DNA from: Nakamurella leprariae
GTDB taxonomy: Bacteria > Actinomycetota > Actinomycetes > Mycobacteriales > Nakamurellaceae
Direction of reading: 5' to 3'
Length of the DNA: 64,000 nucleotides
NCBI RefSeq assembly: GCF_016918035.1
Contig: NZ_JAERWK010000017.1
Span: 1-64,000 of the forward strand
In this document: in pieces, positions 1 through 64,000 of the stretch
Numbering within the stretch: the first letter of the stretch is position 1
Layout of the letters: each line of letters starts with the position of its first letter
Notes under the pieces: model-generated
Database searches by the model: none
The model's input: the letters and a program-made list of their open reading frames with translations, nothing else
Told to the model about the DNA's origin: nothing
Program-made: the position numbers and the translations under genes

Positions 1-72
1 CCCGTCGGCGACACCGCCGACACCAACCAGGAGGTGACCACGACCAACGACATCCCGGCGCTCAGCGCCTGA
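1..72 (+). CDS. C-terminal end of an unrecognised protein (partial)
   Basis: Frame 1 is open from the window edge to a TGA at 70-72 and gives 23 residues ending in NDIPALSA. Every codon ends in G or C, as in the real genes here, which argues for coding. An overlapping minus-strand frame is also open and GC3-rich, so strand is not certain. No family can be named from so short a tail. The next plus-strand gene (DUF427) lies over 400 bases downstream, so this is not obviously an operon. Confidence 0.35.
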   Translation, partial: PVGDTADTNQEVTTTNDIPALSA

Positions 73-99
73 CCCAGACCGAAGATCACGCGGTCGCCG

Positions 100-267
100 T
101 CACACACCACGCCGTCGGGCTTGACCCATGCCCAGGTCGAACGCCGGCCCGTAGTGCGCCTCGTGGATGTCGGCGAACGGCGGCAGCCGGAACGGCAGCG
201 GCGACGGCTCGAGCAGCGGGTTGGCGTCCGGATGGACTCCCGGGGTGGTGGCCGGGTCAGCGGGCAC
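100..267 (-). pseudogene. N-terminal remnant of an M3-family oligopeptidase/dipeptidyl carboxypeptidase
   Basis: Read from a GTG at 267, the minus strand gives 55 residues including NPLLEPSPLPFRLPPFADIH and then EAHYGPAFDLGMGQ. This is the characteristic start of M3 metallopeptidases such as Dcp and oligopeptidase A (NPLL-x-PS-x-LP-x(3)-PxF..I..EHY-x-PAF-x-xGM). The match stops at about base 121, the frame then runs into ARRRGV and a stop, and nothing resembling the remaining ~600 residues, including the HExxH zinc site, follows. It is therefore a 5' fragment left by deletion or rearrangement. The proposed family is inferred from this motif only. Confidence 0.6.
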
Positions 268-276
268 AGGGTCTCC

Positions 277-342
<66 letters not shown>

Positions 343-498
343 GGTCCGGTCCGGCCCCGACGCGGACGGCGGTCACCGGTCTCGCCGACCGTACGCGGTG
401 GGTCCGACGACCGGCGGGGGAACACCGACGGGCCGGACGTGGTTCGCACCCAGCGAGGCGCCTGACGTCCGTCGGCCCACGAGCGCAGGGGAGCGGCC

Positions 499-858
499 AT
501 GAAGATCCCGGGACCGAGCCACCCGATCACCATCGATCCGACCGTCGGAAGGGTGACGGTGCGCAGCGGCGACGACGTGATCGCCGAGACCGGCCGGGCG
601 CTGACGCTGCAGGAGAGCGACTACCCGCCGGTGCTGTACGTGCCGCTCGAGGACGTGCGACCGGACCGGCTGCGACCCTCGAGCTCGACCTCGCACTGCC
701 CGTACAAGGGTGACGCGTCGTACTACGACCTGGTCACCGTCGACGGGGTGGTGAGCGACGCGGTCTGGAGCTACCGGGAGCCCTACCCGGCCGTGGCCGA
801 GATCGCCGGGCGGGTGGCCTTCTACCCGGAGCACGTCACCATCGCCGTCGGCGACTGA
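499..858 (+). CDS. DUF427 family protein
   Basis: A 119-residue protein with the DUF427 hallmarks: ESDYPPVLYVPLEDV (about residues 38-52), STSHCPYKGDASYY (about 66-79) and the C-terminal AVWSYREPYPAVAEIAGRVAFYPEHV stretch, here quoted only in part as WSYREPYPAV and VAFYPEHV. Members are small stand-alone beta-rich cytoplasmic proteins, common in actinobacteria and of unknown biochemical role. Length matches the family. The ATG at 499 is preceded by a GGGAG ribosome site. It is monocistronic and converges on the CoA-transferase operon, with a shared hairpin terminator between. Family assignment is firm; function is not known. Confidence 0.85.
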   Translation: MKIPGPSHPITIDPTVGRVTVRSGDDVIAETGRALTLQESDYPPVLYVPLEDVRPDRLRPSSSTSHCPYKGDASYYDLVTVDGVVSDAVWSYREPYPAVAEIAGRVAFYPEHVTIAVGD

Positions 859-898
859 GCGCACGACCGGCGGCGGACCACCGGCGGCGGAGCACGGA

Positions 899-941
899 CG
901 ACGACGGCAGGACCCGGAGCGGCCGGATCCTGCCGTCGTCG
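899..941. terminator. Bidirectional hairpin between DUF427 and CoA-transferase genes
   Basis: A perfect 14-bp stem (899-912 with 928-941) encloses a 15-nt loop, between two convergent genes that end at 858 and 955. There is no T-run, as is usual in high-GC actinobacteria. Its position between converging stops supports a bidirectional terminator. Confidence 0.7.
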
Positions 942-954
942 GACGGAACGGACG

Positions 955-1632
955 TCAGGCGTCGGCCTGGGCCGGCGGCACCTGCATCTCGGTGGGTTCG
1001 CTCGGCACGGCGAGCGGGGCACCGGTGGCGGCCACGACCTCGTCGGCGGTGACGCCCGGCGCCACCTCACGCAACACCAGCCCGTCCGGGGTGACGTCGA
1101 TGACGGCCAGGTCGGTGATGATCCTGCCGACCACGCCTCGCCCCGTGTAGGGCAGCGTGCACTCCTCGAGGATCTTCGGGGAGCCGTCGCGGGTGGTGTG
1201 CTCCATGGCCACGATGACCCGCTTGGCCCCGTTGACCAGGTCCATCGCGCCGCCCATGCCCTTGACCATCTTGCCCGGGATCATCCAGTTGGACAGGTCG
1301 CCCTTGGCCGAGACCTGCATGGCGCCCAGGATCGCGGCGTCGATGTGGCCGCCGCGGATCATCCCGAAGGACGTGGCCGAGTCGAAGGTCGCGGCGCCGG
1401 TCTGCATCGTCACGGACTCCTTGCCGGCGTTGACCAGGTCGGGGTCCTCCTCGCCCTCGTACGGGTAGGGGCCGAGGCCGAGGATGCCGTTCTCGGACTG
1501 CAGGGTGACCTGCACCCCCTCGGGCAGGAAGTTCGGCACCAGCACCGGTACGCCGATGCCCAGGTTGACGAACTCGCCGTCCTCGAGTTCCATCGCCGCG
1601 CGGGCAGCGACCTGTTCGCGGGTGAGCGCCAT
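955..1632 (-). CDS. scoB: 3-oxoacid CoA-transferase subunit B
   Basis: This 225-residue protein is the beta subunit of a family I CoA-transferase. The SENG motif at residues 46-49 supplies the glutamate (E47) that forms the covalent CoA thioester intermediate, preceded by NLGIGVP and followed by the [14 protein letters not shown] and GMGGAMDLV blocks. The length matches ScoB/PcaJ (about 210-220). It follows subunit A on the same strand by 31 bases. The enzyme moves CoA from succinyl-CoA to a 3-oxo acid such as acetoacetate or 3-oxoadipate. Substrate cannot be decided from sequence; the nearby catabolic genes suggest activation of a degradation intermediate. Confidence 0.85.
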
Positions 1633-1663
1633 CAGCTTCCGACCTCCTGGGGTGTTCCGGTGA

Positions 1664-2482
1664 TCACTCGGTGGTCCCGTCGGCGCCGGCCGCGCTGGTC
1701 GGCACCGCGCCGACGTCCACGGCCGGACGCGGCCGGACCATGCGACGTTCGAGGCGCTTGAGCGCGATCTGCTCCGGGGTCAGCGCGACGACGCGCTGCA
1801 CGAAGATGCCGGCCAGGTGGATCTGGGCCGGCGGGATCGCCCCGACCTCGACGATCTCCTCCGCCTCGACGATGGTGGTCCTCCCGGCCATCGCACACAG
1901 CGGATTGAAGTTCTGGGTGGTCAGGTCGAAGACACAGTTGCCGAGGCGGTCGGCCCTGGACGCCCGGACGAGCGCGAAGTCGGCGGTGATCGCCTCCTCC
2001 AGCACGTACTGCCGGCCGTTGAACTCACGCACCTCCTTGGGCGGCGAGGCCACCGCGACCGAACCGTCCGGGGCGTAGCGCCACGGCAGGCCGCCGTCCG
2101 AGACCTGGGTGCCGACGCCGGTCGGGGTGAAGAACGCGGCCAGGCCCACACCACCGGCCCGGAGCCGCTCGGCCAGCGTGCCCTGCGGTGTCAGCTCGAC
2201 CTCGAGCTCACCGGAGAGGAACTGGCGCTCGAACTCCTTGTTGTCCCCGACGTACGAGCTGGTCATCCGGGAGATCCGGTGCGCCCCCAGCAGGATGCCG
2301 AGCCCGAAGTCGTCCACGCCGCAGTTGTTCGACGCGACGCGCAGGTCGCGGGCCCCGTTGTCCAGCACCGCCTGGATGAGCGCGCTGGGGATGCCGCAGA
2401 GTCCGAACCCACCCACCGCGAGGGACGCCCCATCGGTGATGTCCGCGACTGCGTCGTTGACGTCGGGTACCAGCTTGTCCAT
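1664..2482 (-). CDS. scoA: 3-oxoacid CoA-transferase subunit A
   Basis: The 272-residue alpha subunit begins [15 protein letters not shown] and carries the CoA-binding GGFGLCGIP loop (about residues 18-26), the SNNCG motif and the [14 protein letters not shown] block expected of ScoA/PcaI. The ATG at 2482 has a GAGAGGGAAC ribosome site; upstream reading-frame extension runs through the MFS gene in the wrong frame and is not coding. It is the first gene of the pair and would form an alpha2beta2 complex with the 955-1632 product. It carries about 25 extra C-terminal residues rich in Ala/Pro/Gly compared with short PcaI proteins. Confidence 0.85.
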
Positions 2483-2583
2483 CGGGGTTCCCTCTCCTGA
2501 GATCGGCTGCGGACACTCGACCGGAGCGGGACGTCTCCGGAGCCGAGCGGGTCGGCGGCAGGGCACCGCCATCCGGAACGGCG

Positions 2584-4089
2584 TCAGGGGGCGGTTGCGA
2601 CGTCCGATCCGGTGGCGACCACGGTGTCCCTGTCCCGCCCCCGGGGGCGCTTCGGGATGATCCAGGCCACGAACACCGCACCGACCATAGCGACCGTGCA
2701 GAAGGTGAAGGAAATGGTGTAGCCGGTCGCGTCCGGGAACCCGCCCGGCGGCGTGTGCACGGCCAGCAGCGCGACGACCGCCTGGCCACCGATGGTGCCG
2801 CCCACCGTGCGGGTCACCGTGTTGACGCCGGTGGCCTGGCCGGTGCGGTTCTGCGGCACGCTGGACATGACCAGGTTGGCCATCGCGGCGAAGGCCAGGG
2901 CCATGCCGACGCCCGAGAGTCCCGACCAGAGCAGCAGTTCCCAGGGTTTCGCGCGGGCCAGGGTGAGGCCCAGGAACGACACGGTGACGATGGAGCAGCC
3001 GACCAGCAGGCTCCGGCGGGCGCCGAGGAGCCGGTCGAAGACGCCGGAGAGTTGACCGAGCGCGACCAGGGCCACGGTCTGCGGTACCAGGTACAGGCCC
3101 GCGGTGGCCAGGCTGACGCCGTAGCCGTCCGCGCCGGTGCCGGGCTGCTGCACGAAGCGCGGCAGTAGCAGGAACGAGGCGTACATGCCCAGGCCGAGCA
3201 TGAACGCCGCGACGTTGGTGGTCCACAACGCCCGCCGGCTCAGCAGCCGGACGTCCACCAGCGGAGCGGACGACCGCAGGTCTGACAGGACCCAGCCGCC
3301 CAGCAGCAGCACCGCCGCGACGAGCAGGCCGATGCTGCCCGCGGACAGCGGGCCCCAGCTGTTGACCAGGCTGATCAGCAGCAGCAGTGACACCAGCCCG
3401 CCGGCGAGCAGGGCGGCCGACACGAAGTTGACCCGGCCCGGCTGCAGCACGGGGGAGCGCGGGATGATCCAGACCATCGCCGCAGTGACGAGGAACATGA
3501 CGACCAGCGGGATCCAGAACAGCCACGGCGTGCCCAGACCGTCACTGATCGGGCCGGCCAGCACCAGCCCGGCACCGCCGCCGATGCCGAACAGCGACGA
3601 CATGAGCCCGACCGCGTGCGGGCGGCGATCCGGCGGGAACTCGTCGCGGATGATGCCGAAGGCGACCGGGAAGATGCCGGCGCCGCAGCCCTGCAGGACC
3701 CGGGCGACGATCATCGGCAGGAACGCGGTGGTCGACAGGGCCGCCACCACGGTGCCGATGATGAGCAGGCCCATCACCACGAAGAGCACGCGGTCCTTGC
3801 CGAACATGTCGCCGAGCCGGCCGAGGATCGGCGTGGCCACGGCACCGGCGAGCAGGTTGGCCGTCAGCAACCAGCTGGCCGCCTCGGCCGAGACCCCGAG
3901 CGAGTCCTGGAAGACCGGGAGCGCCGGGACCACCATCGACTGCAGGAGGGCGAAGCAGGTACCCCCGAGGATGAGGACGGTCAGGATGGCGGCGTGGGGA
4001 GCACGCCGACGGGTCCCGCCCGGCTGGTGTGCCGAACGGGACCCGTGTGCGGTGTGGCCCTCCGCGAGGGAGGGCCGGGAACTCTGCAT
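2584..4089 (-). CDS. MFS drug/metabolite transporter, DHA2-like 14-helix type
   Basis: A 501-residue membrane protein with about 14 hydrophobic helices. Motif A appears as [13 protein letters not shown] after the second helix and motif C-like glycine/proline residues sit in helix 5 ([12 protein letters not shown] precedes [20 protein letters not shown]). This pattern is of the EmrB/QacA proton-antiport group. The ATG at 4089 overlaps the stop of the upstream SDR gene (TGATG), so translation is coupled and the longer frame upstream is rejected. Pairing with an SDR and a CoA-transferase suggests it moves a catabolic substrate or exports a toxic intermediate; that role is inferred. Confidence 0.85.
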
Positions 4090-4880
4090 CAGCCGGTGAA
4101 CTGCCCGCCGGCCGGGTGCAGCATCTGACCGGTCATGAACGACGACGCCTTCTCGTCGGCCAGGAACAGACACGCCTGGGCCTGCTCCTCCGGGGTGCCG
4201 TTGCGGCCCATCGGAGTGATGCTCATGGCGACCTGGCCGGCCGGGCTGTCCTCGTCCACGTCCCACATCGGGGTCCGGGTGTAGCCCGGGCCCACCGCGT
4301 TGACCCGGATGCCGCGGGTGGCCAGCTCGACCGCCAGCACCTTGCTGAGCATGTGCACGCCGGCCTTGGACACGCAGTACGGCGCCGCGCCGGCCAGCGG
4401 GATCTTGCCCGCGGTCGAGGCGATGTTGATGATCGAGCCGCCGGTGCCCTGCTTGAGCATCTGCCGGATGGCGGCCTGGTCGGTGAGCATCACGCCGGTG
4501 ACGTTGATGTCGATGACCCGGGTGAACTTCTCCACGTCCAGGTTCTCGACCAGGTTCGAGGCCGGGTCCTCGCTGCGGTTCACCGAGGCCACACCCGCGG
4601 AGGCGACGACGACGTCCAGGTGACCGAAGGTCTCGACGGCCAGATCGACCGCGGCCTGGTTGTCCTCGGCCTTGGTGGTGTCGGTCTTGATGGCGACGGC
4701 CTTGCGGCCCTCTGCCTCGACCAGGGAGATGGTCTTGCTGCCGTCGGACAGATCGGCGACGACGATGTCGGCGCCCTCCTTGGCGAACAGCACGGCGCAG
4801 GCCTGGCCGATGCCGCTGGCGCCGCCCGTGATCAGGGCGACCTTGCCGGCGAGGCGGCCGGTCGTGGTCGGGGCAGTCAT
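4089..4880 (-). CDS. SDR-family oxidoreductase
   Basis: A 263-residue classical short-chain dehydrogenase. The NAD(P) loop TGGASGIG lies at residues 18-25, the acidic residue of VVADLSD suggests NAD preference, and the catalytic set is Ser in NIAS plus YCVSK. The C-terminal FMTGQMLHPAGGQ replaces the more common ITVDGG. A GGAGGGA ribosome site precedes the ATG at 4880. It is the first gene of a two-gene unit with the MFS transporter. Likely oxidises a secondary alcohol or reduces a ketone in the surrounding catabolic pathway; substrate unknown. Confidence 0.85.
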   Translation of the reverse strand: MTAPTTTGRLAGKVALITGGASGIGQACAVLFAKEGADIVVADLSDGSKTISLVEAEGRKAVAIKTDTTKAEDNQAAVDLAVETFGHLDVVVASAGVASVNRSEDPASNLVENLDVEKFTRVIDINVTGVMLTDQAAIRQMLKQGTGGSIINIASTAGKIPLAGAAPYCVSKAGVHMLSKVLAVELATRGIRVNAVGPGYTRTPMWDVDEDSPAGQVAMSITPMGRNGTPEEQAQACLFLADEKASSFMTGQMLHPAGGQFTG

Positions 4881-4922
4881 ACGGTGTTCCCTCCGTTGGG
4901 TTCGGGTTCGTGCCCTTGCAGG

Positions 4923-4959
4923 CGACGGGCCGACCGCGCAGTGGGCGGTCGGCCCGTCG
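4923..4959 (-). terminator. Hairpin terminator of the ribose-type ABC operon
   Basis: A perfect 15-bp stem (4923-4937 with 4945-4959) with a 7-nt loop lies 12 bases beyond the permease stop and upstream of the SDR start. No T-run follows. It would separate the ABC operon from the SDR-MFS unit. Confidence 0.7.
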
Positions 4960-4971
4960 ACGAGGCGCCGG

Positions 4972-6033
4972 TCAGACCGGCTCTCGAGTGTTGGAGACGG
5001 ATTCGTCCTTCTTGGCGACGACGCCCATCTCGCCCTCATCCTCCCGTTTCGGATCCTCGACCAGACCGGCGGGGGCCCGGGTCTTGATGCGACCGGACCA
5101 GACCGAGATGCCGACGGCGATGATCAGCGCCACGCCGTTGAACATGCTGGAGACCCACGGCTGGGCACCCAGGAAGGTCAGGCCGGAGACGGTGAATGCG
5201 AGGAAGTAGACGGCGATCAGCGTACCCACCACGTTGAAGCGACCCGGTGCGATGGTGGTCGCACCGAGCAGCGCGGCGGCCAGGGCCGGCAGCAGGTAGG
5301 ACGGACCCACCGACGGGTTCGCCGAACCGGACACCGCCAACAGCAGCACGCCACCGACACCGGCCAGCGCACCACCCATGACGAAGCTCTGGATGGTGAG
5401 CCGATCGGCCGGGAGACCGACGATCTCGGCCGCCCTGGGGTTGGCGCCCACGCCCTGCAGGGCGCGACCCCACGGGGTGTGCTGCAGCAGGTACCAGGAG
5501 ACCAGCGACACGGCGGCGAGGAAGTAGAGCGGGCACGGGATCCCGAACCACTCGCCGGTGCCGAGGTCCGTCAGCGCGGGGCTGATCCGCTCGATGATCG
5601 AGTTGCCGCCGGTGTACCAGGTGACCAGCGCCGCGATGATGCTGGTCATACCCAGGGTGGTGACGATCGAGCTGACCTTCAGCTTGGTGGTGGCCAGGCC
5701 GTTGATCAGGCCGATGAGGCAGCCGGCGAGCAGCGCGACGATGATGGCCAGCCACAGCGGCAGGCCGAAGTCGGACATCGCGGCGGCACACACGATCGAG
5801 GTCATGCCCATCAACGGCCCGAGCGACAGGTCGAACTGTCCGCCGACCAGCGGGAAGATGCTGGCCATCGCGATGATGCCGGTGAGCGACTCGTTGGAGA
5901 GCACCGACTTGATGTTGGCCACCGAGGAGAACTGCGGAGTGGCCGGGCTGAGGGTGAAGAACACGAGAACAATGACGAGCAGCAGCGCCAGGCCGTACTT
6001 CTCGACCAGCGACATCGTGCTGATCCGCTTCAT
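4972..6033 (-). CDS. ABC transporter permease, ribose/BPL family (RbsC-like)
   Basis: A 353-residue inner-membrane permease with about ten hydrophobic helices and the RbsC-family signatures GGQFDLSLGPLMG and ANPRAAEIVGLP (the latter the cytoplasmic EAA-like loop GxNxxAAxxxGI). A hydrophilic C-terminal tail of about 35 residues, rich in Lys, Asp and Glu, extends beyond the last helix and is longer than usual. Its start at 6033 overlaps the ATPase stop by four bases. It is the third and last gene of a binding protein-ATPase-permease operon that imports a sugar-like or polyol ligand. Confidence 0.88.
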   Translation of the reverse strand: MKRISTMSLVEKYGLALLLVIVLVFFTLSPATPQFSSVANIKSVLSNESLTGIIAMASIFPLVGGQFDLSLGPLMGMTSIVCAAAMSDFGLPLWLAIIVALLAGCLIGLINGLATTKLKVSSIVTTLGMTSIIAALVTWYTGGNSIIERISPALTDLGTGEWFGIPCPLYFLAAVSLVSWYLLQHTPWGRALQGVGANPRAAEIVGLPADRLTIQSFVMGGALAGVGGVLLLAVSGSANPSVGPSYLLPALAAALLGATTIAPGRFNVVGTLIAVYFLAFTVSGLTFLGAQPWVSSMFNGVALIIAVGISVWSGRIKTRAPAGLVEDPKREDEGEMGVVAKKDESVSNTREPV

Positions 6034-7634
6034 GCGGCCACCTCCTTCGTTCCGATGGTGACTTCCAGGATTTCGTGGGCCTCGAGCGGCTGCCGCATCT
6101 CGGTGACGATGCGGCCCTTGGACAGCACGGCGACGCGGCCGCAGATGCGGGCCAGTTCCTCGAACTCGGAGCTGACCACGACCACGGCGCAGCCCTGGTC
6201 GGCAGCCAGCGCGATCAGCTTGTAGATCTCATCGCGGGCACCGACGTCGACACCTTGGGTGGGCTCGTCCAGCAGGAGCAGCTTGGGGTTCTGCCGCAGC
6301 CACCGGGCCACGATGACCTTCTGCTGGTTCCCGCCGGACAGGCTCTCGATGTACGCCGAAGTGCTGGCCGTCCGGATGCCGAACCGCTTGACGTCGTCGC
6401 GGGCGTCGGCGCGCTCCTTGCGGTCTCGCAGCCAGCCGCCCTTGAAGTACTTGTGCTCGTGGCCGGCCACCATGTTCTCCAGCACGCTGGAGGCGGGGAA
6501 GACGGCCTCGGCACCCCGGTCCTCCGGGACGAAGGCCATGCCGGTGCGGGTCGACTCGGCCGGCTTGTGACCGGCGAGCTGCTTGCCCTGGTAGGTGATG
6601 GTCCCGCTGGTGGGTGGGAACAGCCCGTAGATCATCTGCAGCAGCTCGGTACGACCGGAGCCGAGGAGGCCGGCGATGCCGACCACCTCGCCTGCCCGCA
6701 CCGTGAGATCGATGCCCTGCAGTGGGCCGCCGACCAGGTTCTTCACGTCCAGGGTGATCTCGCCGTCCGAGGGACCCTCGGTGACGCTGGCCGCGGACTC
6801 GAGTCGGCGACCCAGGATCAGTTCGACGAGCGCACCCTCGGTGAGGTTCTCGCCGCTGATGGTGTTGATGTACTCGCCGTCTCGGAAGGCGGTGACCCGG
6901 TCGGCCACCTGCTTCACCTCGTCGAGCCGGTGGGTGACGATCAAGATGGCGTGACCCTGCGCGGCCAGCCGCCGGATGGACTCCAGCAGCAGATGCACCT
7001 CGGTGGCCGGCAGCGCCGCGGTCGGCTCGTCCAGGACGAGCACGCCGCCCTCCTGGTCGTCCAGGTCCTGCAGGGCCCGGGCGATGGCCAGCATCGCCCG
7101 CTGCGGCACCGACAGGGTGGCCGCCAGCTGCTTGGGGTCACCCTTGATGTCGAAGCGATCCAGCACCTGCTGCGCCTTGCGGTGGTTGGCCTTCCAGTCG
7201 ATGCGGCCGGCCGAGCGGATGAAACCGGTTCCGAGGAACAGGTTCTCGGTGAGCGACATGGTCGGGAAGATGCCCGGATCCTGGTGTACGAAGCGCAGGC
7301 CGGCGGCCCGCGCTCCCTCCGGGGTCTGGGCGGTCAGGTCGATCTCCTGGCCGCGGATGACCGCGGTGCCGGAGTCGGCCTGGTGCACGCCGGCCAGGCA
7401 CTTGATGAGGGTGGACTTCCCGCATCCGTTGCCGCCGATCAGCGCGTGCACCTCGCCCGCGTCGATCTGCAGCTTCACACCCTTGAGCGCCTTGGTGGCG
7501 CCGAAGGTCTTCACCACGCCCTGCGCGTCCAGGGCCGACCGCCGCGTGCTCGCGGCGGTCGGCACCTCGGACGCGCTCAGGAGCGAGTCATCGACGGCCG
7601 GAGCCGCCGGGTCGTGCTCGGCCGGGTGACTCAC
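6030..7634 (-). CDS. ABC transporter ATPase with two nucleotide-binding domains (RbsA-like)
   Basis: At 534 residues this is a duplicated ATPase of the carbohydrate type. Domain 1 has Walker A GGNGCGKST and Walker B VLVLDEPTA; domain 2 has the degenerate A-loop GLLGSGRTEL, the signature SGGNQQKV and Walker B LLLLDEPTQGVDVG. Such asymmetry is normal for RbsA/MglA proteins. Domain 1 has LSVPQRAMLAIARAL in place of a clean LSGGQ. Translation starts at GTG 7634, overlapping the binding-protein stop (GTGA). It energises uptake with the 4972-6033 permease. Confidence 0.9.
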   Translation of the reverse strand: MSHPAEHDPAAPAVDDSLLSASEVPTAASTRRSALDAQGVVKTFGATKALKGVKLQIDAGEVHALIGGNGCGKSTLIKCLAGVHQADSGTAVIRGQEIDLTAQTPEGARAAGLRFVHQDPGIFPTMSLTENLFLGTGFIRSAGRIDWKANHRKAQQVLDRFDIKGDPKQLAATLSVPQRAMLAIARALQDLDDQEGGVLVLDEPTAALPATEVHLLLESIRRLAAQGHAILIVTHRLDEVKQVADRVTAFRDGEYINTISGENLTEGALVELILGRRLESAASVTEGPSDGEITLDVKNLVGGPLQGIDLTVRAGEVVGIAGLLGSGRTELLQMIYGLFPPTSGTITYQGKQLAGHKPAESTRTGMAFVPEDRGAEAVFPASSVLENMVAGHEHKYFKGGWLRDRKERADARDDVKRFGIRTASTSAYIESLSGGNQQKVIVARWLRQNPKLLLLDEPTQGVDVGARDEIYKLIALAADQGCAVVVVSSEFEELARICGRVAVLSKGRIVTEMRQPLEAHEILEVTIGTKEVAA

Positions 7635-8848
7635 TGACCCGTCCAGGACTTCGTGTACACCTCGCGGAAGTCGTCGCTGCCCTGGTAGAGCTCACCGGAC
7701 GGCGGCATGTCCTCCGGGTTGGTGTTGTCGATGATCTGCCAGCCCAGGCCCTGGTCCCGCGGCTCCTCGCCCTTGACGTAGGAGTTGATGGAGTCCATGG
7801 CGGCCCAGCCGATCCACTCCTGCGGCCACGCCGTGGTCGCCTGCAGGCCCTTGCTCTCCCGGATCAGGTTGAACTCGTCCGGCAGACCCAGCCCGGCGAT
7901 GACCTGCATCTCCTTGGCCTTGGCGCCCAAGCCCAGGATGGCCTGGTTGTAGCCCGAGGTGACGGTGGAGCCGAACATCGAGGAGTTGATCTCCGGGTTC
8001 TTCAGCACCGCGGACTTCATCAGCTGTGCGATGGCGGCCGGGGTGCCGGAGGTGATGACGTCCCATGGCACGTCGATGACGGTGCAGGTCTTGCACTCCG
8101 CCATCCGCTCCTCGAAGCCCTTCTGGTAGCTGATGAGCACGGCGATCTGCTCGTTCTTCAGCACCATCGGGTGGGCCTTGCCGCCGGTCGCGGAGATGAT
8201 CCACGCGGCGGTGTCCGAACCCCACTGCTCCCAGGCGTCGAGCAGGCTCGCGTACCGGTCGCCGAAGGACAGGTCCGCCGAGAACAAACTCTCGGAGCCG
8301 GGGTTCGTGTCGTCGCAGTCGAAGGCGTAGACCTCGGTGACCGCGATGTTCTTGGCCTTGGCGTCCTTCAGCTGGTTCGTCACGTACGAGCAGTCGATGG
8401 CGACCAGGACGAGGCCGGTGGCTCCGTTGGCGATCGCGTTGCTGATGCCCTTGGTGTAGTTGCCCGGGTCACCCTTGGCGTCGTACAGGGTGACGTCCCA
8501 GCCGAGCACCTTGCCGGCCTCCGCGGCCGCGTTGGCCGGGATGGCCACCGACGGGCCGGCGGCCGAGGACTGGATGATCCACACGTTCTGCTTGGGAGCA
8601 GCCGGGCTCGGGTCGCTCGGCGGCTCGGTCTGCCGACCCTTCCGGGCCACGACCAGCTGTTCGTCGGCCGCCGCCACGGCGGCCTGAGCGTCGGCATCGG
8701 ATCCGCCACCACTTCCGGCACTGCCGCTGCTGTCCCCGCCGTTGGCGGGCGGGCTGCACGCTGCGACCAGGATCCCCAGCGCCGCCACTGCGGCGATGAT
8801 GCCGCTCCGGCGGCGGCCTCGGCCGACCGCCGATCGAACTGACTTCAC
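7631..8848 (-). CDS. Sugar ABC transporter substrate-binding lipoprotein (type 1 periplasmic fold)
   Basis: This 405-residue lipoprotein has a basic N-terminus, a hydrophobic stretch and lipobox LVAAC, then a Gly/Ser linker. The mature part has type 1 periplasmic-binding-protein features (ISNAIANGATGLVLVAID, a DDTNPG block). The start is GTG 8848, preceded by AAAGGAG; the ATG two bases upstream would terminate at once. It opens the ABC operon. It is diverged from RbsB/XylF and contains an unusual CKTCTVIDVPWDV insert with two cysteines. Ligand unknown; location among catabolic genes raises the possibility of a non-sugar ligand. Confidence 0.85.
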   Translation of the reverse strand: MKSVRSAVGRGRRRSGIIAAVAALGILVAACSPPANGGDSSGSAGSGGGSDADAQAAVAAADEQLVVARKGRQTEPPSDPSPAAPKQNVWIIQSSAAGPSVAIPANAAAEAGKVLGWDVTLYDAKGDPGNYTKGISNAIANGATGLVLVAIDCSYVTNQLKDAKAKNIAVTEVYAFDCDDTNPGSESLFSADLSFGDRYASLLDAWEQWGSDTAAWIISATGGKAHPMVLKNEQIAVLISYQKGFEERMAECKTCTVIDVPWDVITSGTPAAIAQLMKSAVLKNPEINSSMFGSTVTSGYNQAILGLGAKAKEMQVIAGLGLPDEFNLIRESKGLQATTAWPQEWIGWAAMDSINSYVKGEEPRDQGLGWQIIDNTNPEDMPPSGELYQGSDDFREVYTKSWTGQ

Positions 8849-8952
8849 ATCGATCTCCTTTGATCGCGCGAATGAACGGTAGTGAGTGTGAGCCTCGACC
8901 CTGCCCAGGTCAATGAACTGAGGCCGCCGATCCATCAGCGCAGCAACGACTC

Positions 8953-8987
8953 CGCCCGCCCGGGCGGGCGTTGCTAACAGGTATTAG
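8953..8987. promoter_or_regulatory. Palindromes in the divergent region upstream of the ABC operon
   Basis: Two elements sit between the divergent ABC operon (start 8848) and the hydrolase (start 9075). A perfect 18-bp palindrome of alternating C and G triplets covers 8953-8970. Five bases on, CTAACAGGTATTAG (8974-8987) is a 14-bp imperfect palindrome with CTAA/TTAG ends, the AT-richest stretch of this gap. Either could be a regulator site; the second looks more like a DNA-binding operator, the first more like a hairpin. No regulator can be assigned. Confidence 0.4.
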
Positions 8988-9074
8988 TCTTCCGGGTGGC
9001 GGGGACAGCGCATCGACTCGTCGGTCGCGGTCTGCCCGTGTCGCCCACCTGATTCATCGTCGAGGAGGTCTCCA

Positions 9075-9872
9075 GTGCCGAAGGCAGTCGTCAACGGGGT
9101 CGAACTGAACTACGAGGAAGCCGGTGAAGGTCCGCCGCTGCTCCTCATCTCGGGCCTGGGAGCGAACCGCAACGCCTGGGCCACCGTCGTGCCGGTGCTC
9201 AGCCAGCAGTACCGGGTCATCACCTTCGACAACCGGGGCACCGGTCAGTCGGAGGTCCCGCCCGGGCCGTACTCGATGAGCGACCTGGCCGCCGACACCG
9301 CCGCGCTGATCGACCACCTGGGCATCGGCCCGGTCCCCGTCGTGGGCTGGTCGATGGGTGGCGTCATCCTGCAGGCGCTCATGGTCGAGCATCCCGGCAA
9401 GGTGAGCCGGGCCGTGCTGCTGAGTACGTTCCCGTCCTACACCTACGTGCAGCACGCCTGGCTGGACGGGCTGCTGGCGCTGCGTGAGCAGAAGGTGTCA
9501 CCGCAGGTACTGGCCACCGCCAGCCTGCCGTGGGGCTTCACCGGGTTCGCGCTGTCCAACCACGACGCGGTCAAGGTCATGCTCGACATGGGTGCGCAGG
9601 ATCCGGAGCCGACCTCGGCCGAGGGCTTCGCCGCCCAGGCCCACGGCATCCGCCGGTTCGACATCGTCGACCAGCTGCCGACCATCAAGAACGTCCCGAC
9701 CCTGGTGCTGGTCGGGGCCGAGGACATCCTCACCCCGCCGGCCCAGGCGATCCAGATGGCCCAGGGCATCGAAGGTGCCGAGCTGGTCGTCCTGCCCCGC
9801 GGCAGCCACGGCATGGTCATCGAGTTCGGCGGTGCGGTCGTCCCGGTCATCCAGGAGTTCCTCGCCCGCTGA
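9075..9872 (+). CDS. Alpha/beta-fold hydrolase
   Basis: A 265-residue hydrolase of the carboxylesterase/lactonase-like group. Seen are the oxyanion region LLISGLGANRNAW, FDNRGTGQS, the nucleophile elbow GWSMGG (Ser about residue 94), the acid region VGAEDILTP and the catalytic His in GSHGMV. The GTG start at 9075 has a strong GAGGAGG ribosome site. Proteins of this type hydrolyse esters, lactones or C-C bonds. It is transcribed away from the ABC operon and terminates at a hairpin shared with ribBA. Substrate unknown; a ring-opening lactone hydrolysis would fit the island. Confidence 0.85.
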   Translation: MPKAVVNGVELNYEEAGEGPPLLLISGLGANRNAWATVVPVLSQQYRVITFDNRGTGQSEVPPGPYSMSDLAADTAALIDHLGIGPVPVVGWSMGGVILQALMVEHPGKVSRAVLLSTFPSYTYVQHAWLDGLLALREQKVSPQVLATASLPWGFTGFALSNHDAVKVMLDMGAQDPEPTSAEGFAAQAHGIRRFDIVDQLPTIKNVPTLVLVGAEDILTPPAQAIQMAQGIEGAELVVLPRGSHGMVIEFGGAVVPVIQEFLAR

Positions 9873-9898
9873 CGGGCGGACGCGCGACTGACGTGGCG

Positions 9899-9930
9899 GG
9901 TGGGTGGTCCGGAGATCCGGTCCACCCACC
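9899..9930. terminator. Bidirectional hairpin between hydrolase and ribBA
   Basis: GGTGGGTGG-T-CCGG pairs with CCGG-T-CCACCCACC across an AGAT loop, giving a 13-bp stem with one T-T mismatch. It sits between convergent stops at 9872 and 9938. Confidence 0.7.
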
Positions 9931-9937
9931 ACGCTGA

Positions 9938-11248
9938 TCACGACAGCACGACCGGGGTCGCGAACTCCTCGAGCATGTGGCCCAGCTTGGTGCGCTTGGT
10001 GGAGAGGTACCGGACGTTGTCCGGGTGCGGGGTGGTCTGCACGGTCAGCCGCTCGGTGACCAGGACGCCCCGATCCTCGAGACCGAGCCGCTTCTCCACG
10101 TTGTTCGTCAGCAGCCGGACCTGGGTCATGCCCAGGTCCTTGAGGATCTCGGCGCCGACACCGTAATCGCGCGCATCGACCGGGTGCCCCAGAGCGAGGT
10201 TGGCCTCGACCGTGTCCAGGCCCTGCTCCTGCAGCTGGTACGCCCGCAACTTCTCGCCGAGGCCGATGCCGCGGCCCTCGTGGCCGCGCAGGTAGATCAA
10301 CGCCCCGTACTCCTCGGACGCGATGCGCCGCAGGGATTGGTCGAGCTGCTCGCCACAGTCGCACCGGCGCGAGCCCATGATGTCACCGGTCAGGCATTCG
10401 GAGTGGACGCGGACCAGCGGCACGACGCCCGGCCGCGGGGTGCCGTGCACGAGCGCGAGGTGCTCGATGCCGGTGTCGGCGTCCCGGTACGCGGTGGCGC
10501 AGAAGGTGCCGACCCCGAGCGGCAGCGATGCGTTCCCGGTCCGGAGGACGCTGGACGGGACCAGCTGCCCCCGGCGGTAGCGGATCAGGTCGGAGATACA
10601 GATCAACGGCAATCCGTGCCGCTGCGCGAACTCGCGGAGTGACGGCAGCCGCGCCATCTCACCGTCCTCGTCGGCGATCTCGCAGATCACGCCGGCGGGG
10701 GCGAGGCCGGCCAGTTCGGCCAGATCGACCGAGGCCTCGGTGTGACCGGCGCGCTTGAGCACACCGCCGTCCTTCGCCGCCAGTGGGAAGGTGTGCCCGG
10801 GCTGGCTGAAGTCGTCGGGCCGGGCGCGCGGGTCCACCAGTGCCTTGATCGTCTCCGACCGGTCGGTGGCCGAGATCCCGGTGGTGGTGCGCGTGCGGTG
10901 ATCGACGGTCACATGGAACGCCGTCCGCAACGGATCGGTCACCCGGGTGACCATCGGCGGGATCTCCAGGTCGCGGAGACGCGCCTCAGTCAGCGACACG
11001 CAGACGAGGCCGCGCCCGTGCGTCGCCATGAAGTTGATGTGGTCCGGATTGACCCGGGCGGCGGCCATGACCAGGTCGCCCTCGTTCTCCCGATCAGGAG
11101 AATCCACGACCACGACCATGCCCCCGGCGCGGATGGCCGCGACCGCGTCGTCCACCGACGAGAAACCCGGGGACGGATCGGTGTGGAGCTGTGGACGACT
11201 CCCGCGCTGCCTGTCGGAGGAGGCGGTCGGTCGACTCTGACTGTTCAT
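9938..11248 (-). CDS. ribBA: Bifunctional 3,4-dihydroxy-2-butanone-4-phosphate synthase / GTP cyclohydrolase II
   Basis: A 436-residue fusion of RibB (residues about 25-225) and RibA (about 230-430). RibB shows the acidic metal-binding DSPDRENEGDLVMAA and HTEASVDLA; RibA has the zinc cysteines of SECLTGDIMGSRRCDCGEQL and the GRGIGLGEKLRAYQLQ catalytic block. It supplies both precursors for riboflavin. The ATG at 11248 with GAGGTG upstream is preferred over an ATG 15 codons earlier. No other rib genes and no FMN riboswitch are seen nearby, so this is a detached copy, plausibly feeding flavin to the many flavoenzymes of the island. Confidence 0.92.
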   Translation of the reverse strand: MNSQSRPTASSDRQRGSRPQLHTDPSPGFSSVDDAVAAIRAGGMVVVVDSPDRENEGDLVMAAARVNPDHINFMATHGRGLVCVSLTEARLRDLEIPPMVTRVTDPLRTAFHVTVDHRTRTTTGISATDRSETIKALVDPRARPDDFSQPGHTFPLAAKDGGVLKRAGHTEASVDLAELAGLAPAGVICEIADEDGEMARLPSLREFAQRHGLPLICISDLIRYRRGQLVPSSVLRTGNASLPLGVGTFCATAYRDADTGIEHLALVHGTPRPGVVPLVRVHSECLTGDIMGSRRCDCGEQLDQSLRRIASEEYGALIYLRGHEGRGIGLGEKLRAYQLQEQGLDTVEANLALGHPVDARDYGVGAEILKDLGMTQVRLLTNNVEKRLGLEDRGVLVTERLTVQTTPHPDNVRYLSTKRTKLGHMLEEFATPVVLS

Positions 11249-11260
11249 CGCACCTCGATT

Positions 11261-11279
11261 ACTGATCCGGTGGTTCAGT
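11261..11279. promoter_or_regulatory. Imperfect palindrome upstream of ribBA
   Basis: ACTGATCC-GGT-GGTTCAGT has 7 of 8 symmetric arm positions and lies 13 bases before the ribBA start, downstream of the TetR gene at 11471-12094. It has the size of a TetR-family operator. Whether it controls ribBA is inferred from position. Confidence 0.45.
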
Positions 11280-11470
11280 ATTGCACCGGTCACAGTCGAG
11301 TGCCAAGGCTTGGGACGCTACCAATCGACCAGATGGCCGGCCACCCGAAGTCGAGGACGTGCGTGGCCCGGCGGTGCGGTGCGGCACGGGCGCGTGCGGC
11401 CGGTGACGGACGGCCAGCAGGTCGAGACTGGCGACGCCCAGCCGGGGGTCGACCGAAGACCGAGCCGGCG

Positions 11471-12094
11471 TCAGGCGGACGGACTGAGCAGCGCGAGCAG
11501 GTAGGTGAGCAGCGTCTGCCGGAAGTGGCCGCTCACCGAACCGTGCGGCGTCTCCAGGATGGCTTCGGTGTACACCCCGCCGGCCAGCATGCGAGCCAGG
11601 ACCGAGGCGTCGGCGTCCGGCCGGGCGGTGCCGTTGCCCTGGTGGAACCGGATCAGTCGTTCGGGGATCTCGTGCGCCGTGTCGATGATGTTCGCCTTGT
11701 ACCAGGACCACATCTCCTGGTCGACGCGGCTGGTCGTGGATGCCTGGTAGTAGGTGGCCAGGCCGGTCTCGGTGGCGAACAGGCCGGCGAAGAAGTCGAT
11801 CATCGACGCCAGGTCGACCTCGAGCTCACCCGTCGGGAGGGGCGGCTCGTGCCCGTCCTCGCCGGACATGAGTGCGGCCCGCATGAGGTCCTCACGCCTC
11901 GGCCACCGCAGGTAGACGGTGTTCTTGGCGACGCCGGCGCGGCGGGCCACGGACACCAGGCTGAAGCCGGTCAGTCCGGCATCGGCGATCTCGTCCAGCG
12001 CGCAGCGCATGATCCGGGCGTCCACGGCTGCGGCGCGTGGACGTCCCGGTGAACGCCGGACGTCGTCGTCGCTCCGGACGGGGGCGGCTGCCAT
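11471..12094 (-). CDS. TetR/AcrR-family transcriptional regulator
   Basis: A 207-residue regulator. The N-terminal helix-turn-helix spans about residues 40-68 (GFSLVSVARRAGVAKNTVYL then RWPRREDLMRAA), and the rest is a helical ligand-binding domain that has LASMIDFFAGLFATE. The start at 12094 (MAAAPVRSDDDVRR) is the first in-frame ATG. It precedes ribBA on the same strand by about 220 bases and lies head-to-head with a second TetR gene across 12095-12223. Likely a local repressor of island genes; the palindrome at 11261-11279 is one possible target. Confidence 0.85.
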   Translation of the reverse strand: MAAAPVRSDDDVRRSPGRPRAAAVDARIMRCALDEIADAGLTGFSLVSVARRAGVAKNTVYLRWPRREDLMRAALMSGEDGHEPPLPTGELEVDLASMIDFFAGLFATETGLATYYQASTTSRVDQEMWSWYKANIIDTAHEIPERLIRFHQGNGTARPDADASVLARMLAGGVYTEAILETPHGSVSGHFRQTLLTYLLALLSPSA

Positions 12095-12189
12095 GGGTCG
12101 ACGCTACCTGCTTCCGCAGTCGGGAGGGGATGGTTCGCGCGGGCGACCGGGTCAGGGCCGGAGCCGCCGTACCCGGTGGATGAATCGGG

Positions 12190-12217
12190 TTTCCAAGTGG
12201 CCCGGGGAAGATAGACT
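12190..12217 (+). promoter_or_regulatory. Candidate leaderless promoter of the second TetR gene
   Basis: A TAGACT -10 hexamer (12212-12217) lies six bases before the ATG at 12224, with TTTCCA (12190-12195) 16 bases upstream as a weak -35. There is no ribosome site in the six-base gap, so transcription would start at or next to the start codon. The same TAGACT-to-start geometry recurs at 58334. Confidence 0.5.
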
Positions 12218-12223
12218 TTACCC

Positions 12224-12925
12224 ATGTCGGCGCCACTGCAGGAAGATCCTTCGCCTGGGAACGAGCGGTCCACCCGCACGGGTCCCGGTCGGTTCCAGGA
12301 CGTGGTGGAAGCGGCGCTGACCCTGTTCGCCGAGCGCGGATATCTCGGGACCAGCATGAAGGACATCGCCGGCCTGCTGGGGTTGCGAGCGCCCAGTCTG
12401 TACAACCACGTCGACTCCAAGCAGGAGCTGCTCCGAGAGATCATGGTCCGCACCATGAACGAGCTGCTGAATTCTCACCGCGCGGTCATCGCGACCAGCG
12501 CGGACGTGGTGGAGCAGTTGCGCCGGGCGATGGAGACGCACGTGATCTACCACGCGAACAATCCGCGGGACGTCCGGATCGGCAACGCTGAGATCCAGAA
12601 CCTGGAAGAACCCGTCCACGGGGAGATCCTCCGCATGCGCGATGAATACAGCGCCTCCTGGCAATCGATCATCGAGCGGGGTGTCCGGGAGGGACGATTC
12701 GATTCTCCGTCGCCCCGGTTGTCGAGTTTCGCGATGCTGGAAATGGGCATCGGAGTTTCGATGTGGTTCCGTCCGGGCGGCCCGCTCACCGTGGCGCAGC
12801 TGGGCTATTACTACGGGGACATGGCGCTGCGATTGGTGAACGCGGCGCCCGCGGCGGTGGGTCGCGCCGGTGCCGCGATGGCCGGTGTGGTGATTCCGGC
12901 CCAGGTGGACGTCCATCGCAGTTGA
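12224..12925 (+). CDS. TetR/AcrR-family transcriptional regulator, likely island regulator
   Basis: A 233-residue regulator with the HTH at about residues 43-72 (GTSMKDIAGLLGLRAPSLYN then HVDSKQELL). The C-terminal domain resembles those of regulators of lipid or CoA-ester catabolism (HVIYHANNPRDVRIGNAEIQ), with a ~25-residue Ala/Val-rich tail. The ATG at 12224 lacks a ribosome site and appears leaderless. It converges on the SDR gene at 13008 and is divergent from the other TetR. It is the best candidate to bind the palindrome in the divergent promoter at 17851, but this is only positional inference. Confidence 0.85.
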   Translation: MSAPLQEDPSPGNERSTRTGPGRFQDVVEAALTLFAERGYLGTSMKDIAGLLGLRAPSLYNHVDSKQELLREIMVRTMNELLNSHRAVIATSADVVEQLRRAMETHVIYHANNPRDVRIGNAEIQNLEEPVHGEILRMRDEYSASWQSIIERGVREGRFDSPSPRLSSFAMLEMGIGVSMWFRPGGPLTVAQLGYYYGDMALRLVNAAPAAVGRAGAAMAGVVIPAQVDVHRS

Positions 12926-12943
12926 TCCGACGATCAGACGGAG

Positions 12944-12986
12944 CGGGCCCGGTCCGACGTCCCCTCGGGGATGCGGACCGGGCCCG
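12944..12986. terminator. Bidirectional hairpin terminator
   Basis: A perfect 13-bp stem (12944-12956 with 12974-12986) with a 17-nt loop lies between the convergent TetR (stop 12925) and SDR (stop 13008) genes. Confidence 0.7.
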
Positions 12987-13007
12987 TCGTCGTGGTGGGG
13001 CAGCTGA

Positions 13008-13775
13008 TCAGCCGCCTCCACCGGTGGTCATGCTGCCGCCGTCGACCCGGTAGGTCTCACCGGTGATGAAGGCGGATTCGTCGGAGGCCAGGAACAGCAC
13101 CATGTTGGCGATGTCGTCCGGCACACCCACGCGCGGAGTGGCCACGCCGGCCAGGGCGGCCGCCGGCATGTCCGGCACCGCGGCGAGCAGCTGCTCGGTC
13201 TGGATGACGCCCGGGGCGATCGCGTTGCAGCGGACGCCCTCCTTGCCGTGCTGGGCGGCGATGTTGCGGGTCAGCCCGATCACGGCCGCCTTGGTGGTGC
13301 CGTAGGCGGTCAACGCGGCGCCACCGATGAGGCCGCCGATGGAGGCCATGTTGATGATCGAGCCGCCGCCCCCGGCCACCATGTGCGGCAGGGCGAACTT
13401 GGAGGCCAGGAAGATGCTGCGGACATTGGTGGCGAACGACCGGTCCCACAGCTCGACGCTGGTGGACAGCACGGTGCCGTCCTCGAACCACGCGGTCGGA
13501 CCGACCAGCGCGGCGTTGTTGTGCAGGATGTCGATGCGGCCGTGCCGCTCCATCGTGGTGTTGATCAGGTTCTCGATGGTGTCGCCCTGCACGGCGTCGA
13601 AGTACACCGCGCTGACGTTGTCACCGATGCTCTCGGCCACCTTGACGGCGTTGTCGTACTGCAGGTCGCCGATGACGACCTTGGCGCCCTCGGCCGCCAG
13701 CTTCCGCACCGTCGCGGCGCCGATGCCGGAACCACCACCCGTGACGATGGCAACTTTGCCTTCGACCCGTCCCAT
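13008..13775 (-). CDS. SDR-family oxidoreductase
   Basis: A 255-residue short-chain dehydrogenase. The cofactor loop TGGGSGIG is at residues 12-19, VVIGDLQYD suggests NAD, the NNAA motif is intact, and Ser of NMAS plus YGTTK complete the active site. The C-terminal RVDGGSMTTGGGG is a typical ending with extra glycines. It is separated from the hydrolase upstream by a hairpin, so it may be read from its own promoter. It closely resembles the SDR at 16934-17734 in length and motif wording and is probably a paralogue. Substrate unknown. Confidence 0.85.
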   Translation of the reverse strand: MGRVEGKVAIVTGGGSGIGAATVRKLAAEGAKVVIGDLQYDNAVKVAESIGDNVSAVYFDAVQGDTIENLINTTMERHGRIDILHNNAALVGPTAWFEDGTVLSTSVELWDRSFATNVRSIFLASKFALPHMVAGGGGSIINMASIGGLIGGAALTAYGTTKAAVIGLTRNIAAQHGKEGVRCNAIAPGVIQTEQLLAAVPDMPAAALAGVATPRVGVPDDIANMVLFLASDESAFITGETYRVDGGSMTTGGGG

Positions 13776-13837
13776 TGATCATTCCTCTCGGATTGCTTCG
13801 AAGTGCCGACACCTGCCGGCGCCGGCTGCACACCATT

Positions 13838-13876
13838 CCGGGTCGCGTCCACCGGGATCCGGCGGACGCGACCCGG
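13838..13876 (-). terminator. Hairpin downstream of the alpha/beta hydrolase
   Basis: A perfect 13-bp stem (13838-13850 with 13864-13876) encloses a 13-nt loop. It lies 42 bases past the hydrolase stop on the minus strand and would end the SDR-SDR-LLM-hydrolase transcript. Confidence 0.65.
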
Positions 13877-13917
13877 AAGTCCTGCTGGTCGGGCCGCCGG
13901 AGCCCGGCGGCCGCGCA

Positions 13918-14697
13918 TCACTTGGCCAGGAAGTTCTTGACCACGGTCAGGAACTGCTCCGGCTGCTCGAACATCGGGTAGTGGCCTGCGCCGTCGATGA
14001 TCTCCAGCTCGGCGGTCGGCACCAGGCGGGCGATCTCCTCCGCCTGCGCCACCGGCACGACGCCGTCCTTGGCGCCGTTGACCACCAGGGTCGGGGCGTC
14101 CACGTAGGGCAGACGACGGGCCAGGCCGCGGTCGGCGATCGGCCACAGGAACTTGGTGGCCGTGCCCAGGTTCTGGGCCTGGAAGAACATCGCGCCGAAC
14201 GGATCGTTGGGATCCTCGACGAAGATCGTCGGCTCCGGGTCCGGCTTGGCCGACGGATCGGCCCACAGCGCGGCCTGGACGTCCTTCGGGGCGCCGAACG
14301 GATCCTGCGGCGCCGGCTGGTCGTCGATCCAGACGCCGAACGAGTCGACCAAGACGAGCTTCTTCACCAGATGCGGGAAGAACGCGGCGATCTCGCCGGC
14401 GATCATGCCACCCGAGGAGTGCCCGACCAGAACCACCGGACCACCCAGGGTCTCGATGAACTTCCGGTAGAAGAGCACGAGATCGTAGATGTCGGTGAGG
14501 TTCTCGAAGCCCTCAGAGGTGCCGTAACCCGGCTGCTCCGGAGCGACGACGGAGTAGCTCTTCCCCAGCTCGGTCAGGAAGGCGGCTTCGCCCGGGTGCC
14601 GCTCGTAGCCGTGCAGGAAGACCAATGGGTCTCCACTGCCGGTGGTGACGACGTTCACGGTGAACGTTCCGACGTTCGGGACGTCGACGGTGCTCAT
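13918..14697 (-). CDS. Alpha/beta-fold hydrolase
   Basis: A 259-residue hydrolase starting MSTVDVPNVGTF with GAAAGGA upstream. It shows VFLHGYERHPGEA (oxyanion region), the nucleophile elbow GHSSGG (Ser about residue 95), VNGAKDGVVP for the acid and GAGHYPMFEQPEQF with the catalytic His. It follows the LLM monooxygenase on the minus strand by 68 bases and is the last gene of that unit. An LLM enzyme that inserts oxygen next to a ketone yields an ester or lactone, and this enzyme could hydrolyse it; that pairing is inference, not shown by the sequence. Confidence 0.85.
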   Translation of the reverse strand: MSTVDVPNVGTFTVNVVTTGSGDPLVFLHGYERHPGEAAFLTELGKSYSVVAPEQPGYGTSEGFENLTDIYDLVLFYRKFIETLGGPVVLVGHSSGGMIAGEIAAFFPHLVKKLVLVDSFGVWIDDQPAPQDPFGAPKDVQAALWADPSAKPDPEPTIFVEDPNDPFGAMFFQAQNLGTATKFLWPIADRGLARRLPYVDAPTLVVNGAKDGVVPVAQAEEIARLVPTAELEIIDGAGHYPMFEQPEQFLTVVKNFLAK

Positions 14698-14765
14698 GCT
14701 GTTCCTTTCGATCAGTCGATCACCGCTGGTGCGGTGGCCGGGGGAGCGGGCGGACCCGCCAGGGT

Positions 14766-16007
14766 TCAGGCGGATGTCGGGGACAGATCGGCCCTCGGTG
14801 CGTGGGCGGCGACCCGCTGCTGGCTGACCTGCGGCGTCCACCGGTCCTCGTACTCCGACCAGACGTCCCGGAGATGGGGGGCGACCTGGGTGCCGAACAG
14901 GTGGTTGTTCTCGGCGGCGACCTCCTCGGGGAGGTTGCCGATGTGCATGCAGGTGATGAGCTGGCCCACCCGCAGTTCGACGGCGAGATCGCGGACCCGC
15001 TGCCGCACCTTCTCCGGCGTACCGGCGATGATGAAGCCGAGATCGTCGTAGTCCCAGAAACTCAGCTCGCCCCGGGCGAGCTTGGCACGGACCTCCGGGC
15101 TGACACCCTTGGCGCGCCGGAGCTGCTCGCGCTGGGTGGCGATGCTGGTGTACCCCGGCGGTGTGCCGAAGTGCGGCTGGCCCTTCTGCATCGTGAAGAA
15201 GTAGTTGACCGCCTCGGCGTACTTGGCCTCGGCCTCCGCGTCGCTGTCCGCCACGCAGATCAGCTGGGTGAAGGCCATCCGGTTCGGATTGGCCTCGGCG
15301 CCGAGCTCGTCGACCCGGTCCCAGAAACCCTTGACGATCGGACGGGCGTTGTCGAGCCCCAGGAAGGACAGGTAGCCGTAGCAGTAGTCCTCCTGCAGCA
15401 CCAGGTCCCAGGTCTCGACGCTGCCGGTGCCCGGCACCCAGATCGGCGGCCGGCCCTGGATCGGACGCGGCACCGCGTTCACGTAGCGGAGCTTGTTGTA
15501 CTTGCCGTTGAACGCGAACGGCTCCGGCTCCGTCCACGCCCGGGTGATGAGCTGGCGGGCCTCGTGGAACCGGTCGCGGATCTCGGCCGGCGGGATCCCG
15601 TAGGCGAATGCGGTGTCCGGCGGCGTCCCGAAGACGAAGCCGGCGATGACCCGGCCCTCGGACACGCAGTCGATGTAGGCCATCTCTTCGGCCACCCGGA
15701 TCGGTGGGTTGTAGAGGGCCAGCGAGTCGCCGATGATCAGGATCGCGGCGTTCTGCGTGGTGTCCGCCAGCGTGGCCGCCAGCAGGTTCGGTGACGGGGT
15801 CATGGCGAACGCCGTCTGGTGGTGCTCGTTGACGGCCAGGCCGTCCCACCCGAGGGCGTCCGCCTGCTGCATGAGCCGGGTGAACATCTTGTAGTGCTGT
15901 CCGACCGTGTACGGATCCAGGACGTCCCGGGGGATGTCCACGCTGACCGATGACACATCCTTCGGCAGATCGCCGTAGGTGGCCTCGGCGAACCAGTGGA
16001 ACTTCAT
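14766..16007 (-). CDS. LLM-class flavin-dependent monooxygenase (paralogue 1)
   Basis: A 413-residue luciferase-like TIM-barrel protein starting MKFHWFAEATYG. It has the family blocks VNEHHQTAFAMTPSPNLLAA, SEGRVIAGFVFG and PPIWVPGTGSVETWD, and the AGTPEKVRQRV C-terminal segment. The reduced flavin (FMNH2 or F420H2) would be supplied by a separate reductase; none is fused. It shares these blocks almost word for word with the 416-residue protein at 18711-19961, which points the opposite way. Likely a type II Baeyer-Villiger-like or hydroxylating monooxygenase of the island; substrate unknown. The start at 16007 is chosen because MKFHWFA is conserved in the paralogue. Confidence 0.87.
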   Translation of the reverse strand: MKFHWFAEATYGDLPKDVSSVSVDIPRDVLDPYTVGQHYKMFTRLMQQADALGWDGLAVNEHHQTAFAMTPSPNLLAATLADTTQNAAILIIGDSLALYNPPIRVAEEMAYIDCVSEGRVIAGFVFGTPPDTAFAYGIPPAEIRDRFHEARQLITRAWTEPEPFAFNGKYNKLRYVNAVPRPIQGRPPIWVPGTGSVETWDLVLQEDYCYGYLSFLGLDNARPIVKGFWDRVDELGAEANPNRMAFTQLICVADSDAEAEAKYAEAVNYFFTMQKGQPHFGTPPGYTSIATQREQLRRAKGVSPEVRAKLARGELSFWDYDDLGFIIAGTPEKVRQRVRDLAVELRVGQLITCMHIGNLPEEVAAENNHLFGTQVAPHLRDVWSEYEDRWTPQVSQQRVAAHAPRADLSPTSA

Positions 16008-16053
16008 CGTTGAATGCTCCAGTTCTCGCGCGTCGGGACGGTGGACGGGACGA

Positions 16054-16866
16054 TCAGAAGTCGGGGCCGAGGCCACTGATCGGCGGCATGCCGGAGTGGG
16101 CGTGCAGACCACCGTCGACGGTGACGTAGGTCCCGGTCATGAAGCCGGCGTCGTCCGAAGCCAGGAAGGCCACGGTCGCGGCGATCTCCTCGGGCTTGCC
16201 GTAGCGACCCATGGGGATGGCGTTCTTGATGCTGTCGTAGATCTCCGGCGCGCCGTCCTTGAGGGCGGACTCGATCGGCGGCGTGCCGATCGGGCCGGGG
16301 CAGACCGCGTTGACGCGGACCCCCTTGCGGGCGTACTCGATCCCGGCCGCCTTGGTCATGCCCAGGATGCCCGCCTTGAGCATGTTGTAGACACCCAGGC
16401 CGTAGTCGCCGGCCAGGCCGGACACCGACGAGGTGCTGACGATGGCGCCCTTGCCCTGCGCGACCATCGGCACGAGGGCCAGTTTGACCGCGTACCAGTA
16501 CGCGACCAGGCTGATGTCCAGGGACCGCCGCACGCCTTCCAGCGTCACGTCGCCCATCCGGCCGCTCTCGAACCAGACGTGGTTGTTGTGCAGGATGTCG
16601 AGCCGGCCGTGCTTGTCCAGCACGTTCTGCACGGCCGCTTCGATCGCCTCGGGGGTGCCGGCGTCGGCCTGCTGGTAGTCGACCTCCGCGCCGGTCTCCT
16701 TGATGGACTCGGCGACGCCCTTGACGGCGTCCTCGCGCAGGTCCAGCAGCAGCAGCTTGGCGCCCTCGGCGGCCAGCCGGCGGGCGGAGGCCTCGCCGAT
16801 GCCGGAGCCGGCGCCGGTGACGATCGCGATGCGGTCCTGGAGGCGGTTCTGAAGGTTCAGCGCCAT
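16054..16866 (-). CDS. SDR-family oxidoreductase with atypical NNH motif
   Basis: A 270-residue SDR. Cofactor loop TGAGSGIG lies at about residues 17-24, LLLLDLRED gives the acidic NAD-type residue, and the catalytic set is Ser of VSTSS and YNMLK. The structural NNAG motif is changed to NNHVWF, an oddity that leaves an aromatic-rich loop near the active site. The tail HAHSGMPPISGLGPDF is longer than usual. The ATG at 16866 has AGGAGAAGCA upstream. It lies 46 bases before the LLM gene and 67 bases after another SDR, in one minus-strand operon. Confidence 0.85.
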   Translation of the reverse strand: MALNLQNRLQDRIAIVTGAGSGIGEASARRLAAEGAKLLLLDLREDAVKGVAESIKETGAEVDYQQADAGTPEAIEAAVQNVLDKHGRLDILHNNHVWFESGRMGDVTLEGVRRSLDISLVAYWYAVKLALVPMVAQGKGAIVSTSSVSGLAGDYGLGVYNMLKAGILGMTKAAGIEYARKGVRVNAVCPGPIGTPPIESALKDGAPEIYDSIKNAIPMGRYGKPEEIAATVAFLASDDAGFMTGTYVTVDGGLHAHSGMPPISGLGPDF

Positions 16867-16933
16867 TGCTTCTCCTCGTGCCAGTGGGTCAGTGAGTGGA
16901 TCGGGGTGTTGCCGGTGGTGGGACGGGACGAGA

Positions 16934-17734
16934 TCAGGCGGAGACGCCGTGCTCGGCCGGGAGCTCGACCTTGGGAGCGGCGACACCGGCGGTGCTGCCG
17001 CCGTCCACGGTGATCACCTGGCCGTTGATGTACTCGCCCTCCTTGGAGGACAGGAACGCGACCACGTTGCCCATGTCCTTGCCAACTCCGCCGCGGATCC
17101 ATGGAAGGGTGGAGAGCACGCCCTCCTCGACGCCAGGGACGTTGGCCAGGACCTGTTCGGTGAGGACCGCGCCTGGGGCGATGCAGTTGGTGCGGACGTT
17201 GTTGCGGCCGTACTGGACGGCCATGTACTTGGTCAGGGCGGCCACGCCGGCCTTGGAGATGCCGTAGGCGATCAGCGTCGGCGACCCGGAGAACGCCGCG
17301 ATCGAGGCCATGTTCACGATGGACCCACCCCCGCGCCGGATCATGTGCGGCACAGCCAATTTCGACAGCACGAAGGTGCTGCGCAGGTTGACCGCCATGG
17401 TGCGGTCGTACCAGTCGATCTCGGTGTCCAGCAGTGTGGTGTCGCGGCTCCAGGCCGCAGCCGTGATGGCGGCGTTGTTGTGCAGGATGTCGAGGCCGCC
17501 GTGCTGCTCGACGACGGCGTCGACCAGGCTCGTGATGGAGTCGACGTCCGAGGCGTCGTACGCCACGGCCGAGACGTTCGATCCGAGTCGTTCGGCGGTG
17601 GCCTGGGCCGCCTCCGCCTGGATGTCCCCGATGACCACCTTGGCGCCGTACCCGGCGAGCACTTCGGCGGTGGCGGCGCCGATGCCGCCTGCCGCACCCG
17701 TGACCAGGGCCACCTTCCCGGACAGATCCGTCAT
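16934..17734 (-). CDS. SDR-family oxidoreductase, first gene of the minus-strand catabolic operon
   Basis: A 266-residue SDR with TGAAGGIG at residues 13-20, VVIGDIQ, an NNAA motif, Ser of NMASIAAF and YGISK. It ends with VITVDGGSTAGV and a 20-residue extension. A strong AAAGGAGGAG ribosome site precedes the ATG at 17734. It opens the SDR-SDR-LLM-hydrolase unit and is divergent from the EthD gene, with a 202-base shared promoter region. It likely oxidises an alcohol intermediate of the pathway. Confidence 0.86.
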   Translation of the reverse strand: MTDLSGKVALVTGAAGGIGAATAEVLAGYGAKVVIGDIQAEAAQATAERLGSNVSAVAYDASDVDSITSLVDAVVEQHGGLDILHNNAAITAAAWSRDTTLLDTEIDWYDRTMAVNLRSTFVLSKLAVPHMIRRGGGSIVNMASIAAFSGSPTLIAYGISKAGVAALTKYMAVQYGRNNVRTNCIAPGAVLTEQVLANVPGVEEGVLSTLPWIRGGVGKDMGNVVAFLSSKEGEYINGQVITVDGGSTAGVAAPKVELPAEHGVSA

Positions 17735-17850
17735 GCAACTCCTCCTTTGGAGTTCGCGGCACCCCGGAGCTCCGGTGGACCCCGATCCTGCTGTCTGGCA
17801 GCATTTCTGGGGATTCCATCGGGCGTCGGGTGGTGTACGGTGAGGAGACT

Positions 17851-17864
17851 AACGAGTAGTCGTT
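17851..17864. promoter_or_regulatory. TetR-type palindromic operator in the divergent catabolic promoter
   Basis: AACGAGTAGTCGTT has perfect 5-bp arms (AACGA/TCGTT) around GTAG, in the 17735-17936 gap between two divergent operons. The flanking ACT and CGGT extend it towards the ACTAACGA-N-TCGTTnGT shape typical of TetR operators in actinobacteria. It lies 117 bases from the SDR start and 73 from the EthD start, so one bound dimer could control both sides. Confidence 0.6.
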
Positions 17865-17936
17865 CGGTGGGCAACCGCCGGAGGTCACCCCCGGCGCCTC
17901 ACCGGTCGTCCTGTCCAATGGTGGAGAAGGAGTGAC

Positions 17937-18239
17937 ATGATCAAGCTGACGGTGCTCTACCAGGAGCCGGCCGATCCTGAGGCGTTCCGGGAGCACTACC
18001 TGAACGTGCATTCGCCGCTCGTGCGGGCACTGCCGGGTCTCGACAAGTTCGAGGTCGCTTTCGCCGCCCCGGGTCCGGACGGTTCGAAGCCGCCGTTCCA
18101 CCTGGTGTCGGAGCTGTGGTTCCCGGACGCCGCCACCTTCGGTGCGGCCATGCAGACGCCCGAGGGTGCCGCCCTCGCCGCCGACACCCCGAACGTGGCC
18201 AGCACGCCGTCGACCTCGGTGATCACCGAGATCGTCTGA
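17937..18239 (+). CDS. EthD domain protein
   Basis: A 100-residue dimeric alpha/beta-barrel type protein with the EthD signature FREHYLNVHSPLVRALPGL (residues about 18-36) and a hydrophobic C-terminal strand. EthD was first seen beside an ether-degrading P450 system; related small proteins act as isomerases or decarboxylases, but the function of most is open. It starts at an ATG with GGAGAAGGAGTG upstream and opens the plus-strand unit EthD - 103-aa protein - LLM. It is divergent from the SDR operon, so it is probably co-regulated with it. Confidence 0.85.
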   Translation: MIKLTVLYQEPADPEAFREHYLNVHSPLVRALPGLDKFEVAFAAPGPDGSKPPFHLVSELWFPDAATFGAAMQTPEGAALAADTPNVASTPSTSVITEIV

Positions 18240-18279
18240 TCCGACCCCGTCCGTTCCGGTTCACCCGAGGAGACCATCG

Positions 18280-18591
18280 GTGCAGATCCACGTCGACCCG
18301 TCCGCGTCGGACGACGCCGTCAGACTGGTCGGACCGGACGACTTCAAGTCCTTCGCAGTGATCAGCCCGGGCGGCCTCGACGCCGCCAGGGCTCCGCTGC
18401 AGGCGGCGGGCGTCGCCGTCGAGGACGAGCACGCCTGGATCCCGGTCGATCTGCTCCGCCGGCTCGCCGGCCCCGCAGCGGACGCCGACTGGGAGACCGG
18501 CCTGGCGGGCATGCTGAAGTACGCCCAGTCCAAGGGCTGGTACCGGGACTCCGACAGCAGCATCCGCGCTCACGTCGAGTCGGCCGGCTGA
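18280..18591 (+). CDS. Unrecognised 103-residue protein of the catabolic operon
   Basis: Translation from GTG 18280, preceded by GAGGAGA, gives 103 residues with no transmembrane segment or signal peptide. Visible are HVDPSASDDAVRLVGPDDFK at the N-terminus, HAWIPVDLLRRLAG in the middle and MLKYAQSKGWYRDSDSSIRA near the end. The composition is that of a soluble alpha/beta protein. I do not recognise the family. It lies 40 bases after EthD and about 120 before the LLM gene, so it is embedded in the operon and may be a pathway enzyme subunit or isomerase; nothing in the sequence proves it. Confidence 0.75.
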   Translation: MQIHVDPSASDDAVRLVGPDDFKSFAVISPGGLDAARAPLQAAGVAVEDEHAWIPVDLLRRLAGPAADADWETGLAGMLKYAQSKGWYRDSDSSIRAHVESAG

Positions 18592-18710
18592 CCGGACGTT
18601 CCACCGGCTCGGTCCGCCCCGACCCCGTCTCGCGGCGAGACCGGACCCACCGCTGTTGCACCTGCATCCCCGGCCCACGCGGGCTGGCATCTCGCAGAAA
18701 GGCTGGACCG

Positions 18711-19961
18711 ATGAAGTTCCACTGGTTCGCGCAGTACTACTACACCAAGCTCGCCGAGAACTACGGCGACACCGTCCACAGCTCCTGGGTGGACGCCCCG
18801 ATCTCCGCTGCCGATCCGGAGCAGATCGGTGAGGACTACCGGATGTACCTCCGGCTCATGCAGCGTGCCGACAGGGAGGGCTGGGACTCGTTGCTGCTGA
18901 ACGAGCACCACCAGACCTCCCTGGCCATGACGCCGTCGCCGAACCTGTTCGCCTCGGTGCTGGCCGCGACCACGGAGAACGCCGCCATCACCCTGTGCGG
19001 CAACTCGCTGGCCCTGTACAACCCGCCGGTCCGCGTGGCCGAGGAGATGGCCACCCTGGACACCCTGTCCGGCGGCCGCCTCATCGCCGGCATCGTGTTC
19101 GGCACCCCGATGGACACCGCCTTCTGCTACGGCGTGCCGCCGATCGAGGCCCGTGAGCGTTTCCACGAGGCCCGCGAGCTGGTCACCCGGGCGTGGAAGG
19201 AGCCGGAGCCGTTCGCCTTCAACGGCACCTACAACAAGCTCCGCTACGTCAACATCTGGCCGCGGCCGATCCAGAAGAACATCCCGATCTGGATCCCGGG
19301 CTCCGGCTCGGTCGAGACCTGGGACGTCGTCAACGACAACGACTACTGCTACGGCTACCTGTCCTTCTCGGGCAAGCAGAGCGCCCAGCCGATCGTGAAC
19401 GGTTTCTGGGAGTACACGGAGTCCACCGGGGCGAACATGAACCCGAACCGGATGGCCTTCACCCAGGTGATCTGCACCGCCGACTCGGACAAGGAGGCGG
19501 AGGAGAAGTACTACGACGCCATCCGGTACTTCTACCGTCAGAACCCGGTCGCCCCTGAGTTCGGTGGCCCTCCCGGATACAACTCGCTGCCGTCGATGCG
19601 CGCCATGCTCGGTCGTGAGAAGACCATCTCAGCCGAGCAGCGGGCCAAGGCGGCCAAGGGCGAGCTGTCCTTCTGGGAGTACGACGAGCTGGGCTACATC
19701 ATCGCCGGCACCCCGGAGCGGGTCGAGCAGCGCGTGCGCGAGCTGTCCGAGGAGCTGCGCATCGGCCAGCTGATCACCTGCATGCACATGGGCAACCTGG
19801 ACGAGGAGACGGCGTCGATGAACGTCGACCTCTTCGGCCGTCACGTGATCCCCAAGCTCCGCGACGTGCACTCGGAGTACGAGGACCACTGGACTCCGCA
19901 GGAGAGCCAGCGTCGGGTGGCCGCGGCCGCTGCCGCCAAGCTGTCCGCCGCGACCGTCTGA
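18711..19961 (+). CDS. LLM-class flavin-dependent monooxygenase (paralogue 2)
   Basis: A 416-residue protein starting MKFHWFAQYYYTK, paralogous to the enzyme at 14766-16007. Shared blocks include NEHHQTSLAMTPSPNLFA, PEPFAFNGTYNKLRYVN, IPGSGSVETWD, PNRMAFTQVIC and RIGQLITCMHMGN. It differs from paralogue 1 mainly in residues 10-30 and in the Ala-rich C-terminus. AGAAAGGCT precedes the ATG. It ends the EthD operon at a strong hairpin. Two diverged copies in one regulon suggest action on successive intermediates or on stereoisomers, which is inference. Confidence 0.88.
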   Translation: MKFHWFAQYYYTKLAENYGDTVHSSWVDAPISAADPEQIGEDYRMYLRLMQRADREGWDSLLLNEHHQTSLAMTPSPNLFASVLAATTENAAITLCGNSLALYNPPVRVAEEMATLDTLSGGRLIAGIVFGTPMDTAFCYGVPPIEARERFHEARELVTRAWKEPEPFAFNGTYNKLRYVNIWPRPIQKNIPIWIPGSGSVETWDVVNDNDYCYGYLSFSGKQSAQPIVNGFWEYTESTGANMNPNRMAFTQVICTADSDKEAEEKYYDAIRYFYRQNPVAPEFGGPPGYNSLPSMRAMLGREKTISAEQRAKAAKGELSFWEYDELGYIIAGTPERVEQRVRELSEELRIGQLITCMHMGNLDEETASMNVDLFGRHVIPKLRDVHSEYEDHWTPQESQRRVAAAAAAKLSAATV

Positions 19962-19983
19962 CGGTTCCGGTCCGACTGTTCGA

Positions 19984-20017
19984 CGAGGGCGTTCCCGCCA
20001 CGGCGGGAGCGCCCTCG
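19984..20017 (+). terminator. Strong hairpin after the LLM operon
   Basis: A 16-bp stem with one T-G wobble (19984-19999 with 20002-20017) and a two-base loop starts 22 bases past the LLM stop. Confidence 0.8.
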
Positions 20018-20099
20018 TGGCGTTCCGGGGCGTCCGCTCGTCTCCCGGCGGCACTGCGCCGGCGCGACCCCGCGTGCGGCCTGGTGCGGGCTTGCATCC

Positions 20100-20131
20100 G
20101 GCCCGGCACCGGAGTGGTCTGGTGCCGGGCC
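20100..20131 (-). terminator. Hairpin after the SDR gene
   Basis: A perfect 11-bp stem (20100-20110 with 20121-20131) with a 10-nt loop lies 45 bases beyond the SDR stop on the minus strand. With the 19984 hairpin it insulates the two convergent units. Confidence 0.7.
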
Positions 20132-20176
20132 TGAACTCGGGACAGACCGCCGGTCAGGCGGTCCGGGTGGGCCTGT

Positions 20177-20941
20177 TCACTGAGCAGCCCAACCTCCGTC
20201 GATGGTGATGATCGATCCGATGAGGTATCGCGCGGCGTCCGAGAGCAGGTACTGCACAGCGCCTTCCAGATCTGCCGGGGTGGCGAAGGCGCCGAGCGGG
20301 ATCTGGTTGAGCAGCCGGTCGCGGGACTTCTCGTGACCGCGCATACCCGCGGTCATCGAGGTCTCGACGTACCCCGGAGCGACGGCGTTCACCCGGACCC
20401 CCTGGGGCGCCCACTCGACCGCCAGGGTGCGGGTCAGCATGTCGATGCCGCCCTTCGAGGCGGCGTACGCGGCCAGGCGCGGCGCGGCGACCGCGCCGTG
20501 GATGGACGAGACGTTGACGATGCTCCCGCTGCCGGCCTCGAGCATGACGCGACCGGCGGCGGTGGCGGCGATGAACGCGCCGGTCAGGTTGATGTCGATG
20601 ATGTTGGTCCAGTCGGCGAGGCTCAGTTGTTCGCTGCGGACCAGCACCGGGCTGATGCCGGCGTTGTTGACCAGACCGTCCAGTCGACCGAACCGCGCGA
20701 CGGCGGCCTGCACGCAGGCCTCGGCGACCTCCGGGTCGGTGACGGAGCCGACGACGATCTCGGCCCGCCCACCCTCGTGCTCGATGTCCTTCTTGATCGT
20801 GTGCAGAGCGTCGCCGGAGCGGGCCTGCAGCACGAGGCGGGCGCCGTTGGCGGCCAAGCCGCGGGCGATGCCCTCGCCGATGCCACGACTGGCTCCGGTG
20901 ATCCAGACGACCTTGTCGGTGACGTCGAACGGTGTGCTCAC
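20177..20941 (-). CDS. SDR-family oxidoreductase
   Basis: A 254-residue SDR from a GTG start at 20941 with GGAGGAG upstream; the much longer open frame above it is not coding. Features: TGASRGIG at about residues 14-21, a VLQARS loop whose arginine suggests NADP, NNAG, Ser of NVSS and YAASK, and the ending IITIDGGWAAQ. It differs from the three SDRs at 13-17.7 kb in cofactor loop and in lacking their ILHNN wording, so it belongs to another SDR subgroup. It lies at the right edge of the catabolic island and is monocistronic. Confidence 0.85.
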   Translation of the reverse strand: MSTPFDVTDKVVWITGASRGIGEGIARGLAANGARLVLQARSGDALHTIKKDIEHEGGRAEIVVGSVTDPEVAEACVQAAVARFGRLDGLVNNAGISPVLVRSEQLSLADWTNIIDINLTGAFIAATAAGRVMLEAGSGSIVNVSSIHGAVAAPRLAAYAASKGGIDMLTRTLAVEWAPQGVRVNAVAPGYVETSMTAGMRGHEKSRDRLLNQIPLGAFATPADLEGAVQYLLSDAARYLIGSIITIDGGWAAQ

Positions 20942-21263
20942 GAACTCCTCCGGTCCCTGCGGCCGACCACGGGGGTCGGGACCGAGAGGTCCGGGCCCGC
21001 ATTGGCCGAGGATCTGATGCACAGCGATCGGGACGAGTCGGCGCGTCCCCGAGTGGCACGCATCACGGTGTGACGCGTGCCAAGAGGATAGGCATCCGGG
21101 CTCCGGCCGGGCAAGCCGTCCGGCCGGTCGGTTGGGAACGGTGCCGGGCACTGTGAACTGCGTCGACGAGCACTGTCGTCCGGCCCGACCTACCCTGGCG
21201 GCGGGATTCGCGTGTGTCCCCGTCAGCGTCGACGGGACCGGACGACAGGACGTGGACCATGGG
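20942..21263. other. Intergenic region between divergent SDR and membrane-protein genes
   Basis: No gene is supported. An inverted repeat TGGCACGC (21054-21061) / GCGTGCCA (21075-21082) with a 13-base spacer occurs at its centre and could be an operator or a weak hairpin. The rest is GC-rich without clear promoters. Confidence 0.4.
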
Positions 21264-21629
21264 GTGTCGATCGCATCGGCGCGCACCGGCGAGGACCGGT
21301 GCGGCGTGCTGCGGCGCACGGCGGCAGCACGCGAGCCGGGGCGGTGGCCGGTCGTGATGGCCGGATTCCTGGCCGTGGTGGTCGGAGCGGTGATGGTCGC
21401 CTGTGCTCCGTACGCGCGACAGGACTCGGCCCGTCGGGTGCCCGGTAGCCGCGCCGCGGACCGCTGGCTGTGGTTGCTGTCGACCGTCGGAGCGGCCTCG
21501 GGCCTGGCCGGATCGGCCGTGCTGCACCGCGGGATCGGCTGGTGGGCGCTGGTGCTGTGGATCGGCATCCTGGTCTTCGCCCAGGCCGTGGTGGCGATGT
21601 ACCGGTGGTCCGAACAGGCGCCGCGGTGA
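21264..21629 (+). CDS. Small membrane protein of unknown function
   Basis: The frame has three hydrophobic segments: VVMAGFLAVVVGAVMVACAP, WLWLLSTVGAASGLAGSAVL and WWALVLWIGILVFAQAVVAM. From the GTG at 21264 it is 121 residues; an ATG at 21357 giving 90 residues starts just before the first helix and is also possible. A basic linker (RQDSARRVPGSRAADR) separates helices 1 and 2. I do not recognise the family. It converges on the LapA-like gene with 17 bases between stops. Start uncertain; that the helices are real coding is likely. Confidence 0.55.
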   Translation: MSIASARTGEDRCGVLRRTAAAREPGRWPVVMAGFLAVVVGAVMVACAPYARQDSARRVPGSRAADRWLWLLSTVGAASGLAGSAVLHRGIGWWALVLWIGILVFAQAVVAMYRWSEQAPR

Positions 21630-21646
21630 CGTCGAGGCCGCGGGTG

Positions 21647-21907
21647 TCACGGTGACTTGACTGCGCGGCGGCGCTTGAACGAGACGGCACCGGCGAGCAG
21701 TCCGGCCACGAACACGACGGTCAGGATCAGCCACAGCGGGGTGGTCAGAGTCATCCAGAACAGGTCGACCGACACCCGGTTGCGGTTCTGGGTGATGAAG
21801 ACGATGGCCAGCACGATCAACACGATGGTCAGCCATCGGCGCTTGAAGAACCGTCCGGCCGGACTTCCGGTCCGCGGGCTGCTGGGGGGCGTCGACGGTG
21901 CGGTCAT
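21647..21907 (-). CDS. LapA-domain (DUF1049) membrane protein
   Basis: An 86-residue protein with a Ser/Pro-rich cytoplasmic N-terminus and two helices: WLTIVLIVLAIVFITQNRNR and PLWLILTVVFVAGLLAGAV, followed by a basic tail. The QNxxxVxVDLFWMT stretch after helix 1 is the LapA signature. In Gram-negatives LapA assists lipopolysaccharide assembly control; in actinobacteria the domain occurs as a small membrane protein of unknown role. The ATG at 21907 is the only reasonable start. Monocistronic. Confidence 0.8.
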   Translation of the reverse strand: MTAPSTPPSSPRTGSPAGRFFKRRWLTIVLIVLAIVFITQNRNRVSVDLFWMTLTTPLWLILTVVFVAGLLAGAVSFKRRRAVKSP

Positions 21908-22091
21908 GGTTCCTCCCGAGATCGAACGGCCGGCGTCGCCCAGTGTGTCCAACGGTCCCCCGGGTGGCCAGTGTTGGTCGCCTGCCCCCGTCAGCTGACG
22001 GCGATTTTGGGCGGGCTGTCGAGTGCGCTAGTGTCGGTGACCGCGGCGCGCGGGGGTCGGGATCGGATCCGAGCGCCGTGAGTGTTGTCGA

Positions 22092-22165
22092 GGGCCTGTA
22101 GCTCAGGCGGTTAGAGCGCTTCCCTGATAAGGAAGAGGTCGGAGGTTCAAGTCCTCCCAGGCCCA
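22092..22165 (+). tRNA. tRNA-Ile (GAT)
   Basis: A complete 74-nt cloverleaf: acceptor GGGCCTG pairs with CAGGCCC, D-stem GCTC/GAGC, anticodon stem CTTCC/GGAAG around CTGATAA (anticodon GAT), T-stem GGAGG/CCTCC with TTCAAGT. The discriminator is A; CCA is not encoded. Confidence 0.97.
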
Positions 22166-22240
22166 CTGCGGAAGCCCTCCGGCGACGAGCCGTAGTGTGG
22201 TCGAACCGGAGCGGAACGGCACACCACGGGAGGCTGACCC

Positions 22241-22552
22241 ATGAAGAAGGCGCTGTTCTTGATCGCGCTCGGCGCGGGCGCAGTGTTGTTCGCCCAGAAG
22301 CGCAAGCGCGAGGCGGAAGCAGAGGCCGCCCTGTGGGCCGAGGCCACCGCCGCCACGCCGTCGCCGGCTCCCGGCCCGGTGCCGAGCCCCGGCGACACCA
22401 GCGCCAAGCCCGCTCCGGTGACCGTCGCGTCGACGCCCGCGGCCAGTGCTCCGGCGAGCGAGTCGGCCACCACGGCTCCGGCCACGCCGTCTCCCGCCCC
22501 GCCGACGGGCCAGGCCGGCGCCGGGACCCCGATCCCCGGCAGCACTTCCTGA
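22241..22552 (+). CDS. DLW-39 family protein
   Basis: A 103-residue protein starting MKKALFLIALGAGAVLFAQK, a single hydrophobic N-terminal segment followed by a basic KRKREAEAE helix and ALWAEAT, the family's DLW motif with Ala in place of Asp. Residues 45-103 are a low-complexity Ala/Pro/Ser/Thr tail, longer than in most members, which are about 40 residues. DLW-39 proteins are actinobacterial, and typically sit beside the tRNA-Ile/tRNA-Ala pair, as here. Function unknown. Confidence 0.8.
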   Translation: MKKALFLIALGAGAVLFAQKRKREAEAEAALWAEATAATPSPAPGPVPSPGDTSAKPAPVTVASTPAASAPASESATTAPATPSPAPPTGQAGAGTPIPGSTS

Positions 22553-22590
22553 GTGTAGCGACGCTCTGTCGCCGGCTCGCCGGCGGCTCC

Positions 22591-22663
22591 GGGGACGTAG
22601 CTCAATTGGCAGAGCACCGCCTTTGCAAGGCGGGGGTTGGGAGTTCGATTCTCCTCGTCTCCA
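22591..22663 (+). tRNA. tRNA-Ala (TGC)
   Basis: A 73-nt cloverleaf: GGGGACG pairs with CGTCTCC (one G-T), D-stem GCTC/GAGC, anticodon stem CCGCC/GGCGG around TTTGCAA (anticodon TGC), T-loop TTCGATT. An encoded CCA follows at 22664-22666, unlike the tRNA-Ile. Confidence 0.97.
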
Positions 22664-22838
22664 CCACGACCTGATCGTTCGCCGGCGTCGGTGGTCCCGT
22701 CCAGTTCTGCGATGAGACCGCCTGTTCCGCCGCAGATCTCGCGCCTCCCCGCGCCCCCGTCTTTGACCGGCCAGGAGTGCGAGTCCAGCCTCCACGGCGC
22801 GCATCATCGCGCTACCCACCCTGGTCGGCTGCATCGAG

Positions 22839-22857
22839 TAAGGCCAGGCTATCCTCA
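22839..22857 (+). promoter_or_regulatory. IdeR/DtxR iron box upstream of the siderophore-interacting protein
   Basis: TAAGGCCAGGCTATCCTCA matches 14 of 19 positions of the DtxR/IdeR consensus TTAGGTTAGGCTAACCTAA. It ends 16 bases before the gene start. Repression under iron sufficiency is expected from this family. Confidence 0.75.
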
Positions 22858-22873
22858 CTGGTGGAGGTGCGGC

Positions 22874-23614
22874 ATGGTCAACTGGCAGCGCGGTGTCATG
22901 CGGGTGATGCGGATCGCCAACCACCCGGTCCGGGTGGTGGCGGTGCACGACTTCACGCCCTGGTACCGGCGGATCACCTTCAGCGCCCCGGCCTTCGTCC
23001 GGCAACTCGAGGCGTTCCCGACCGCCTGGTTGCGGTTGTGGGTGCCGCATCCGTCCCGCGGGGACGGCCACCTCAGCCAACGCGGCTACACCCTGGTCGA
23101 CGTGTGTCCGGACGCCGGGACCTTCGGGCTCGATTTCGTGCTGCACGAGGTCGAGGGACCGGCCGGCGACTGGGCCCGGACGGCGGCGGTGGGTGACGAG
23201 CGGGAGGTGTCGATCACCCCGTCCCGGCCCGGGATCCCGGACGGTACCGAGCGGGTCGTGCTGGCCGGCGACGTCACCGCCCTGCCGGCGATCAACAGCT
23301 GGGTGCAGGCGCTGCCGGCGGACGTCCAGGTGTCCGTGTCGATCGAGGACGGCCATGCCGACGTCGTGGACCTGCCGCGGGCCGGACGTGATCGTCTGCA
23401 ATGGCACTGGATCACGCCGGAGGGTGACCGGGGCGGGGCGCTGGCCGCTCACCTGGCGACCGCCGAACGGGCCGGTCCCGGCGTCTACGCCTGGGCGGCG
23501 GGGGAGAAGTCGCTGGTCAAGGCGGTCCGGCCGGTGTTGCGGGAGACGCTCGCCCTCGACCGCGCCCACCAGTTCACCCAGTTCTACTGGATCCACGGCC
23601 GGGCGACGGGCTGA
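22874..23614 (+). CDS. Siderophore-interacting protein (FAD/NAD(P)H ferric-siderophore reductase)
   Basis: A 246-residue protein of the SIP/ViuB family. The N-terminal FAD-binding barrel has WYRRITFSAP and a RGYTLVDV variant of the RxYTxR motif; then GPAGDWARTAAVGD, VLAGDVTALPAI (the DxTAxPAI NAD-binding signature) and YAWAAGEKSLVKAVR at the C-terminal lobe. RGYTLV lacks the usual second arginine. The enzyme reduces ferric siderophores in the cytoplasm to release iron. The ATG at 22874 has GGAGG upstream, and the iron box supports iron-dependent expression. Confidence 0.88.
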   Translation: MVNWQRGVMRVMRIANHPVRVVAVHDFTPWYRRITFSAPAFVRQLEAFPTAWLRLWVPHPSRGDGHLSQRGYTLVDVCPDAGTFGLDFVLHEVEGPAGDWARTAAVGDEREVSITPSRPGIPDGTERVVLAGDVTALPAINSWVQALPADVQVSVSIEDGHADVVDLPRAGRDRLQWHWITPEGDRGGALAAHLATAERAGPGVYAWAAGEKSLVKAVRPVLRETLALDRAHQFTQFYWIHGRATG

Positions 23615-23719
23615 TCACCGGGCGCGGACGGCCACGGGAGGCCGGCGAGGGTGTCCTAGGGTTGGTCCGCGGTCCGCAGGGGTACCGAGGGCCGACTCGA
23701 TGGGAAGGGCGGACCTGCG

Positions 23720-24121
23720 ATGCCTCTCGAACGCCGGCCGTTGCGGCTCCGGCTGGTGACGCTGGCTGCCGCGGGCGCGCTGGTGGTGCCGTCGGTGGCT
23801 GCCTGCAGCAGCGACGAAGCCGACCAGACCGCCTACTGCGTCGATCAGGACAACCAGGTGGTCGACGACTCGAACTGCGACGAGAGTCGTGGCTACGGCG
23901 GCGGTCTCTTCTTCCTGATGATGGCGGCCGGCGGATTCGGGCGGGGTTCGGTCATCCCGTCGAGCGCCATGTACTCCAGTCGGATCAACCCGGCCGACAG
24001 CGCGGCCCGGGCCGGCGCCGGCCTGCCGGCCACCGGTCGGGCGGCCGGCACCACGATCAAGTCGGGCGGCATCGGCAAGGGCGGCGGCGGCAGTTCGGGC
24101 GACACCGGATCCGGCAGCTGA
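23720..24121 (+). CDS. Lipoprotein, DUF1190/YgiB-like, coupled to glutathionylspermidine synthase-like gene
   Basis: A 133-residue predicted lipoprotein: basic N-terminus, hydrophobic stretch and lipobox SVAACS (Cys about residue 29). The mature region has a CVDQDNQVVDDSNC pair of cysteines, a glycine-rich YGGGLFFLMMAAGGFGRG segment and a Gly/Ser tail (SGGIGKGGGGSSGDTGSGS). Its stop overlaps the next start (TGATG). In E. coli the DUF1190 proteins YgiB and YjfM are encoded beside glutathionylspermidine synthase-like YgiC and YjfC, and this gene has the same place and type. Homology to DUF1190 itself is suggestive, not certain. Confidence 0.7.
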   Translation: MPLERRPLRLRLVTLAAAGALVVPSVAACSSDEADQTAYCVDQDNQVVDDSNCDESRGYGGGLFFLMMAAGGFGRGSVIPSSAMYSSRINPADSAARAGAGLPATGRAAGTTIKSGGIGKGGGGSSGDTGSGS

Positions 24122-25416
24122 TGCGGCGTCACCAGGACGGCGTGCTGCGCCCCGGCTGGCAGGCGCAGATCGTCGCGGAGGGCCTCGTCTACCACGAGAG
24201 CGCCGACGGCCGGGACCCCCGCTCCTACTGGACCGAGGCCGAGTACTACTCCTTCACCGCCGCGGAGGTCGAGCGGCTCGCATCGGTCGCCGACACCCTG
24301 TTCGACCGGATGCTGGTCGAAGCCGGTGATCATGTCATCGCCAACAAGCTCTACGACCGGCTGTCGATCCCGCAGGTCGCCGTGCCGGCCATCGAACGGT
24401 CCTGGCACGAGGACGCGCCGAGCGTCTACGGCCGCTTCGACCTCCGGTACGGAAACGACCCGGATCTGGTCGACCGGGACCCGTCGCTGGCCACGCCGAA
24501 GCTGCTGGAGTTCAACGCGGACACCCCGACCAGCCTGCTGGAGTCGGCGGTCATCCAGTGGAACTGGTTGCTGGGCAACGATGCGGTGCAGCACCGCGAC
24601 CAGTGGAACAACATCTACGACGCGCTGACCGCGGCGTGGACGCGCAACCTCGCGATGCTGCGCAACCGCACTGGCCGGCAGGTTCCGCGGGTGCACTTCA
24701 CCTGGACCTCGTTGGAACAGTCCGGCGAGGACAAGTTCACCGTGCTGTGCCTGGCCGATGCGGCCCGGGCGGCGGGCGTCGAGACCAAGTTCCTGCACAC
24801 CGAGGACATCCGCCTGGTCGAGGAGCACGAGCAGGTCCCGCTGAACGGCGTCGCGGTGCACCCGGGTCGGCTGCTCGACCAGGACGGTGAGGACATCGAC
24901 GTCATCTTCAAGCTGTACCCGTGGGAGGATCTGGCCCGCGACCGCTTCGGCCCCTCGGTGCTGTGGAACACCCTGCAGCCGGGCGGCACCGTGTGGGTGG
25001 AGCCGCCGTACAAGATGCTGTGGAGCAACAAGGGCATCCTGGCCGTGCTGTGGGAGCTGTTCGGCGGCGACGCCGAACTGTCCCAGTACCTGCTGCCGAC
25101 GTACTTCCTCGGCGAGGAACCGGCCGGTCTCACCGATTTCGCGCAGAAGCCGCTGTTCGGCCGGGAGGGCGCCAGCGTCCGGCTGGTGCAGGACGGCCGG
25201 GTCCTGGCGGTGAACGGCGGGCCCTACGGCAGTGAGGGCAGCGTCCGCCAGCAGCTGGCCCCGTTGCCCGACTTCCACGGCGTGGACGGGCCGCACCACC
25301 CGGTGGTGGGGGTGTGGATGGTCGACGGCGAGGCGGCCGGACTCGGCATTCGCGAGAGCGCCACGCTGATCACCGACAACCGCAGCTCGTTCGTGCCGCA
25401 CTGCATCATCGACTGA
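24121..25416 (+). CDS. Glutathionylspermidine synthase family protein (YgiC/YjfC-like)
   Basis: A 431-residue ATP-grasp ligase. Family features are RSYWTEAEYYSFTAAEVE near the N-terminus, YGRFDLRYG, LEFNADTPTSLLE, YPWEDLARDRFG and VEPPYKMLWSNKGIL in the ATP-grasp core, and the C-terminal ITDNRSSFVPHCI. Length matches YgiC (about 390-430) and lacks the amidase half of full E. coli GspS, so it is the synthetase-only type. It would join an amine and a carboxylate with ATP; the actual substrates of this subfamily are not established. It is coupled to the lipoprotein and followed by a DUF350 gene. Confidence 0.88.
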   Translation: MRRHQDGVLRPGWQAQIVAEGLVYHESADGRDPRSYWTEAEYYSFTAAEVERLASVADTLFDRMLVEAGDHVIANKLYDRLSIPQVAVPAIERSWHEDAPSVYGRFDLRYGNDPDLVDRDPSLATPKLLEFNADTPTSLLESAVIQWNWLLGNDAVQHRDQWNNIYDALTAAWTRNLAMLRNRTGRQVPRVHFTWTSLEQSGEDKFTVLCLADAARAAGVETKFLHTEDIRLVEEHEQVPLNGVAVHPGRLLDQDGEDIDVIFKLYPWEDLARDRFGPSVLWNTLQPGGTVWVEPPYKMLWSNKGILAVLWELFGGDAELSQYLLPTYFLGEEPAGLTDFAQKPLFGREGASVRLVQDGRVLAVNGGPYGSEGSVRQQLAPLPDFHGVDGPHHPVVGVWMVDGEAAGLGIRESATLITDNRSSFVPHCIID

Positions 25417-25457
25417 CCCAGCCGACTGACCCAGCCGACCCCAAGGACAGGACCTCG

Positions 25458-26339
25458 TTGACCGACATGATCACCGATCAGCCGTACGTGCTGCCGGACT
25501 GGGAGTCGTGGGGCCTCGCCGGACTCAAGATCCTGCTCTTCGTCGGCCTGCTGGCCGCGCTGTGGGAGTTGATCAACGCGTTGACGCACGTCGACGACGA
25601 GCAGGAGCTGTTCACCCGGCGGAACGTGCCGTACGCCGTCGTCCGCATCGCGCTGGTAGCGGCGCAGGCCATCGCGATGGTGCCGCTGCTCGGGTACACC
25701 ACCGGCGCGTTCTGGAGCGAGCTCGGCACGTTGGCCGGGTGGGGTGTCGGCATCCTCGTGGTGCTGCTCGCGCTCGGGGCCGTGGGCAACCGGGTGCTCG
25801 GGGTAGGACCTGCGCCGAGCGCGTCGGCCGGGTCGGCCGCGTTGCCGGCGGCGGTCGTGCAGGGCGGCTTCCTGGTCGCGGCCGGACTGGTGTTCCACGC
25901 CGCGCTGAGCGGGACGGCGCCGTCCATCGGGACCGCGATCGCCTCGAGCCTGGTGTTCGCCGCGCTCGGCCTGGTCGCGCTGCTGCTCGCGCACGTGGTG
26001 ATGATGACGATCGGCCCGTTCGGCCGGCACGTGCGGCCGCAGGGCAGCAACCTGGCCACCGCGGTGATGACCGCAGGGGTGTTGATCGGCCTGGGCCTGG
26101 TGCTGCGGACCGCCATCTCCGGCGACTTCATGGGGTGGGGCGCCGGCCTGGCCGGCTTCGCCGTCACCGCCGTGGCCGGCCTGATCGGCCTGCTGGTGCT
26201 GGTCTGGCTGATCGACCTGCTGATCATCCGCAGCCGGCACATGCGCGACATCGTCGGCCGGGACGAGGTGCTCCCCGCGGTGGTGATGGCGACCATGGTG
26301 GTCGCAGTGAGTCTCGGGGTCAGCGCCGTCCAGTTCTGA
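25458..26339 (+). CDS. DUF350 family membrane protein (YjfL-like)
   Basis: A 293-residue integral membrane protein with about eight helices arranged as repeated pairs; FLVAAGLVFHAALSGTAP and LAGFAVTAVAGLIGLLVLVW are examples. The repeat of a small helical module about every 75 residues is the DUF350 pattern. The start is taken as TTG 25458, seven bases after AGGA; ATG 25467 is an alternative. It follows the synthetase by 41 bases, completing the lipoprotein-synthetase-DUF350 set seen in enterobacterial yjf operons. The conserved neighbourhood suggests a membrane-associated polyamine- or peptide-modification function, which is inference. Confidence 0.82.
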   Translation: MTDMITDQPYVLPDWESWGLAGLKILLFVGLLAALWELINALTHVDDEQELFTRRNVPYAVVRIALVAAQAIAMVPLLGYTTGAFWSELGTLAGWGVGILVVLLALGAVGNRVLGVGPAPSASAGSAALPAAVVQGGFLVAAGLVFHAALSGTAPSIGTAIASSLVFAALGLVALLLAHVVMMTIGPFGRHVRPQGSNLATAVMTAGVLIGLGLVLRTAISGDFMGWGAGLAGFAVTAVAGLIGLLVLVWLIDLLIIRSRHMRDIVGRDEVLPAVVMATMVVAVSLGVSAVQF

Positions 26340-26392
26340 TCGACGGACAGTGCGCGCACCGGCGAAACTCGACGGCGACGACTCACAGTCCC

Positions 26393-26817
26393 CAGACGGG
26401 AGCCACCTCCCGCAGGAAGATCTCCGCGCCCGTCGGGCCGATGCCCTCGAACTCCTGGCCCTTCCAGGACACCTGCCGCCGCGACGCAGTCCCCCGTCGG
26501 TGTCCTTGATCCGCCCGATGCTGCCGTCGTACCGCTCGAGGACGTCCCGGCCCAGCTGGATCAGCTCACGGGCGGTCGAGTCGTCGAAGCGGCGGTAGCC
26601 GCCCGCGGCGAGCAGCCGCACCACGTGCTGCCAGTTCGCGTCGGCCAGCGTGCGCGGGGCGAGCAACCCGTCGTCGTCGAGCTGCCGCCAGGCGCCGGCC
26701 GCGAGGTCCTGGTTGATCCGCGCGCTGAACAGCAGGCAGACGACCAGCCATCGGAACACCGGCCCGTCGGCACCGTCGGCCAGGTCGATGCCGAGGTCGT
26801 CGGTCCGGGGCGGTCAT
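26393..26817 (-). pseudogene. Frameshifted HhH-GPD-like endonuclease/glycosylase gene
   Basis: Fragments in two frames together match actinobacterial HhH-type DNA endonuclease/glycosylase-like proteins. Frame A (26815 to about 26490) reads FRWLVVCLLFSARINQDLAA, then GGYRRFDDSTARELI and LERYDGSIGRIKD. Frame B (about 26480 to TGA 26393) continues with EFEGIGPTGAEIFLREVAPVW, the hairpin-helix-hairpin and following helix, here split in the middle. An in-frame start is missing: a TGA at 26814-26816 precedes frame A, while ATG 26817 lies in a third frame. The C-terminus is also short. At least two indels are needed, so the gene is broken unless the sequence has errors. Confidence 0.7.
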
Positions 26818-26837
26818 TCGTGCCCGTCACGGACGGG

Positions 26838-27227
26838 TCAGCCCTGCTTGCGCTGCAGCGCCTTGCCCAGCTCGTGCTTGTTCATCGACGAGTAGCCCTT
26901 CACGCCGGCCTTCTTGGCCCGCTCGACGAGCTCGTCGCGGGTGTTGCCCTCCACGTCGATGCCGCCGTAGGTCTCGCCCTCGCCCTTGATCTTCTTGTGC
27001 TGCGGCTGCTTCGAGCGGGAGTCGGACGGACCCGTCTCGTCCTTGAGCTCCCAGTGGTCGCCGACCTTCTCGGCGATGTTCTTCACCGATCCCCAGGCCA
27101 CGCGATGGGCCTGTTGTTCGCTGTCGTACTGCTCGTGCGCGGAGTCGAGGGTCTCCTCGTAGGCGTGCTGCACCTTCTTTGGTGACCGCTCGAGCGTTCC
27201 CGGTAGCTCTTCCTCGTTCGCAGGCAT
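26838..27227 (-). CDS. ChaB domain protein with C-terminal Rho-N/SAP-like segment
   Basis: A 129-residue hydrophilic protein. Residues about 5-60 are a ChaB domain (ELPGTLERSPKKVQHAYEET then AHRVAWGSVKN), and the C-terminal TRDELVERAKKAGVKGYSSM then NKHELGKALQ resembles a Rho N-terminal/SAP-like helix-turn-helix-like nucleic-acid motif. ChaB lies in the cation-transport locus of E. coli but its function is unknown; ChaB-SAP fusions are common in actinobacteria. The ATG at 27227 with AGGGGAGG is preferred to an upstream start at 27269. Monocistronic. Confidence 0.85.
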   Translation of the reverse strand: MPANEEELPGTLERSPKKVQHAYEETLDSAHEQYDSEQQAHRVAWGSVKNIAEKVGDHWELKDETGPSDSRSKQPQHKKIKGEGETYGGIDVEGNTRDELVERAKKAGVKGYSSMNKHELGKALQRKQG

Positions 27228-27339
27228 TCCGACCTCCCCTGATCGACGGCTCGGGTTCCATGCTCGCACCAGCGGTACCCGGGCGCCGAGCCGTCAACCG
27301 ATCACACTGACCGGCATGCCCCCGACCTCACCGCCGGAC

Positions 27340-27614
27340 GCAGGCCGGCGGGGTGCCGCTGGCCGCTGCCGACGCCGGCATCTTCGCGCTGGACGAGATC
27401 GTGCTGCATGGCTGGGAGCTGGCCGTGGCCACCGGTCAGCCGGACACCGCCGACCCGGGCGCCGTCCGGGCCTGCGCGGACTTCCTGGTCGACCAGCCGC
27501 GGGCGCCGCAACTGCTCGGGCCGGTGGTCCCGGGTCCCGGCGGACGTTCCGGTGCTCGATCGGCTCAACGGCCTGGGCGGCCGGGATCCGGGCCGGCGAC
27601 CGCCGCGGAGCTGA
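27340..27614 (+). pseudogene. C-terminal half of a TIGR03086-family (DinB/mycothiol-type) protein with a +1 frameshift
   Basis: The plus strand reads LAAADAGIFALDEIVLHGWE then LAVATGQPDTADPGAVRACA, typical of the helical TIGR03086 metal-binding family. The frame breaks at the GGG of 27532-27534. Removing one G restores VPVPADVPVLDRL, the expected family C-terminus, which in the actual sequence continues in another frame to TGA 27612-27614. The N-terminal half, including the first His ligand, is absent because only 110 bases separate it from the ChaB gene. It is a truncated, frameshifted remnant. Confidence 0.7.
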
Positions 27615-27667
27615 CCACGCCGGGCCCTTGCTGGCCTGGAGCGGGTGCGGCCTGCGAAGGTGACCGG

Positions 27668-28237
27668 GTGAGCTCACAGGACCGCCGCATCTACGTCCTC
27701 GTCGACGGGGAGAACATCGACGCCACCCTCGGCGTCACCATCCTCGGTCGCCGCCCCCAGTCGGACGAGCGTCCGCGGTGGGAGCGACTGCTGCAGTGGG
27801 CCCAACAGCACTGGGGCGGTACGCCCAGCGGTCTGTTCTTCCTGAACGTGCCGAACCGGAGCATCCCGGGCCCGTTCGTGCAGGCGCTGGTCGGCGCCGG
27901 CTACACCCCGATCCCGTTGGCCGGACCGAGCACGGTCAAGGTCGTCGACGTCGCCATCCAGCGCACCTTGGACGCGCTCAACGACCGTGACGGCGACATC
28001 CTGCTGGTCAGTCACGACAAGGACTTCATCCCCAACCTGCGGCCGCTGGTCGACGGGGTGCGCCGCATCGGCCTGGCCGGGTTCACCGAGCACATGGCCG
28101 GGGCGTACTCCGAGCTCACCGAGCAGGGCATGGAGATGATCGACCTGGAGGACGACATCGCGGCGTTCAACCAGCGACTGCCGCGGATCCGGGTGATCGA
28201 GCTCGACGCCTTCGATCCGGAGACGTTCCTGCGGTAG
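27668..28237 (+). CDS. NYN-domain (PIN-like) ribonuclease-type protein
   Basis: A 189-residue single-domain protein of the NYN/LabA-like group. Acidic metal-site residues are seen in YVLVDGENID (Asp about residue 13), VVDVAIQ and LLVSHDKDF. The fold is that of PIN-like nucleases acting on RNA. There is no added domain; the C-terminus ends in DAFDPETFLR. The GTG at 27668 follows GAAGGTGACC. Fifteen bases separate it from the Cys-motif/pentapeptide gene, so the two are likely co-transcribed. Specific RNA target unknown. Confidence 0.85.
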   Translation: MSSQDRRIYVLVDGENIDATLGVTILGRRPQSDERPRWERLLQWAQQHWGGTPSGLFFLNVPNRSIPGPFVQALVGAGYTPIPLAGPSTVKVVDVAIQRTLDALNDRDGDILLVSHDKDFIPNLRPLVDGVRRIGLAGFTEHMAGAYSELTEQGMEMIDLEDDIAAFNQRLPRIRVIELDAFDPETFLR

Positions 28238-28252
28238 CGCACACTGGGACCA

Positions 28253-29140
28253 GTGACCCGCCTGCCGCTCCCCGTCCTGACCGATCCGGCTCCTGTCGAG
28301 CCGGGTGGGGCCGACGACCGCGCGGCGCAGCTGCACGCCGACTGCGGCAACTGCGCCGGCCTGTGCTGCGTGGCCTTGGCGTTCGTCAAGATGGGCGGGT
28401 TCGCGTTCGACAAGGACGCCGGTGAGCCGTGCCGCAACCTGCAGGAGGACTTCGGCTGCGGCATCCACGCGCAACTGCGCGAGCGTGGATTCCCGGGCTG
28501 CACCGTCTTCGACTGCCAGGGCGCCGGGCAGAAGGTCACCCAGCTGACCTTCGCCGGCCGCGACTGGCGCGACGAGGACGCCGACCGGGAGTTCATGTTC
28601 GCCACGTTCCACGTGATGCGGCCGCTGCACGAGCTGCTCTGGTACGTCGTCGACGCGCTGGCCCGGCCGGCGGCGTCCGCGCTGCACACCGAGCTGGACC
28701 GGGCGTACGAGCACATCGACGCGCTCACCCGCCGCAGCGCCGAAGAGATCATGCGCAGCGACCTGACCGGAGAACGCGAGCGGGTCCGGGAGGTGCTGAT
28801 CCGGGCCAGCGCGCTGGTCCGGGCGGGCGTCCGCACCGGGCGCCGGCCGACCCGCGCCGGGCGCAGGGCGCAGCCCGGGGCCGACCTGATGGGCGCCGAC
28901 CTGTCCGGACAGGACCTGCGGGGGGTGGACCTGCGCGGCGCCCGGCTCATCGCCGCTGATCTGCGCGGCTGCGACCTGCGGGAGGCCGACCTGATCGGCG
29001 CCGACCTCCGCAACACCGATCTGTCCGATGCCGATCTGTCGACGGCCCTCTACCTCACCCAGATGCAGGTCAACGCGGCCCGCGGCAGCCGGGCCACCCG
29101 GTTGCCGTCGCGGCTGCGGCGGCCGTCGCACTGGTCCTGA
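28253..29140 (+). CDS. CxxCxxxCC (YkgJ-like) domain fused to pentapeptide repeats
   Basis: A 295-residue protein with two parts. Residues about 28-100 hold eight cysteines in the order CGNCAGLCC, C, C and CTVFDC, the pattern of the YkgJ-type putative Zn/Fe-chelating domain. Residues about 205-265 contain pentapeptide repeats (A-D/N-L-x-x): GADLMGADLSGQDLRGVDLR and similar, predicted to fold as a right-handed quadrilateral beta helix. A helical linker with RERVREVLIRASALVRAG joins them. The GTG 28253 start has no clear ribosome site. It probably binds metal and presents a protein- or DNA-mimic surface; function is inferred only from domains. Confidence 0.82.
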   Translation: MTRLPLPVLTDPAPVEPGGADDRAAQLHADCGNCAGLCCVALAFVKMGGFAFDKDAGEPCRNLQEDFGCGIHAQLRERGFPGCTVFDCQGAGQKVTQLTFAGRDWRDEDADREFMFATFHVMRPLHELLWYVVDALARPAASALHTELDRAYEHIDALTRRSAEEIMRSDLTGERERVREVLIRASALVRAGVRTGRRPTRAGRRAQPGADLMGADLSGQDLRGVDLRGARLIAADLRGCDLREADLIGADLRNTDLSDADLSTALYLTQMQVNAARGSRATRLPSRLRRPSHWS

Positions 29141-29150
29141 ACGCGGCGAC

Positions 29151-30179
29151 TCAGCCGGCCGGCTGCCAGCCCAGCGTCGGTCCCAGCCGCGTGGCCAGGT
29201 CGGTGAGGATCTGCACGTGGTCGTCATGGTCGAAGCTGAAGGGCAGCGCGACCGTCACCTCGTCGGCGCCCCGGAAGCCGGCGTGGGCCCAGAGCTGGTC
29301 GGCCAGCTGCTCGGACGGCCCCAGCAGGTCCCGGGCGAACAGCATCCGGCCAGGCCCCTGCGGGGCCGCCGTCCGCGGGGTCCGCGCGTCCACGTAGGCC
29401 CGGTACCGGGCGATCTGGTCCGGTGTCGCCGAGTCGGTCGGGATGATCACCAGGCCGTGCGACACCCGCCCGGTCGGATTCGTGTCCCGGAAGGCGTCGA
29501 TCTGCCGCCGCTGGATGGTGGCGAAGTCGAACGCGCCGTCGACGTCCGGCTCGCCCTCGGCCCGGACCACGCTGCTGGACAACAGGTTCAGCCCGTGCTC
29601 ACCGGCCCACCGCGCCGACGTGGTGCTGGCCGCGCCGTACCACATGCGGTCGATCAGACCCGGCGAGTGCGGCTCCACCCGGTCGGAGAAGACCTCGATG
29701 CCCTCGGTGCCGCGGAAGCCCGAGACGCGCTCGCCGCGGACGAACCGCAGCAACCGCTCGACCCGCTGGTAGCCGAAGTCCTCGGCGTCGGCGGTGTCCG
29801 GGTAGAGCGCCTCGCGGACGTCGTCCCAGCGCATCGGCAGGCCGACGCTGACGCCGGGGTTGATCCGACCACCGGACAGCACGTCCACCGTGGCCAGGTC
29901 CTCGGCCAGTCGCAGCGGGTTCTCCCACCCCAGCGGGGTGACCGCGGTGCCGAGTTCGATGCGGGACGTGCGTTGGGACGCGGCCGCCATCATCGCGATC
30001 GGCGACGAGATGCCGTACTGGAGGTGCCGGTGGCGCAGCCAGGCGGAGTCGAAGCCCAGCTGCTCACCGAGTTCGATGATCGCCAGGGTGGACTCGTGCC
30101 CCGGGCTGGGATCGGCGCTGTCGAACAGCCCGATGGTCAGGAATCCGAGGCGCCGTACTGGCTGCCCGTGTTCCGGCAT
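29151..30179 (-). CDS. LLM-class flavin-dependent oxidoreductase
   Basis: A 342-residue luciferase-like protein starting MPEHGQPVRRLGFLTIGLFD. Signature parts are LGEQLGFDSAWLRHRHLQYG, TSRIELGTAVTPLGWENP and LATVDVLSGGRINPGVSVG. It belongs to another LLM subgroup than the paired island enzymes. The ATG at 30179 has GGGAGGA upstream. It is the last gene of a minus-strand cluster with a FAD oxidoreductase and an alpha/beta hydrolase, separated from the former by 54 bases. A short hydroxylation-reduction-hydrolysis route is possible, but the substrate is unknown. Confidence 0.85.
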   Translation of the reverse strand: MPEHGQPVRRLGFLTIGLFDSADPSPGHESTLAIIELGEQLGFDSAWLRHRHLQYGISSPIAMMAAASQRTSRIELGTAVTPLGWENPLRLAEDLATVDVLSGGRINPGVSVGLPMRWDDVREALYPDTADAEDFGYQRVERLLRFVRGERVSGFRGTEGIEVFSDRVEPHSPGLIDRMWYGAASTTSARWAGEHGLNLLSSSVVRAEGEPDVDGAFDFATIQRRQIDAFRDTNPTGRVSHGLVIIPTDSATPDQIARYRAYVDARTPRTAAPQGPGRMLFARDLLGPSEQLADQLWAHAGFRGADEVTVALPFSFDHDDHVQILTDLATRLGPTLGWQPAG

Positions 30180-30233
30180 GGAGGTCCTCCCGCGACCGAG
30201 TTGATGAATCAACCATATCGTGGGCGTCCGGCG

Positions 30234-31607
30234 TTACGGAGTGGCCAGGGCGCGGACCGCCGCTGGGCGGGGGTTGGCCGGGGCGCCGATGAGCCGGGTC
30301 CGCAGCGCGTTGGCGGCCAGTGCCGGGTGGAGCAGGTCGAGCGGTGAGCCCATCAGGTGGAAGGTCCGGTTGATCGCCCGGCCGGCCCGGCGGTCGCCGT
30401 GCACGGCCAGCCGGGCCACCTCGCCGACCCACCAGCGCAGCGCGGCCTGCACCCCGCTCATCGGTCCGAGCCGCTCCGCGGTCCCGGCCAGCTGGGCGTC
30501 GGCCCCGGTGGCCATGGACCAGGGCAGCAGGGTCTCGACGGCGAAGTCCCGGAGCAACCGGGAGGTCCGGCCCGGGCGGGAGTCGCTGCTCAGCGACCGG
30601 TGCAGCAGCACGGCCTCCCGGGCCGCGACCGTGATGTCCTGCCCGTAGACCGGGTTGAATGCGCAGAACGAGTCGCCCAGCGGCACCAGGTCGTCGGGCC
30701 AGTGAGGCACCAGATGATACGCACGCCGGCGGTTCTCGGTCTGCCGGTGGACGGCCACCGGCCCGGCCGAATCGGCGCCCGCGGCCAGGTCGGCCAGCAC
30801 CGGATCGCGCATGGCGTGCAGGAAGTCGTCGAACCCGGCCGCGTCCCGGGGTGGCCGGTGCTCGCCGAGCCCGACCGCGCCGATCAGCCAGCCGCCGCCC
30901 TCCACCGGCAGGGCCAGCCCACCGCGCGGTGATCCCGGGGTGGCCGCGACCACCACCCCGGCCAGCTCCCGCGGGTCCGGGCCGCCCTGGTACCGACGGC
31001 TCGCGTACCCGACGCCGGCGTCCAACTCGGTCACCGTCGCGGGTCGGACGTGCAGCTCCTCGAGCCAGACCGGCAGCCGCGAGGAACGACCGGACGCGTC
31101 GACCACGATGCCGGTGTGCCAACGGCTCTCGCCGTCCTGGCCCAGTACGGTGACCGACCAGGCGCCGGCGGTCCGGGCCACCGACCGGACTCTGCTGCGG
31201 TCGACGATCCGCACGCCGGGCAGCGCCAGCACCCGTTGCCGAACCACGTGTTCGACCAGAGGACGGGTCGCGGAGACCACCTCGAGGCCGGGCTCGTGCA
31301 CCGACCAGCCGCGTGGGTCCAGCCAGGCCAGCATGCCCGTGTCCACCGGCACGCCGCCGGCCGCGACCAGGTCGGTCCGGATGCCGGGCAGCAGCTCGCC
31401 CATGGCCAGCAGGCCACGGTGCAGCAGCACGTGCGGCTGGCGGCCCTGCGGCACGCCTGGCCGGGGCACGGCCTCGTCCGGCAGGTCGTCCCGCTCGAGC
31501 AGGACGACGGACCGTCCGGAGCCGGCTGCGGCCGCCGCGGCGAACAGTCCGGCCAGGCTGGCACCGATCACCACCACGTCCGCGGACGAGGGCACAGCAG
31601 TGGTCAT
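30234..31607 (-). CDS. FAD-dependent oxidoreductase (aromatic-hydroxylase/geranylgeranyl-reductase-like fold)
   Basis: A 457-residue protein with an N-terminal Rossmann dinucleotide site VVVIGASLAGLFAAAAAAGS (residues about 10-29), VVLLERDDLPD as the acidic ribose ligand, and the second FAD motif LVPLGDSFCAFNPVYGQDIT, the GD-x(6)-P-x-GQG type. This is the p-hydroxybenzoate-hydroxylase fold, near epoxidases and halogenase-like or flavin-reductase members. The C-terminal ~90 residues are helical. Its start at 31607 overlaps the hydrolase stop by four bases. Substrate unknown; coupled to a hydrolase of epoxide-hydrolase type. Confidence 0.85.
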   Translation of the reverse strand: MTTAVPSSADVVVIGASLAGLFAAAAAAGSGRSVVLLERDDLPDEAVPRPGVPQGRQPHVLLHRGLLAMGELLPGIRTDLVAAGGVPVDTGMLAWLDPRGWSVHEPGLEVVSATRPLVEHVVRQRVLALPGVRIVDRSRVRSVARTAGAWSVTVLGQDGESRWHTGIVVDASGRSSRLPVWLEELHVRPATVTELDAGVGYASRRYQGGPDPRELAGVVVAATPGSPRGGLALPVEGGGWLIGAVGLGEHRPPRDAAGFDDFLHAMRDPVLADLAAGADSAGPVAVHRQTENRRRAYHLVPHWPDDLVPLGDSFCAFNPVYGQDITVAAREAVLLHRSLSSDSRPGRTSRLLRDFAVETLLPWSMATGADAQLAGTAERLGPMSGVQAALRWWVGEVARLAVHGDRRAGRAINRTFHLMGSPLDLLHPALAANALRTRLIGAPANPRPAAVRALATP

Positions 31608-32482
31608 CCCGTCTCCTCGGCCGGTGCGTCCTGGTCGCCGAGCCGGTCGGTCGGCGGATCGAGTACCGCCCGCACCACCGCGTCCGGATGCAGCTCGGGC
31701 AGCCAGTGGCCGGCGTCGAGCTCGACGAACCGGTACGGCGCCTCGACGTGGTCACCGGTGTGCTCGGCGGCCGCGCGCCCCAGGAAGGGGTCGTCCGAAC
31801 CCCACACGTACGTGGTCGGCACCCGCGCGGGGCCGACCCGGTCGAACAGGCTGAACAGCCCGCCGCGGTACCAGTTGATCGCGGCCGTGCGGGTCGCGGG
31901 ATCGGCCATCATCGCGGTGAGCCGGTCCGCCACCTCCGGCGGCAGACCGTCCGGGCCGGCGGTCAGCGTGTCGCGCAGCGTGCGGGACAGGGCGAGCTCG
32001 GGCAGCACCGGCAGCTGGAAGAAGCCCATGTACCAGGAGCGCAGCGCCTGGCCGCTGGTGACCAGCGACCGGGCCAGCGCACCGGGGTGCGGGGTGGACA
32101 GCACGGTCAGCCCGGAGAGCCGCTCGGGCACCGCCGCCGCGGTCGCCCAGGCGACCCCGCCGCCCCAGTCGTGCCCGACCAGGTGCACCCGGTCGGCGCC
32201 GCTGGTGTCGATCAGCGTCACCACGTCGGCGACCAGCTCGCTGATCCGGTACGCCCAGCGCCCGGACGGGCGGGCCGTCTCGGCGTACCCGCGCTGAGTC
32301 GGGACCAGCGTCCGCCACCCGGCGGCGACCAGACCGTCGGTGACCCGGTCCCAGCTGGCCGGGTCCTGCGGGAACCCGTGCAGCAGCACCGCGATCGGCG
32401 CACCCCGATCACCACCACGATCACCGCTGTCGCGCACGGGGAAGGTCAACCGGCCCCGGCTGAAGGTCTTCACCGCGTCCAC
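31604..32482 (-). CDS. Alpha/beta hydrolase, epoxide-hydrolase/haloalkane-dehalogenase-like
   Basis: A 292-residue hydrolase. LLHGFPQDPASWDRV holds the oxyanion HGxP, and the elbow is GHDWGGGVAW with Asp as nucleophile, the mark of epoxide hydrolases and dehalogenases rather than serine esterases. VWGSDDPFL and DAGHWLPEL give the acid and the His. A lid with YMGFFQLPVLPEL follows the core. GTG 32482 with GGAG upstream is chosen; GTG 32473 is possible. It is the first gene of the hydrolase-FAD-LLM unit. If the FAD enzyme epoxidises its substrate, this enzyme would open the epoxide. Confidence 0.85.
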   Translation of the reverse strand: MDAVKTFSRGRLTFPVRDSGDRGGDRGAPIAVLLHGFPQDPASWDRVTDGLVAAGWRTLVPTQRGYAETARPSGRWAYRISELVADVVTLIDTSGADRVHLVGHDWGGGVAWATAAAVPERLSGLTVLSTPHPGALARSLVTSGQALRSWYMGFFQLPVLPELALSRTLRDTLTAGPDGLPPEVADRLTAMMADPATRTAAINWYRGGLFSLFDRVGPARVPTTYVWGSDDPFLGRAAAEHTGDHVEAPYRFVELDAGHWLPELHPDAVVRAVLDPPTDRLGDQDAPAEETG

Positions 32483-32504
32483 GGTAGCTCCGCGCGGACG
32501 CCGC

Positions 32505-32549
32505 CCCCTTGTCTGTTCCATCCCCTTGTCTGTTCCATGCCCTTGTCTG
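32505..32549. repeat. 17-bp direct repeats between divergent hydrolase and MBL genes
   Basis: CCCCTTGTCTGTTCCAT occurs at 32505-32521 and again, immediately adjacent, at 32522-32538; a partial third copy CCCTTGTCTG follows at 32540-32549. The block lies 23 bases upstream of the hydrolase start. Contiguous 17-mers in a promoter gap may be regulator iterons or a simple slippage product. Confidence 0.85.
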
Positions 32550-32610
32550 ACGGATCGATCACCGACACAGTGGGCGCGGCAGTGATCGGCGGCCCGGAGT
32601 CCCTCGTGGG

Positions 32611-33774
32611 ATGCGGGCCGGGGACGAGGAGGCCCGTGTGGCGCTCGGCGACGTGATCAGGATCGACGACCGGACGGTGCTGGTGGTGGGCCAGGAGATG
32701 GTCATCGCCCGCAACCAACCCGATGTCGGCAACGCCCTGATCCACCGGGTCGGTGAGCTGCTGGTCATGGTGGACACCGGGGTGACCACCGCGTTCCGCG
32801 ACGCGCTGCGCCGGGCGGTGACCACCGTCGGTGACTGGACGGACCTGCTGCTGCTGACCAGTCACGGGCACGTCGACCACATCGGCAACAACGACCTGGT
32901 CGACGACCTGGTGGCGCAACGGGGCCGCGGCGGCACCGTGACGCACTTCGTCCCGGCGCGGGACGTCGCGCAGATGCAGGATCCGCGCGACTACTGGGAG
33001 CGGGTGTTCGACCGGGTGGCGGGGGTGGTGCCCATGCCGGCGCAACCGGCCGTCGTGGCATCGAAGGTGGTCTCGCTCTTCCAGCCGATGACGCCGTTCG
33101 GCCGGACCACCCGCACGTTCGAGGAGCTGCCGCTGGAGTCGATCCGCATCGGGTCGCAGCGGTCCACCGGGTGGACCTTCGCCGACGGGGCGGTCCGGGT
33201 GCTGCGCAGCCAGGGCCACTGCGCCGGTCACGTCGTGGTGCACCTGCGGGACGCCGGGGTGCTGCACCTGGGTGACGAGCCGAACGGCGCCTGCGGGGTG
33301 ATGGTCGACGCCGACCAGCTCAAGCTGACCGAGACCTGGGCCGCCGCCGCCACGATGATCGACGACGGCGTCGTCACCACCCTGACCGACGGGCACACCC
33401 CGGGCGTCGAGGACGCGCAGCAGGCGGCGGCCCGGCTGGCCACCCTGCTCGAGCAGGCCGCGACCCTGCAGAGCCGGTCGGCGGAGCTGGTCGCGCACCA
33501 CGCCGAGCTGCCGCCGGCCGACTTCGTCGGCGACTACACCCGCCTGCTGGGCGAACTCGACGTGGGCGGGGCCAACCCCAACCCGATGTTCATCGGGATG
33601 ATGGCCCTCAACACGCTGCGGGAGCTGGGCTGGTCGCCGGACGGCGCCGTGCACCGGCCCTGGCGGCCACCGACGGCCCGGGTGCCGGAGCGGACGGCGG
33701 TGGCCAGGGCGGCCGCCGGGGTCTCGGCCGGAGCCGGGCTGGTGGCCTGGTACGCCCGCGGCCGCAACCGGTAG
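32611..33774 (+). CDS. Metallo-beta-lactamase-fold hydrolase
   Basis: A 387-residue MBL-fold protein with the metal motif SHGHVDHIGNND (HxHxDH), the third His in QGHCAGHVVVHL, the bridging acid in LHLGDEPNG and a final His in TDGHTPG. A helical insert of about 70 residues (PRDYWERVFDRVAGVVPMPA and following) lies in the middle, and the C-terminus ends with a hydrophobic AAAGVSAGAGLVAWYARGR that might touch the membrane. The ATG at 32611 is the first start; GTG 32638 is an alternative. Substrate class (lactone, thioester, phosphoester) cannot be told. Confidence 0.83.
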   Translation: MRAGDEEARVALGDVIRIDDRTVLVVGQEMVIARNQPDVGNALIHRVGELLVMVDTGVTTAFRDALRRAVTTVGDWTDLLLLTSHGHVDHIGNNDLVDDLVAQRGRGGTVTHFVPARDVAQMQDPRDYWERVFDRVAGVVPMPAQPAVVASKVVSLFQPMTPFGRTTRTFEELPLESIRIGSQRSTGWTFADGAVRVLRSQGHCAGHVVVHLRDAGVLHLGDEPNGACGVMVDADQLKLTETWAAAATMIDDGVVTTLTDGHTPGVEDAQQAAARLATLLEQAATLQSRSAELVAHHAELPPADFVGDYTRLLGELDVGGANPNPMFIGMMALNTLRELGWSPDGAVHRPWRPPTARVPERTAVARAAAGVSAGAGLVAWYARGRNR

Positions 33775-33779
33775 CCCCG

Positions 33780-33799
33780 CGGTCCGGACAACCGGACCG
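33780..33799 (+). terminator. Hairpin after the MBL-fold gene
   Basis: CGGTCCGG-ACAA-CCGGACCG gives a perfect 8-bp stem, five bases past the MBL gene stop. No T-run. It may end the MBL transcript before the DHFR-like gene. Confidence 0.55.
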
Positions 33800-33850
33800 A
33801 CACCGATCATCACCGCCCACATCATCACCGACCGAGCTGAGAGGTCGCCC

Positions 33851-34411
33851 ATGCCTGCCCGCCTGGTCGTCACCGAGAACATCACCGTGGACGGCGTCGT
33901 CGAGATGGTCACGGACTGGTCCGCTCCCGACGAGGAGATCGATCCGGAGCACGCTGCCGTCAGCGACCGGCACATGGCGGTGGAGCAGGCGGTGCTGCTC
34001 GGCCGGCAGACGTTCGAGGACTTCCGCGGGTACTGGCCGGCCCAGACCGACGACACCACCGGCGTCACCGCGCACCTGAACCGGGTGGACAAGTACGTGG
34101 TGACCCGGGCCGGCCTGCCCGACCCGGGCTGGGAGCACACGACGGTGCTGACCGGCTCACTCGTCGACCAGGTGGGCCGACTCAAGGAGACCGGCGACGG
34201 CGAGATCGTCGTGACCGGCAGTATCAGCCTGGTGCACGACCTGATCGACGCCGGACTGGTCGACGAGTTCCGGCTGTTCACCTATCCGGTCGTCGTCGGC
34301 CGGGGGCGCCGGCTGTTCCGGGACGGGGTGATCCCGCCGCAGCTGCAGCTCCGGGAAGCGCAGCCGTTCGCCAGCGGAGTGCTGCTGGTGACCTACGCCG
34401 TCACCGGCTGA
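33851..34411 (+). CDS. Dihydrofolate-reductase-fold protein (RibD C-terminal family)
   Basis: A 186-residue protein of the RibD_C/DHFR-like family. Visible are ARLVVTENITVDGVVE at the N-terminus, VLLGRQTFEDFRGYWP, VVTRAGLPDPGWEHTTVL, EIVVTGSISLVHDLIDAGLV and the end VDEFRLFTYPVVVGRGRRLF. Members reduce pterin- or riboflavin-precursor-like substrates with NADPH, but most stand-alone actinobacterial copies have no known substrate. The ATG at 33851 has GAGAGG upstream. It stands alone, followed by a decayed DUF2243 gene on the other strand. Confidence 0.83.
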   Translation: MPARLVVTENITVDGVVEMVTDWSAPDEEIDPEHAAVSDRHMAVEQAVLLGRQTFEDFRGYWPAQTDDTTGVTAHLNRVDKYVVTRAGLPDPGWEHTTVLTGSLVDQVGRLKETGDGEIVVTGSISLVHDLIDAGLVDEFRLFTYPVVVGRGRRLFRDGVIPPQLQLREAQPFASGVLLVTYAVTG

Positions 34412-34439
34412 CCGTCCGGCGTATCAGGACCCCGCACGG

Positions 34440-34826
34440 ATGCTGCTCGGCGCCGTGGCCGGCCTGGTGGTGGCCGGACCGCAGTCCGGCGAGATCGTCC
34501 GCGCCGCGCGGCAACTCGTGCGAGTACAGCAGCCTGGCCAGCACGTCGTGGGCGGCGGCCGCGGCGACCAGCACGCCCAGCCCGCACCGGCACGGACGGG
34601 CGGTGCGGCATCGGGTCCACCCCGACCTGGAAGCCGCCCCAGCCCACACCCGCTTGGGCACGGTGCCGCGCCGACGCTGCAGGTCGGCGAACAGGAAGCC
34701 GGGCGTCCGGGGTGGAGCGGTCGTGGACATGGCGCCAGTGCAGCAGCTGATGGAAGACCGTCTCGTCGATGGACCCGGCCACCCCCACCCGATCAGCGCG
34801 CCGGTCAGGACGGAGCGGCCGGTCAT
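34440..34826 (-). pseudogene. Decayed DUF2243 membrane protein gene
   Basis: Starting at ATG 34826 one frame reads MTGRSVLTGALIGWGW, and the neighbouring frame carries on with GVAGSIDETVFHQLLHWRHV then HDRSTPDA, the hallmark of DUF2243. The first frame resumes with GFLFADLQRRRG and the second with WGGFQVGVDPMP. The block between GGFQ and GVDP, about 20 residues in intact members, is missing. The reading therefore alternates between two frames and has an internal deletion. The remaining hydrophobic C-terminus survives only in pieces. The left boundary is approximate. Confidence 0.65.
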
Positions 34827-34913
34827 GGGTGTCTCGTTCCGCACGGGCCGTCCCGGCGCGGCCGTGATGCCGCTGGTGGTACCCAGCGGATCGGGCGGCG
34901 ACCCAGCTCGAGG

Positions 34914-35963
34914 TCAGCCCGGGGTGGCTCCGCACCCGCAGGAGTCGCGGTGCCGGAAGTCGGTGGGCACCAGCTCCTGCCGCGGCGGGGCGTCCGGCTC
35001 GGCGATCCGCTGCAGCAGCATCGCGACCGCCCGGTCCGCCATCCCGACCAGGTCCTGCCCCATGGTGGTCAGCCGGGGCGTGAACACGTCGGCCCACTCG
35101 AAGTCGTCGAAGCAGGCGAGGGCCACGTCCTGCGGGACCGCGAGCCCGAGATCGGCCAGTCCGCGCATGGTCCCGATGGTCATCACGTTGTTGGTCGGAA
35201 CCACCGCCGTGGGCCGGTCGGCGGACGCGAACAGGTCTCGGACGACAGTCCGGGTCACCTCGACGTCGGACGCGCCGGCCACCACCAGGCGCGGATCGTC
35301 GTCCAGACCGAGTCGGATCACGGCCCGACGGTGCCCGTCGAGCCGGTCGACGGTGGTGGCCAGGCCCGGCAGGCCGCCCACCACGGCGATGCGCCGATGC
35401 CCACGGTCGGCCAGGTGCGTGGTCAGCCGATCCACCGCGGTCGCCCCCTCGGACGCGACCTGGTCGCACGGCACGGCCGAGAAGCGGTCCAGCAGGACCA
35501 GCGGGGTCCCGGACCGGACGGCCAGCGTGGCGTCCGGGTCACCGCCGCTCACGGACCCGTTCGTCGGCCCGTGCGGGCGGGGGGCCGGCGCGAGCAGGAT
35601 GCCGTCGGCGCGCAGGTCCAGCAGCTGGGTCATGACCCGGTGCTGGACCGCGGGATCGTCGCGAGTGTTGTGCAGCACCACGGTGTATCCGTGTGCGGTG
35701 AGCCGCTGCTCGAGCGTGTCCACCAGGACCGGGAACGTCGAGTTCGCGGTCACCGGGACGCAGACCCCGACCATCATCGTCCGGGAGGTGGCCAGCGCGC
35801 GGGCCACCGTGTTGCGTCGGTAGCCCAGCTGCTCGATGGCGATCCGCACCAGCTGTTCGGTCGCCGGGGTCACCGACCGGGTCCCGTTGACGACGTGCGA
35901 CACCGTCGACAGGGACACGCCGGCGACCCGGGCGACATCGGCCATGGTCCGTCCGCGCTCCAT
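34914..35963 (-). CDS. LacI-family transcriptional regulator of the adjacent sugar ABC operon
   Basis: A 349-residue LacI repressor: the HTH and hinge are TMADVARVAGVSLSTVSHVV then NGTRSVTPAT (residues about 6-35), followed by a periplasmic-binding-protein-like effector domain with VVPTNNVMTIGTMRGLADLG and ALACFDDFEW. The C-terminus ends with a CGC cluster (SCGCGATPG), unusual but not disruptive. It is divergent from the ABC operon, and two palindromes of LacI type lie between them. It probably represses that operon in the absence of its sugar or a phosphorylated derivative. Confidence 0.9.
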   Translation of the reverse strand: MERGRTMADVARVAGVSLSTVSHVVNGTRSVTPATEQLVRIAIEQLGYRRNTVARALATSRTMMVGVCVPVTANSTFPVLVDTLEQRLTAHGYTVVLHNTRDDPAVQHRVMTQLLDLRADGILLAPAPRPHGPTNGSVSGGDPDATLAVRSGTPLVLLDRFSAVPCDQVASEGATAVDRLTTHLADRGHRRIAVVGGLPGLATTVDRLDGHRRAVIRLGLDDDPRLVVAGASDVEVTRTVVRDLFASADRPTAVVPTNNVMTIGTMRGLADLGLAVPQDVALACFDDFEWADVFTPRLTTMGQDLVGMADRAVAMLLQRIAEPDAPPRQELVPTDFRHRDSCGCGATPG

Positions 35964-35986
35964 GGGTCACCTCGTCCAGGCGGGCT

Positions 35987-36009
35987 CGCAACCGGTTGCG
36001 CAAGCGCTT
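35987..36009. promoter_or_regulatory. LacI-type operators between the regulator and the ABC operon
   Basis: CGCAACCGGTTGCG (35987-36000) is a perfect 14-bp palindrome with the central CG step of LacI-family operators. Directly after it, AAGCGCTT (36002-36009) is a second 8-bp palindrome of the same central-CG kind. They lie 24 bases from the LacI start, fitting autorepression and control of the divergent operon. Confidence 0.75.
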
Positions 36010-36033
36010 TCCTCACCCTACGGTGGCGTTCTC

Positions 36034-36049
36034 CGTGACGTGCGTCACG
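36034..36049 (+). promoter_or_regulatory. CRP/GlxR-type binding site
   Basis: CGTGACG-TG-CGTCACG has perfect 7-bp arms and fits the CRP family core GTGA-N6-TCAC. It lies 45 bases upstream of the binding-protein start and 25 bases downstream of the LacI palindromes. It suggests cAMP-dependent catabolite control. Confidence 0.65.
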
Positions 36050-36093
36050 TCTGTCGGGCTATCCCGTGGACCATCGGACAAAGGAGTCCCGAA

Positions 36094-37215
36094 ATGTCCC
36101 TGCAGCTGTCCGGGCCGTCCTCCGCCGGCCGGAGGCGGTCACTGTTCGCCGGTGTCCTGGTCGTCGCCCTGGTCACCACCATCGCCTGCGGCGGGTCGGA
36201 CGACGCCGGATCGAGCGTCACGTCCGCCGCCTCGGCCGCCACGTCGGCCGCCGGGTCCGCCGCCAGTTCCGCGGCCGGAGGCGCGACGTCCTCCGCGCCA
36301 GACCCGGACGCGGGCGCCGGCGTCACCATCGGGCTGATCACCAAGACCGATTCGAACCCGTTCTTCGTGTCGATGCGGGAGACGGCCCAGGCGCGGGCCG
36401 AGGCTCAGGGCGCCGAGCTGGTCGCGTTGGCCGGTGAGTTCGACGGTGACAACGAGGGCCAGGTGTCCGCCATCGAGAACCTGGTCAGCCAGGGCGTCGA
36501 CGGCATCCTGATCACGCCGAACTCGTCCACCGGCATCCTCAACGCCATCGAGCAGGCGCGGGACCAGGGCATCCTGGTCATCGCGTTGGACACCGCGACC
36601 GATCCCGAGGACGCGGTCGACGCGACCTTCGCCACCGACAACACCAAGGCCGGCGAGTTGCAGGGCCAGTGGGTCAAGGCGACGTTGGGGGACACCTCGC
36701 CCAAGGTGCTGATGCTGGACGGGACGCCGGGCGGCACGGTCGACACCTTCCGGCACGACGGCTTCCTCGCCGGGATGGGGCTGACCAACGACAGCCCGGA
36801 GATCCTGGGCATGGAGAACACCAATGGCGACCAGACCAAGGCGCAGACCGCGATGGAGAACCTGCTGCAGCGCGCTCCGGACGCCAACGCGCTGTACACC
36901 ATCAACGAACCGGCCGCCGCCGGCGGCTACCAGGCCATCGAGTCGGCCGGCCTGACCGACCAGATCACCATCGGCTCGATCGACGGCAGTTGCACCGGTG
37001 TGCAGAACGTGGCCGACGGCATCATCGGGGCGACGGTCATGCAGTTCCCGAGCCGGATGGCCGAACAGGGCGTCGACGCGGTCATCGCGTTCGCGGCCGA
37101 CGGGACCAAGCCGAGCGGGTTCAACGACACCGGCTCGCAGCTCATCACCGACCAGCCGGTGGACGGCGTGGAGTCCGAGGACACCACCTGGGGTGCGGAG
37201 AACTGCTGGGGCTGA
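36094..37215 (+). CDS. Sugar ABC transporter substrate-binding lipoprotein (fructose/ribose type)
   Basis: A 373-residue lipoprotein: basic start, hydrophobic stretch and lipobox TTIAC (Cys about residue 28), then a 30-residue Ser/Ala linker. The mature domain is a type 1 binding protein: GLITKTDSNPFFVSMRETAQ, LVSQGVDGILITPNSS and ATFATDNTKAGELQGQWVKA resemble FrcB/RbsB. The ATG at 36094 follows AAAGGAG. First gene of a five-gene sugar operon under LacI and CRP-type sites. Fructose or another furanose is the likely ligand by family and by the kinases downstream, but this is inference. Confidence 0.87.
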   Translation: MSLQLSGPSSAGRRRSLFAGVLVVALVTTIACGGSDDAGSSVTSAASAATSAAGSAASSAAGGATSSAPDPDAGAGVTIGLITKTDSNPFFVSMRETAQARAEAQGAELVALAGEFDGDNEGQVSAIENLVSQGVDGILITPNSSTGILNAIEQARDQGILVIALDTATDPEDAVDATFATDNTKAGELQGQWVKATLGDTSPKVLMLDGTPGGTVDTFRHDGFLAGMGLTNDSPEILGMENTNGDQTKAQTAMENLLQRAPDANALYTINEPAAAGGYQAIESAGLTDQITIGSIDGSCTGVQNVADGIIGATVMQFPSRMAEQGVDAVIAFAADGTKPSGFNDTGSQLITDQPVDGVESEDTTWGAENCWG

Positions 37216-37305
37216 CCGACTTCCGACCCGTGCGCGGCCGGCCGGCGCCGATCGGCCCCGGCCGGCCGGCTCAACCACCTGCGACCACTCCGGGAGGACG
37301 GATCC

Positions 37306-38307
37306 GTGACCGGAACCCCCACCGCGCAGCGCATGGCCGAGGCACCCCCGGCCCGCCGGGTGACGCTGGCGGGCGTGCTGCGGCAGCCCCTGCTCGGCCC
37401 GCTCGCCGCACTGATCATCGCCATCGTCGTCTTCAGCATCATCACCGACTCGTTCCTGCGACCACAGAACCTGTCGCTCATCCTGCAGCAGTCGGTGGTC
37501 ATCGGGATCCTGGCCGTCGGCCAGACGCTGATCATCCTGACCGGCGGCATCGACCTGTCCATCGGCGCGGTCGCCGTGCTCGGCACCATCGTCATGGCCA
37601 GGACCAACGACGCCTCCGGCAGCTTCCTGGCCCTGCTGGTGGTCCTCGTGCTGTGCGCGCTCATCGGGGCGGTGAACGGCGGGCTGGTCACCTCGTTGCG
37701 ACTGCCACCGTTCATCGTCACCCTGGGCACCTTCACCATCCTGTACGCGACGACCCAGCTGGTGGCCGGTTCGGCCACCTACCAGGTGCCTGACGGTCCA
37801 CTCACCGTGCTGGGAGAGACGTTCCGGATCGGTGGCTTCGTCACCACCTACGGGGTGGTCGCCATGGTGCTGGTGTATGCGGTCGCCTGGTACGCGCTGT
37901 CGCAGACCGCCGGCGGCAAGCACGTCTACGCCGTCGGTGGCAGCCCGGAGGCGGCCCGGCTGTCCGGCATCCGCAGCAACCGGGTGCTGATGAGCGTGTA
38001 CGTGCTCACCGGTGTCATCGCGGCGATCGCGGCGTGGGCGGCGCTCGGTCGCATCCCCAACGCGGACCCGAACGCCTACCAGAACGCCAATCTCGAGACG
38101 ATCACCGCGGTGGTCATCGGCGGTACGAGTCTGTTCGGCGGCCGGGGCAGCGTGCTGGGGACCCTGGTCGGGACGCTCATCGTCGGCGTGCTGCGCAACG
38201 GACTGACCCAGGCCGGCGTGGACAACCTGTACCAGAACATCGCCACCGGGGTCCTGGTCATCGCCGCCGTCGCGCTGGACCAGTTGGCCCGCAGGAGGAA
38301 CCGATGA
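37306..38307 (+). CDS. Sugar ABC transporter permease (FrcC/RbsC-like)
   Basis: A 333-residue permease with about ten helices, the GGIDLSIGAVAVLG signature, LRLPPFIVTLGTFTILY and the cytoplasmic GGSPEAARLSGI loop. GTG 37306 is preceded by GGGAGGA. The gene lies 90 bases after the binding protein and overlaps the ATPase start by four bases (ATGA). It forms the membrane channel of the importer, presumably as a homodimer. Confidence 0.9.
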   Translation: MTGTPTAQRMAEAPPARRVTLAGVLRQPLLGPLAALIIAIVVFSIITDSFLRPQNLSLILQQSVVIGILAVGQTLIILTGGIDLSIGAVAVLGTIVMARTNDASGSFLALLVVLVLCALIGAVNGGLVTSLRLPPFIVTLGTFTILYATTQLVAGSATYQVPDGPLTVLGETFRIGGFVTTYGVVAMVLVYAVAWYALSQTAGGKHVYAVGGSPEAARLSGIRSNRVLMSVYVLTGVIAAIAAWAALGRIPNADPNAYQNANLETITAVVIGGTSLFGGRGSVLGTLVGTLIVGVLRNGLTQAGVDNLYQNIATGVLVIAAVALDQLARRRNR

Positions 38308-39131
38308 CCGAGACGATCAGCGGCACCGGGACGAGTGCGGCCACCCGGCCGGTGGTCCCGGTGCTCGAGGCCCATGGGTTGGTCAAGCGGTACGGCAACG
38401 TCACCGCCATCAACGGCGCGGACTTCGAGTTGCACCCGGCCGAGGTGCTGGCGGTCATCGGCGACAACGGGGCCGGCAAGTCGAGTCTCATCAAGGTGCT
38501 GGCCGGGGCCGTCGTCCCGGACTCCGGCGAGCTGCGGATGGACGGTCAGCCGGTCAGCTTCCGCACCACCCGGGACGCCCGGGCGCACGGCATCGAGACC
38601 GTGTACCAGGACCTGGCCGTCATCCCAGCGCTGGACATCGCCAGCAACGTCTACCTCGGCCGGGAGATCCGCCGGAAGGGCTTCATGGGCTCGGTGCTGC
38701 GCCGCCTCGACATGCCGGCCATGCGCAAGGACTCGGCCGACCACCTGGCCGATCTGCGGATCGGGATCAAGTCGGTGAGCCAGGCCGTCGAGACGCTGTC
38801 CGGCGGTCAGCGACAGGGGGTGGCCGTGGTCCGGTCGGCCACCTTCGGCCGACGGGTGATCATCATGGACGAGCCGACGGCCGCGCTGGGCGTCCGCGAG
38901 TCCGGGCAGGTGGTCGATCTGATCAAGCAGTTGCGTGACCGGGGACTGCCGGTGGTGCTCATCAGTCACGACATGCCGCACGTGTTCGAGGTGGCCGACC
39001 GGATCCACGTGCACCGGCTCGGGCAGCGGGCCGCGGTGGTCCGGCCGAGCGAGCGGACGATGTCGGAGGTCGTGGCCCTGATGACCGGCGCCACCGAGCC
39101 GACGGAGCGGGAACGCGCCGGTGGCTCGTGA
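38304..39131 (+). CDS. Sugar ABC transporter ATPase, single-domain (FrcA-like)
   Basis: A 275-residue ATPase with Walker A GDNGAGKSS, signature LSGGQRQGVAV and Walker B VIIMDEPTAALGV, then the switch His in VVLISHDMPHVFEVADRIHV. At half the size of RbsA it is of the FrcA type. The start overlaps the permease stop; the end overlaps the kinase start by 11 bases. It powers uptake with the 37306-38307 permease. Walker A ends GKSS rather than GKST, as in some functional members. Confidence 0.9.
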   Translation: MTETISGTGTSAATRPVVPVLEAHGLVKRYGNVTAINGADFELHPAEVLAVIGDNGAGKSSLIKVLAGAVVPDSGELRMDGQPVSFRTTRDARAHGIETVYQDLAVIPALDIASNVYLGREIRRKGFMGSVLRRLDMPAMRKDSADHLADLRIGIKSVSQAVETLSGGQRQGVAVVRSATFGRRVIIMDEPTAALGVRESGQVVDLIKQLRDRGLPVVLISHDMPHVFEVADRIHVHRLGQRAAVVRPSERTMSEVVALMTGATEPTERERAGGS

Positions 39132-40023
39132 CACACCCCGCCCGCTGGGCGTCTTCGTCGGGTTGGCCACACTCGACATCGTCCACCGGGTGACGGCTCC
39201 ACCCGCCCGCAACGAGAAGATCACCGCCACGCGGCAGGACGTCGCCGCGGGTGGGCCGGCGGCGAACGCGGCGGTGGTGTTCGCCGCCCTGGGTGGCCGT
39301 GCCCGACTGGTCACCGCGCTCGGTGTCTCGCCGGTGGCCGACCTGATCCGGGCCGATCTCGTCCGGGCCGGCGTCGAGGTGGTCGACCTGATCCCGGATG
39401 ATCCTGCCGCGCCGGCCATCTCAGCCGTGACGGTGGTGCAGGGCAGTGGCGATCGGTCGGTGGTCTCGATGGACGCCACCGCCCGGACGGTGCCCGCGCC
39501 GGCCGATCCGGTGGCGCTGGTGGTGCCGGCCGATGTGGTGCTCGTCGACGGGCACCACCCCGATCTGGCGGTCGCCGCGGCCACCGCCGCGGCGGCCGCC
39601 GGCATCCCGGTGGTGCTGGACGCCGGTCGGTGGAAGCCGGTCTTCGCTCGACTGGTGCCGGTCGCCGACGACGTCGTGTGCTCGGCCGACTTCCGCTGGG
39701 AGGGCCGCGGCACGGTCGACGACTCGGCCGCCGCCCTGCGCGCGCAGCCGGGAGCGGAGCGGCTGGTCGCCGTGACCCACGGATCCGATCCGATCATGTG
39801 GTGGCGCGGCGAGCGCGGCGGCGAGGTCGCCGTGCCGGCGGTCGAGGCGGTCGACACCCTGGGCGCCGGCGACGCGCTGCACGGTGCCCACGCCTTCTTC
39901 CGCGCCCACCCGGAGATGAGCGATGCGGACCGACTGACCCGGGCCGCCCGGATCGCGGCGCGTCGCGTCGCGAGCGTCGGGCCGCGCGACTGGCTGGACG
40001 AGCTCCGGCGGGGGAGTCGGTGA
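39121..40023 (+). CDS. PfkB-family sugar kinase
   Basis: A 300-residue ribokinase-fold kinase. The N-terminal GLATLDIVHRV and VAAGGPAANAAVVFAALGGR form the first PfkB signature; the anion hole and catalytic Asp are in DTLGAGDALHGAHAFFRAHP near residue 246. It starts at GTG 39121 inside the end of the ATPase gene, so translation is coupled. It should phosphorylate the imported sugar. Relative to long members it lacks part of the lid insertion. Ribose, fructose and deoxyribose kinases all belong here, so the substrate is open. Confidence 0.88.
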   Translation: MARDTPRPLGVFVGLATLDIVHRVTAPPARNEKITATRQDVAAGGPAANAAVVFAALGGRARLVTALGVSPVADLIRADLVRAGVEVVDLIPDDPAAPAISAVTVVQGSGDRSVVSMDATARTVPAPADPVALVVPADVVLVDGHHPDLAVAAATAAAAAGIPVVLDAGRWKPVFARLVPVADDVVCSADFRWEGRGTVDDSAAALRAQPGAERLVAVTHGSDPIMWWRGERGGEVAVPAVEAVDTLGAGDALHGAHAFFRAHPEMSDADRLTRAARIAARRVASVGPRDWLDELRRGSR

Positions 40024-40027
40024 TCCG

Positions 40028-40699
40028 GTGACCGAGCCGTCTGAGGTGCCGTCCCCGGTGGCGCTGCCGATCACCGACCTGGTGGAGCGGGCTCGCGCCC
40101 TCGCGGTCCCCGGCGGGCGCAGCATCCTCGGGATCACCGGGGCGCCCGGCGCCGGCAAGTCGACGGTGGCCGCGGAGATCGTGGACGCTCTCGGCCCGGA
40201 CACCGCGGTGCTGGTGGCCATGGACGGCTACCACCTGGCCAACGTCGTCCTCGAGGCCCTGGGCCGCCGGGACCGCAAGGGCGCCCACGACACCTTCGAC
40301 GCAGCCGGCTACGTCGGGCTGCTCGTCCGGCTGCACCGATCCGCCCGCGGCGGGCCCGGCGCAGCGGAGACCGTCTACGCGCCGGAGTTCCGTCGGGAGA
40401 TCGAGGAGCCGATCGGCTCGGCCGTCCCGGTCCCGCCGGACGTGCCATTGGTGGTCACCGAGGGCAACTATCTGCTGCTGGACCACGGTGCCTGGCCCCG
40501 GGCCCGCGCGCTGCTCGACGCGGTCTGGTACCTGGCACCGGGCGAGGACATCCGGCAGGACCGCCTGGTGCGCCGGCACCAGGCGTTCGGCAAGTCACCG
40601 GCGGACGCGTGGGCCTGGGCGTTGGGCACCGACCAGCGCAACGCCGATCTGATCGCGGCCACCGCGCACCGGGCCGACCTGGTGGTGCGGGTGACCTGA
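40028..40699 (+). CDS. P-loop nucleoside/sugar kinase (FrcK-like)
   Basis: A 223-residue kinase of the uridine-kinase/phosphoribulokinase superfamily. P-loop GITGAPGAGKST lies at about residues 36-47, AMDGYHL supplies the substrate-binding acid, and YAPEFRREIEEP and VVTEGNYLLLDHGAW are typical. The lid has RQDRLVRRHQAFGKS. A similar gene, frcK, ends the fructose ABC operon of Sinorhizobium, which matches this gene order. It lies four bases past the PfkB gene. Two kinases in one operon suggest either two phosphorylation steps or two sugars. It converges on Ku with only two bases between stops. Confidence 0.85.
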   Translation: MTEPSEVPSPVALPITDLVERARALAVPGGRSILGITGAPGAGKSTVAAEIVDALGPDTAVLVAMDGYHLANVVLEALGRRDRKGAHDTFDAAGYVGLLVRLHRSARGGPGAAETVYAPEFRREIEEPIGSAVPVPPDVPLVVTEGNYLLLDHGAWPRARALLDAVWYLAPGEDIRQDRLVRRHQAFGKSPADAWAWALGTDQRNADLIAATAHRADLVVRVT

Positions 40700-40701
40700 C
40701 C

Positions 40702-41667
40702 TCAGGACGCCTTCTTGCTCCGCCTGCTCGACGACTTCGCCGTGGTGGACTTCCGACTCGTTCCCGTCGTCGACTGCTTGGCCGTCGACTGCTTGGCCGT
40801 CGAGCCGGAGGTCGATCGCTTGGCGCCGGTCCCGGACGTCGACTTCCGCGCCGAAGTGGAGCGGCTCGACGACTTCGAGCTGCCGCCCTTGGACCCCTGC
40901 ACGCTGCGTCGCAGCGCCTCCAGCAGGTCGACCACCTCGGTCGGCTCGGGCGCCGCCTTGGCCGCCTTGGCCGTCCTGCCCTTGGCCTTGTCCCTGACCA
41001 GCTTGGCGACGCGGTCGGTGTAGGTGTCCCGGTAGTCCTCGGGGTCCCAGCGGCCGGTCATCGACTCGATGAGCTGCTGGGCCATCTTCAGTTCCTTGCT
41101 GCCCGCCTTGCCGGACTTCGGCAGTTCCGGCAGTTCCTGGCCGGCGTCGCGGATCTCGTCGGCGAAGAACATGGTGTGCAGCAGCAACAGGTCGCCGTCG
41201 GCGCGGACCGTGGCCAGGTACTCCTTGCCGCGCATGACGAACGAGCCGATCGCGGCCCGGTCGGTCCTGGCCATGGCGTCCCGCAGCAGGCCGTACACCT
41301 TGGCCGACTCGGGCGTGGCCGGGCCCAGGTAGTAGGTCTTCTGGTAGTGGATCGGGTCGATGTCCTCGAGGTCGACGAACGTCTCGATGTCCAGCGAGCG
41401 GGAGCGCCCGGGCGCCACCGAGTCCAGCTCGTCCTGGTCCAGCAGCACCAATTCGCCGTCCTCCCCGACCTCGGTGCCGCGCACGATGTCGGCGTAGTCG
41501 ACCTCCTTGCCGGTCCGCTCGTTGACCCGCTGGTACCGGATGCGGTCGGTGGTGCCCGCTTCGAACTGGTGGAAGCGGATCTCGTGCTCGGAGGTGGCCG
41601 AGTACAGCCCGACGGGCACCGAGACCAGCCCGAAGCTCAGCACACCGGTCCAGATCGCGCGGGCCAT
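40702..41667 (-). CDS. ku: Non-homologous end-joining protein Ku
   Basis: A 321-residue bacterial Ku. The core (about residues 1-255) starts MARAIWTGVLSFGLVSVPVG and has SEHEIRFHQFE, GKEVDYADIVRG, HYQKTYYLGP and AAIGSFVMRGKEYLATV. The C-terminal ~75 residues are a Ser/Thr/Lys/Arg-rich low-complexity tail, longer than the usual basic extension and presumably DNA-binding. Ku dimers ring DNA ends and recruit the ligase LigD, which is not in this window. Its start overlaps the stop of the upstream coiled-coil gene (TGATG), so the two proteins are translationally coupled. Confidence 0.93.
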   Translation of the reverse strand: MARAIWTGVLSFGLVSVPVGLYSATSEHEIRFHQFEAGTTDRIRYQRVNERTGKEVDYADIVRGTEVGEDGELVLLDQDELDSVAPGRSRSLDIETFVDLEDIDPIHYQKTYYLGPATPESAKVYGLLRDAMARTDRAAIGSFVMRGKEYLATVRADGDLLLLHTMFFADEIRDAGQELPELPKSGKAGSKELKMAQQLIESMTGRWDPEDYRDTYTDRVAKLVRDKAKGRTAKAAKAAPEPTEVVDLLEALRRSVQGSKGGSSKSSSRSTSARKSTSGTGAKRSTSGSTAKQSTAKQSTTGTSRKSTTAKSSSRRSKKAS

Positions 41668-42605
41668 CAGCGTCTCCTGCTCGTTGATCGGGGTGTTCCT
41701 GGGGATGTCAGTTCGCGCACCCGGGCCTGGGTGGCGGCGAGCGCCTGCTCGGCCCGGTCGAGCGCCGACGAGGTGCGGGCCTGCTCCCGTTCCCGCTGCG
41801 TCAGGTCCCGTCGGGCGGAGGCCAACGCGTCCTCCAGGCGGTCCACCTCGTCGCGGGCGTCCCGGGCCGCGTCGGTCGCCGCCCGGGCCGTGGCCCTGGC
41901 CTCGGAGCGCTGCTCGGTGGCGTCGGCGACCGCTTGCCGCGCCTGCTCGAGTTCCCGCTCGGCGCGGTCCCGCTCGCGGGCCGCGGCGCGGTCGTCCGCG
42001 CTGTCATCGGGGGAATCATCGGGGAAGTCATCGGAGGTGCCGGTCCGTCCGGGCCGATCCGATCGGGTCGCAGCTCCGCTCGCGCCACGGTCGCCCAGTC
42101 CGCTCAGGCCACCGAACCCGGTGTGCTCGAGGGGCTTGGTGAGCCGGGCGGCGCGCACCGCGTCGGCGGCGTCCTCATCGGCCAACGCCGCCTGCAGGGT
42201 CGTCTGCACCGCCCGGGCGGTGTCCTCACTGACCGCCTGCCCGGCGTCCCTGGCCAGCGCCCGCGCCTGCTGCACCAACGCGGCCACCACCCGGTGCTGC
42301 TCGCGGGCCAGCGTGCGCAACCGGTCGCCGCTCAGCGCCGCAGTGGCGTCCCGGAGCCCGGCCCCGAGCTGCAGCAGCGGGTCGATCTCGTCGGGGTGCT
42401 GCCGGACGAGTTGGTTGGTCAGCCAGGCGGCCACGTTCGGTTTGGTCAGCCGGCGGATCGCGCCGGCCAGCTGCTGGTCACCGTCGCTCTTGGCCTGGCG
42501 TTCCCGCTCGGTGCGGGTCGGGGTGAACTCGTCCAGCGGCAGCCCGTACAGCTCGTCGGCCACCTCGTCGAGATCCATCCGGACATCCTGCCGGTGCGTC
42601 ATCAT
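41667..42605 (-). CDS. Unrecognised coiled-coil protein coupled to Ku
   Basis: A 312-residue hydrophilic protein without membrane segments. Residues about 1-160 are mostly helical (DEVADELYGLPLDEFTPTRT, AGAIRRLTKPNVAAWLTNQL), residues 165-200 are a Gly/Ser/Asp-rich linker, and 200-300 a long coiled coil rich in Ala, Arg, Glu (ERELEQARQAVADATEQRSE, RLEDALASARRDLTQRERE). An initial ATG at 42605 is preceded by another candidate five residues in. I do not recognise a named family. Translational coupling to Ku suggests an accessory role in end joining, for example bridging ends, but this is inference. Confidence 0.8.
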   Translation of the reverse strand: MMTHRQDVRMDLDEVADELYGLPLDEFTPTRTERERQAKSDGDQQLAGAIRRLTKPNVAAWLTNQLVRQHPDEIDPLLQLGAGLRDATAALSGDRLRTLAREQHRVVAALVQQARALARDAGQAVSEDTARAVQTTLQAALADEDAADAVRAARLTKPLEHTGFGGLSGLGDRGASGAATRSDRPGRTGTSDDFPDDSPDDSADDRAAARERDRAERELEQARQAVADATEQRSEARATARAATDAARDARDEVDRLEDALASARRDLTQREREQARTSSALDRAEQALAATQARVRELTSPGTPRSTSRRR

Positions 42606-42835
42606 CTGGGCTGGTCGGGGTGGTGTGGCGGGTGATCACGGCCGGAGATGCCGGGCGGCCCTTCCGTGCCGGACGGCGGGACGCCATGCTCGTCCCGGAT
42701 CATTCCCGGACCGCCGTACGGGGTTGTCGACCGGATCCGGTGGCAGAGGGTGACGATCTTGCTACAACCTGCAACGATGGTGGGGCCGGACGTCGCGTCA
42801 GCCCGGTCGGCGGTCGAGGGGGAGGCAGAACCACC

Positions 42836-45088
42836 GTGAGTGACACCCAGCAACACCCCGGGGCGATCGGACCCGATCCCGGTGACGGCGGCGGAACCAC
42901 CGCCGTCCATCCCGGACCGCCGGCGCCCACCGGGGCGACGGCTGCAGCGGCCACGGCCACGGCGACGGCGTCGGCCGCCACCGAGCCCGCCGCAGCCGGA
43001 GAGCCGAAGCGCAAGCCGTGGCCACTGCTGCTGGCGACCCGCTTGCCGTTCACCACCGGCTACGTCGTCATCACCATGGTGCTGTCGATCGTCTTCGGCA
43101 CCCTGTGGGGCGGGATCGAGCAGAAGTCGATCTACCCGCACGTCGCCTACGGCCTGCCGGCGTTCGAGGACGGCCGCTGGCTCACGTTGATCTGGGGCAA
43201 CTTCTTCGCGCTCTACCCCGTGTACTACCTGTTCGTGGCCGGTGTGTTCGCCGTGCTCACCGGGTTCGCCGAGTGGCGCCTGGGCACGGCCCGGACGGCC
43301 CTGCTGTGCACCGTCTACCAGATCGCCGCGGTCCTGATCGTGGCGCTGGTCTTCCTGGTCTTCCGCGATTCCGGCTGGGGCTGGGTGGCCGAGCGGGCCT
43401 CCGAGACCGACGTCGGATTCTCCGCCGGCATGCTCGCCGTGCTCAGCGTGGCCACCGCGACCGTTCGGCCGCCGTGGCGACTCCGGCTGCGGCTGGGCAT
43501 CTGGGTCTACGTCGGCTTCTCCATCCTGTTCATCGGGCAGATGGCCGATGCCGAGCACCTGGTCGCCGTGCTGCTGAGCCTGCCGTTCTCGTCCAAGCTG
43601 GCCGGCCCGCACGCCCGCCCCGCGCGGGCCCTGCCCACCCGGCACGAGCTGCGCCTGCTGGCCATGGTCGCCGTCGTGCTGCTGGCGGTCCTGCAGGCGC
43701 TCGCCGACTTCCTGCCCGACCGGCTGACCCCGTTCGGCTCCACCAGCGACGAGCCGATCTCGTGGACCTACCTGCTGCCGATGCTGCTGATCTCGGGGCT
43801 GATCGCGAACGGGCTGCGCAAGGGGTACCGGTGGGCCTGGTGGTGGGGCGTCGTGCTCTGCGTGTTGCCGCTGCTACTCATGGTTCTGGTGGTGACGTTC
43901 CTGATCATCGGGGCGTTCGTGCCCGACGCGGACATCGAGATCGACGGCGCACCCGAACTCTTCGCCACGTCCCTGATCTGGGTCGCGCTGCTGGTCATGC
44001 TCATCGCCGGTCGTCAGGCGTTCCGGGTGCCCCGGCGCAGCAAGCGGCGGCGGAATCTGAGCACCGCGGACCCGGAGAAGGCCAAGGACCTGCTGCGCCG
44101 CTGGGGCGGCAGCACTCTGTCCTGGATGACGACCTGGCCGGAGAACCGGCAGATGGTCACCGCCGACGGCGAGGGCTTCGTCGCGTTCCGCAAGCACGCG
44201 GGCGTCGCGGTGGCGCTCGGCGATCCGGTCGGGCCGCCCGGATCGGCCGCCACGACCATCAACGAGTTCGTCCAGCTGTGCGACAACTCGGGCCTGGTGC
44301 CGTACATCTTCTCGTGCACCCGGCTCACCACCGAAGTCACCGACGCGCTGGGCTGGCAGAGCGCCCAGGTCGCCGAGGACAACCTCATCGACCTACCCGG
44401 CCTGGAGTTCAAGGGCAAGAAGTGGCAGGACATCCGGACGGCGCTGAACAAGGCGCCCAAGGAGGGCATCCAGTTCACGATGGTCTCCCTGGCCGACGAG
44501 CCCTGGAGCATGGTCCGACAGGTCGAGCACCTGTCGCAGGAGTGGCTGGGGGACAAGGAGCTGCCCGAGATGGGCTTCACCCTCGGCGGTGTCACCGAGG
44601 CGCTGGATCCCGAGGTGAAGGTCGGGCTGGCCGTCGACGGCGCCGGCAAGGTCCACGGCGTGACCTCGTGGATGCCCGTGTACGGCGAGGGCGGCGTCAT
44701 CGTCGGCTGGACGCTGGACCTGATGCGTCGGGCCGACGGCGGGTTCCGCGCCACCATCGAGTTCCTGCTGGCCTCCTCGGCCCTGCACTTCAAGGCCGAG
44801 GGCGCGCAGTTCATCTCGCTGTCGGGTGCGCCGTTGGCCCGCTCGGCCGACGACGAGTCGGCTGAATCGTCGGTGGAGAAGTTCCTCGACCAGCTGGGTG
44901 AGTCGCTCGAGCCGGTCTACGGCTTCCGGTCGCTGCACGCGTTCAAGAGCAAGTTCCAGCCGCGGCTGGAGCCGATGTACATGGCCTTCCGGAACGAGGG
45001 CGACCTGCCGCGGATCGGCATCGCGATCACCCGGGCCTACCTCCCCACGGCGGGGGTCAAGGACATGATCGCGGTGATGAAGCACTGA
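42836..45088 (+). CDS. MprF-like membrane protein with DUF2156 (lysyl-PG synthase-type) domain
   Basis: A 750-residue protein. After an Ala/Thr/Gly/Pro-rich cytoplasmic N-terminus (about 60 residues) come about eight helices arranged as a rhomboid-like and flippase-type module, then a soluble C-terminal domain from about residue 415 (LSTADPEKAKDLLRRWGGST, AFRKHAGVAVALGDPVGP, SLSGAPLAR, GFRSLHAFKSKFQPRLEPMY). The latter is the DUF2156 GNAT-type domain that transfers aminoacyl groups from tRNA to phosphatidylglycerol. GTG 42836 has GGGGGAGG upstream; the upstream frame is not coding. It could add lysine or alanine to lipids and confer cationic peptide resistance. No lysS is fused. Confidence 0.85.
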   Translation: MSDTQQHPGAIGPDPGDGGGTTAVHPGPPAPTGATAAAATATATASAATEPAAAGEPKRKPWPLLLATRLPFTTGYVVITMVLSIVFGTLWGGIEQKSIYPHVAYGLPAFEDGRWLTLIWGNFFALYPVYYLFVAGVFAVLTGFAEWRLGTARTALLCTVYQIAAVLIVALVFLVFRDSGWGWVAERASETDVGFSAGMLAVLSVATATVRPPWRLRLRLGIWVYVGFSILFIGQMADAEHLVAVLLSLPFSSKLAGPHARPARALPTRHELRLLAMVAVVLLAVLQALADFLPDRLTPFGSTSDEPISWTYLLPMLLISGLIANGLRKGYRWAWWWGVVLCVLPLLLMVLVVTFLIIGAFVPDADIEIDGAPELFATSLIWVALLVMLIAGRQAFRVPRRSKRRRNLSTADPEKAKDLLRRWGGSTLSWMTTWPENRQMVTADGEGFVAFRKHAGVAVALGDPVGPPGSAATTINEFVQLCDNSGLVPYIFSCTRLTTEVTDALGWQSAQVAEDNLIDLPGLEFKGKKWQDIRTALNKAPKEGIQFTMVSLADEPWSMVRQVEHLSQEWLGDKELPEMGFTLGGVTEALDPEVKVGLAVDGAGKVHGVTSWMPVYGEGGVIVGWTLDLMRRADGGFRATIEFLLASSALHFKAEGAQFISLSGAPLARSADDESAESSVEKFLDQLGESLEPVYGFRSLHAFKSKFQPRLEPMYMAFRNEGDLPRIGIAITRAYLPTAGVKDMIAVMKH

Positions 45089-45101
45089 GCGAACGGTGCG
45101 G

Positions 45102-45725
45102 TCAGCCGACCGGCTGCCGCAGGATGGTGCGCAGCTTCTCGGGGGCGACCCGGCGGGGGTCGGACAGGTAGATCTCGTGGTGCCGGCCGGTCATCCGCAG
45201 GCCGTTGGCCGGGATGAACTCGTCGTGCAGCCGGGCCAGCACCTCGGCCTCGTCGTCGTAGGAGCCGACATGCAGGGTCTGCACGACGGTGCCCTCGGCC
45301 AGCGACCGGAGCCGGACGTCGTCCAGGCGGGCGGGCCGGTCCGTGCGCCCGGCCTTCGCCACGGCCGCGTCGACCACCACCGGCTCGATCCAGTCCGGCG
45401 TCATGATCAGCAACGTCCACTGCCACTGTGCCTTGTCCCGGCGGGCGGTGAACGCGTCCATGTCGTCGGCCCACCACAGGCCCTCGAGCGGCGGGACGAC
45501 ATAGTCCCGGCCCAGCTCGCGCTTGCTGGCGAACTTCAGCGCGTAGGCGACCGGGTACAGCGCGGCGATGCTGTCGGCGTACTGGAGTGAGCGGTTGGGG
45601 TCACCGGAGCCGTCGATGGCGAGGTACTGCCGGGCGGGCACGTCCAGCGTGCGGAACTCGCCCCGCTTCGCGCGGTAGTCGTCGAGCGTGCGCTTGAAGT
45701 CCACGCGGTCGGTGGTGACGGTCAT
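45102..45725 (-). CDS. GyrI-like small-molecule-binding domain protein
   Basis: A 207-residue protein of the SOUL/GyrI-like family. RTLDVPARQYLAIDGSGDPN opens the domain, followed by LYPVAYALKFASKRELGRDY, PPLEGLWWADDMDAF and HVGSYDDEAEVLARLHDEFI, the second binding half. Such domains bind drug-like ligands, as in BmrR and GyrI. There is no DNA-binding domain. ATG 45725 has AGGAGG upstream. It is convergent with the MprF-like gene, leaving 13 bases. Ligand unknown. Confidence 0.83.
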   Translation of the reverse strand: MTVTTDRVDFKRTLDDYRAKRGEFRTLDVPARQYLAIDGSGDPNRSLQYADSIAALYPVAYALKFASKRELGRDYVVPPLEGLWWADDMDAFTARRDKAQWQWTLLIMTPDWIEPVVVDAAVAKAGRTDRPARLDDVRLRSLAEGTVVQTLHVGSYDDEAEVLARLHDEFIPANGLRMTGRHHEIYLSDPRRVAPEKLRTILRQPVG

Positions 45726-45755
45726 CGATCGGCTCCTCCTGGCCCGGACGCAGGA

Positions 45756-45788
45756 ATGCCCGGGAACCGTCGCACGGTTCCCGGGCAT
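45756..45788 (-). terminator. Strong hairpin after the family-5 binding protein gene
   Basis: A perfect 15-bp stem (45756-45770 with 45774-45788) with a 3-base CGC loop lies 20 bases past the stop at 45808. Confidence 0.85.
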
Positions 45789-45807
45789 CCGCTGGATGGA
45801 TCTGGGG

Positions 45808-47445
45808 TCAGCCGGTGACGCCCACGTAGCGCAGGTCGGCCGAGTAGGCCGGGAGGTAGCCCTCCGGGAACGCGGCCTTGTCGGTCCACGCGCTGGGGGG
45901 GTAGTGCGCCAGGATCGGCACGTTCTTCCGGATCTCCTTCTCCGCCTGCACCATCTTGGCGATGCCGGGGAGACGGTCGTCCTGGGTGGCGCCCTCGAGC
46001 GCCTCCAGCCACGCGGCCTCGAACTCCGGCGTGGTCAGGTTCCACGGGTTGGAGAACTGGCCGGTCAGATTGGTCTGGTACGCGCTGGTCACGTCGGAGA
46101 ACGGCGGGGCCATGCCGGGCATGAGGTTGCCCTCCTGCCGGCTGAAGAACGTCACGCCGGCGCTGGAGGCCTCGATGACGCGAGTGGTGGCGCGCAGGCC
46201 GACCTCGGCCAGCATGGGCAGCAGCGCCTCGGCGACGGCCCGGTGGTCGTCCAGGCTGGGCACGACCATCTCGAAGTCGATGCCGTCCGGGTAGCCGGCC
46301 TCGGTCAGCAGCTGCTTGGCCTTCTCCGGGTCGTAGTTGTACCGGGGGTCGTCCGGCTGGACACCCTCGTCGTAGGCCCAGTAGTCCGGCGGCATGAACT
46401 GCGCGACCGGCGCGTCCAGTCCGAAGAACACCCCGTCGACGATGGCCTGCCGGTCGATGGCGTGCTCCAGTGCCTCACGCACCCGGAAGTCGTCGAACGG
46501 CGGCTTCCCGGGGTTCGTGTACATCTGCAGGATCGTCAGCGTCTGCGAGGGGGCGGTGTTCAGACCCGCCGCGGCCGACTGCTCGGCCTGTGAGGCGTCC
46601 AGGTAGGTGAGCTCCGCCTGGCCGGTCTGCAGCATGTTGAGCCGCGTCGGCGCCGAGGTCTGGATGTAGATCTCGTACTTGGCCGCGCCGGCCGCCTCCG
46701 GATCCCAGTAGTCCTCGTTGCGCTCGTACCGGGAGACCTGGCCGGGCACGTACTCCGTGAGCGTCGCGAAGCCGGAGCCGACCGGGTTCTGGTCCAGGTC
46801 CGGGTTGTCGAACGCGGCCGGACTGGCCATCGAGCCGAGGTTGGCGGCGAAGATCGCCGGCAGGTTGCCGCCGGGGCCGGACAGGTTGAACCGCACCGTG
46901 TACTCGTCGATCACCTGGACGTCGGCCACCCGGGCCAGGGCGCCCTTGTGGACGCTGGTCTCCAGGGTCTTCGCCCGGTCGATGTTGGCCTTGACCACGC
47001 TGGCGTCGAAGTGGGTGCCGTCGATGAAGTCGACGTCGTCGCGCAGCTTCATGACCAGGGCGGTGTCGTCGTCGACGAACTCCCACTCGGTGGCCAGCTG
47101 CGGCTCCAGCTCGCCTTCGGCGTTCTGCCGGAGCAGCTGGTCGTAGACCAGCCGCAGGAAGATCATGTCGAACGCGTTCGACGACCGGGCCGGGTCGAAG
47201 TTGGTCGGGTTCTGCACGAACACGTACCGGAAGGTGCCGTCCGGGTCACGCTGGTCGTAGTTGGCGCCGATGGTGTCGACGCCCTCCGACACGGTGCCGC
47301 CGAGCTGCCCGCTGCTCGTCGCGTCGCCGTCCGAGCCGCTGTCCGAGCCGCCGCCGCACGCGGTGACGGTGAGCGCCGTGATGGCCAGTGCACTGATCAA
47401 CCAGCGGGTGCGCCGACCGCGCAGCGTCGTTGCTGATGCCCTCAT
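45808..47445 (-). CDS. ABC transporter substrate-binding lipoprotein, family 5 (peptide/nickel type)
   Basis: A 545-residue lipoprotein with an Arg-rich start, hydrophobic helix and lipobox TVTAC (Cys about residue 30), then a Gly/Ser/Asp linker. The mature protein is a family 5 solute-binding protein: FVQNPTNFDPARSSNAFDMI, ATEWEFVDDDTALVMKLRDD, DDFRVREALEHAIDRQAIVD and YNYDPEKAKQLLTEAGYPDG are family blocks. No permease or ATPase lies next to it, so it is an orphan or works with a distant DppBCDF-type set. A palindrome 34 bases upstream of its start may be its operator. Confidence 0.87.
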   Translation of the reverse strand: MRASATTLRGRRTRWLISALAITALTVTACGGGSDSGSDGDATSSGQLGGTVSEGVDTIGANYDQRDPDGTFRYVFVQNPTNFDPARSSNAFDMIFLRLVYDQLLRQNAEGELEPQLATEWEFVDDDTALVMKLRDDVDFIDGTHFDASVVKANIDRAKTLETSVHKGALARVADVQVIDEYTVRFNLSGPGGNLPAIFAANLGSMASPAAFDNPDLDQNPVGSGFATLTEYVPGQVSRYERNEDYWDPEAAGAAKYEIYIQTSAPTRLNMLQTGQAELTYLDASQAEQSAAAGLNTAPSQTLTILQMYTNPGKPPFDDFRVREALEHAIDRQAIVDGVFFGLDAPVAQFMPPDYWAYDEGVQPDDPRYNYDPEKAKQLLTEAGYPDGIDFEMVVPSLDDHRAVAEALLPMLAEVGLRATTRVIEASSAGVTFFSRQEGNLMPGMAPPFSDVTSAYQTNLTGQFSNPWNLTTPEFEAAWLEALEGATQDDRLPGIAKMVQAEKEIRKNVPILAHYPPSAWTDKAAFPEGYLPAYSADLRYVGVTG

Positions 47446-47478
47446 GATTCCTTCCGACTGCTGTGTCGTTGGGGGCTG

Positions 47479-47496
47479 TCCGACCGGTCGGTCGGA
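47479..47496. promoter_or_regulatory. Palindromic operator candidate upstream of the orphan binding protein
   Basis: TCCGACCG-GT-CGGTCGGA has perfect 8-bp arms and lies 33 bases upstream of the start at 47445. The CCGACCG-N2-CGGTCGG shape is common among TetR-family operators. No TetR gene lies beside it. Confidence 0.6.
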
Positions 47497-47768
47497 AAGT
47501 ACGCATCGTACCGGGCGACGCCGCAGGCCCGGAGCCTGCGCGTGGCGATCGTCACGGCAACGGAATGATCACGACGGCCGGGCGACGGGCCGGCCGACCG
47601 GCTGAGCCCGGGTGCGCCGTCCTGACACGTGATCAGCGGCACACCGTCTCGTGAGCAGCGTTTGACCATGCACCTGCTGCCGATCTCCGAACGTGGCATC
47701 GTCGACCACTGCGGGATCCGACGCGGCGTCACCGCATTCGTGTGGGACTCCGAGTCCGGCGGCGACGA
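47497..47768. other. Intergenic stretch, nothing convincing
   Basis: Frames open here on either strand show no family motif and poor codon use. It probably holds the 3' end of the SMP-30 transcript and the promoter of the orphan binding-protein gene. No hairpin of terminator strength was seen. Confidence 0.4.
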
Positions 47769-48614
47769 TCAGCCCGCGAACGTCCGGGCCGGCTGCCCGG
47801 TCACCCCAGGACGAGCTCGGAACACCGAACCCGCCAACGGTTCTGCGTCGTCCGGGAGATCCTCGCGCGAGGTGGTGATGAACAGCTCGTCGAGGTGCTC
47901 GCCACCGAACGTGCATGCGGTGACCTTGCTGACCGGCAGTTCGATGACGTCGGCCAGGGTGCCGCCCGGCAGGTAGTGGTGGACGGCTCCGCCGCCGTAC
48001 AGCGCGACCCACACCCCACCCTGCGCATCGACGGTCAGTCCGTCGGGATGGCCGTCGCTCTCGGCGATCTCGGCAAACACCCGTCGGTGGGTGAGACCGC
48101 GATCGGCGTCGACGTCGAACACCGCGACCTGCTGGGTGGCGGTGTCGTTGTAGAAGGCGCGGTCGCCGTCCGGGGTCCAGGACAGCCCGTTGGAGACGGT
48201 GACGCCGGTCAGCACCGGCGTGACGGTGCGGTCGGGATCGAGTCGGTACAGGGTGGCGCTGGGCGACCGGTCCGCAGCCATCGACCCGCACCAGAACCGG
48301 CCGTGCGGATCGCAGTCGCCTTCGTTCATCCGCACGCCCGCGTCGAGGAACACCGGCGGCAGCACCTGCAGGGTGCCGTCCGGATCCTCCAGCGCGAAGC
48401 CGCGTTCCACGCCGATCACCGCGCCGCCGCCGGTCCGTGGGCGCACGCACGCGGCGATGGTCCCGACGGTGCGACGGCCGATGCTGCCGTCCGGACGGAG
48501 CGAGAGGACGTCCCCGGCCAGCATGTCGACCCACCGCAGGCCACCCCAGCCGGGCCACCAGACCGGGCCCTCCGCGTGGTAGGCGATCGGATCGGTGACC
48601 TGTTCGACCTGCAT
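47769..48614 (-). CDS. SMP-30/gluconolactonase family protein
   Basis: A 281-residue beta-propeller hydrolase. Metal-binding parts are YHAEGPVWW (Glu), GVRMNEGDCDPHGRFWCGSM, VSNGLSWTPDGDRAFYNDT and HPDGLTVDAQGGVWVALYGG. The family hydrolyses sugar lactones in the cytoplasm or other cyclic esters with a divalent metal. Translation starts at ATG 48614, overlapping the upstream ADP-ribosylglycohydrolase stop (TGATG), so the longer frame above is rejected. The C-terminal region ends with PARTFAG. Substrate unknown; coupling to an ADP-ribose-processing enzyme suggests that a lactone derived from a sugar or ribose may be involved, which is speculative. Confidence 0.85.
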   Translation of the reverse strand: MQVEQVTDPIAYHAEGPVWWPGWGGLRWVDMLAGDVLSLRPDGSIGRRTVGTIAACVRPRTGGGAVIGVERGFALEDPDGTLQVLPPVFLDAGVRMNEGDCDPHGRFWCGSMAADRSPSATLYRLDPDRTVTPVLTGVTVSNGLSWTPDGDRAFYNDTATQQVAVFDVDADRGLTHRRVFAEIAESDGHPDGLTVDAQGGVWVALYGGGAVHHYLPGGTLADVIELPVSKVTACTFGGEHLDELFITTSREDLPDDAEPLAGSVFRARPGVTGQPARTFAG

Positions 48615-50104
48615 CACTGCGCTCCTGTTGGTCGGGGCGGGATGGATTGCGGGACAGCGGCGTTCAGCGCGGCCACCACCGACGGCCGCGGATGCGCGGC
48701 CGACGGCAGCACGCGCTGCACCCGCTGCAGCGCTTCGCCCGGATCGGTGCCGGTGATGAGGGCTCCGTACGCGGCGGCCACCACTGGTGTGCGGGTCTGG
48801 GCGTGTACGCAGTGCAGCAGCACGGTGCGGCCCTCGGTCCGCAGGTCCCGGACGACGGCCGCCGCGTCCCACACCGCTCGGGTGAGATCGTTGTTGGCGT
48901 CCTCCTTGTCGACCAGCCAGACCTCGACGTGGTCCTCCGGTCGGACGCCGGCCAGTGGTACCTCGTCGGCGCCGAGTCGGCACAGGCTGACCACGGCGTC
49001 GGCCACGCCGGGGTGCAGCGCGTCGGCCGCAGCGAGCAGCACACCGGGGTCGTCGGGGTGCGGCACCGGGCGGCCGCCGCCACCGTTGCCCGAGTAGGAC
49101 ATCGCGCCGACGGTCGGCCAGCCGTCCGGGTCGGGACGGCCGCCGCGGGCGGCCAGCGCAGCGAGCGCGACCAGGTCCCGGGCGCGGTAGCCGGGCCAGC
49201 CGTGCACGATGCGCCGCTCCGCGGCCGGCACGGTGCTGCCGCCGAACCGGGCGCCGAGCAGCGCACCGGCGATGGCGGCCACGGTGTCGGTGTCGCCGCC
49301 GCCGGCGACCGCGCGCTGCAGCCCGTCGGGCAGGCTGTCGGCGCGGACGACCGCCGACCACGCGCCCTGCAGTGCGGCCACCACCCACCCGTTGTGGTCG
49401 GCGAAGTGGGCGGGTTCCTGACGCTCGGCCGCATCGAGCCATCCGTTCCAGGCGGGGCTCACCCGGTCGAGACCGACGCGTACGTCGAGTGTTCCGGCCC
49501 GGATGGCGTGGTCGATGGCCATGCACCACAGCACGCACGCCTCACCGGCGATCGGATCGGCGTGGGTGAGTGCGCTGTCGGCGCGGGCGGCGCCGTCGAT
49601 GGCATCCGGGTCGCCCAGGTGCGCGAGCGCCACCGGTGCGGTCCGCATCAGGGAGCCGTTGCCGGCGGTGCGGCCGGTGCGGGCGTGCCGCTCGGTGGAC
49701 AGTCGGGTGAGCAGCGCGCCGGTGGGCTCGTCCGGACGCCGGGCGCGCTCGACGAGTGCCTCGCCGAGCAGGTCGCGGGTGTGGATGCCGATGTCGGCGG
49801 GATCGGTGGCCGCCCATTCCAGGAACAGCTCGGCGATCCGGTCGAGCGACTCGGCGGTCCGCAGGTCGGCGCCGGTGGCCGCCACCCGCAGGATGCACGT
49901 GGCCATCTCGGTGTCGTCGCTCCACTGTCCGGGCGCGTAGTTCCCGAGTCCGCCGCCGAGCATGCGGGCAGGCGTCTCCAGCGGTCGTGACCCGTACTCG
50001 TACGGCACCCCGAGCGCGTCCCCGGTTGCGCCACCGAGCACCGCACCGACGGCGCGGTCCATCTGGCGGTGGTCGAGGGACGGACGCGGTACGGAGGATG
50101 CCAC
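48614..50104 (-). CDS. ADP-ribosylglycohydrolase fused to a protein-tyrosine/dual-specificity phosphatase-like domain
   Basis: A 496-residue two-domain protein. Residues about 10-325 are a DraG/ARH-type ADP-ribosylglycohydrolase: GAVLGGATGDALGVPYEYGS, GQWSDDTEMA with the metal-binding Asp pair, and GGDTDTVAAIAGALLGARFG. The last ~150 residues start with the YSGNGGGGRPVPHPDDPG linker and end in a domain with HCVHAQTRTP, the C-x5-R phosphatase P-loop (Cys then Arg six on), followed by VVAAAYGALITG. This is a dual-specificity phosphatase-like half. GTG 50104 is chosen as start; the longer frame upstream lacks coding character. It may remove ADP-ribose and phosphate in one polypeptide. Confidence 0.82.
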   Translation of the reverse strand: MASSVPRPSLDHRQMDRAVGAVLGGATGDALGVPYEYGSRPLETPARMLGGGLGNYAPGQWSDDTEMATCILRVAATGADLRTAESLDRIAELFLEWAATDPADIGIHTRDLLGEALVERARRPDEPTGALLTRLSTERHARTGRTAGNGSLMRTAPVALAHLGDPDAIDGAARADSALTHADPIAGEACVLWCMAIDHAIRAGTLDVRVGLDRVSPAWNGWLDAAERQEPAHFADHNGWVVAALQGAWSAVVRADSLPDGLQRAVAGGGDTDTVAAIAGALLGARFGGSTVPAAERRIVHGWPGYRARDLVALAALAARGGRPDPDGWPTVGAMSYSGNGGGGRPVPHPDDPGVLLAAADALHPGVADAVVSLCRLGADEVPLAGVRPEDHVEVWLVDKEDANNDLTRAVWDAAAVVRDLRTEGRTVLLHCVHAQTRTPVVAAAYGALITGTDPGEALQRVQRVLPSAAHPRPSVVAALNAAVPQSIPPRPTGAQ

Positions 50105-50649
50105 CCGGTCAGTCTGCCGGGTGGTTCGGATGCACACCGATGGCGCCCGATCCCACGACGCCGGCCGGTGACGGTCAGCGAGTTCGATCTCGCGATTCAC
50201 CGGATCCGGCGTGTTCACCGCTCGATGGAGCGGGGAAAAGCACTCCGGTGTGTGACGGTGGCGGCCGGTCGTCTGGTCGGCCATTCGCCGGAAACGAGGT
50301 CCGCACCAGCGCTCGATCGCCGAGGATGATCGACAGTTGAGCGAAACACGGTGCTGTGAGGGGCCTTCGGGCCGAACGTGTGACCGAAAATGGTTGAGCA
50401 TTCATTCGATCGACCGGTCGGGCGTTCCATTCCCCGGCCCGGCATCCGTGGAACGGAATGTTGATCAACGCCCCGGTCGCAAGTGAGTGACGGTTCGGCC
50501 AACATCGCGACCGATGGTCGTTCCGGGTCGTCGACGGCCGTACGGTCGCACGGCCCGGATGATCCCCAACCACGGTGGACTCCGAGCGGTCCGGGTCGGC
50601 CTGGCCGGCTCGGACGCCATGCGCTTGCTCATCGACGAGAGGATCTCCG
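50105..50649. other. Long intergenic region between divergent genes
   Basis: No gene is supported. A 7-bp inverted repeat CACCCGG/CCGGGTG at 50102-50123 overlaps the ADP-ribosylglycohydrolase start. The part from about 50330 to 50470 looks less GC-rich than its surroundings and includes AT-rich segments such as GAACGGAATGTTGATCA. It likely carries the promoters for the two divergent genes. Confidence 0.35.
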
Positions 50650-51279
50650 ATGCGCTGTCGCAACACCCTGCTGGTGTCGCTCCTGTCCACCCTGCTGCTG
50701 CTCACGGTGCCCATGACGGCCCAGGCGTCGACCAAGCAGAACCGGCCGCTCACGCTCACCAGCCACATCACCACGGTCACCCTGTCCCCGCCGCAGATCG
50801 CGCCGATCTGCGACCAGGGGTCCTTCCTGAACTGCGGCACCGTCACCGTGCAGGCGACGTTCTCGGGACTGGCCGGCCGCGCCCTGCCGCCGCGTCAGGG
50901 GCCGATGCCGGAGGGCAACCTGACCGGCACCGCCACCCTCGCGCGGGCCTACGGTTGCGAACGGGACGGCAAGCGACTCCGGGCGTACAACCGCACGGTG
51001 GTTGAGCCTCTGCCGCTGAACACGCGTCGGGGCTTCGGGTTCACGGTGCCCAGGACGGGCGACCAGCTGAGCGTGTCGACCTACGGCTTCCCGGCGAACG
51101 CTGAGCCCCGCAACTGCCCGGCGGGCGCGACACCCACCGTCTATGCCATGAAGGTCAGCAACGTCCGGCTGCAGCTGTCCTTCACCACCGGCTTCCCGAT
51201 CGCGGCGAGTTCGCACTCGCTGAAGGGCAGCAGCCGATGGGACGGCGCGGTGCCGACCCCGTCCGCCATCTCGAGTTGA
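50650..51279 (+). CDS. Secreted protein of unknown function
   Basis: A 209-residue protein with a clear signal peptide: MRCRNTLLVSLLSTLLLLTV then PMTAQAST, cleavage likely after AQA (about residue 27). The mature part is beta-rich and holds paired cysteines (ICDQGSFLNCGT, YGCERD, RNCPAGATP), with TLTSHITTVTLSPPQIAPIC at its start. No named family was recognised. ATG 50650 follows AGAGGATCTCC. It is monocistronic and converges on the Ddn-like gene. It could be a small extracellular or cell-wall protein held together by disulphides. Confidence 0.7.
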   Translation: MRCRNTLLVSLLSTLLLLTVPMTAQASTKQNRPLTLTSHITTVTLSPPQIAPICDQGSFLNCGTVTVQATFSGLAGRALPPRQGPMPEGNLTGTATLARAYGCERDGKRLRAYNRTVVEPLPLNTRRGFGFTVPRTGDQLSVSTYGFPANAEPRNCPAGATPTVYAMKVSNVRLQLSFTTGFPIAASSHSLKGSSRWDGAVPTPSAISS

Positions 51280-51284
51280 TCGCG

Positions 51285-51320
51285 CGGGTGGGGTGGCCGC
51301 TGCGGCGCCCGCCCCACCCG
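51285..51320. terminator. Bidirectional hairpin
   Basis: CGGGTGGGG (51285-51293) pairs with CCCCACCCG (51312-51320) and the GC-rich loop can fold further. It separates convergent stops at 51279 and 51323. Confidence 0.65.
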
Positions 51321-51322
51321 GT

Positions 51323-51763
51323 TCACTCAGTGACCGGTTCCAGGACGAACACCGGGATGACCCGATCGGTCTTGCGCTCGTAGTCGGCGTAGTCCGGGTA
51401 CGCCTCGACGGCCCGGTCCCACCATTCCTGTCGCTCGTCGTCGTACACCTCGCGCGCCTTCATCGCGAAGGTCTCGGTGCCGTCGCGCAGCTCCAGCTCC
51501 GGGTTCGCCTGCAGGTTGTAGTACCAGACCGGGTGCTTCGGCGCCCCGCCCCGGGACGCCACCGCGGCGTACCGGCCGTCGTGCTCCACGCGCATCAGCG
51601 GCACCTTGCGCAGCTTGCCGCTCTTGGCGCCGCGCATGGTCAGGATCACCACCGGCATGCCGCGGAGGTCGGTGCCATGGGTTCCGCCGGAGCCCTCGTA
51701 CTCCTCGACCTGCTTGCGGACCCATTCGGTGGGGCTGGGGGCGTACTCGCCGTTGGTCGTCAT
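51323..51763 (-). CDS. Nitroreductase/deazaflavin (F420)-dependent Ddn-family protein
   Basis: A 146-residue protein of the split-barrel Ddn/DUF385 family. [40 protein letters not shown] and [20 protein letters not shown] are typical blocks; the [10 protein letters not shown] stretch binds the F420 phosphate in known members. These enzymes use F420H2 to reduce quinones or nitroaromatics. The ATG at 51763 is the family-conserved start ([15 protein letters not shown]). Monocistronic. Its presence and the LLM enzymes suggest that the organism makes F420; no F420 biosynthesis gene is in the window. Confidence 0.87.
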
Positions 51764-51867
51764 GGCTCCAGGGTAGGTGCGCCTGGGGACTGCCGCGCAT
51801 CGCGCCCCATCGCCCGAGCCGAACCACGAGAGCTGCAGGCGCGCAGCCTACTTCGCAAACTTCGGAC

Positions 51868-51894
51868 TTGTCACTCTCGGGGTGCGAGTGCTAG
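51868..51894 (+). promoter_or_regulatory. CIRCE-like (HrcA) operator upstream of hsp20
   Basis: TTGTCACTC-N9-GAGTGCTAG has the CIRCE layout (consensus TTAGCACTC-N9-GAGTGCTAA): 5 inner bp of each arm (CACTC/GAGTG) are perfect, and the right arm matches GAGTGCTA in full. Spacing of nine is exact. It lies 82 bases before the Hsp20 start. Heat-shock repression by HrcA is expected. Confidence 0.75.
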
Positions 51895-51975
51895 AACAGA
51901 CGGCAGGCACAGACGACACGGCGCCCGCCACCGGGGCGGGTGAGCCAGAGGAGAGGTCCACAGGAGGTGGTTGCT

Positions 51976-52470
51976 GTGCTTGGTTTCGATCCCTTCCGCG
52001 ACGTCGAGGCGTTTCGCCGGTTGGCCATGGGGACCGTGGAGAACGGCCGGACCCCCCGCTTCATGCCGATGGACGTGGTCAAGGTCGACGACCACTTCGT
52101 GGTGCTCGCCGACCTGCCGGGTGTCGACCCCGGGTCGGTCGACCTGGATGTCGACCACAACACCCTGACCATCCGGGCCCACCGGACGGCGGCCGAGCAT
52201 CAGGGCGGCCAGTGGCTGACCAACGAGCGGTTCGCCGGGTCGTACCTGCGGCAGCTGAGCCTGGGCGACGGCGTCGACACCGAGCGGATCAGTGCCAACT
52301 ACGCCAACGGCGTCCTGACGGTGATCATTCCGATCGCGGAACGCGCCAAGCAGCGCAGGATCCCGATCGATCTGGCCGAGACGCCGACGTCGCTGCGCGC
52401 CTCGACGGTCGAGAGCAGGTCGGCTGACGGGCCGTCGGACCGCCAGGTGGAGGCCGGATCGTCCAGCTGA
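51976..52470 (+). CDS. Hsp20/alpha-crystallin small heat-shock protein
   Basis: A 164-residue small heat-shock protein. The alpha-crystallin domain runs from about residue 30 to 125: MPMDVVKVDDHFVVLADLPG, DVDHNTLTIRAHRT and SANYANGVLTVIIPIAERAK, which holds the conserved A-x-x-x-N-GVL motif and the IPI C-terminal anchor. Start: GTG 51976, with AGGAGG eight bases upstream; the frame upstream is noncoding. It acts as an ATP-independent holdase oligomer in the cytoplasm. CIRCE-like control is proposed. Confidence 0.9.
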   Translation: MLGFDPFRDVEAFRRLAMGTVENGRTPRFMPMDVVKVDDHFVVLADLPGVDPGSVDLDVDHNTLTIRAHRTAAEHQGGQWLTNERFAGSYLRQLSLGDGVDTERISANYANGVLTVIIPIAERAKQRRIPIDLAETPTSLRASTVESRSADGPSDRQVEAGSSS

Positions 52471-52485
52471 CCCGACCGGTGGTCC

Positions 52486-52517
52486 GGGCCGGTGGCGTGG
52501 CGGCGCGCCACCGGTCC
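52486..52517. terminator. Bidirectional hairpin
   Basis: GGGCCGGTGGCG (52486-52497) pairs with CGCCACCGGTCC (52506-52517), a 12-bp stem with one G-T, between convergent Hsp20 and MFS stops. Confidence 0.65.
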
Positions 52518-52543
52518 ATCCGGTCGGTCAGTGTGTCGACCGC

Positions 52544-53740
52544 TCAATCCCGTCGCGGCTGCAGCACCCCGGCCAGCAGGATGACCACGATGCCGGCGAT
52601 CGGCACGACCAGCAGACCGATGCGCAGGCTGGTCGCATCCGCGATCGCCCCGACCACCGGCGGCGAGGCCAGGAAGCCGATCCGCATCAGCCACGACACC
52701 AGGGTCAGACCGGTGCCCGGCTTGAGGCCGGGCAACTCGTCGGCCTCGTGCATCGCCGCCGGGACCAGCGTGGCCACCCCGAACCCGGCCGCGGCGAAGC
52801 CGAGGATCGCACCGGGGACGGACGGGAGGGCCAGAGCGGCACCCATCCCGACCGCGACGATGAGCCCGCCGGTCCGGGCCACCGCCCGCTGGCCGAAGCG
52901 GTCGACGAGCCGGTCGCCGAGCAGGCGGCCGACGAACTGCGCCCCGACCAGCGCGACGAACCCCGATGTGGCCACCGCGGCCGGCGCCGACAGCGAGCCC
53001 AGGTACAAAGTGGCCCACGAGTTGCCGGCGTCCTCGACGGTGGTGCCGGCGATGGCGATGAGGACGAACGCCACGATCATCAGCCACAACCGGATCGGAA
53101 CCCGACGTCCGGCGGTCGCCGCCTCGGTGGGGTCCGCGGTGCCGTCGGCCGGGTCGGTGTCCCGCCCGGGCAGGCAGAACCGCAGCGCGATCAGCGCCAC
53201 AGCGGCGAACAGCACGGTCGAGATGCTCAGGTGCACGCCCAGCGGCAGGCCCAACGCGATGGCCCCGGCGGCCATCGATCCGCCGGTCACCGCACCGATC
53301 GACCACACCGCGTGGAACGAGTTGATGATCGACCGGCCGTACCGCCGCTGCACGCGCAGTCCGTGGGCGTTCTGGCCGACGTCGGTGAGCGCGTCCATGG
53401 CTCCGGCGACGAACAGGGCGGCGGCGAAGAGCACCGGGGCCGGTGAGATCCCGGCGACCAGCGCGCCGAGGCCGGTCAGGATGGTTCCGAATGCCGCCAC
53501 CCGGGCCGAGCCCATCCGGCGGACCAGCACCCCCGCGGCCAGCCCGGCCACGATGGCACCGGCCGGGAACGCGGCCACCGACAGTCCGTAGGCCGAGTTG
53601 TCCAGCTGCAGCGCGGTTTTGATCTCCGGGTAGCGGGGCAGCAGGTTCGCGAACAGCGCGCCGTTGGTGAAGAACAGAGCCGCGACGGCGACACGGGCCC
53701 GCTGGTCGGCGCGGGAGGGTGCAAGGGTCGGGCCGGCCAT
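52544..53740 (-). CDS. MFS transporter regulated by the adjacent TetR
   Basis: A 398-residue 12-helix transporter. Early motif A-like GVLVRRMGSARVAAFG follows helix 2 and GRLLGDRLVDRFGQR the central loop. The helix pattern and the ARVAVAALFFTNGALFANLL first helix fit actinobacterial MFS proteins that are often next to a TetR. ATG 53740 (MAGPTLAP) is preferred over one at 53758, since an operator covers the latter. That palindrome overlaps the start codon, so the repressor would block this promoter directly. Likely efflux of a drug or metabolite that is the TetR ligand. Confidence 0.83.
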   Translation of the reverse strand: MAGPTLAPSRADQRARVAVAALFFTNGALFANLLPRYPEIKTALQLDNSAYGLSVAAFPAGAIVAGLAAGVLVRRMGSARVAAFGTILTGLGALVAGISPAPVLFAAALFVAGAMDALTDVGQNAHGLRVQRRYGRSIINSFHAVWSIGAVTGGSMAAGAIALGLPLGVHLSISTVLFAAVALIALRFCLPGRDTDPADGTADPTEAATAGRRVPIRLWLMIVAFVLIAIAGTTVEDAGNSWATLYLGSLSAPAAVATSGFVALVGAQFVGRLLGDRLVDRFGQRAVARTGGLIVAVGMGAALALPSVPGAILGFAAAGFGVATLVPAAMHEADELPGLKPGTGLTLVSWLMRIGFLASPPVVGAIADATSLRIGLLVVPIAGIVVILLAGVLQPRRD

Positions 53741-53779
53741 GTGTACGAGCGTACACATGATGTGGACGATCGTACATTC
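53738..53779. promoter_or_regulatory. Two TetR operators over the MFS start
   Basis: Site 1, 53738-53759, is a perfect palindrome: ten-base arms CATGTGTACG/CGTACACATG around AG. Site 2 (53760-53779) begins ATGTGGACGATCGTACATTC and is an imperfect copy. Site 1 includes the ATG of the MFS gene. A third copy lies at 54398. The shared core is ATGTGTACGANCGTACA. Confidence 0.8.
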
Positions 53780-53794
53780 CGCGGCAACGTGCGC

Positions 53795-54352
53795 TCAGAC
53801 CGCTGCGGTGATGCGCTGCACCGCCGCGGCGACGGTGGCGTCGTCGATCGGCTCGGTACTCAACGCCCGGTGCACGGTGAGGCCCTCGATGAGGGCGTCG
53901 AGGGCCCGGGTCACCGAGGACGGGAAGTGCTGTTCCAGTGCCGCGCGGCTGCGGGCCATCCAGGCGGTGGTGATGTCCCGGTAGTCCGGTTCCCGGGCAG
54001 CCAGCGCGGAGAGCTCCAGGGTGATGGCCAGGTCACGGCGGTCGGCCAGCACGTCGGCGGTGATGAGGGTGACGACCGCCCGCCGGGCGGCGTCCAGATC
54101 GGTCGCTTCGGCCATCCGTGCCGCGAAGCGTTCGCTCACCGTCGCGGCGAAGCGGCTGAACGCCTCGTGCAGCAGCTCGTCCATGCCGAAGAAGTGGTAG
54201 GTCATCGAGCCCAGCGGGACGTCGGCGGCCGCGGCCACCCTGCGGTGCGACGTCCCGGCCACCCCGACCTCGGCGATGACGTCCAGGCAGGCGTCGATGA
54301 TCCGGTCCCGGCGCATCGGGTCGGTCCGCCGCGGCGTGCGCGAGGTGGTCAC
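53795..54352 (-). CDS. TetR-family repressor of the MFS/methyltransferase unit
   Basis: A 185-residue TetR protein: HTH at about residues 30-58 (GTSHRRVAAAADVPLGSMTY then HFFGMDELLHEAF). The C-terminal domain is compact. The GTG 54352 start overlaps the methyltransferase stop (GTGA). It lies 54 bases before the MFS gene on the same strand; two operator copies fill that gap and a third sits about 46 bases upstream of the TetR start. Autoregulation and MFS repression are therefore likely. Ligand unknown. Confidence 0.87.
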   Translation of the reverse strand: MTTSRTPRRTDPMRRDRIIDACLDVIAEVGVAGTSHRRVAAAADVPLGSMTYHFFGMDELLHEAFSRFAATVSERFAARMAEATDLDAARRAVVTLITADVLADRRDLAITLELSALAAREPDYRDITTAWMARSRAALEQHFPSSVTRALDALIEGLTVHRALSTEPIDDATVAAAVQRITAAV

Positions 54353-55104
54353 GCGTCCTCGCCGTCGGTCCAGGGATCACCCGTGCAGGAGGTCGCCATG
54401 TGTACGACCGTACATTCCCCGGCACCGTCCTGTTCCAGATGGGGCGGCCCACCGCTCGGCGTGCGTGCTGAGATGATCACCTGGGCGTGTTGCGGCGGTT
54501 CGGACGGCAGGCGCAACTCGGCGGCGATGGTCAGGCCGGCGGCCGTGAGCAGGGTCGTCAGTTCTTCCGGCTGGTACAGATGCGTCGTCCAGTGCACGGG
54601 GACGTCGCCGTAGGCCGTCGTCCGCTCGAGGTCGCCCTCGCCGACGTGAGTGCCGATGAGCAGGTGCCCGCCTGGTCGCAGTGCTCCGGTCATCCGAGCG
54701 ATCACCTGGGGCAGCACAGCCCGCGGCAGGTTGAACCACGACCACCAACCCAGGACCCCGCCGAGCGACTCTGCGGCCGGGGCGATCTCCGTCACCGAGG
54801 CGACGTCGAACGTCAGCTGTGGATGCAGCCGCCGGGCGTGCCCGACCATGCGCGGTGACAGGTCGATGCCGGTCACCTGGACGCCCCGTTCGTGCAGGTA
54901 TCCGGACGCGTCGCCCGGGCCGCACCCCGCGTCGAGTACCGGACCGAGGCCCCGGACCTGCTCGGCGAAGGCATCCAACGCTGCCCGCAACCACGGCGCC
55001 GAGTCGAGGCGCCCGGCGCCCATCGCCACGTACGAGTCGGCCACCGCGTCGTACGACCGGCGGACCGCGTCGAGATCGTCGGGGACGTCGATGTCGGCGC
55101 TCAT
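54349..55104 (-). CDS. Class I SAM-dependent methyltransferase
   Basis: A 251-residue methyltransferase. RSYDAVADSYVAMGAGRLDS precedes motif I VLDAGCGPGDASGYL, then VTGIDLSPRMVGHAR (motif post I), LGWWSWFNLPR (motif II) and LRPGGHLLIGTHVGEGD (motif III). It starts at ATG 55104. It reaches the TetR start and carries the third operator inside its last 20 codons, where the C-terminal residues (ECTVVHMATSCTGDPW) look unlike family ends; the protein may once have ended earlier. The substrate, perhaps the transported compound, is unknown. Confidence 0.83.
   Translation of the reverse strand: MSADIDVPDDLDAVRRSYDAVADSYVAMGAGRLDSAPWLRAALDAFAEQVRGLGPVLDAGCGPGDASGYLHERGVQVTGIDLSPRMVGHARRLHPQLTFDVASVTEIAPAAESLGGVLGWWSWFNLPRAVLPQVIARMTGALRPGGHLLIGTHVGEGDLERTTAYGDVPVHWTTHLYQPEELTTLLTAAGLTIAAELRLPSEPPQHAQVIISARTPSGGPPHLEQDGAGECTVVHMATSCTGDPWTDGEDA
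54398..54418. promoter_or_regulatory. Third copy of the TetR operator
   Basis: ATGTGTACGACCGTACATTC begins at 54398 and shares 18 of 20 bases with site 2 at 53760. It lies inside the 3' end of the methyltransferase gene and about 46 bases upstream of the TetR start, marking an internal TetR promoter. Confidence 0.75.
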
Positions 55105-55140
55105 GTCGGGGACGGTAGCCACGCCCACCGACAGCGGCAC

Positions 55141-56517
55141 TCAGACCTTGGCGCGTCGCTTCGTCTCCGGCATGAAGATCGAACAGCCCAGCCCGATGGC
55201 CAGCACGACGGCGGAGGCGCTGAACGCCACTTGGTAGGAGATGGCGTCGGTGAGCGCCCCCGCCACCATCGGCCCGATCACCGCGCCGAGGTCGGACGCC
55301 ATCTGGAAGACCGCGACCACCCGCCCGCCGCGTCCACCGGTGAGGTCCGCCAGGATGGCGGCCGGGGCGCTGGCCAGCATGGCGCCGCCCGCTCCCATCA
55401 GCACCATCGACACCAGGAACGACGGGGCGGAAGCCGGGAACATCAGAACCCCGATGGCCGCCGTCACCAGGGCCGCGCCGACGATCAGCACCGGTTTGCG
55501 GCCGGTGACGTCGACCAGCTTGCCCACTCGGAGCAGGATCAGCGCCTGGACGGCCGAGCCGATGAGGAACGCCACCCCGGCCCAGGCGATGCTGCGGCCG
55601 ACGTCCTCGACCACGTAGATCGGCATGAGCGACGTGCGCATCCCGTACAGGGTCCAGCCGGCGGCGAAGTTGATGATCAGGCAGGTGATGAAGGCCCGCG
55701 ACCGGAACGCCTGCGCCAACGAGAAGGCAGGGCGAGCCCGGTCGGCGCCGGCCACTGCGCGCTCCACCACCGTCTCGGTGACGTCGTCCGGCGCGGGCGT
55801 CGGGGACACCAACGGGCCCGACCGGCGGCTGCGCCGCCGCAGCCCGAGCCGGCGCTGCGAGGGCCGGGCGGTCCGCGGAGCCGGCGGCGGTGGCGGCGGG
55901 GCGCCGCGCAACATGATCATGCCGACCGTGCCGGCGATGGCCAGCAGCACGCCGTAGACGATGAACGGCACCCGCGGCGAGACCTCGGTCAGGAAGCCGC
56001 CCAGCGCCGGCCCACCGATGGCGCCGAGCAGGAAGCCACCCTGATACATGCTGGCCGCCCGGCCGCGGTGCGTCTCGGGCGCGATCCGGAGCAGCAGGGA
56101 CATGGCCGCCACGGTGAAGGCGGCACTGCCGAAGCCACCCAGCGACCGGAACAGGATCACCAGGGTGAAGTTGGGGGCGATGCCGGCCAGCACCGTGGTC
56201 ACCGCCTGCATGGCCAGCCCGATGCCCAGCACCCGCCGTTCGCCGAACCGTTCCACCAGTCGGCCGTTGGCGAACGCGGACACCAGCCGGAACAGGGCGA
56301 AGACACTGATCGCGGTGGCGGCCAGGGTCTTGCCCACGCCGAAGTCGGCGGCCAGCAAGGGGATCGCCGGCCCGACGATGCCCAGGCCGATCGCCACCAG
56401 GAAGGCGACGATCGCCAGCACGAAGATCTGACGGGGCATGCGGACCGGATCCGTCCCGGTGGTCGGCGCAGCGTCGTGGGGCAACTCGGCGCCGGAGGGC
56501 CGGGCGGCGGCAGACAT
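55141..56517 (-). CDS. MFS transporter with a charged central loop
   Basis: A 458-residue 12-helix transporter. Motif A is ANGRLVERFGERRVLG after helix 2 and VGKLVDVTGRKPVL after helix 8. The cytoplasmic loop between helices 6 and 7 is unusually long (about 65 residues) and consists of a PPPPPAPRTARPSQRRLGLR poly-Pro/Arg part followed by an acidic one. ATG 56517 (MSAAARPSG) is selected by position; the frame extends a long way upstream without coding features. It is divergent from the aldehyde dehydrogenase. Substrate unknown; sugar- or drug-efflux type by overall pattern. Confidence 0.83.
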   Translation of the reverse strand: MSAAARPSGAELPHDAAPTTGTDPVRMPRQIFVLAIVAFLVAIGLGIVGPAIPLLAADFGVGKTLAATAISVFALFRLVSAFANGRLVERFGERRVLGIGLAMQAVTTVLAGIAPNFTLVILFRSLGGFGSAAFTVAAMSLLLRIAPETHRGRAASMYQGGFLLGAIGGPALGGFLTEVSPRVPFIVYGVLLAIAGTVGMIMLRGAPPPPPPAPRTARPSQRRLGLRRRSRRSGPLVSPTPAPDDVTETVVERAVAGADRARPAFSLAQAFRSRAFITCLIINFAAGWTLYGMRTSLMPIYVVEDVGRSIAWAGVAFLIGSAVQALILLRVGKLVDVTGRKPVLIVGAALVTAAIGVLMFPASAPSFLVSMVLMGAGGAMLASAPAAILADLTGGRGGRVVAVFQMASDLGAVIGPMVAGALTDAISYQVAFSASAVVLAIGLGCSIFMPETKRRAKV

Positions 56518-56588
56518 CAGCAGACGGACGCTTCCTGGGGATGCCGGTCCGGCCACGGGACGTGGGCACGGCTCGGCGAGGCGGTGGA

Positions 56589-56608
56589 CGAACGATGGCG
56601 ATCGTTCG
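56589..56608. promoter_or_regulatory. Perfect palindrome between MFS and aldehyde dehydrogenase genes
   Basis: CGAACGAT-GGCG-ATCGTTCG has perfect 8-bp arms, 72 bases upstream of the MFS start in the 56518-56811 divergent gap. It has the size of a TetR or MarR operator. No regulator gene is adjacent. Confidence 0.6.
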
Positions 56609-56811
56609 CCGGGCTCAGGATACGAAACCGGCCGTGCGGCTCCCGCGTCGCACTTGGCCACTGCCGGCGGGCGATCGTCGCCACCTGGCGACCAGCCGGG
56701 TGGTCGGTCCGCATTGCCCCCCGCTGACGACACCCGCGATACTCGCCGGGCCGACCCCCCGGTCGGCATCGACCCGACCGTGTTCAACGACGACATCGCG
56801 GGGGAGTGCCC

Positions 56812-58245
<1,434 letters not shown>

Positions 58246-58271
58246 TCAGCTCCGTGTGATCAGTCTCGACC

Positions 58272-58301
58272 GGGAGCACCACCCGACCGGGTGGTGCTCC
58301 C
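58272..58301 (+). terminator. Hairpin after the aldehyde dehydrogenase gene
   Basis: A perfect 13-bp stem (58272-58284 with 58289-58301) with a GACC loop starts 26 bases past the stop. Confidence 0.85.
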
Positions 58302-58309
58302 CTCGCGCG

Positions 58310-58339
58310 TTGGGGGATGTCCACCCCGCTTCCTAGACT
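58310..58339 (+). promoter_or_regulatory. Sigma-70-type promoter of a leaderless operon
   Basis: TTGGGG (58310-58315) and TAGACT (58334-58339) are 18 bases apart, and GTG 58347 follows the -10 by seven bases. Transcription would start at the GTG. It begins just after the aldehyde dehydrogenase terminator. Confidence 0.65.
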
Positions 58340-58346
58340 CCTCCGG

Positions 58347-59606
58347 GTGCGCGAACCGACGACCTTCGACGAATCGTCCCCGGTGGCGCTGAGCTGGACG
58401 GTCGACGAGGCGATCGCGGCATTGCGCAGCGACGACATCGCGTCGGTGGGTGGCGCGCCGGCGCGCATCGACGAGTCGGTGGTGCGGCCGGCGCTGGCCG
58501 CGGCGAACGCGAAGCTGCTGCTGCTGCCGTTCGCCGATCGGGACGCCCGGCGCACGTCGTACGACCAGGTCAGTGCGGTGCAGGAGTGGGCGGCGGAGCA
58601 GGAGTTCGAGCTGCTGTCAGTCACCGGCCTGATGGCGTCGGTGTCGATCTTCACCGTCAGCCCCGACGAGCTCGGTGGGCTGCAGACGAACCTGTTGCGA
58701 CAGGACGTGACCCGGCAGGCCCGGTTCGCCGCCCGGTACCTCGTCGATCGGGACGCCGCGCAGGCGGAGGACACCGACACCCAGGTCGAAGTTCCCGTTC
58801 CCGCCGATCCCGAGCTGGTCGCTGCGGTCGGCGACGCCCTTGCCGCGGAGGGCTTCTTCCGCGCCGACGGCGTGGCCGACGACGTGGTCGCCCAGGGGTG
58901 GGATGTCGGACCGGACCTGCGGGTGCGAGCGGCGTTCCTGCCCTCACCGGGGCTGGACGGTGGGTACCCAAACCTGATCGGACCACTGGCGCAACGGTTC
59001 CCGGACGACGTGGTCGTCGTCGTCACCGGTCGCTGGTTCGACATGGCCGGTCCTGAGCCAGATCTCCTGCGTGCGGCGCTGCTGTACTCCTACGGGGCGT
59101 ACACCGACTTCTTCCTGCAGTACGGCGAGGCGCCGCACCGGCTGCTGAACGGGATCGCGTCGCGCATCCGAGCACTGCGCACCGGGGTGACCACCGATCA
59201 GCCGTCACCCGAGACCGCCGATCCGGTCGGCGGTGTCAGCGGCGTGCTGCCCTGGCTGTTCTCCGGCACCGCGGCGGTGCTGGTCGGTGGAAGCTGGCTG
59301 CTGGCCCGGCGCCGGAACCGGATGCGCAGAGTCGCCCAGGCCGAACGCGACCGCGCTGACGAGTTGCAGCGCGACCGGCTGGCCGGACAGGTGGCGGCGC
59401 TGTCGGCACGGCTGCTCGAGTTGGAGCCGCTGGCCCGGGAGGACGAGGACCGGCGGCTCGTCGACACGGCGTTGCAGGCGCTGGCCGAGGCCCGGGATCT
59501 GCTGGCCGCGCGGGGTGACCCGGACGACGCGGAACGATCGCTGGCCCGGGCACGTCAGGCCCTGATCGGTGTCGGAGCGGCTGCGACTTCGGGGAGCGGG
59601 CGATGA
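58347..59606 (+). CDS. Unrecognised membrane-anchored protein, first gene of a three-gene operon
   Basis: From GTG 58347 the protein is 419 residues. No N-terminal signal is visible. Residues 1-280 are a soluble domain that looks duplicated: LLLLPFADRDARRTSYDQVS in the first half and LIGPLAQRFPDDVVVVVTGR in the second. One helix follows (VLPWLFSGTAAVLVGGSWLL, about residues 300-319), then a positive stop and a long helical, Leu/Ala/Arg-rich C-terminus (QVAALSARLLELEPLARED). A longer start at ATG 58317 is possible but the leaderless promoter argues for GTG. I do not recognise the family. Confidence 0.72.
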   Translation: MREPTTFDESSPVALSWTVDEAIAALRSDDIASVGGAPARIDESVVRPALAAANAKLLLLPFADRDARRTSYDQVSAVQEWAAEQEFELLSVTGLMASVSIFTVSPDELGGLQTNLLRQDVTRQARFAARYLVDRDAAQAEDTDTQVEVPVPADPELVAAVGDALAAEGFFRADGVADDVVAQGWDVGPDLRVRAAFLPSPGLDGGYPNLIGPLAQRFPDDVVVVVTGRWFDMAGPEPDLLRAALLYSYGAYTDFFLQYGEAPHRLLNGIASRIRALRTGVTTDQPSPETADPVGGVSGVLPWLFSGTAAVLVGGSWLLARRRNRMRRVAQAERDRADELQRDRLAGQVAALSARLLELEPLAREDEDRRLVDTALQALAEARDLLAARGDPDDAERSLARARQALIGVGAAATSGSGR

Positions 59607-60655
59607 GCCGGCGCCAGGCGCGCGGCACCGCCGAGCAGGCGGCCCGGCGCGGTCGCACACGACGGAAGCCGGTGGCGCCCAGCCGGAAGCAGCCACCCGC
59701 ACCGAAGGGCACGCGCCGCACGGTGGCCGCCGTCGATCGGTGGACCCACGGCCTGCGGGCCGCGGTCATCCTGGCGATCATCGGGATCGGCGCGCTCGTC
59801 TGGCAGCAGTGGCCGCGGCTGACCCTGCCGTTCAGCGACGTCGCGCCGGTGGTCGAGGCGCTCGATCGGGACTCGGTCTGGCTGGACCCGGACCTGCCGG
59901 ATCAGATCACCGGCGGCGATCCGGCCGCGCTCGCCGACCGGATCCGCGGCACCATCGGGCAGCGACCCGTGGTGCTGGTCGCGCTGGCCGAGGACAGTCC
60001 CATGGCCGAGAAGCCGTTGGGCACCTGCACCGCCATCGAGAGTCGCCTCGACGACGTGCTGATCCTGGTGTCCGTCCCCGAGGACGGGGGCTTCGCCGCC
60101 GAGTGCTTCGGCGACGACATCGGCCTCCAGGTCGATGACTTCGGCTTCGACGTCCGGATCGAACGCGAACTCGGGTACTCGACCAAGTACCTCACCGACG
60201 ATCTCCGTGGCCAGGCCGAGCAGCTGGCCTTCACCTACGACGGCGCCGTCCGCCGCGGCGATGTCGACGACCGCGTCCGGCAGTACCCGGCCCCGGCCCG
60301 CGACTGGCTGATCGCCGGTGGCATCACCGCCGGCGTGGTCGCCGCCGCGGCCGGCGGCTGGTGGGGCGGCCGGCGCATCGTCGCGGCCGTCGCCGCGGCG
60401 CGGGAGCGCCGCCGGCGGTTCGTCGACCTCCGCGACGGGCTGGACAGCGCGCTCAGCGAGATCGCCCTGCTGCTGTTGGAACTCGGCCCGGATGCCCCCG
60501 AGCGGCACCGGCGGTCGGCCGCGGAGGTCGTGCCCGAGTACCTCGACCTGGTGAGCATCGTCGGGTCGCTGCGGCTCGGCGATGACGCCGTCGTCCCGAC
60601 GCGACGGATCCGCGAGCTGCGCCGCCGCCTCACCGCCGCGGGAGTGGGCGCCTGA
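59603..60655 (+). CDS. Unrecognised two-helix membrane protein, second gene of the operon
   Basis: A 350-residue protein starting with a very basic ~45-residue tail (ARRGRTRRKPVAPSRKQPPA). Helix 1 (LRAAVILAIIGIGALVWQQW) and helix 2 (DWLIAGGITAGVVAAAAGGW) flank a ~170-residue probably extracytoplasmic domain (VVLVALAEDSPMAEKPLGTC, LDDVLILVSVPEDGGFAAEC). The C-terminal ~90 residues are cytoplasmic helices (DGLDSALSEIALLLLELGPD). Two cysteines in the outer domain might form a disulphide. The start overlaps the preceding stop (ATGA). Family unknown; it shares the layout of its neighbour, a sensor-like outer domain with a helical inner tail. Confidence 0.75.
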   Translation: MSRRQARGTAEQAARRGRTRRKPVAPSRKQPPAPKGTRRTVAAVDRWTHGLRAAVILAIIGIGALVWQQWPRLTLPFSDVAPVVEALDRDSVWLDPDLPDQITGGDPAALADRIRGTIGQRPVVLVALAEDSPMAEKPLGTCTAIESRLDDVLILVSVPEDGGFAAECFGDDIGLQVDDFGFDVRIERELGYSTKYLTDDLRGQAEQLAFTYDGAVRRGDVDDRVRQYPAPARDWLIAGGITAGVVAAAAGGWWGGRRIVAAVAAARERRRRFVDLRDGLDSALSEIALLLLELGPDAPERHRRSAAEVVPEYLDLVSIVGSLRLGDDAVVPTRRIRELRRRLTAAGVGA

Positions 60656-60948
60656 TGTGGGTGTGGCTGGCCGGTGGGGTGATCCTGCTGCTGGGGGCGG
60701 GTCTGCCGCTGCTGCGGGCCCGGCCGCGCGTCGACACCGCCGGCCGAGCCAGGGCCCGGATGCTGGTCGACCGACTGGAGCACGCCCTCGACGACCCTGG
60801 GCTGTCCGCCGCGGACCGGCAGGCGGGCGAGCGGTACCGGCTGTTGGCCGGCGGTGCGCTGGCCGGCGCCCCGAGCGGTGCGGCCGTGCGCCGGGCCGAG
60901 CGCTGGGCGGTCACGGGACTGCGCGCGGTCGGGGCACCGACCGAGTGA
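60655..60948 (+). CDS. Small membrane protein, third gene of the operon
   Basis: A 97-residue protein: one N-terminal helix (MWVWLAGGVILLLGAGLPLL) and a helical cytoplasmic tail (RARMLVDRLEHALDDPGLSA, GERYRLLAGGALAGAP). The tail resembles the last helices of the 58347 product (ALAEARDLLAARG... RARQALIG). The start overlaps the previous stop (TGATG). It is likely a partner of the two larger membrane proteins. No named family recognised. It is followed by a separate LLM gene. Confidence 0.75.
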   Translation: MWVWLAGGVILLLGAGLPLLRARPRVDTAGRARARMLVDRLEHALDDPGLSAADRQAGERYRLLAGGALAGAPSGAAVRRAERWAVTGLRAVGAPTE

Positions 60949-60987
60949 TCGAGCGCGGTGATCGGGGCGCTCGGTAGGGTTCCGCCC

Positions 60988-61950
60988 GTGACGCAGCCCG
61001 GTGCCGCCCCGTCCGGACCTTCTCCCGCGCTCGGCTTCGGACTCCCGACGTCCGGAGCCTGGGCCACGGCGGACGCCATGGCGACCGTGGCCCGCGAGGC
61101 CGAGGCGGCCGGGTACCACTCGCTGTGGACGTTCCAACGTCTGCTCACCCCGATCGAGCACTCCTGGGGCTCGTCCTACGACTCTCCACACGATCCCTTG
61201 GTGTCGTTGGCCTACGCCGCGGCGCTGACCGAACGGGTGCGGCTCGGGGTGGCGGTGCTGAACGCCCCGTTCACGACGCCGCTCCAGCTGGCCAAGGCGG
61301 CGACCACGCTCGACGAGGTCAGCGCCGGTCGGCTCGACCTCGGCCTCGGAGCGGGCTGGGCCCAGGAGGAGTTCGACGCGGTGGGCGTCCCCTTCGCCCG
61401 ACGCGGGGCCAGGTTCGAGGAGTTCCTGCGCTGCCTGACCGCGATCTGGACGCAGGATCCGGTGGAGTTCGACGGGGCGTTCTACCGGGTGCCTCGCTCG
61501 CACGTCGACCCCAAGCCGCGGCAGCGTCCGCATCCGCCGGTGCTGCTGGGCGGCGCTGCCCCGGCCGCCCTGCGCCGGGTCGGCCGGATGGCCGACGGCT
61601 GGATCAGTGCCAGCCGCGCCGACCTGCGCCGTATCGGGGAGGACATCGCGATCATCCGGGAAGCGGCGACGACGGCCGGTCGCGACCCCGACCGGCTGCG
61701 GATCGTCTGCCGCGGGGTGGTCCGGTTGACCGACGGCGCCGACCGGGCCGGAGATCCGGCCGCACGCCGGCCGCTGCGGGGGAGTGCCGAGCAGATCCGG
61801 GAGGACCTGGCCGCGCTCGCGGCCGCCGGCGTGACCGAGGTGTTCCTGGATCCCAACTTCGATCCGGCCATCAGCGGGCCGGGTGCCGATCCCGCCGAGT
61901 CGTTGCGACGGGCCATGCACCTGCTCGAGACCTTCGCGCCCGGGCGGTGA
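60988..61950 (+). CDS. LLM-class F420- or flavin-dependent oxidoreductase
   Basis: From GTG 60988 it is a 320-residue luciferase-like protein: LGFGLPTSGAWATADAMATV, EAEAAGYHSLWTFQRLLTPI, RVRLGVAVLNAPFTTPLQLA, SAGRLDLGLGAGWAQEEFDA and RPHPPVLLGGAAPAALRRVG. This pattern (GxGWxxxE) is that of the F420-dependent subgroup of Streptomyces/Mycobacterium. A TAGGGT hexamer at 60975-60980 lies seven bases upstream of the GTG, suggesting a leaderless message separate from the preceding operon; the upstream ATG 60958 is less likely. Substrate unknown. Confidence 0.85.
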   Translation: MTQPGAAPSGPSPALGFGLPTSGAWATADAMATVAREAEAAGYHSLWTFQRLLTPIEHSWGSSYDSPHDPLVSLAYAAALTERVRLGVAVLNAPFTTPLQLAKAATTLDEVSAGRLDLGLGAGWAQEEFDAVGVPFARRGARFEEFLRCLTAIWTQDPVEFDGAFYRVPRSHVDPKPRQRPHPPVLLGGAAPAALRRVGRMADGWISASRADLRRIGEDIAIIREAATTAGRDPDRLRIVCRGVVRLTDGADRAGDPAARRPLRGSAEQIREDLAALAAAGVTEVFLDPNFDPAISGPGADPAESLRRAMHLLETFAPGR

Positions 61951-62091
61951 TCGGCGGCCGGTCGATCCGTCGATGGGAACGAGCACCCGGGCGGCGTCTG
62001 CCATCTGGCCCCCGATAGGGTCGCTGATCAGCCGGTGGCAGTCCACACCGCAGCCGCGCGACACCGTTCGTCGACAGCGAGGGAGCACAAC

Positions 62092-62313
62092 ATGACCGAG
62101 CACGTGTACCGGGTGACCGAGATCGTCGGGACGTCCAAGACCGGCGTCGAGGACGCCATCACCAACGCCGTCCAGCGGGCCGCCCGCACCCTGCGCCACC
62201 TCGACTGGTTCGAGACCTCGTCCATCCGCGGCGAGATCGAGAACGGCCAGGTCGCGCACTACCAGGTGACGATGAAGGTCGGGTTCCGCCTGGAGGACTC
62301 CGACATGGAGTGA
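62092..62313 (+). CDS. Dodecin, flavin-binding storage protein
   Basis: A 73-residue dodecin. VYRVTEIVGTSKTGVEDAIT opens it and the flavin-stacking tryptophan is in LRHLDWFETSSIRGEI; the end is HYQVTMKVGFRLED. Twelve subunits form a hollow sphere that holds FMN or riboflavin (in bacteria, usually FMN or CoA-bridging forms). The ATG at 62092 has GAGGGAG. Monocistronic, followed by a hairpin. It would buffer free flavin in a cell with several flavoenzymes. Confidence 0.92.
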   Translation: MTEHVYRVTEIVGTSKTGVEDAITNAVQRAARTLRHLDWFETSSIRGEIENGQVAHYQVTMKVGFRLEDSDME

Positions 62314-62341
62314 GGGAGCGCTCCGGCGCTCCGCTGTCCCG

Positions 62342-62377
62342 ACGGCCGGGCCGCACCAGCAGGTGCGACCCGGCCGT
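62342..62377 (+). terminator. Hairpin after the dodecin gene
   Basis: ACGGCCGGG-c-CGCACC pairs with GGTGCG-a-CCCGGCCGT, a 15-bp stem with one C-A mismatch and a four-base loop. Confidence 0.8.
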
Positions 62378-62668
62378 TCGTCATGTCCGGGCGGTGTCGG
62401 CGGCCCGGTCCCGGCCCGGAGACCGAGTTCAGCCGCACGTCTCGTGCGGCGAGCCTCCAGATGGCGTCCACCACGGCGTCATCCGGGTCGGGGTCGGCCA
62501 GCCCAGGGACGTCGCCCATCGCACTTCCCAGCGGCGACGATGACCGATGCCTCGGTGGGGACGGTGTCCGGTCCACGGGTGCTCATCCCGGTGGAGCAAC
62601 CCGGCGCCGCCGGCCGCGTCGTGGGGCTTCTGGGCAGTGGTCGACCGACGATCCGCGGACGCGGCGAC
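62378..62668. other. Intergenic stretch without a supported gene
   Basis: A minus-strand frame reads AMGDVPGLADPDPDDAVVDA then IWRLAARDVRLNSVS, which has protein-like wording, but it runs without a stop into the dodecin gene and has no family motif. It might be a fragment of a lost gene. Nothing else was seen. Confidence 0.3.
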
Positions 62669-64000
62669 TCAGGCGAAGTGATTCTTGGCGATGAGGCCGT
62701 GGACCCCGACCGTCCGGTCCACCACCTGGGAGATCACGAAGTCGGCCGCCGCGGACAGGTAGGCGTAGGCCGTGGCCCGGTCCATGCCCTGCTCCTCCTG
62801 CAGGAAGTCCAGGGCATTGAGCACGGCGCGGCGCATGGCCACGTCGAGGTCGCTGTTCTGACCATCGACGGCGCCGTCCGGATCGGACAGGCCGATGGGG
62901 ATCCAGGCGTTCTCGGTCTCCGCGAACGGGTAGCGATGCGCCACGGACGGCGCGTCGCCGGACCCGGGCTTGCAGACGGTGAGCCGGAAGGTGCCGCGCA
63001 ACGACCCCTCCATCGCCGTCAGCGCCACCTCACCATCGCCCATCGACATGTGCGGATCACCGACGTAGAACAGTGCGCCGGGCGCGAAGACCGGCAGGTA
63101 GAACGTGGAGCCGACCCCGAGCAGCCGGATGTCGATGTTGCCGCCGCCGAGGGTGGGCGGGATGGAATTGGCGGTCGGCGAGGTCAGCTCGGTGGCGTCG
63201 GCGAACGCCACACCCATCATTCCCATGAACGGCCGCAGCGGGAATCGCACCGTCCGGTCGTCACCGAAGGGCATCACCCCGTCGTCGTCATCGATCGCGG
63301 TGAAGACCGAGACGTTCCCGTACTGGGTCGGGACACCGGTCGGTCGGCCGTCGGTCTCGATCGGCGGCATCACCTCCTCGAGGGTGATGCCCGCGGGAGC
63401 CGATCCGTCGGACAGTCGAGGCAGCGATCCCTTCCCGTGCCGACTCGACACGACGCCGTAGGGAACCCGCGGGACGGCCTCCAGCGGCTCGATCTTCAGG
63501 ACGTCACCGGGCTCGGCGCCCTCGACGAAGACGGGACCGGTGACCACGTGGGGTCCATCCAGGTCGAAATTGCGCGGGTGGCGGTCGTACTCGGCGGCCA
63601 CCGCCACCGCGTCGTCGAGGACCCGGGACCGGTCCATCCCGTGCTGCCCGAAGAAGGTGACCGGATCCCTGCCCTGGTCCTCGAGAATACCCTCGTGCGA
63701 AACGGTGTCGATGGTGACCGTCTGGCCGGAGGCCATCGTCAGCACCGGTTCGGCGTGCACCGTCGGCACGTATCCCCACCGGACCAGGGTCGGGTCCGAC
63801 GCCAGGTAGTGGTCTCCGTGGATCGCTCCGGCGCCTGGCTGCAGCACAGGGAAGTCGTCCGGGGCGCAGGACCGGTCGCGGTCGTGGTGACCGCGGTCGC
63901 CGCGCCGCCCGTCCCGGTCACCGCCCCGCCGCCCGTCCCGGTCGCCGGCCAGTGCCGGCACGGCGCCGACGGCCATCGCCCCGCCGGTGATCCCGACCGC
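62669..64000 (-). CDS. Secreted acetamidase/formamidase family protein (5' end outside the window)
   Basis: At least 443 residues of an FmdA_AmdA family protein. The N-terminus runs off the edge in a hydrophobic stretch (AVGITGGAMAVGAVPALAGD), most likely a signal peptide ending near ALA, followed by a 30-residue Arg/Asp/Gly linker. Family blocks are TVTIDTVSHEGILEDQGRDP, GPVFVEGAEPGDVLKIEPLE, MMGVAFADATELTSPTANSI, GGGNIDIRLLGVGSTFYLPV and YVGDPHMSMGDGEVALTAME, ending in SQVVDRTVGVHGLIAKNHF. The enzyme releases ammonia from formamide or short amides; export is unusual, as the characterised members are cytoplasmic. Confidence 0.87.
   Translation of the reverse strand, partial: AVGITGGAMAVGAVPALAGDRDGRRGGDRDGRRGDRGHHDRDRSCAPDDFPVLQPGAGAIHGDHYLASDPTLVRWGYVPTVHAEPVLTMASGQTVTIDTVSHEGILEDQGRDPVTFFGQHGMDRSRVLDDAVAVAAEYDRHPRNFDLDGPHVVTGPVFVEGAEPGDVLKIEPLEAVPRVPYGVVSSRHGKGSLPRLSDGSAPAGITLEEVMPPIETDGRPTGVPTQYGNVSVFTAIDDDDGVMPFGDDRTVRFPLRPFMGMMGVAFADATELTSPTANSIPPTLGGGNIDIRLLGVGSTFYLPVFAPGALFYVGDPHMSMGDGEVALTAMEGSLRGTFRLTVCKPGSGDAPSVAHRYPFAETENAWIPIGLSDPDGAVDGQNSDLDVAMRRAVLNALDFLQEEQGMDRATAYAYLSAAADFVISQVVDRTVGVHGLIAKNHFA

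Follow-up and report, generated by a model that had tools for sequence, protein, structure and literature searches.

A catabolic island is described here in Nakamurella leprariae, in which SDRs would yield a ketone, FMNH2-dependent LLM flavin monooxygenases would insert oxygen by a type II Baeyer-Villiger reaction, a serine hydrolase would open the product, and CoA transfer would follow. We give this reading a probability of roughly 55%. The DNA analysed, referred to as the window, is the 64,000-nucleotide stretch at positions 1-64,000 of contig NZ_JAERWK010000017.1 (assembly GCF_016918035.1). The newest point is a family of 103-aa proteins, which has no name and recurs beside LLMs, sometimes fused to them. 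No publication describing the present gene set was recognised in literature searches, as judged by titles and abstract openings.

The core of the island consists of two operons that diverge from a gap at 17735-17936. On the minus strand, SDR3 (16934-17734; PF13561), SDR2 (16054-16866; PF13561 on a longer frame), LLM_A (14766-16007; PF00296) and the serine alpha/beta hydrolase Hyd1 (13918-14697; PF12697/PF00561 on a longer frame) are followed by a hairpin and SDR1 (13008-13775; PF13561). On the plus strand, the gene of an EthD-family protein (17937-18239; PF07110, 59.2 bits vs a cut-off of 22; TIGR02118, 91.7 vs 30.5) precedes the 103-aa gene (18280-18591) and LLM_B (18711-19961; PF00296). SDR4 (20177-20941, minus strand; PF13561 on a longer frame) is a likely member, and two regulatory genes, TetR1 (11471-12094, minus strand; PF00440) and TetR2 (12224-12925, plus strand; PF17932 and PF00440), lie on the other side. 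The classical motifs TGxxxGxG and YxxxK were found in five of five island SDRs by a motif check (TGGGSGIG and YGTTK in SDR1). By the same check, the GxSxG nucleophile elbow reads GHSSG in Hyd1 and GWSMG in a second alpha/beta hydrolase, Hyd0 (9075-9872, plus strand; PF00561). Epoxide hydrolases and haloalkane dehalogenases use an Asp nucleophile. Neither Hyd1 nor Hyd0 has Asp at that site, where both carry Ser, and an epoxide hydrolase role of Hyd1 was ruled out by its Ser motif. The frame check and Pfam scans bore out the gene order, strands and families given for 12224-20941 by an earlier sequence-only reading; the second TetR gene, the second hydrolase and the CoA transferase that it placed nearby were all located.

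The left part (955-11293) is linked to the core, on sequence grounds, solely by partial matches at other loci, without one conserved block. The gene of the CoA transferase beta subunit (955-1632, minus strand; PF01144, E 2e-51) matches the CoA-transferase gene of two Sphingobium islands (L070 and L072) at 59%, and adjoins that of the putative alpha subunit (1664-2482, minus strand), which was assigned from its reading frame alone, without a Pfam scan. An MFS transporter gene (2584-4266, minus strand; PF07690), whose true start is probably shorter, has a 29-30% homologue in the same two islands. It is followed by SDR0 (4089-4880, minus strand; PF13561/PF00106 on a longer frame, with a chosen start) and by an ABC importer (4972-8935, minus strand) made up of a permease (4972-6033; PF02653), an ATPase (6030-7634; PF00005) and a substrate-binding protein (7631-8935; PF13407). 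Between Hyd0 and TetR1 lies the gene of RibBA (9938-11293, minus strand; PF00926 and PF00925), which acts in riboflavin precursor synthesis; RibBA/RibB genes are present in further LLM islands too. The sequence-only reading had not covered RibBA, the ABC importer or the genome's third LLM copy, which lies outside the island. The end of contig C1 could not be joined to the start of the window: exact end overlaps of 15-199 bases were absent, as was any blastn match.

The ten-gene block from TetR1 to LLM_B occurs in identical order and orientation in Streptomyces brasiliensis (L057) and Streptomyces carpinensis (L058). The gene set is real, and its recurrence as a block is more than chance. Both Streptomyces loci hold, in the matching place, orthologues of TetR1 (53-54%), and they also hold orthologues of TetR2 (64-66%) and of the 103-aa protein (46% in S. 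brasiliensis, 44% in S. carpinensis). As an additional observation beyond the sequence-only reading, a PF01613 flavin reductase gene lies directly 3' of LLM_B in both. In Pseudonocardia and Geodermatophilus, a co-directional core SDR2-(LLM_A)-Hyd1-SDR1-EthD-LLM_B is found without the 103-aa gene, and the second LLM is absent from four of these islands (L061-L064); the 103-aa gene and the second LLM are thus not obligatory. A thiolase and an acyl-CoA dehydrogenase gene adjoin the island of Geodermatophilus sabuli. The two Sphingobium loci combine many island enzymes with RibB and a CoA transferase; in Sphingobium soli (L070), a single locus holds SDR1, an LLM, Hyd1, Hyd0, SDR3, RibB, SDR4, the CoA transferase and an acyl-CoA dehydrogenase.

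Related loci were counted among the best 79 of 506 relatives. LLM_A, LLM_B, EthD and the 103-aa gene occurred together in 2 of these 79 loci, both LLMs with EthD in 5, and EthD with LLM_B in 9. Homologues of at least 48% identity were present for SDR1 in 12, SDR2 in 11, SDR3 in 4 and Hyd0 in 14 of the 79; the corresponding figures were 11 for SDR0 (at least 55%) and 7 for SDR4 (at least 38%). The most conserved part was an LLM with a same-strand Hyd1 within 1.5 kb, seen in 33 of 42 loci whose LLM is at least 55% identical, as oxygen insertion followed by hydrolysis predicts. Of the other nine, four have Hyd0 instead and one is cut by a contig end. The LLM_A-LLM_B pair was found in one of 17 genomes of the family Nakamurellaceae, the present one, and we propose that the island either moves horizontally or at least is retained patchily. 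The co-occurrence of the genes and the LLM-hydrolase pairing uphold the earlier view that they behave as one catabolic unit, whose LLM-hydrolase logic has precedents. The whole set of LLM paralogues, EthD and 103-aa gene does recur, though not as an obligatory set; the Baeyer-Villiger step stays at the level of a prediction, and nothing favours terpenoids in particular, as the hint of a terpenoid-like substrate had implied.

The hairpins that had been said to bound the units were located at four sites, with arms of 13-20 nt: between the convergent TetR2 and SDR1 genes (12944-12986; perfect 13-nt arms), between Hyd1 and SDR1 (13836-13878; 20-nt arms, 95%), after LLM_B (19983-20018; 17-nt arms, 94%) and at 20097-20134 (17-nt arms, 88%). 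T-tailed terminators were not above chance in a consensus scan of 9000-21500 (2 terminator-like sites vs 3.1 in shuffles), and neither site coincided with any of the four hairpins. The divergent promoter contains a candidate operator, ACTAACGAGTAGTCGTTCG (17848-17866; arms AACGA/TCGTT), of which 17 of 19 bases are identical in the same place in both Streptomyces loci; its ungapped score of 14.0 compares with shuffle maxima of 12.5 and 13.5 (200 shuffles each). No second copy with up to 2 mismatches was found within the 64 kb. As the block includes two TetR genes and the divergent promoter a single conserved palindrome, TetR control of the island is plausible.

The two LLMs score 118.5 and 122.0 bits against PF00296 (cut-off 27.9). 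They are conserved sister paralogues that form sister clades, and the EHH motif is intact in both. Among 182 alignment columns conserved across 30 other relatives, the conserved state is lost at 8 in LLM_A and at 12 in LLM_B. The idea that LLM_A is a dead paralogue was unsupported by these counts and by the motif. Alignment A5 leaves out L071, L100 and L131. Both LLMs fell below the curated cut-offs of F420-dependent NCBIfam subfamilies (best scores: TIGR03619, 84.7 vs 166.9; TIGR03560, 75.3 vs 231.4), a test of subfamily membership and not of F420 use. In an AlphaFold2 model of LLM_B (pLDDT 87.0, pTM 0.89), the nearest solved folds were 2i7g (Z 34.9), RslO1 (33.3), luciferases (about 31) and 3,6-diketocamphane monooxygenase (30.8); SsuD/MsuD (27), RutA (25) and BdsA (25) scored lower. 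SAR202 and other Chloroflexota carry relatives that are 44-46% identical to LLM_B. No flavin reductase was found among the island genes scanned, and two PF01613 genes lie on other contigs of the genome.

We infer the reaction type, the order of steps, the substrate and the regulation from these data. The ketone would arise by SDR oxidation of an alicyclic or hydroaromatic alcohol, and LLM_A and LLM_B would insert one oxygen next to it; the two LLMs probably act on successive or differently substituted intermediates. FMNH2 for both would come from a flavin reductase encoded elsewhere in the genome, and RibBA may top up the flavin pool. Hyd1, and possibly Hyd0, would open the resulting ester or lactone, and further oxidation by SDRs together with the CoA transferase would deliver the acid into beta-oxidation. 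The ABC and MFS transporters may serve substrate uptake or pumping, a TetR protein may switch the divergent promoter through its one candidate operator, and EthD and the 103-aa protein are regarded as probable accessories.

The Baeyer-Villiger reading is tempered by the presence of an epoxidase, RslO1, among the closest characterised fold relatives, and oxygen insertion may differ from that proposed. Like limonene 1,2-monooxygenase and RslO1, the LLMs could instead carry out epoxidation or hydroxylation of a ring, with the hydrolase later cutting an ester or C-C bond and no Baeyer-Villiger step. RslO1, of polyketide biosynthesis (PMC11354265), is the second-best fold match, and limonene 1,2-monooxygenase is grouped with the diketocamphane enzymes in one protein family (PMC5395668). 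This alternative is nonetheless doubtful, as Hyd1 and Hyd0 carry a Ser rather than an Asp nucleophile, and the tight LLM-hydrolase pairing and upstream SDRs better match the oxidation of a ketone. Cleavage of a heteroaromatic ring, amide or sulfone, with hydrolases finishing the acyl products, is quite improbable. LLMs of that kind (RutA, DszA/BdsA, HcbA1) are likewise encoded alongside flavin reductases and hydrolases, and RutA and BdsA have the same fold; however, their fold scores (Z about 25) are clearly below those of the luciferase and diketocamphane group, the island has no amidase, sulfinase or nitrogen gene, and its five SDRs indicate alcohol/ketone chemistry.

It is also unlikely that LLM_A and LLM_B form one LuxA/LuxB-like heterodimer with a single catalytic subunit. 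The sister clades are retained together in six genomes, and LLM_A never occurs without LLM_B in the best 79 of 506 relatives; however, LLM_B occurs without LLM_A in L061-L064, neither paralogue looks dead, and the two genes sit in opposite operons. Tailoring of a secondary metabolite, in place of degradation, seems very improbable. Polyketide clusters such as that of rishirilide commonly hold LLM, SDR and flavin reductase genes (PMC7221717), but no polyketide, peptide or terpene synthase is present in or near the block, and in Actinomycetota and Pseudomonadota the relatives accompany CoA transferase, thiolase, acyl-CoA dehydrogenase, TonB receptor and uptake genes.

By analogy, the logic of the proposed catabolic island has precedents in anthraquinone and progesterone degraders and in a scheme for SAR202. 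In Sphingobium sp. AntQ-1, an LLM gene adjoins an alpha/beta hydrolase gene (sphantq_4473 and sphantq_4474), the top-induced cluster on 9,10-anthraquinone, and type II Baeyer-Villiger oxidation followed by lactone hydrolysis was proposed, in two rounds (PMC9836352). The comparison is by description only: the second BVMO of AntQ-1 is type I, the account available names no EthD, 103-aa gene or SDR block, and the AntQ-1 LLM is 39-42% identical to Ramlibacter proteins (PMC9836352). The LLM EGO55_13860 of the Caenibius tardaugens pdc cluster has been demonstrated to perform Baeyer-Villiger oxidation of progesterone, and its flavin reductase is encoded elsewhere in the genome, as in N. leprariae; however, that cluster is described as four genes, with a type I BVMO and two regulators beside the LLM and without hydrolase, SDR or EthD (PMC12239570). 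The SAR202 FMNO scheme proposes the same step series, from SDR through type II BVMO and lactone opening to CoA transfer, and its organisms hold LLM_B relatives; it is presented as a genome-wide inference from scattered paralogues with other CoA-transferase families, whereas most steps lie in one island here (PMC5395668). The diketocamphane monooxygenases of Pseudomonas putida (4uwm and 5aec), which are two-component FMN enzymes of the type II BVMO class with two isoenzymes per pathway, match the LLM_B model at Z 30.7-30.8 (rmsd 3.1, 332-333 residues), but at 19-21% identity, and the match to the sequence profile spans only about 105 residues (E 3e-11). Plasmids of Mycobacterium branderi, Caballeronia sp. 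SBC2 and Rhodococcus pyridinivorans (pNAPH) have adjacent LLM, hydrolase and flavin reductase genes, with RibBA and TetR in M. branderi; their LLMs are 33-39% identical, and EthD and the 103-aa gene were absent from the stretches viewed.

No named family was found for the 103-aa protein by sequence in Pfam, NCBIfam or PDB. The protein itself has no Pfam family at E 0.1. Among 16 family members, the sole Pfam match was that of one member at E 0.032, and two members matched NCBIfam at E 0.0095 and 0.097, far under the cut-off; the family profile found nothing among PDB sequences up to E 1. The best fold matches of the predicted model (pLDDT 78.7) were at Foldseek E 1.1 and VIA Z 4.7. Against the genome contigs, 148 stretches fit a pattern, and none was confirmed. 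Counts exclude G218 (E 3.7e-4; unrecovered by the profile), and G069, G303, G316 and G332 were viewed with about 1.5 kb of flank. Proximity to LLMs was set aside as weak support for a role, because the 20 genomes searched carry from 11 to at least 70 LLM matches each. Relatives are fused to an LLM in one genome and to a flavin reductase in two plasmids, and they often adjoin flavin reductases (within about 200 bp in three genera). These arrangements suggest a possible accessory of two-component LLM systems. From the fusions and the reductase proximity, we tentatively raise the idea, short of even odds, that the protein founds an unrecognised family, a third component of two-component LLM monooxygenases that might dock the reductase to the oxygenase or handle FMNH2 or a shared intermediate.

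Characterisation of type II Baeyer-Villiger enzymes is sparse, and in actinobacteria and SAR202 the LLMs rank with the genes that have expanded most and been assigned least. A compact island that combines a pair of LLM paralogues with SDRs, a hydrolase and a CoA transferase is a testable unit for substrate finding by induction. The transfer of reduced flavin in two-component systems is usually described as free diffusion; if the 103-aa family couples reductase and oxygenase, the view of reduced-flavin handover in these systems would be revised.

The gene list of the sequence-only reading was borne out by gene calls, motifs, and Pfam matches. Two units diverge from the gap at 17735-17936: SDR3, SDR2, LLM_A (14766-16007), Hyd1, a 20-nt hairpin, and SDR1 on the minus strand, and EthD, the gene of a 103-aa protein (18280-18591), and LLM_B (18711-19961) on the plus strand. 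The left flank contains two TetR genes, RibBA, Hyd0, an ABC importer, SDR0, MFS, and a CoA-transferase pair; the right flank contains SDR4. The G+C content is 68.4% in block 11471-20941 versus 71.8% in 21500-64000. The source contig is 77,154 bases of a 4.47-Mb genome, and the left end of the island is truncated because the contig edge falls there. On the right, the island is adjoined by tRNA-Ile(gat) and tRNA-Ala(tgc) (22092-22666). A gyrA gene sits a short distance upstream of the pair in four of the six sister regions fetched; the organism's own gyrA maps to contig C1, and that contig runs on for approximately 7.5 kb to its end without the pair. The island may have been inserted between gyrA and the tRNA pair, with C1 and the window contig unjoined. 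Further right are a gene of the GSP_synth type (glutathionylspermidine synthase-like) and, after it, one for a DUF350 membrane protein (23662-26339), as well as another PF00296 gene (29151-30212, minus strand) not close to LLM_A or LLM_B.

A profile of LLM_A, LLM_B, a third copy from the same genome, and one Mycobacterium relative was searched against genome_contigs. It returned 506 relatives, the best 80 of which gave 79 loci. A ten-gene block (TetR1, TetR2, SDR1, Hyd1, LLM_A, SDR2, SDR3, EthD, 103 aa, and LLM_B) occurs in Streptomyces brasiliensis (L057) and S. carpinensis (L058) with order and orientation unchanged and 44-79% protein identity. A flavin reductase directly follows it in both (by profile match; in L057 also by Pfam). 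SDR2, Hyd1, SDR1, EthD, and LLM_B are co-directional in seven more loci, from Pseudonocardia and Geodermatophilus (L059, L061-L065, and L069), three of which have LLM_A. The expected co-occurrence of the LLM pair with EthD and the 103-aa gene thus held as a whole in the two Streptomyces loci, but the 103-aa gene was found in none of these seven. Among the 79 loci from the best 80 of 506 relatives, homologs above identity cut-offs (at least 55% for SDR0, 48% for Hyd0 and SDR1 to SDR3, and 38% for SDR4) were counted for Hyd0 (14), SDR1 (12), SDR2 and SDR0 (11 each), EthD (9), SDR4 (7), SDR3 (4), and the 103-aa protein, MFS, TetR1, TetR2, RibBA, and CoA transferase (2 each). One Sphingobium soli locus (L070) combines SDR0, SDR1, LLM, Hyd1, Hyd0, SDR3, DHBP synthase (RibB), and SDR4 with both CoA-transferase subunits and an acyl-CoA dehydrogenase, and S. 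lactosutens (L072) appears by homology to have the same content; the left part of the window is therefore loosely tied to the core. At E 1e-30, a match to LLM_A or LLM_B was found in just one of 17 genomes of the family, the organism's own, so the island is patchy. We regard the island as one catabolic unit, with a probability of about 0.85.

In the LLM tree (88 rows), LLM_A (6 rows) and LLM_B (13 rows, the third own copy among them) form sister clades (98/90), each with full support. The duplication is therefore older than the island's spread across four actinobacterial families. Among 182 columns that 30 other relatives conserve, 8 are lost in LLM_A and 12 in LLM_B, and NEHH and PSPN are retained in both; by these residues, both enzymes look active. 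We infer that their pockets differ. The third copy (L037 10561-11823; own contig C39:20561), with 86% identity to LLM_B, stands alone among unrelated neighbors (BioY, CbiQ, DJ-1, and PALP/CBS genes). The genome has at least 73 PF00296 matches at E 1e-20, from the 73 of 101 candidates that were scored, versus 5 to 54 in the 16 other family genomes.

The LLM_B structure model (23 rows, pLDDT 87.0, pTM 0.89) best matched 2i7g (Z 34.9), RslO1 (33.3), and luciferases (~31). 3,6-Diketocamphane monooxygenase gave Z 30.8 (rmsd 3.1 over 333 residues); Z was lower for MsuD/SsuD (27.0/25.4), RutA (25.2), BdsA (24.9), and F420 enzymes (≤27.4). LLM scores were far under the cut-offs of the NCBIfam F420 subfamilies. 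Considered alongside the SDRs, the Ser hydrolase, and the flavin reductase of the Streptomyces blocks, these results favor an FMNH2-dependent type II Baeyer-Villiger step, which we consider slightly the better bet for the key reaction. The assignment is kept tentative because RslO1, the second-best fold match, is reported as an epoxidase (PMC11354265). Three papers offer precedents for the scheme: an LLM and a hydrolase strongly induced for anthraquinone (PMC9836352), an LLM activity shown for progesterone with a distant flavin reductase (PMC12239570), and the SAR202 scheme (PMC5395668).

Relatives of the 103-aa protein occur in 2 of 17 family genomes, in 20 of 394 sampled class genomes by profile (own included; 17 by single sequence), and on six plasmids. 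Among 22 stretches fetched for this protein (≤~10 kb flank), 12 carry a flavin reductase and 13 an LLM; either is present in 16 and neither in 6. Because each of the 20 genomes searched has 11 to at least 70 LLM matches, proximity to an LLM is a weak indication by itself. In 19 other class genomes, a PF01613 gene lies within 205 bp of the 103-aa gene in six and within 1.2 kb in seven, versus 0.02 and 0.05 expected under uniform placement (p ~4e-14, an overstatement because one genus gives four of the six and catabolic genes cluster anyway); the independent cases thus amount to three genera, or four with the 1.1-kb case. Natural fusions also occur: in one genome (G347; L042 4726-6171, minus strand) the domain is the N-terminal part of a 481-aa LLM, and on Sulfitobacter and Pseudosulfitobacter plasmids (L028 8968-9768; L029 8968-9786) it is that of a flavin reductase adjoined by an LLM gene. 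No confident structural match was found for its model (3 rows, pLDDT 78.7, pTM 0.72). A helper role in LLM systems is a tentative suggestion, leaning to the doubtful side. On a Rhodococcus sp. USK10 plasmid (L031), the 103-aa gene lies between an LLM and a RibBA-like gene, a flavin reductase, and a hydrolase; a second flavin reductase-LLM-hydrolase trio and maleylacetate-reductase-like and catechol-dioxygenase-like genes are a few kb away, a possible aromatic ring-opening pathway.

The divergent promoter carries ACTAACGAGTAGTCGTTCG at 17848-17866, and both Streptomyces blocks match it at 17 of 19 bases in the same place (alignment score 14.0 versus best shuffled 12.5 and 13.5, 200 shuffles each). 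No second site within two mismatches was found in the window, apart from the same site read on the opposite strand. In the co-directional operons of Pseudonocardia and Geodermatophilus, it was not found at ≤2 mismatches in the promoter-side stretches scanned; two-mismatch matches there were few. Among the 79 loci, both TetR genes are likewise confined to L057 and L058, which makes the site a candidate operator for TetR1 or TetR2.

The genome has two PF01613 genes outside the window, on contigs C26 and C1; the C26 protein shares 43-46% identity with the flavin reductases of the Streptomyces islands. RibBA/RibB genes are also present in the LLM islands of M. branderi, Geodermatophilus, and Sphingobium. 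The island would serve two-component LLM oxygenation followed by hydrolysis; it combines a conserved pair of LLM genes with a putative accessory family that has no name.
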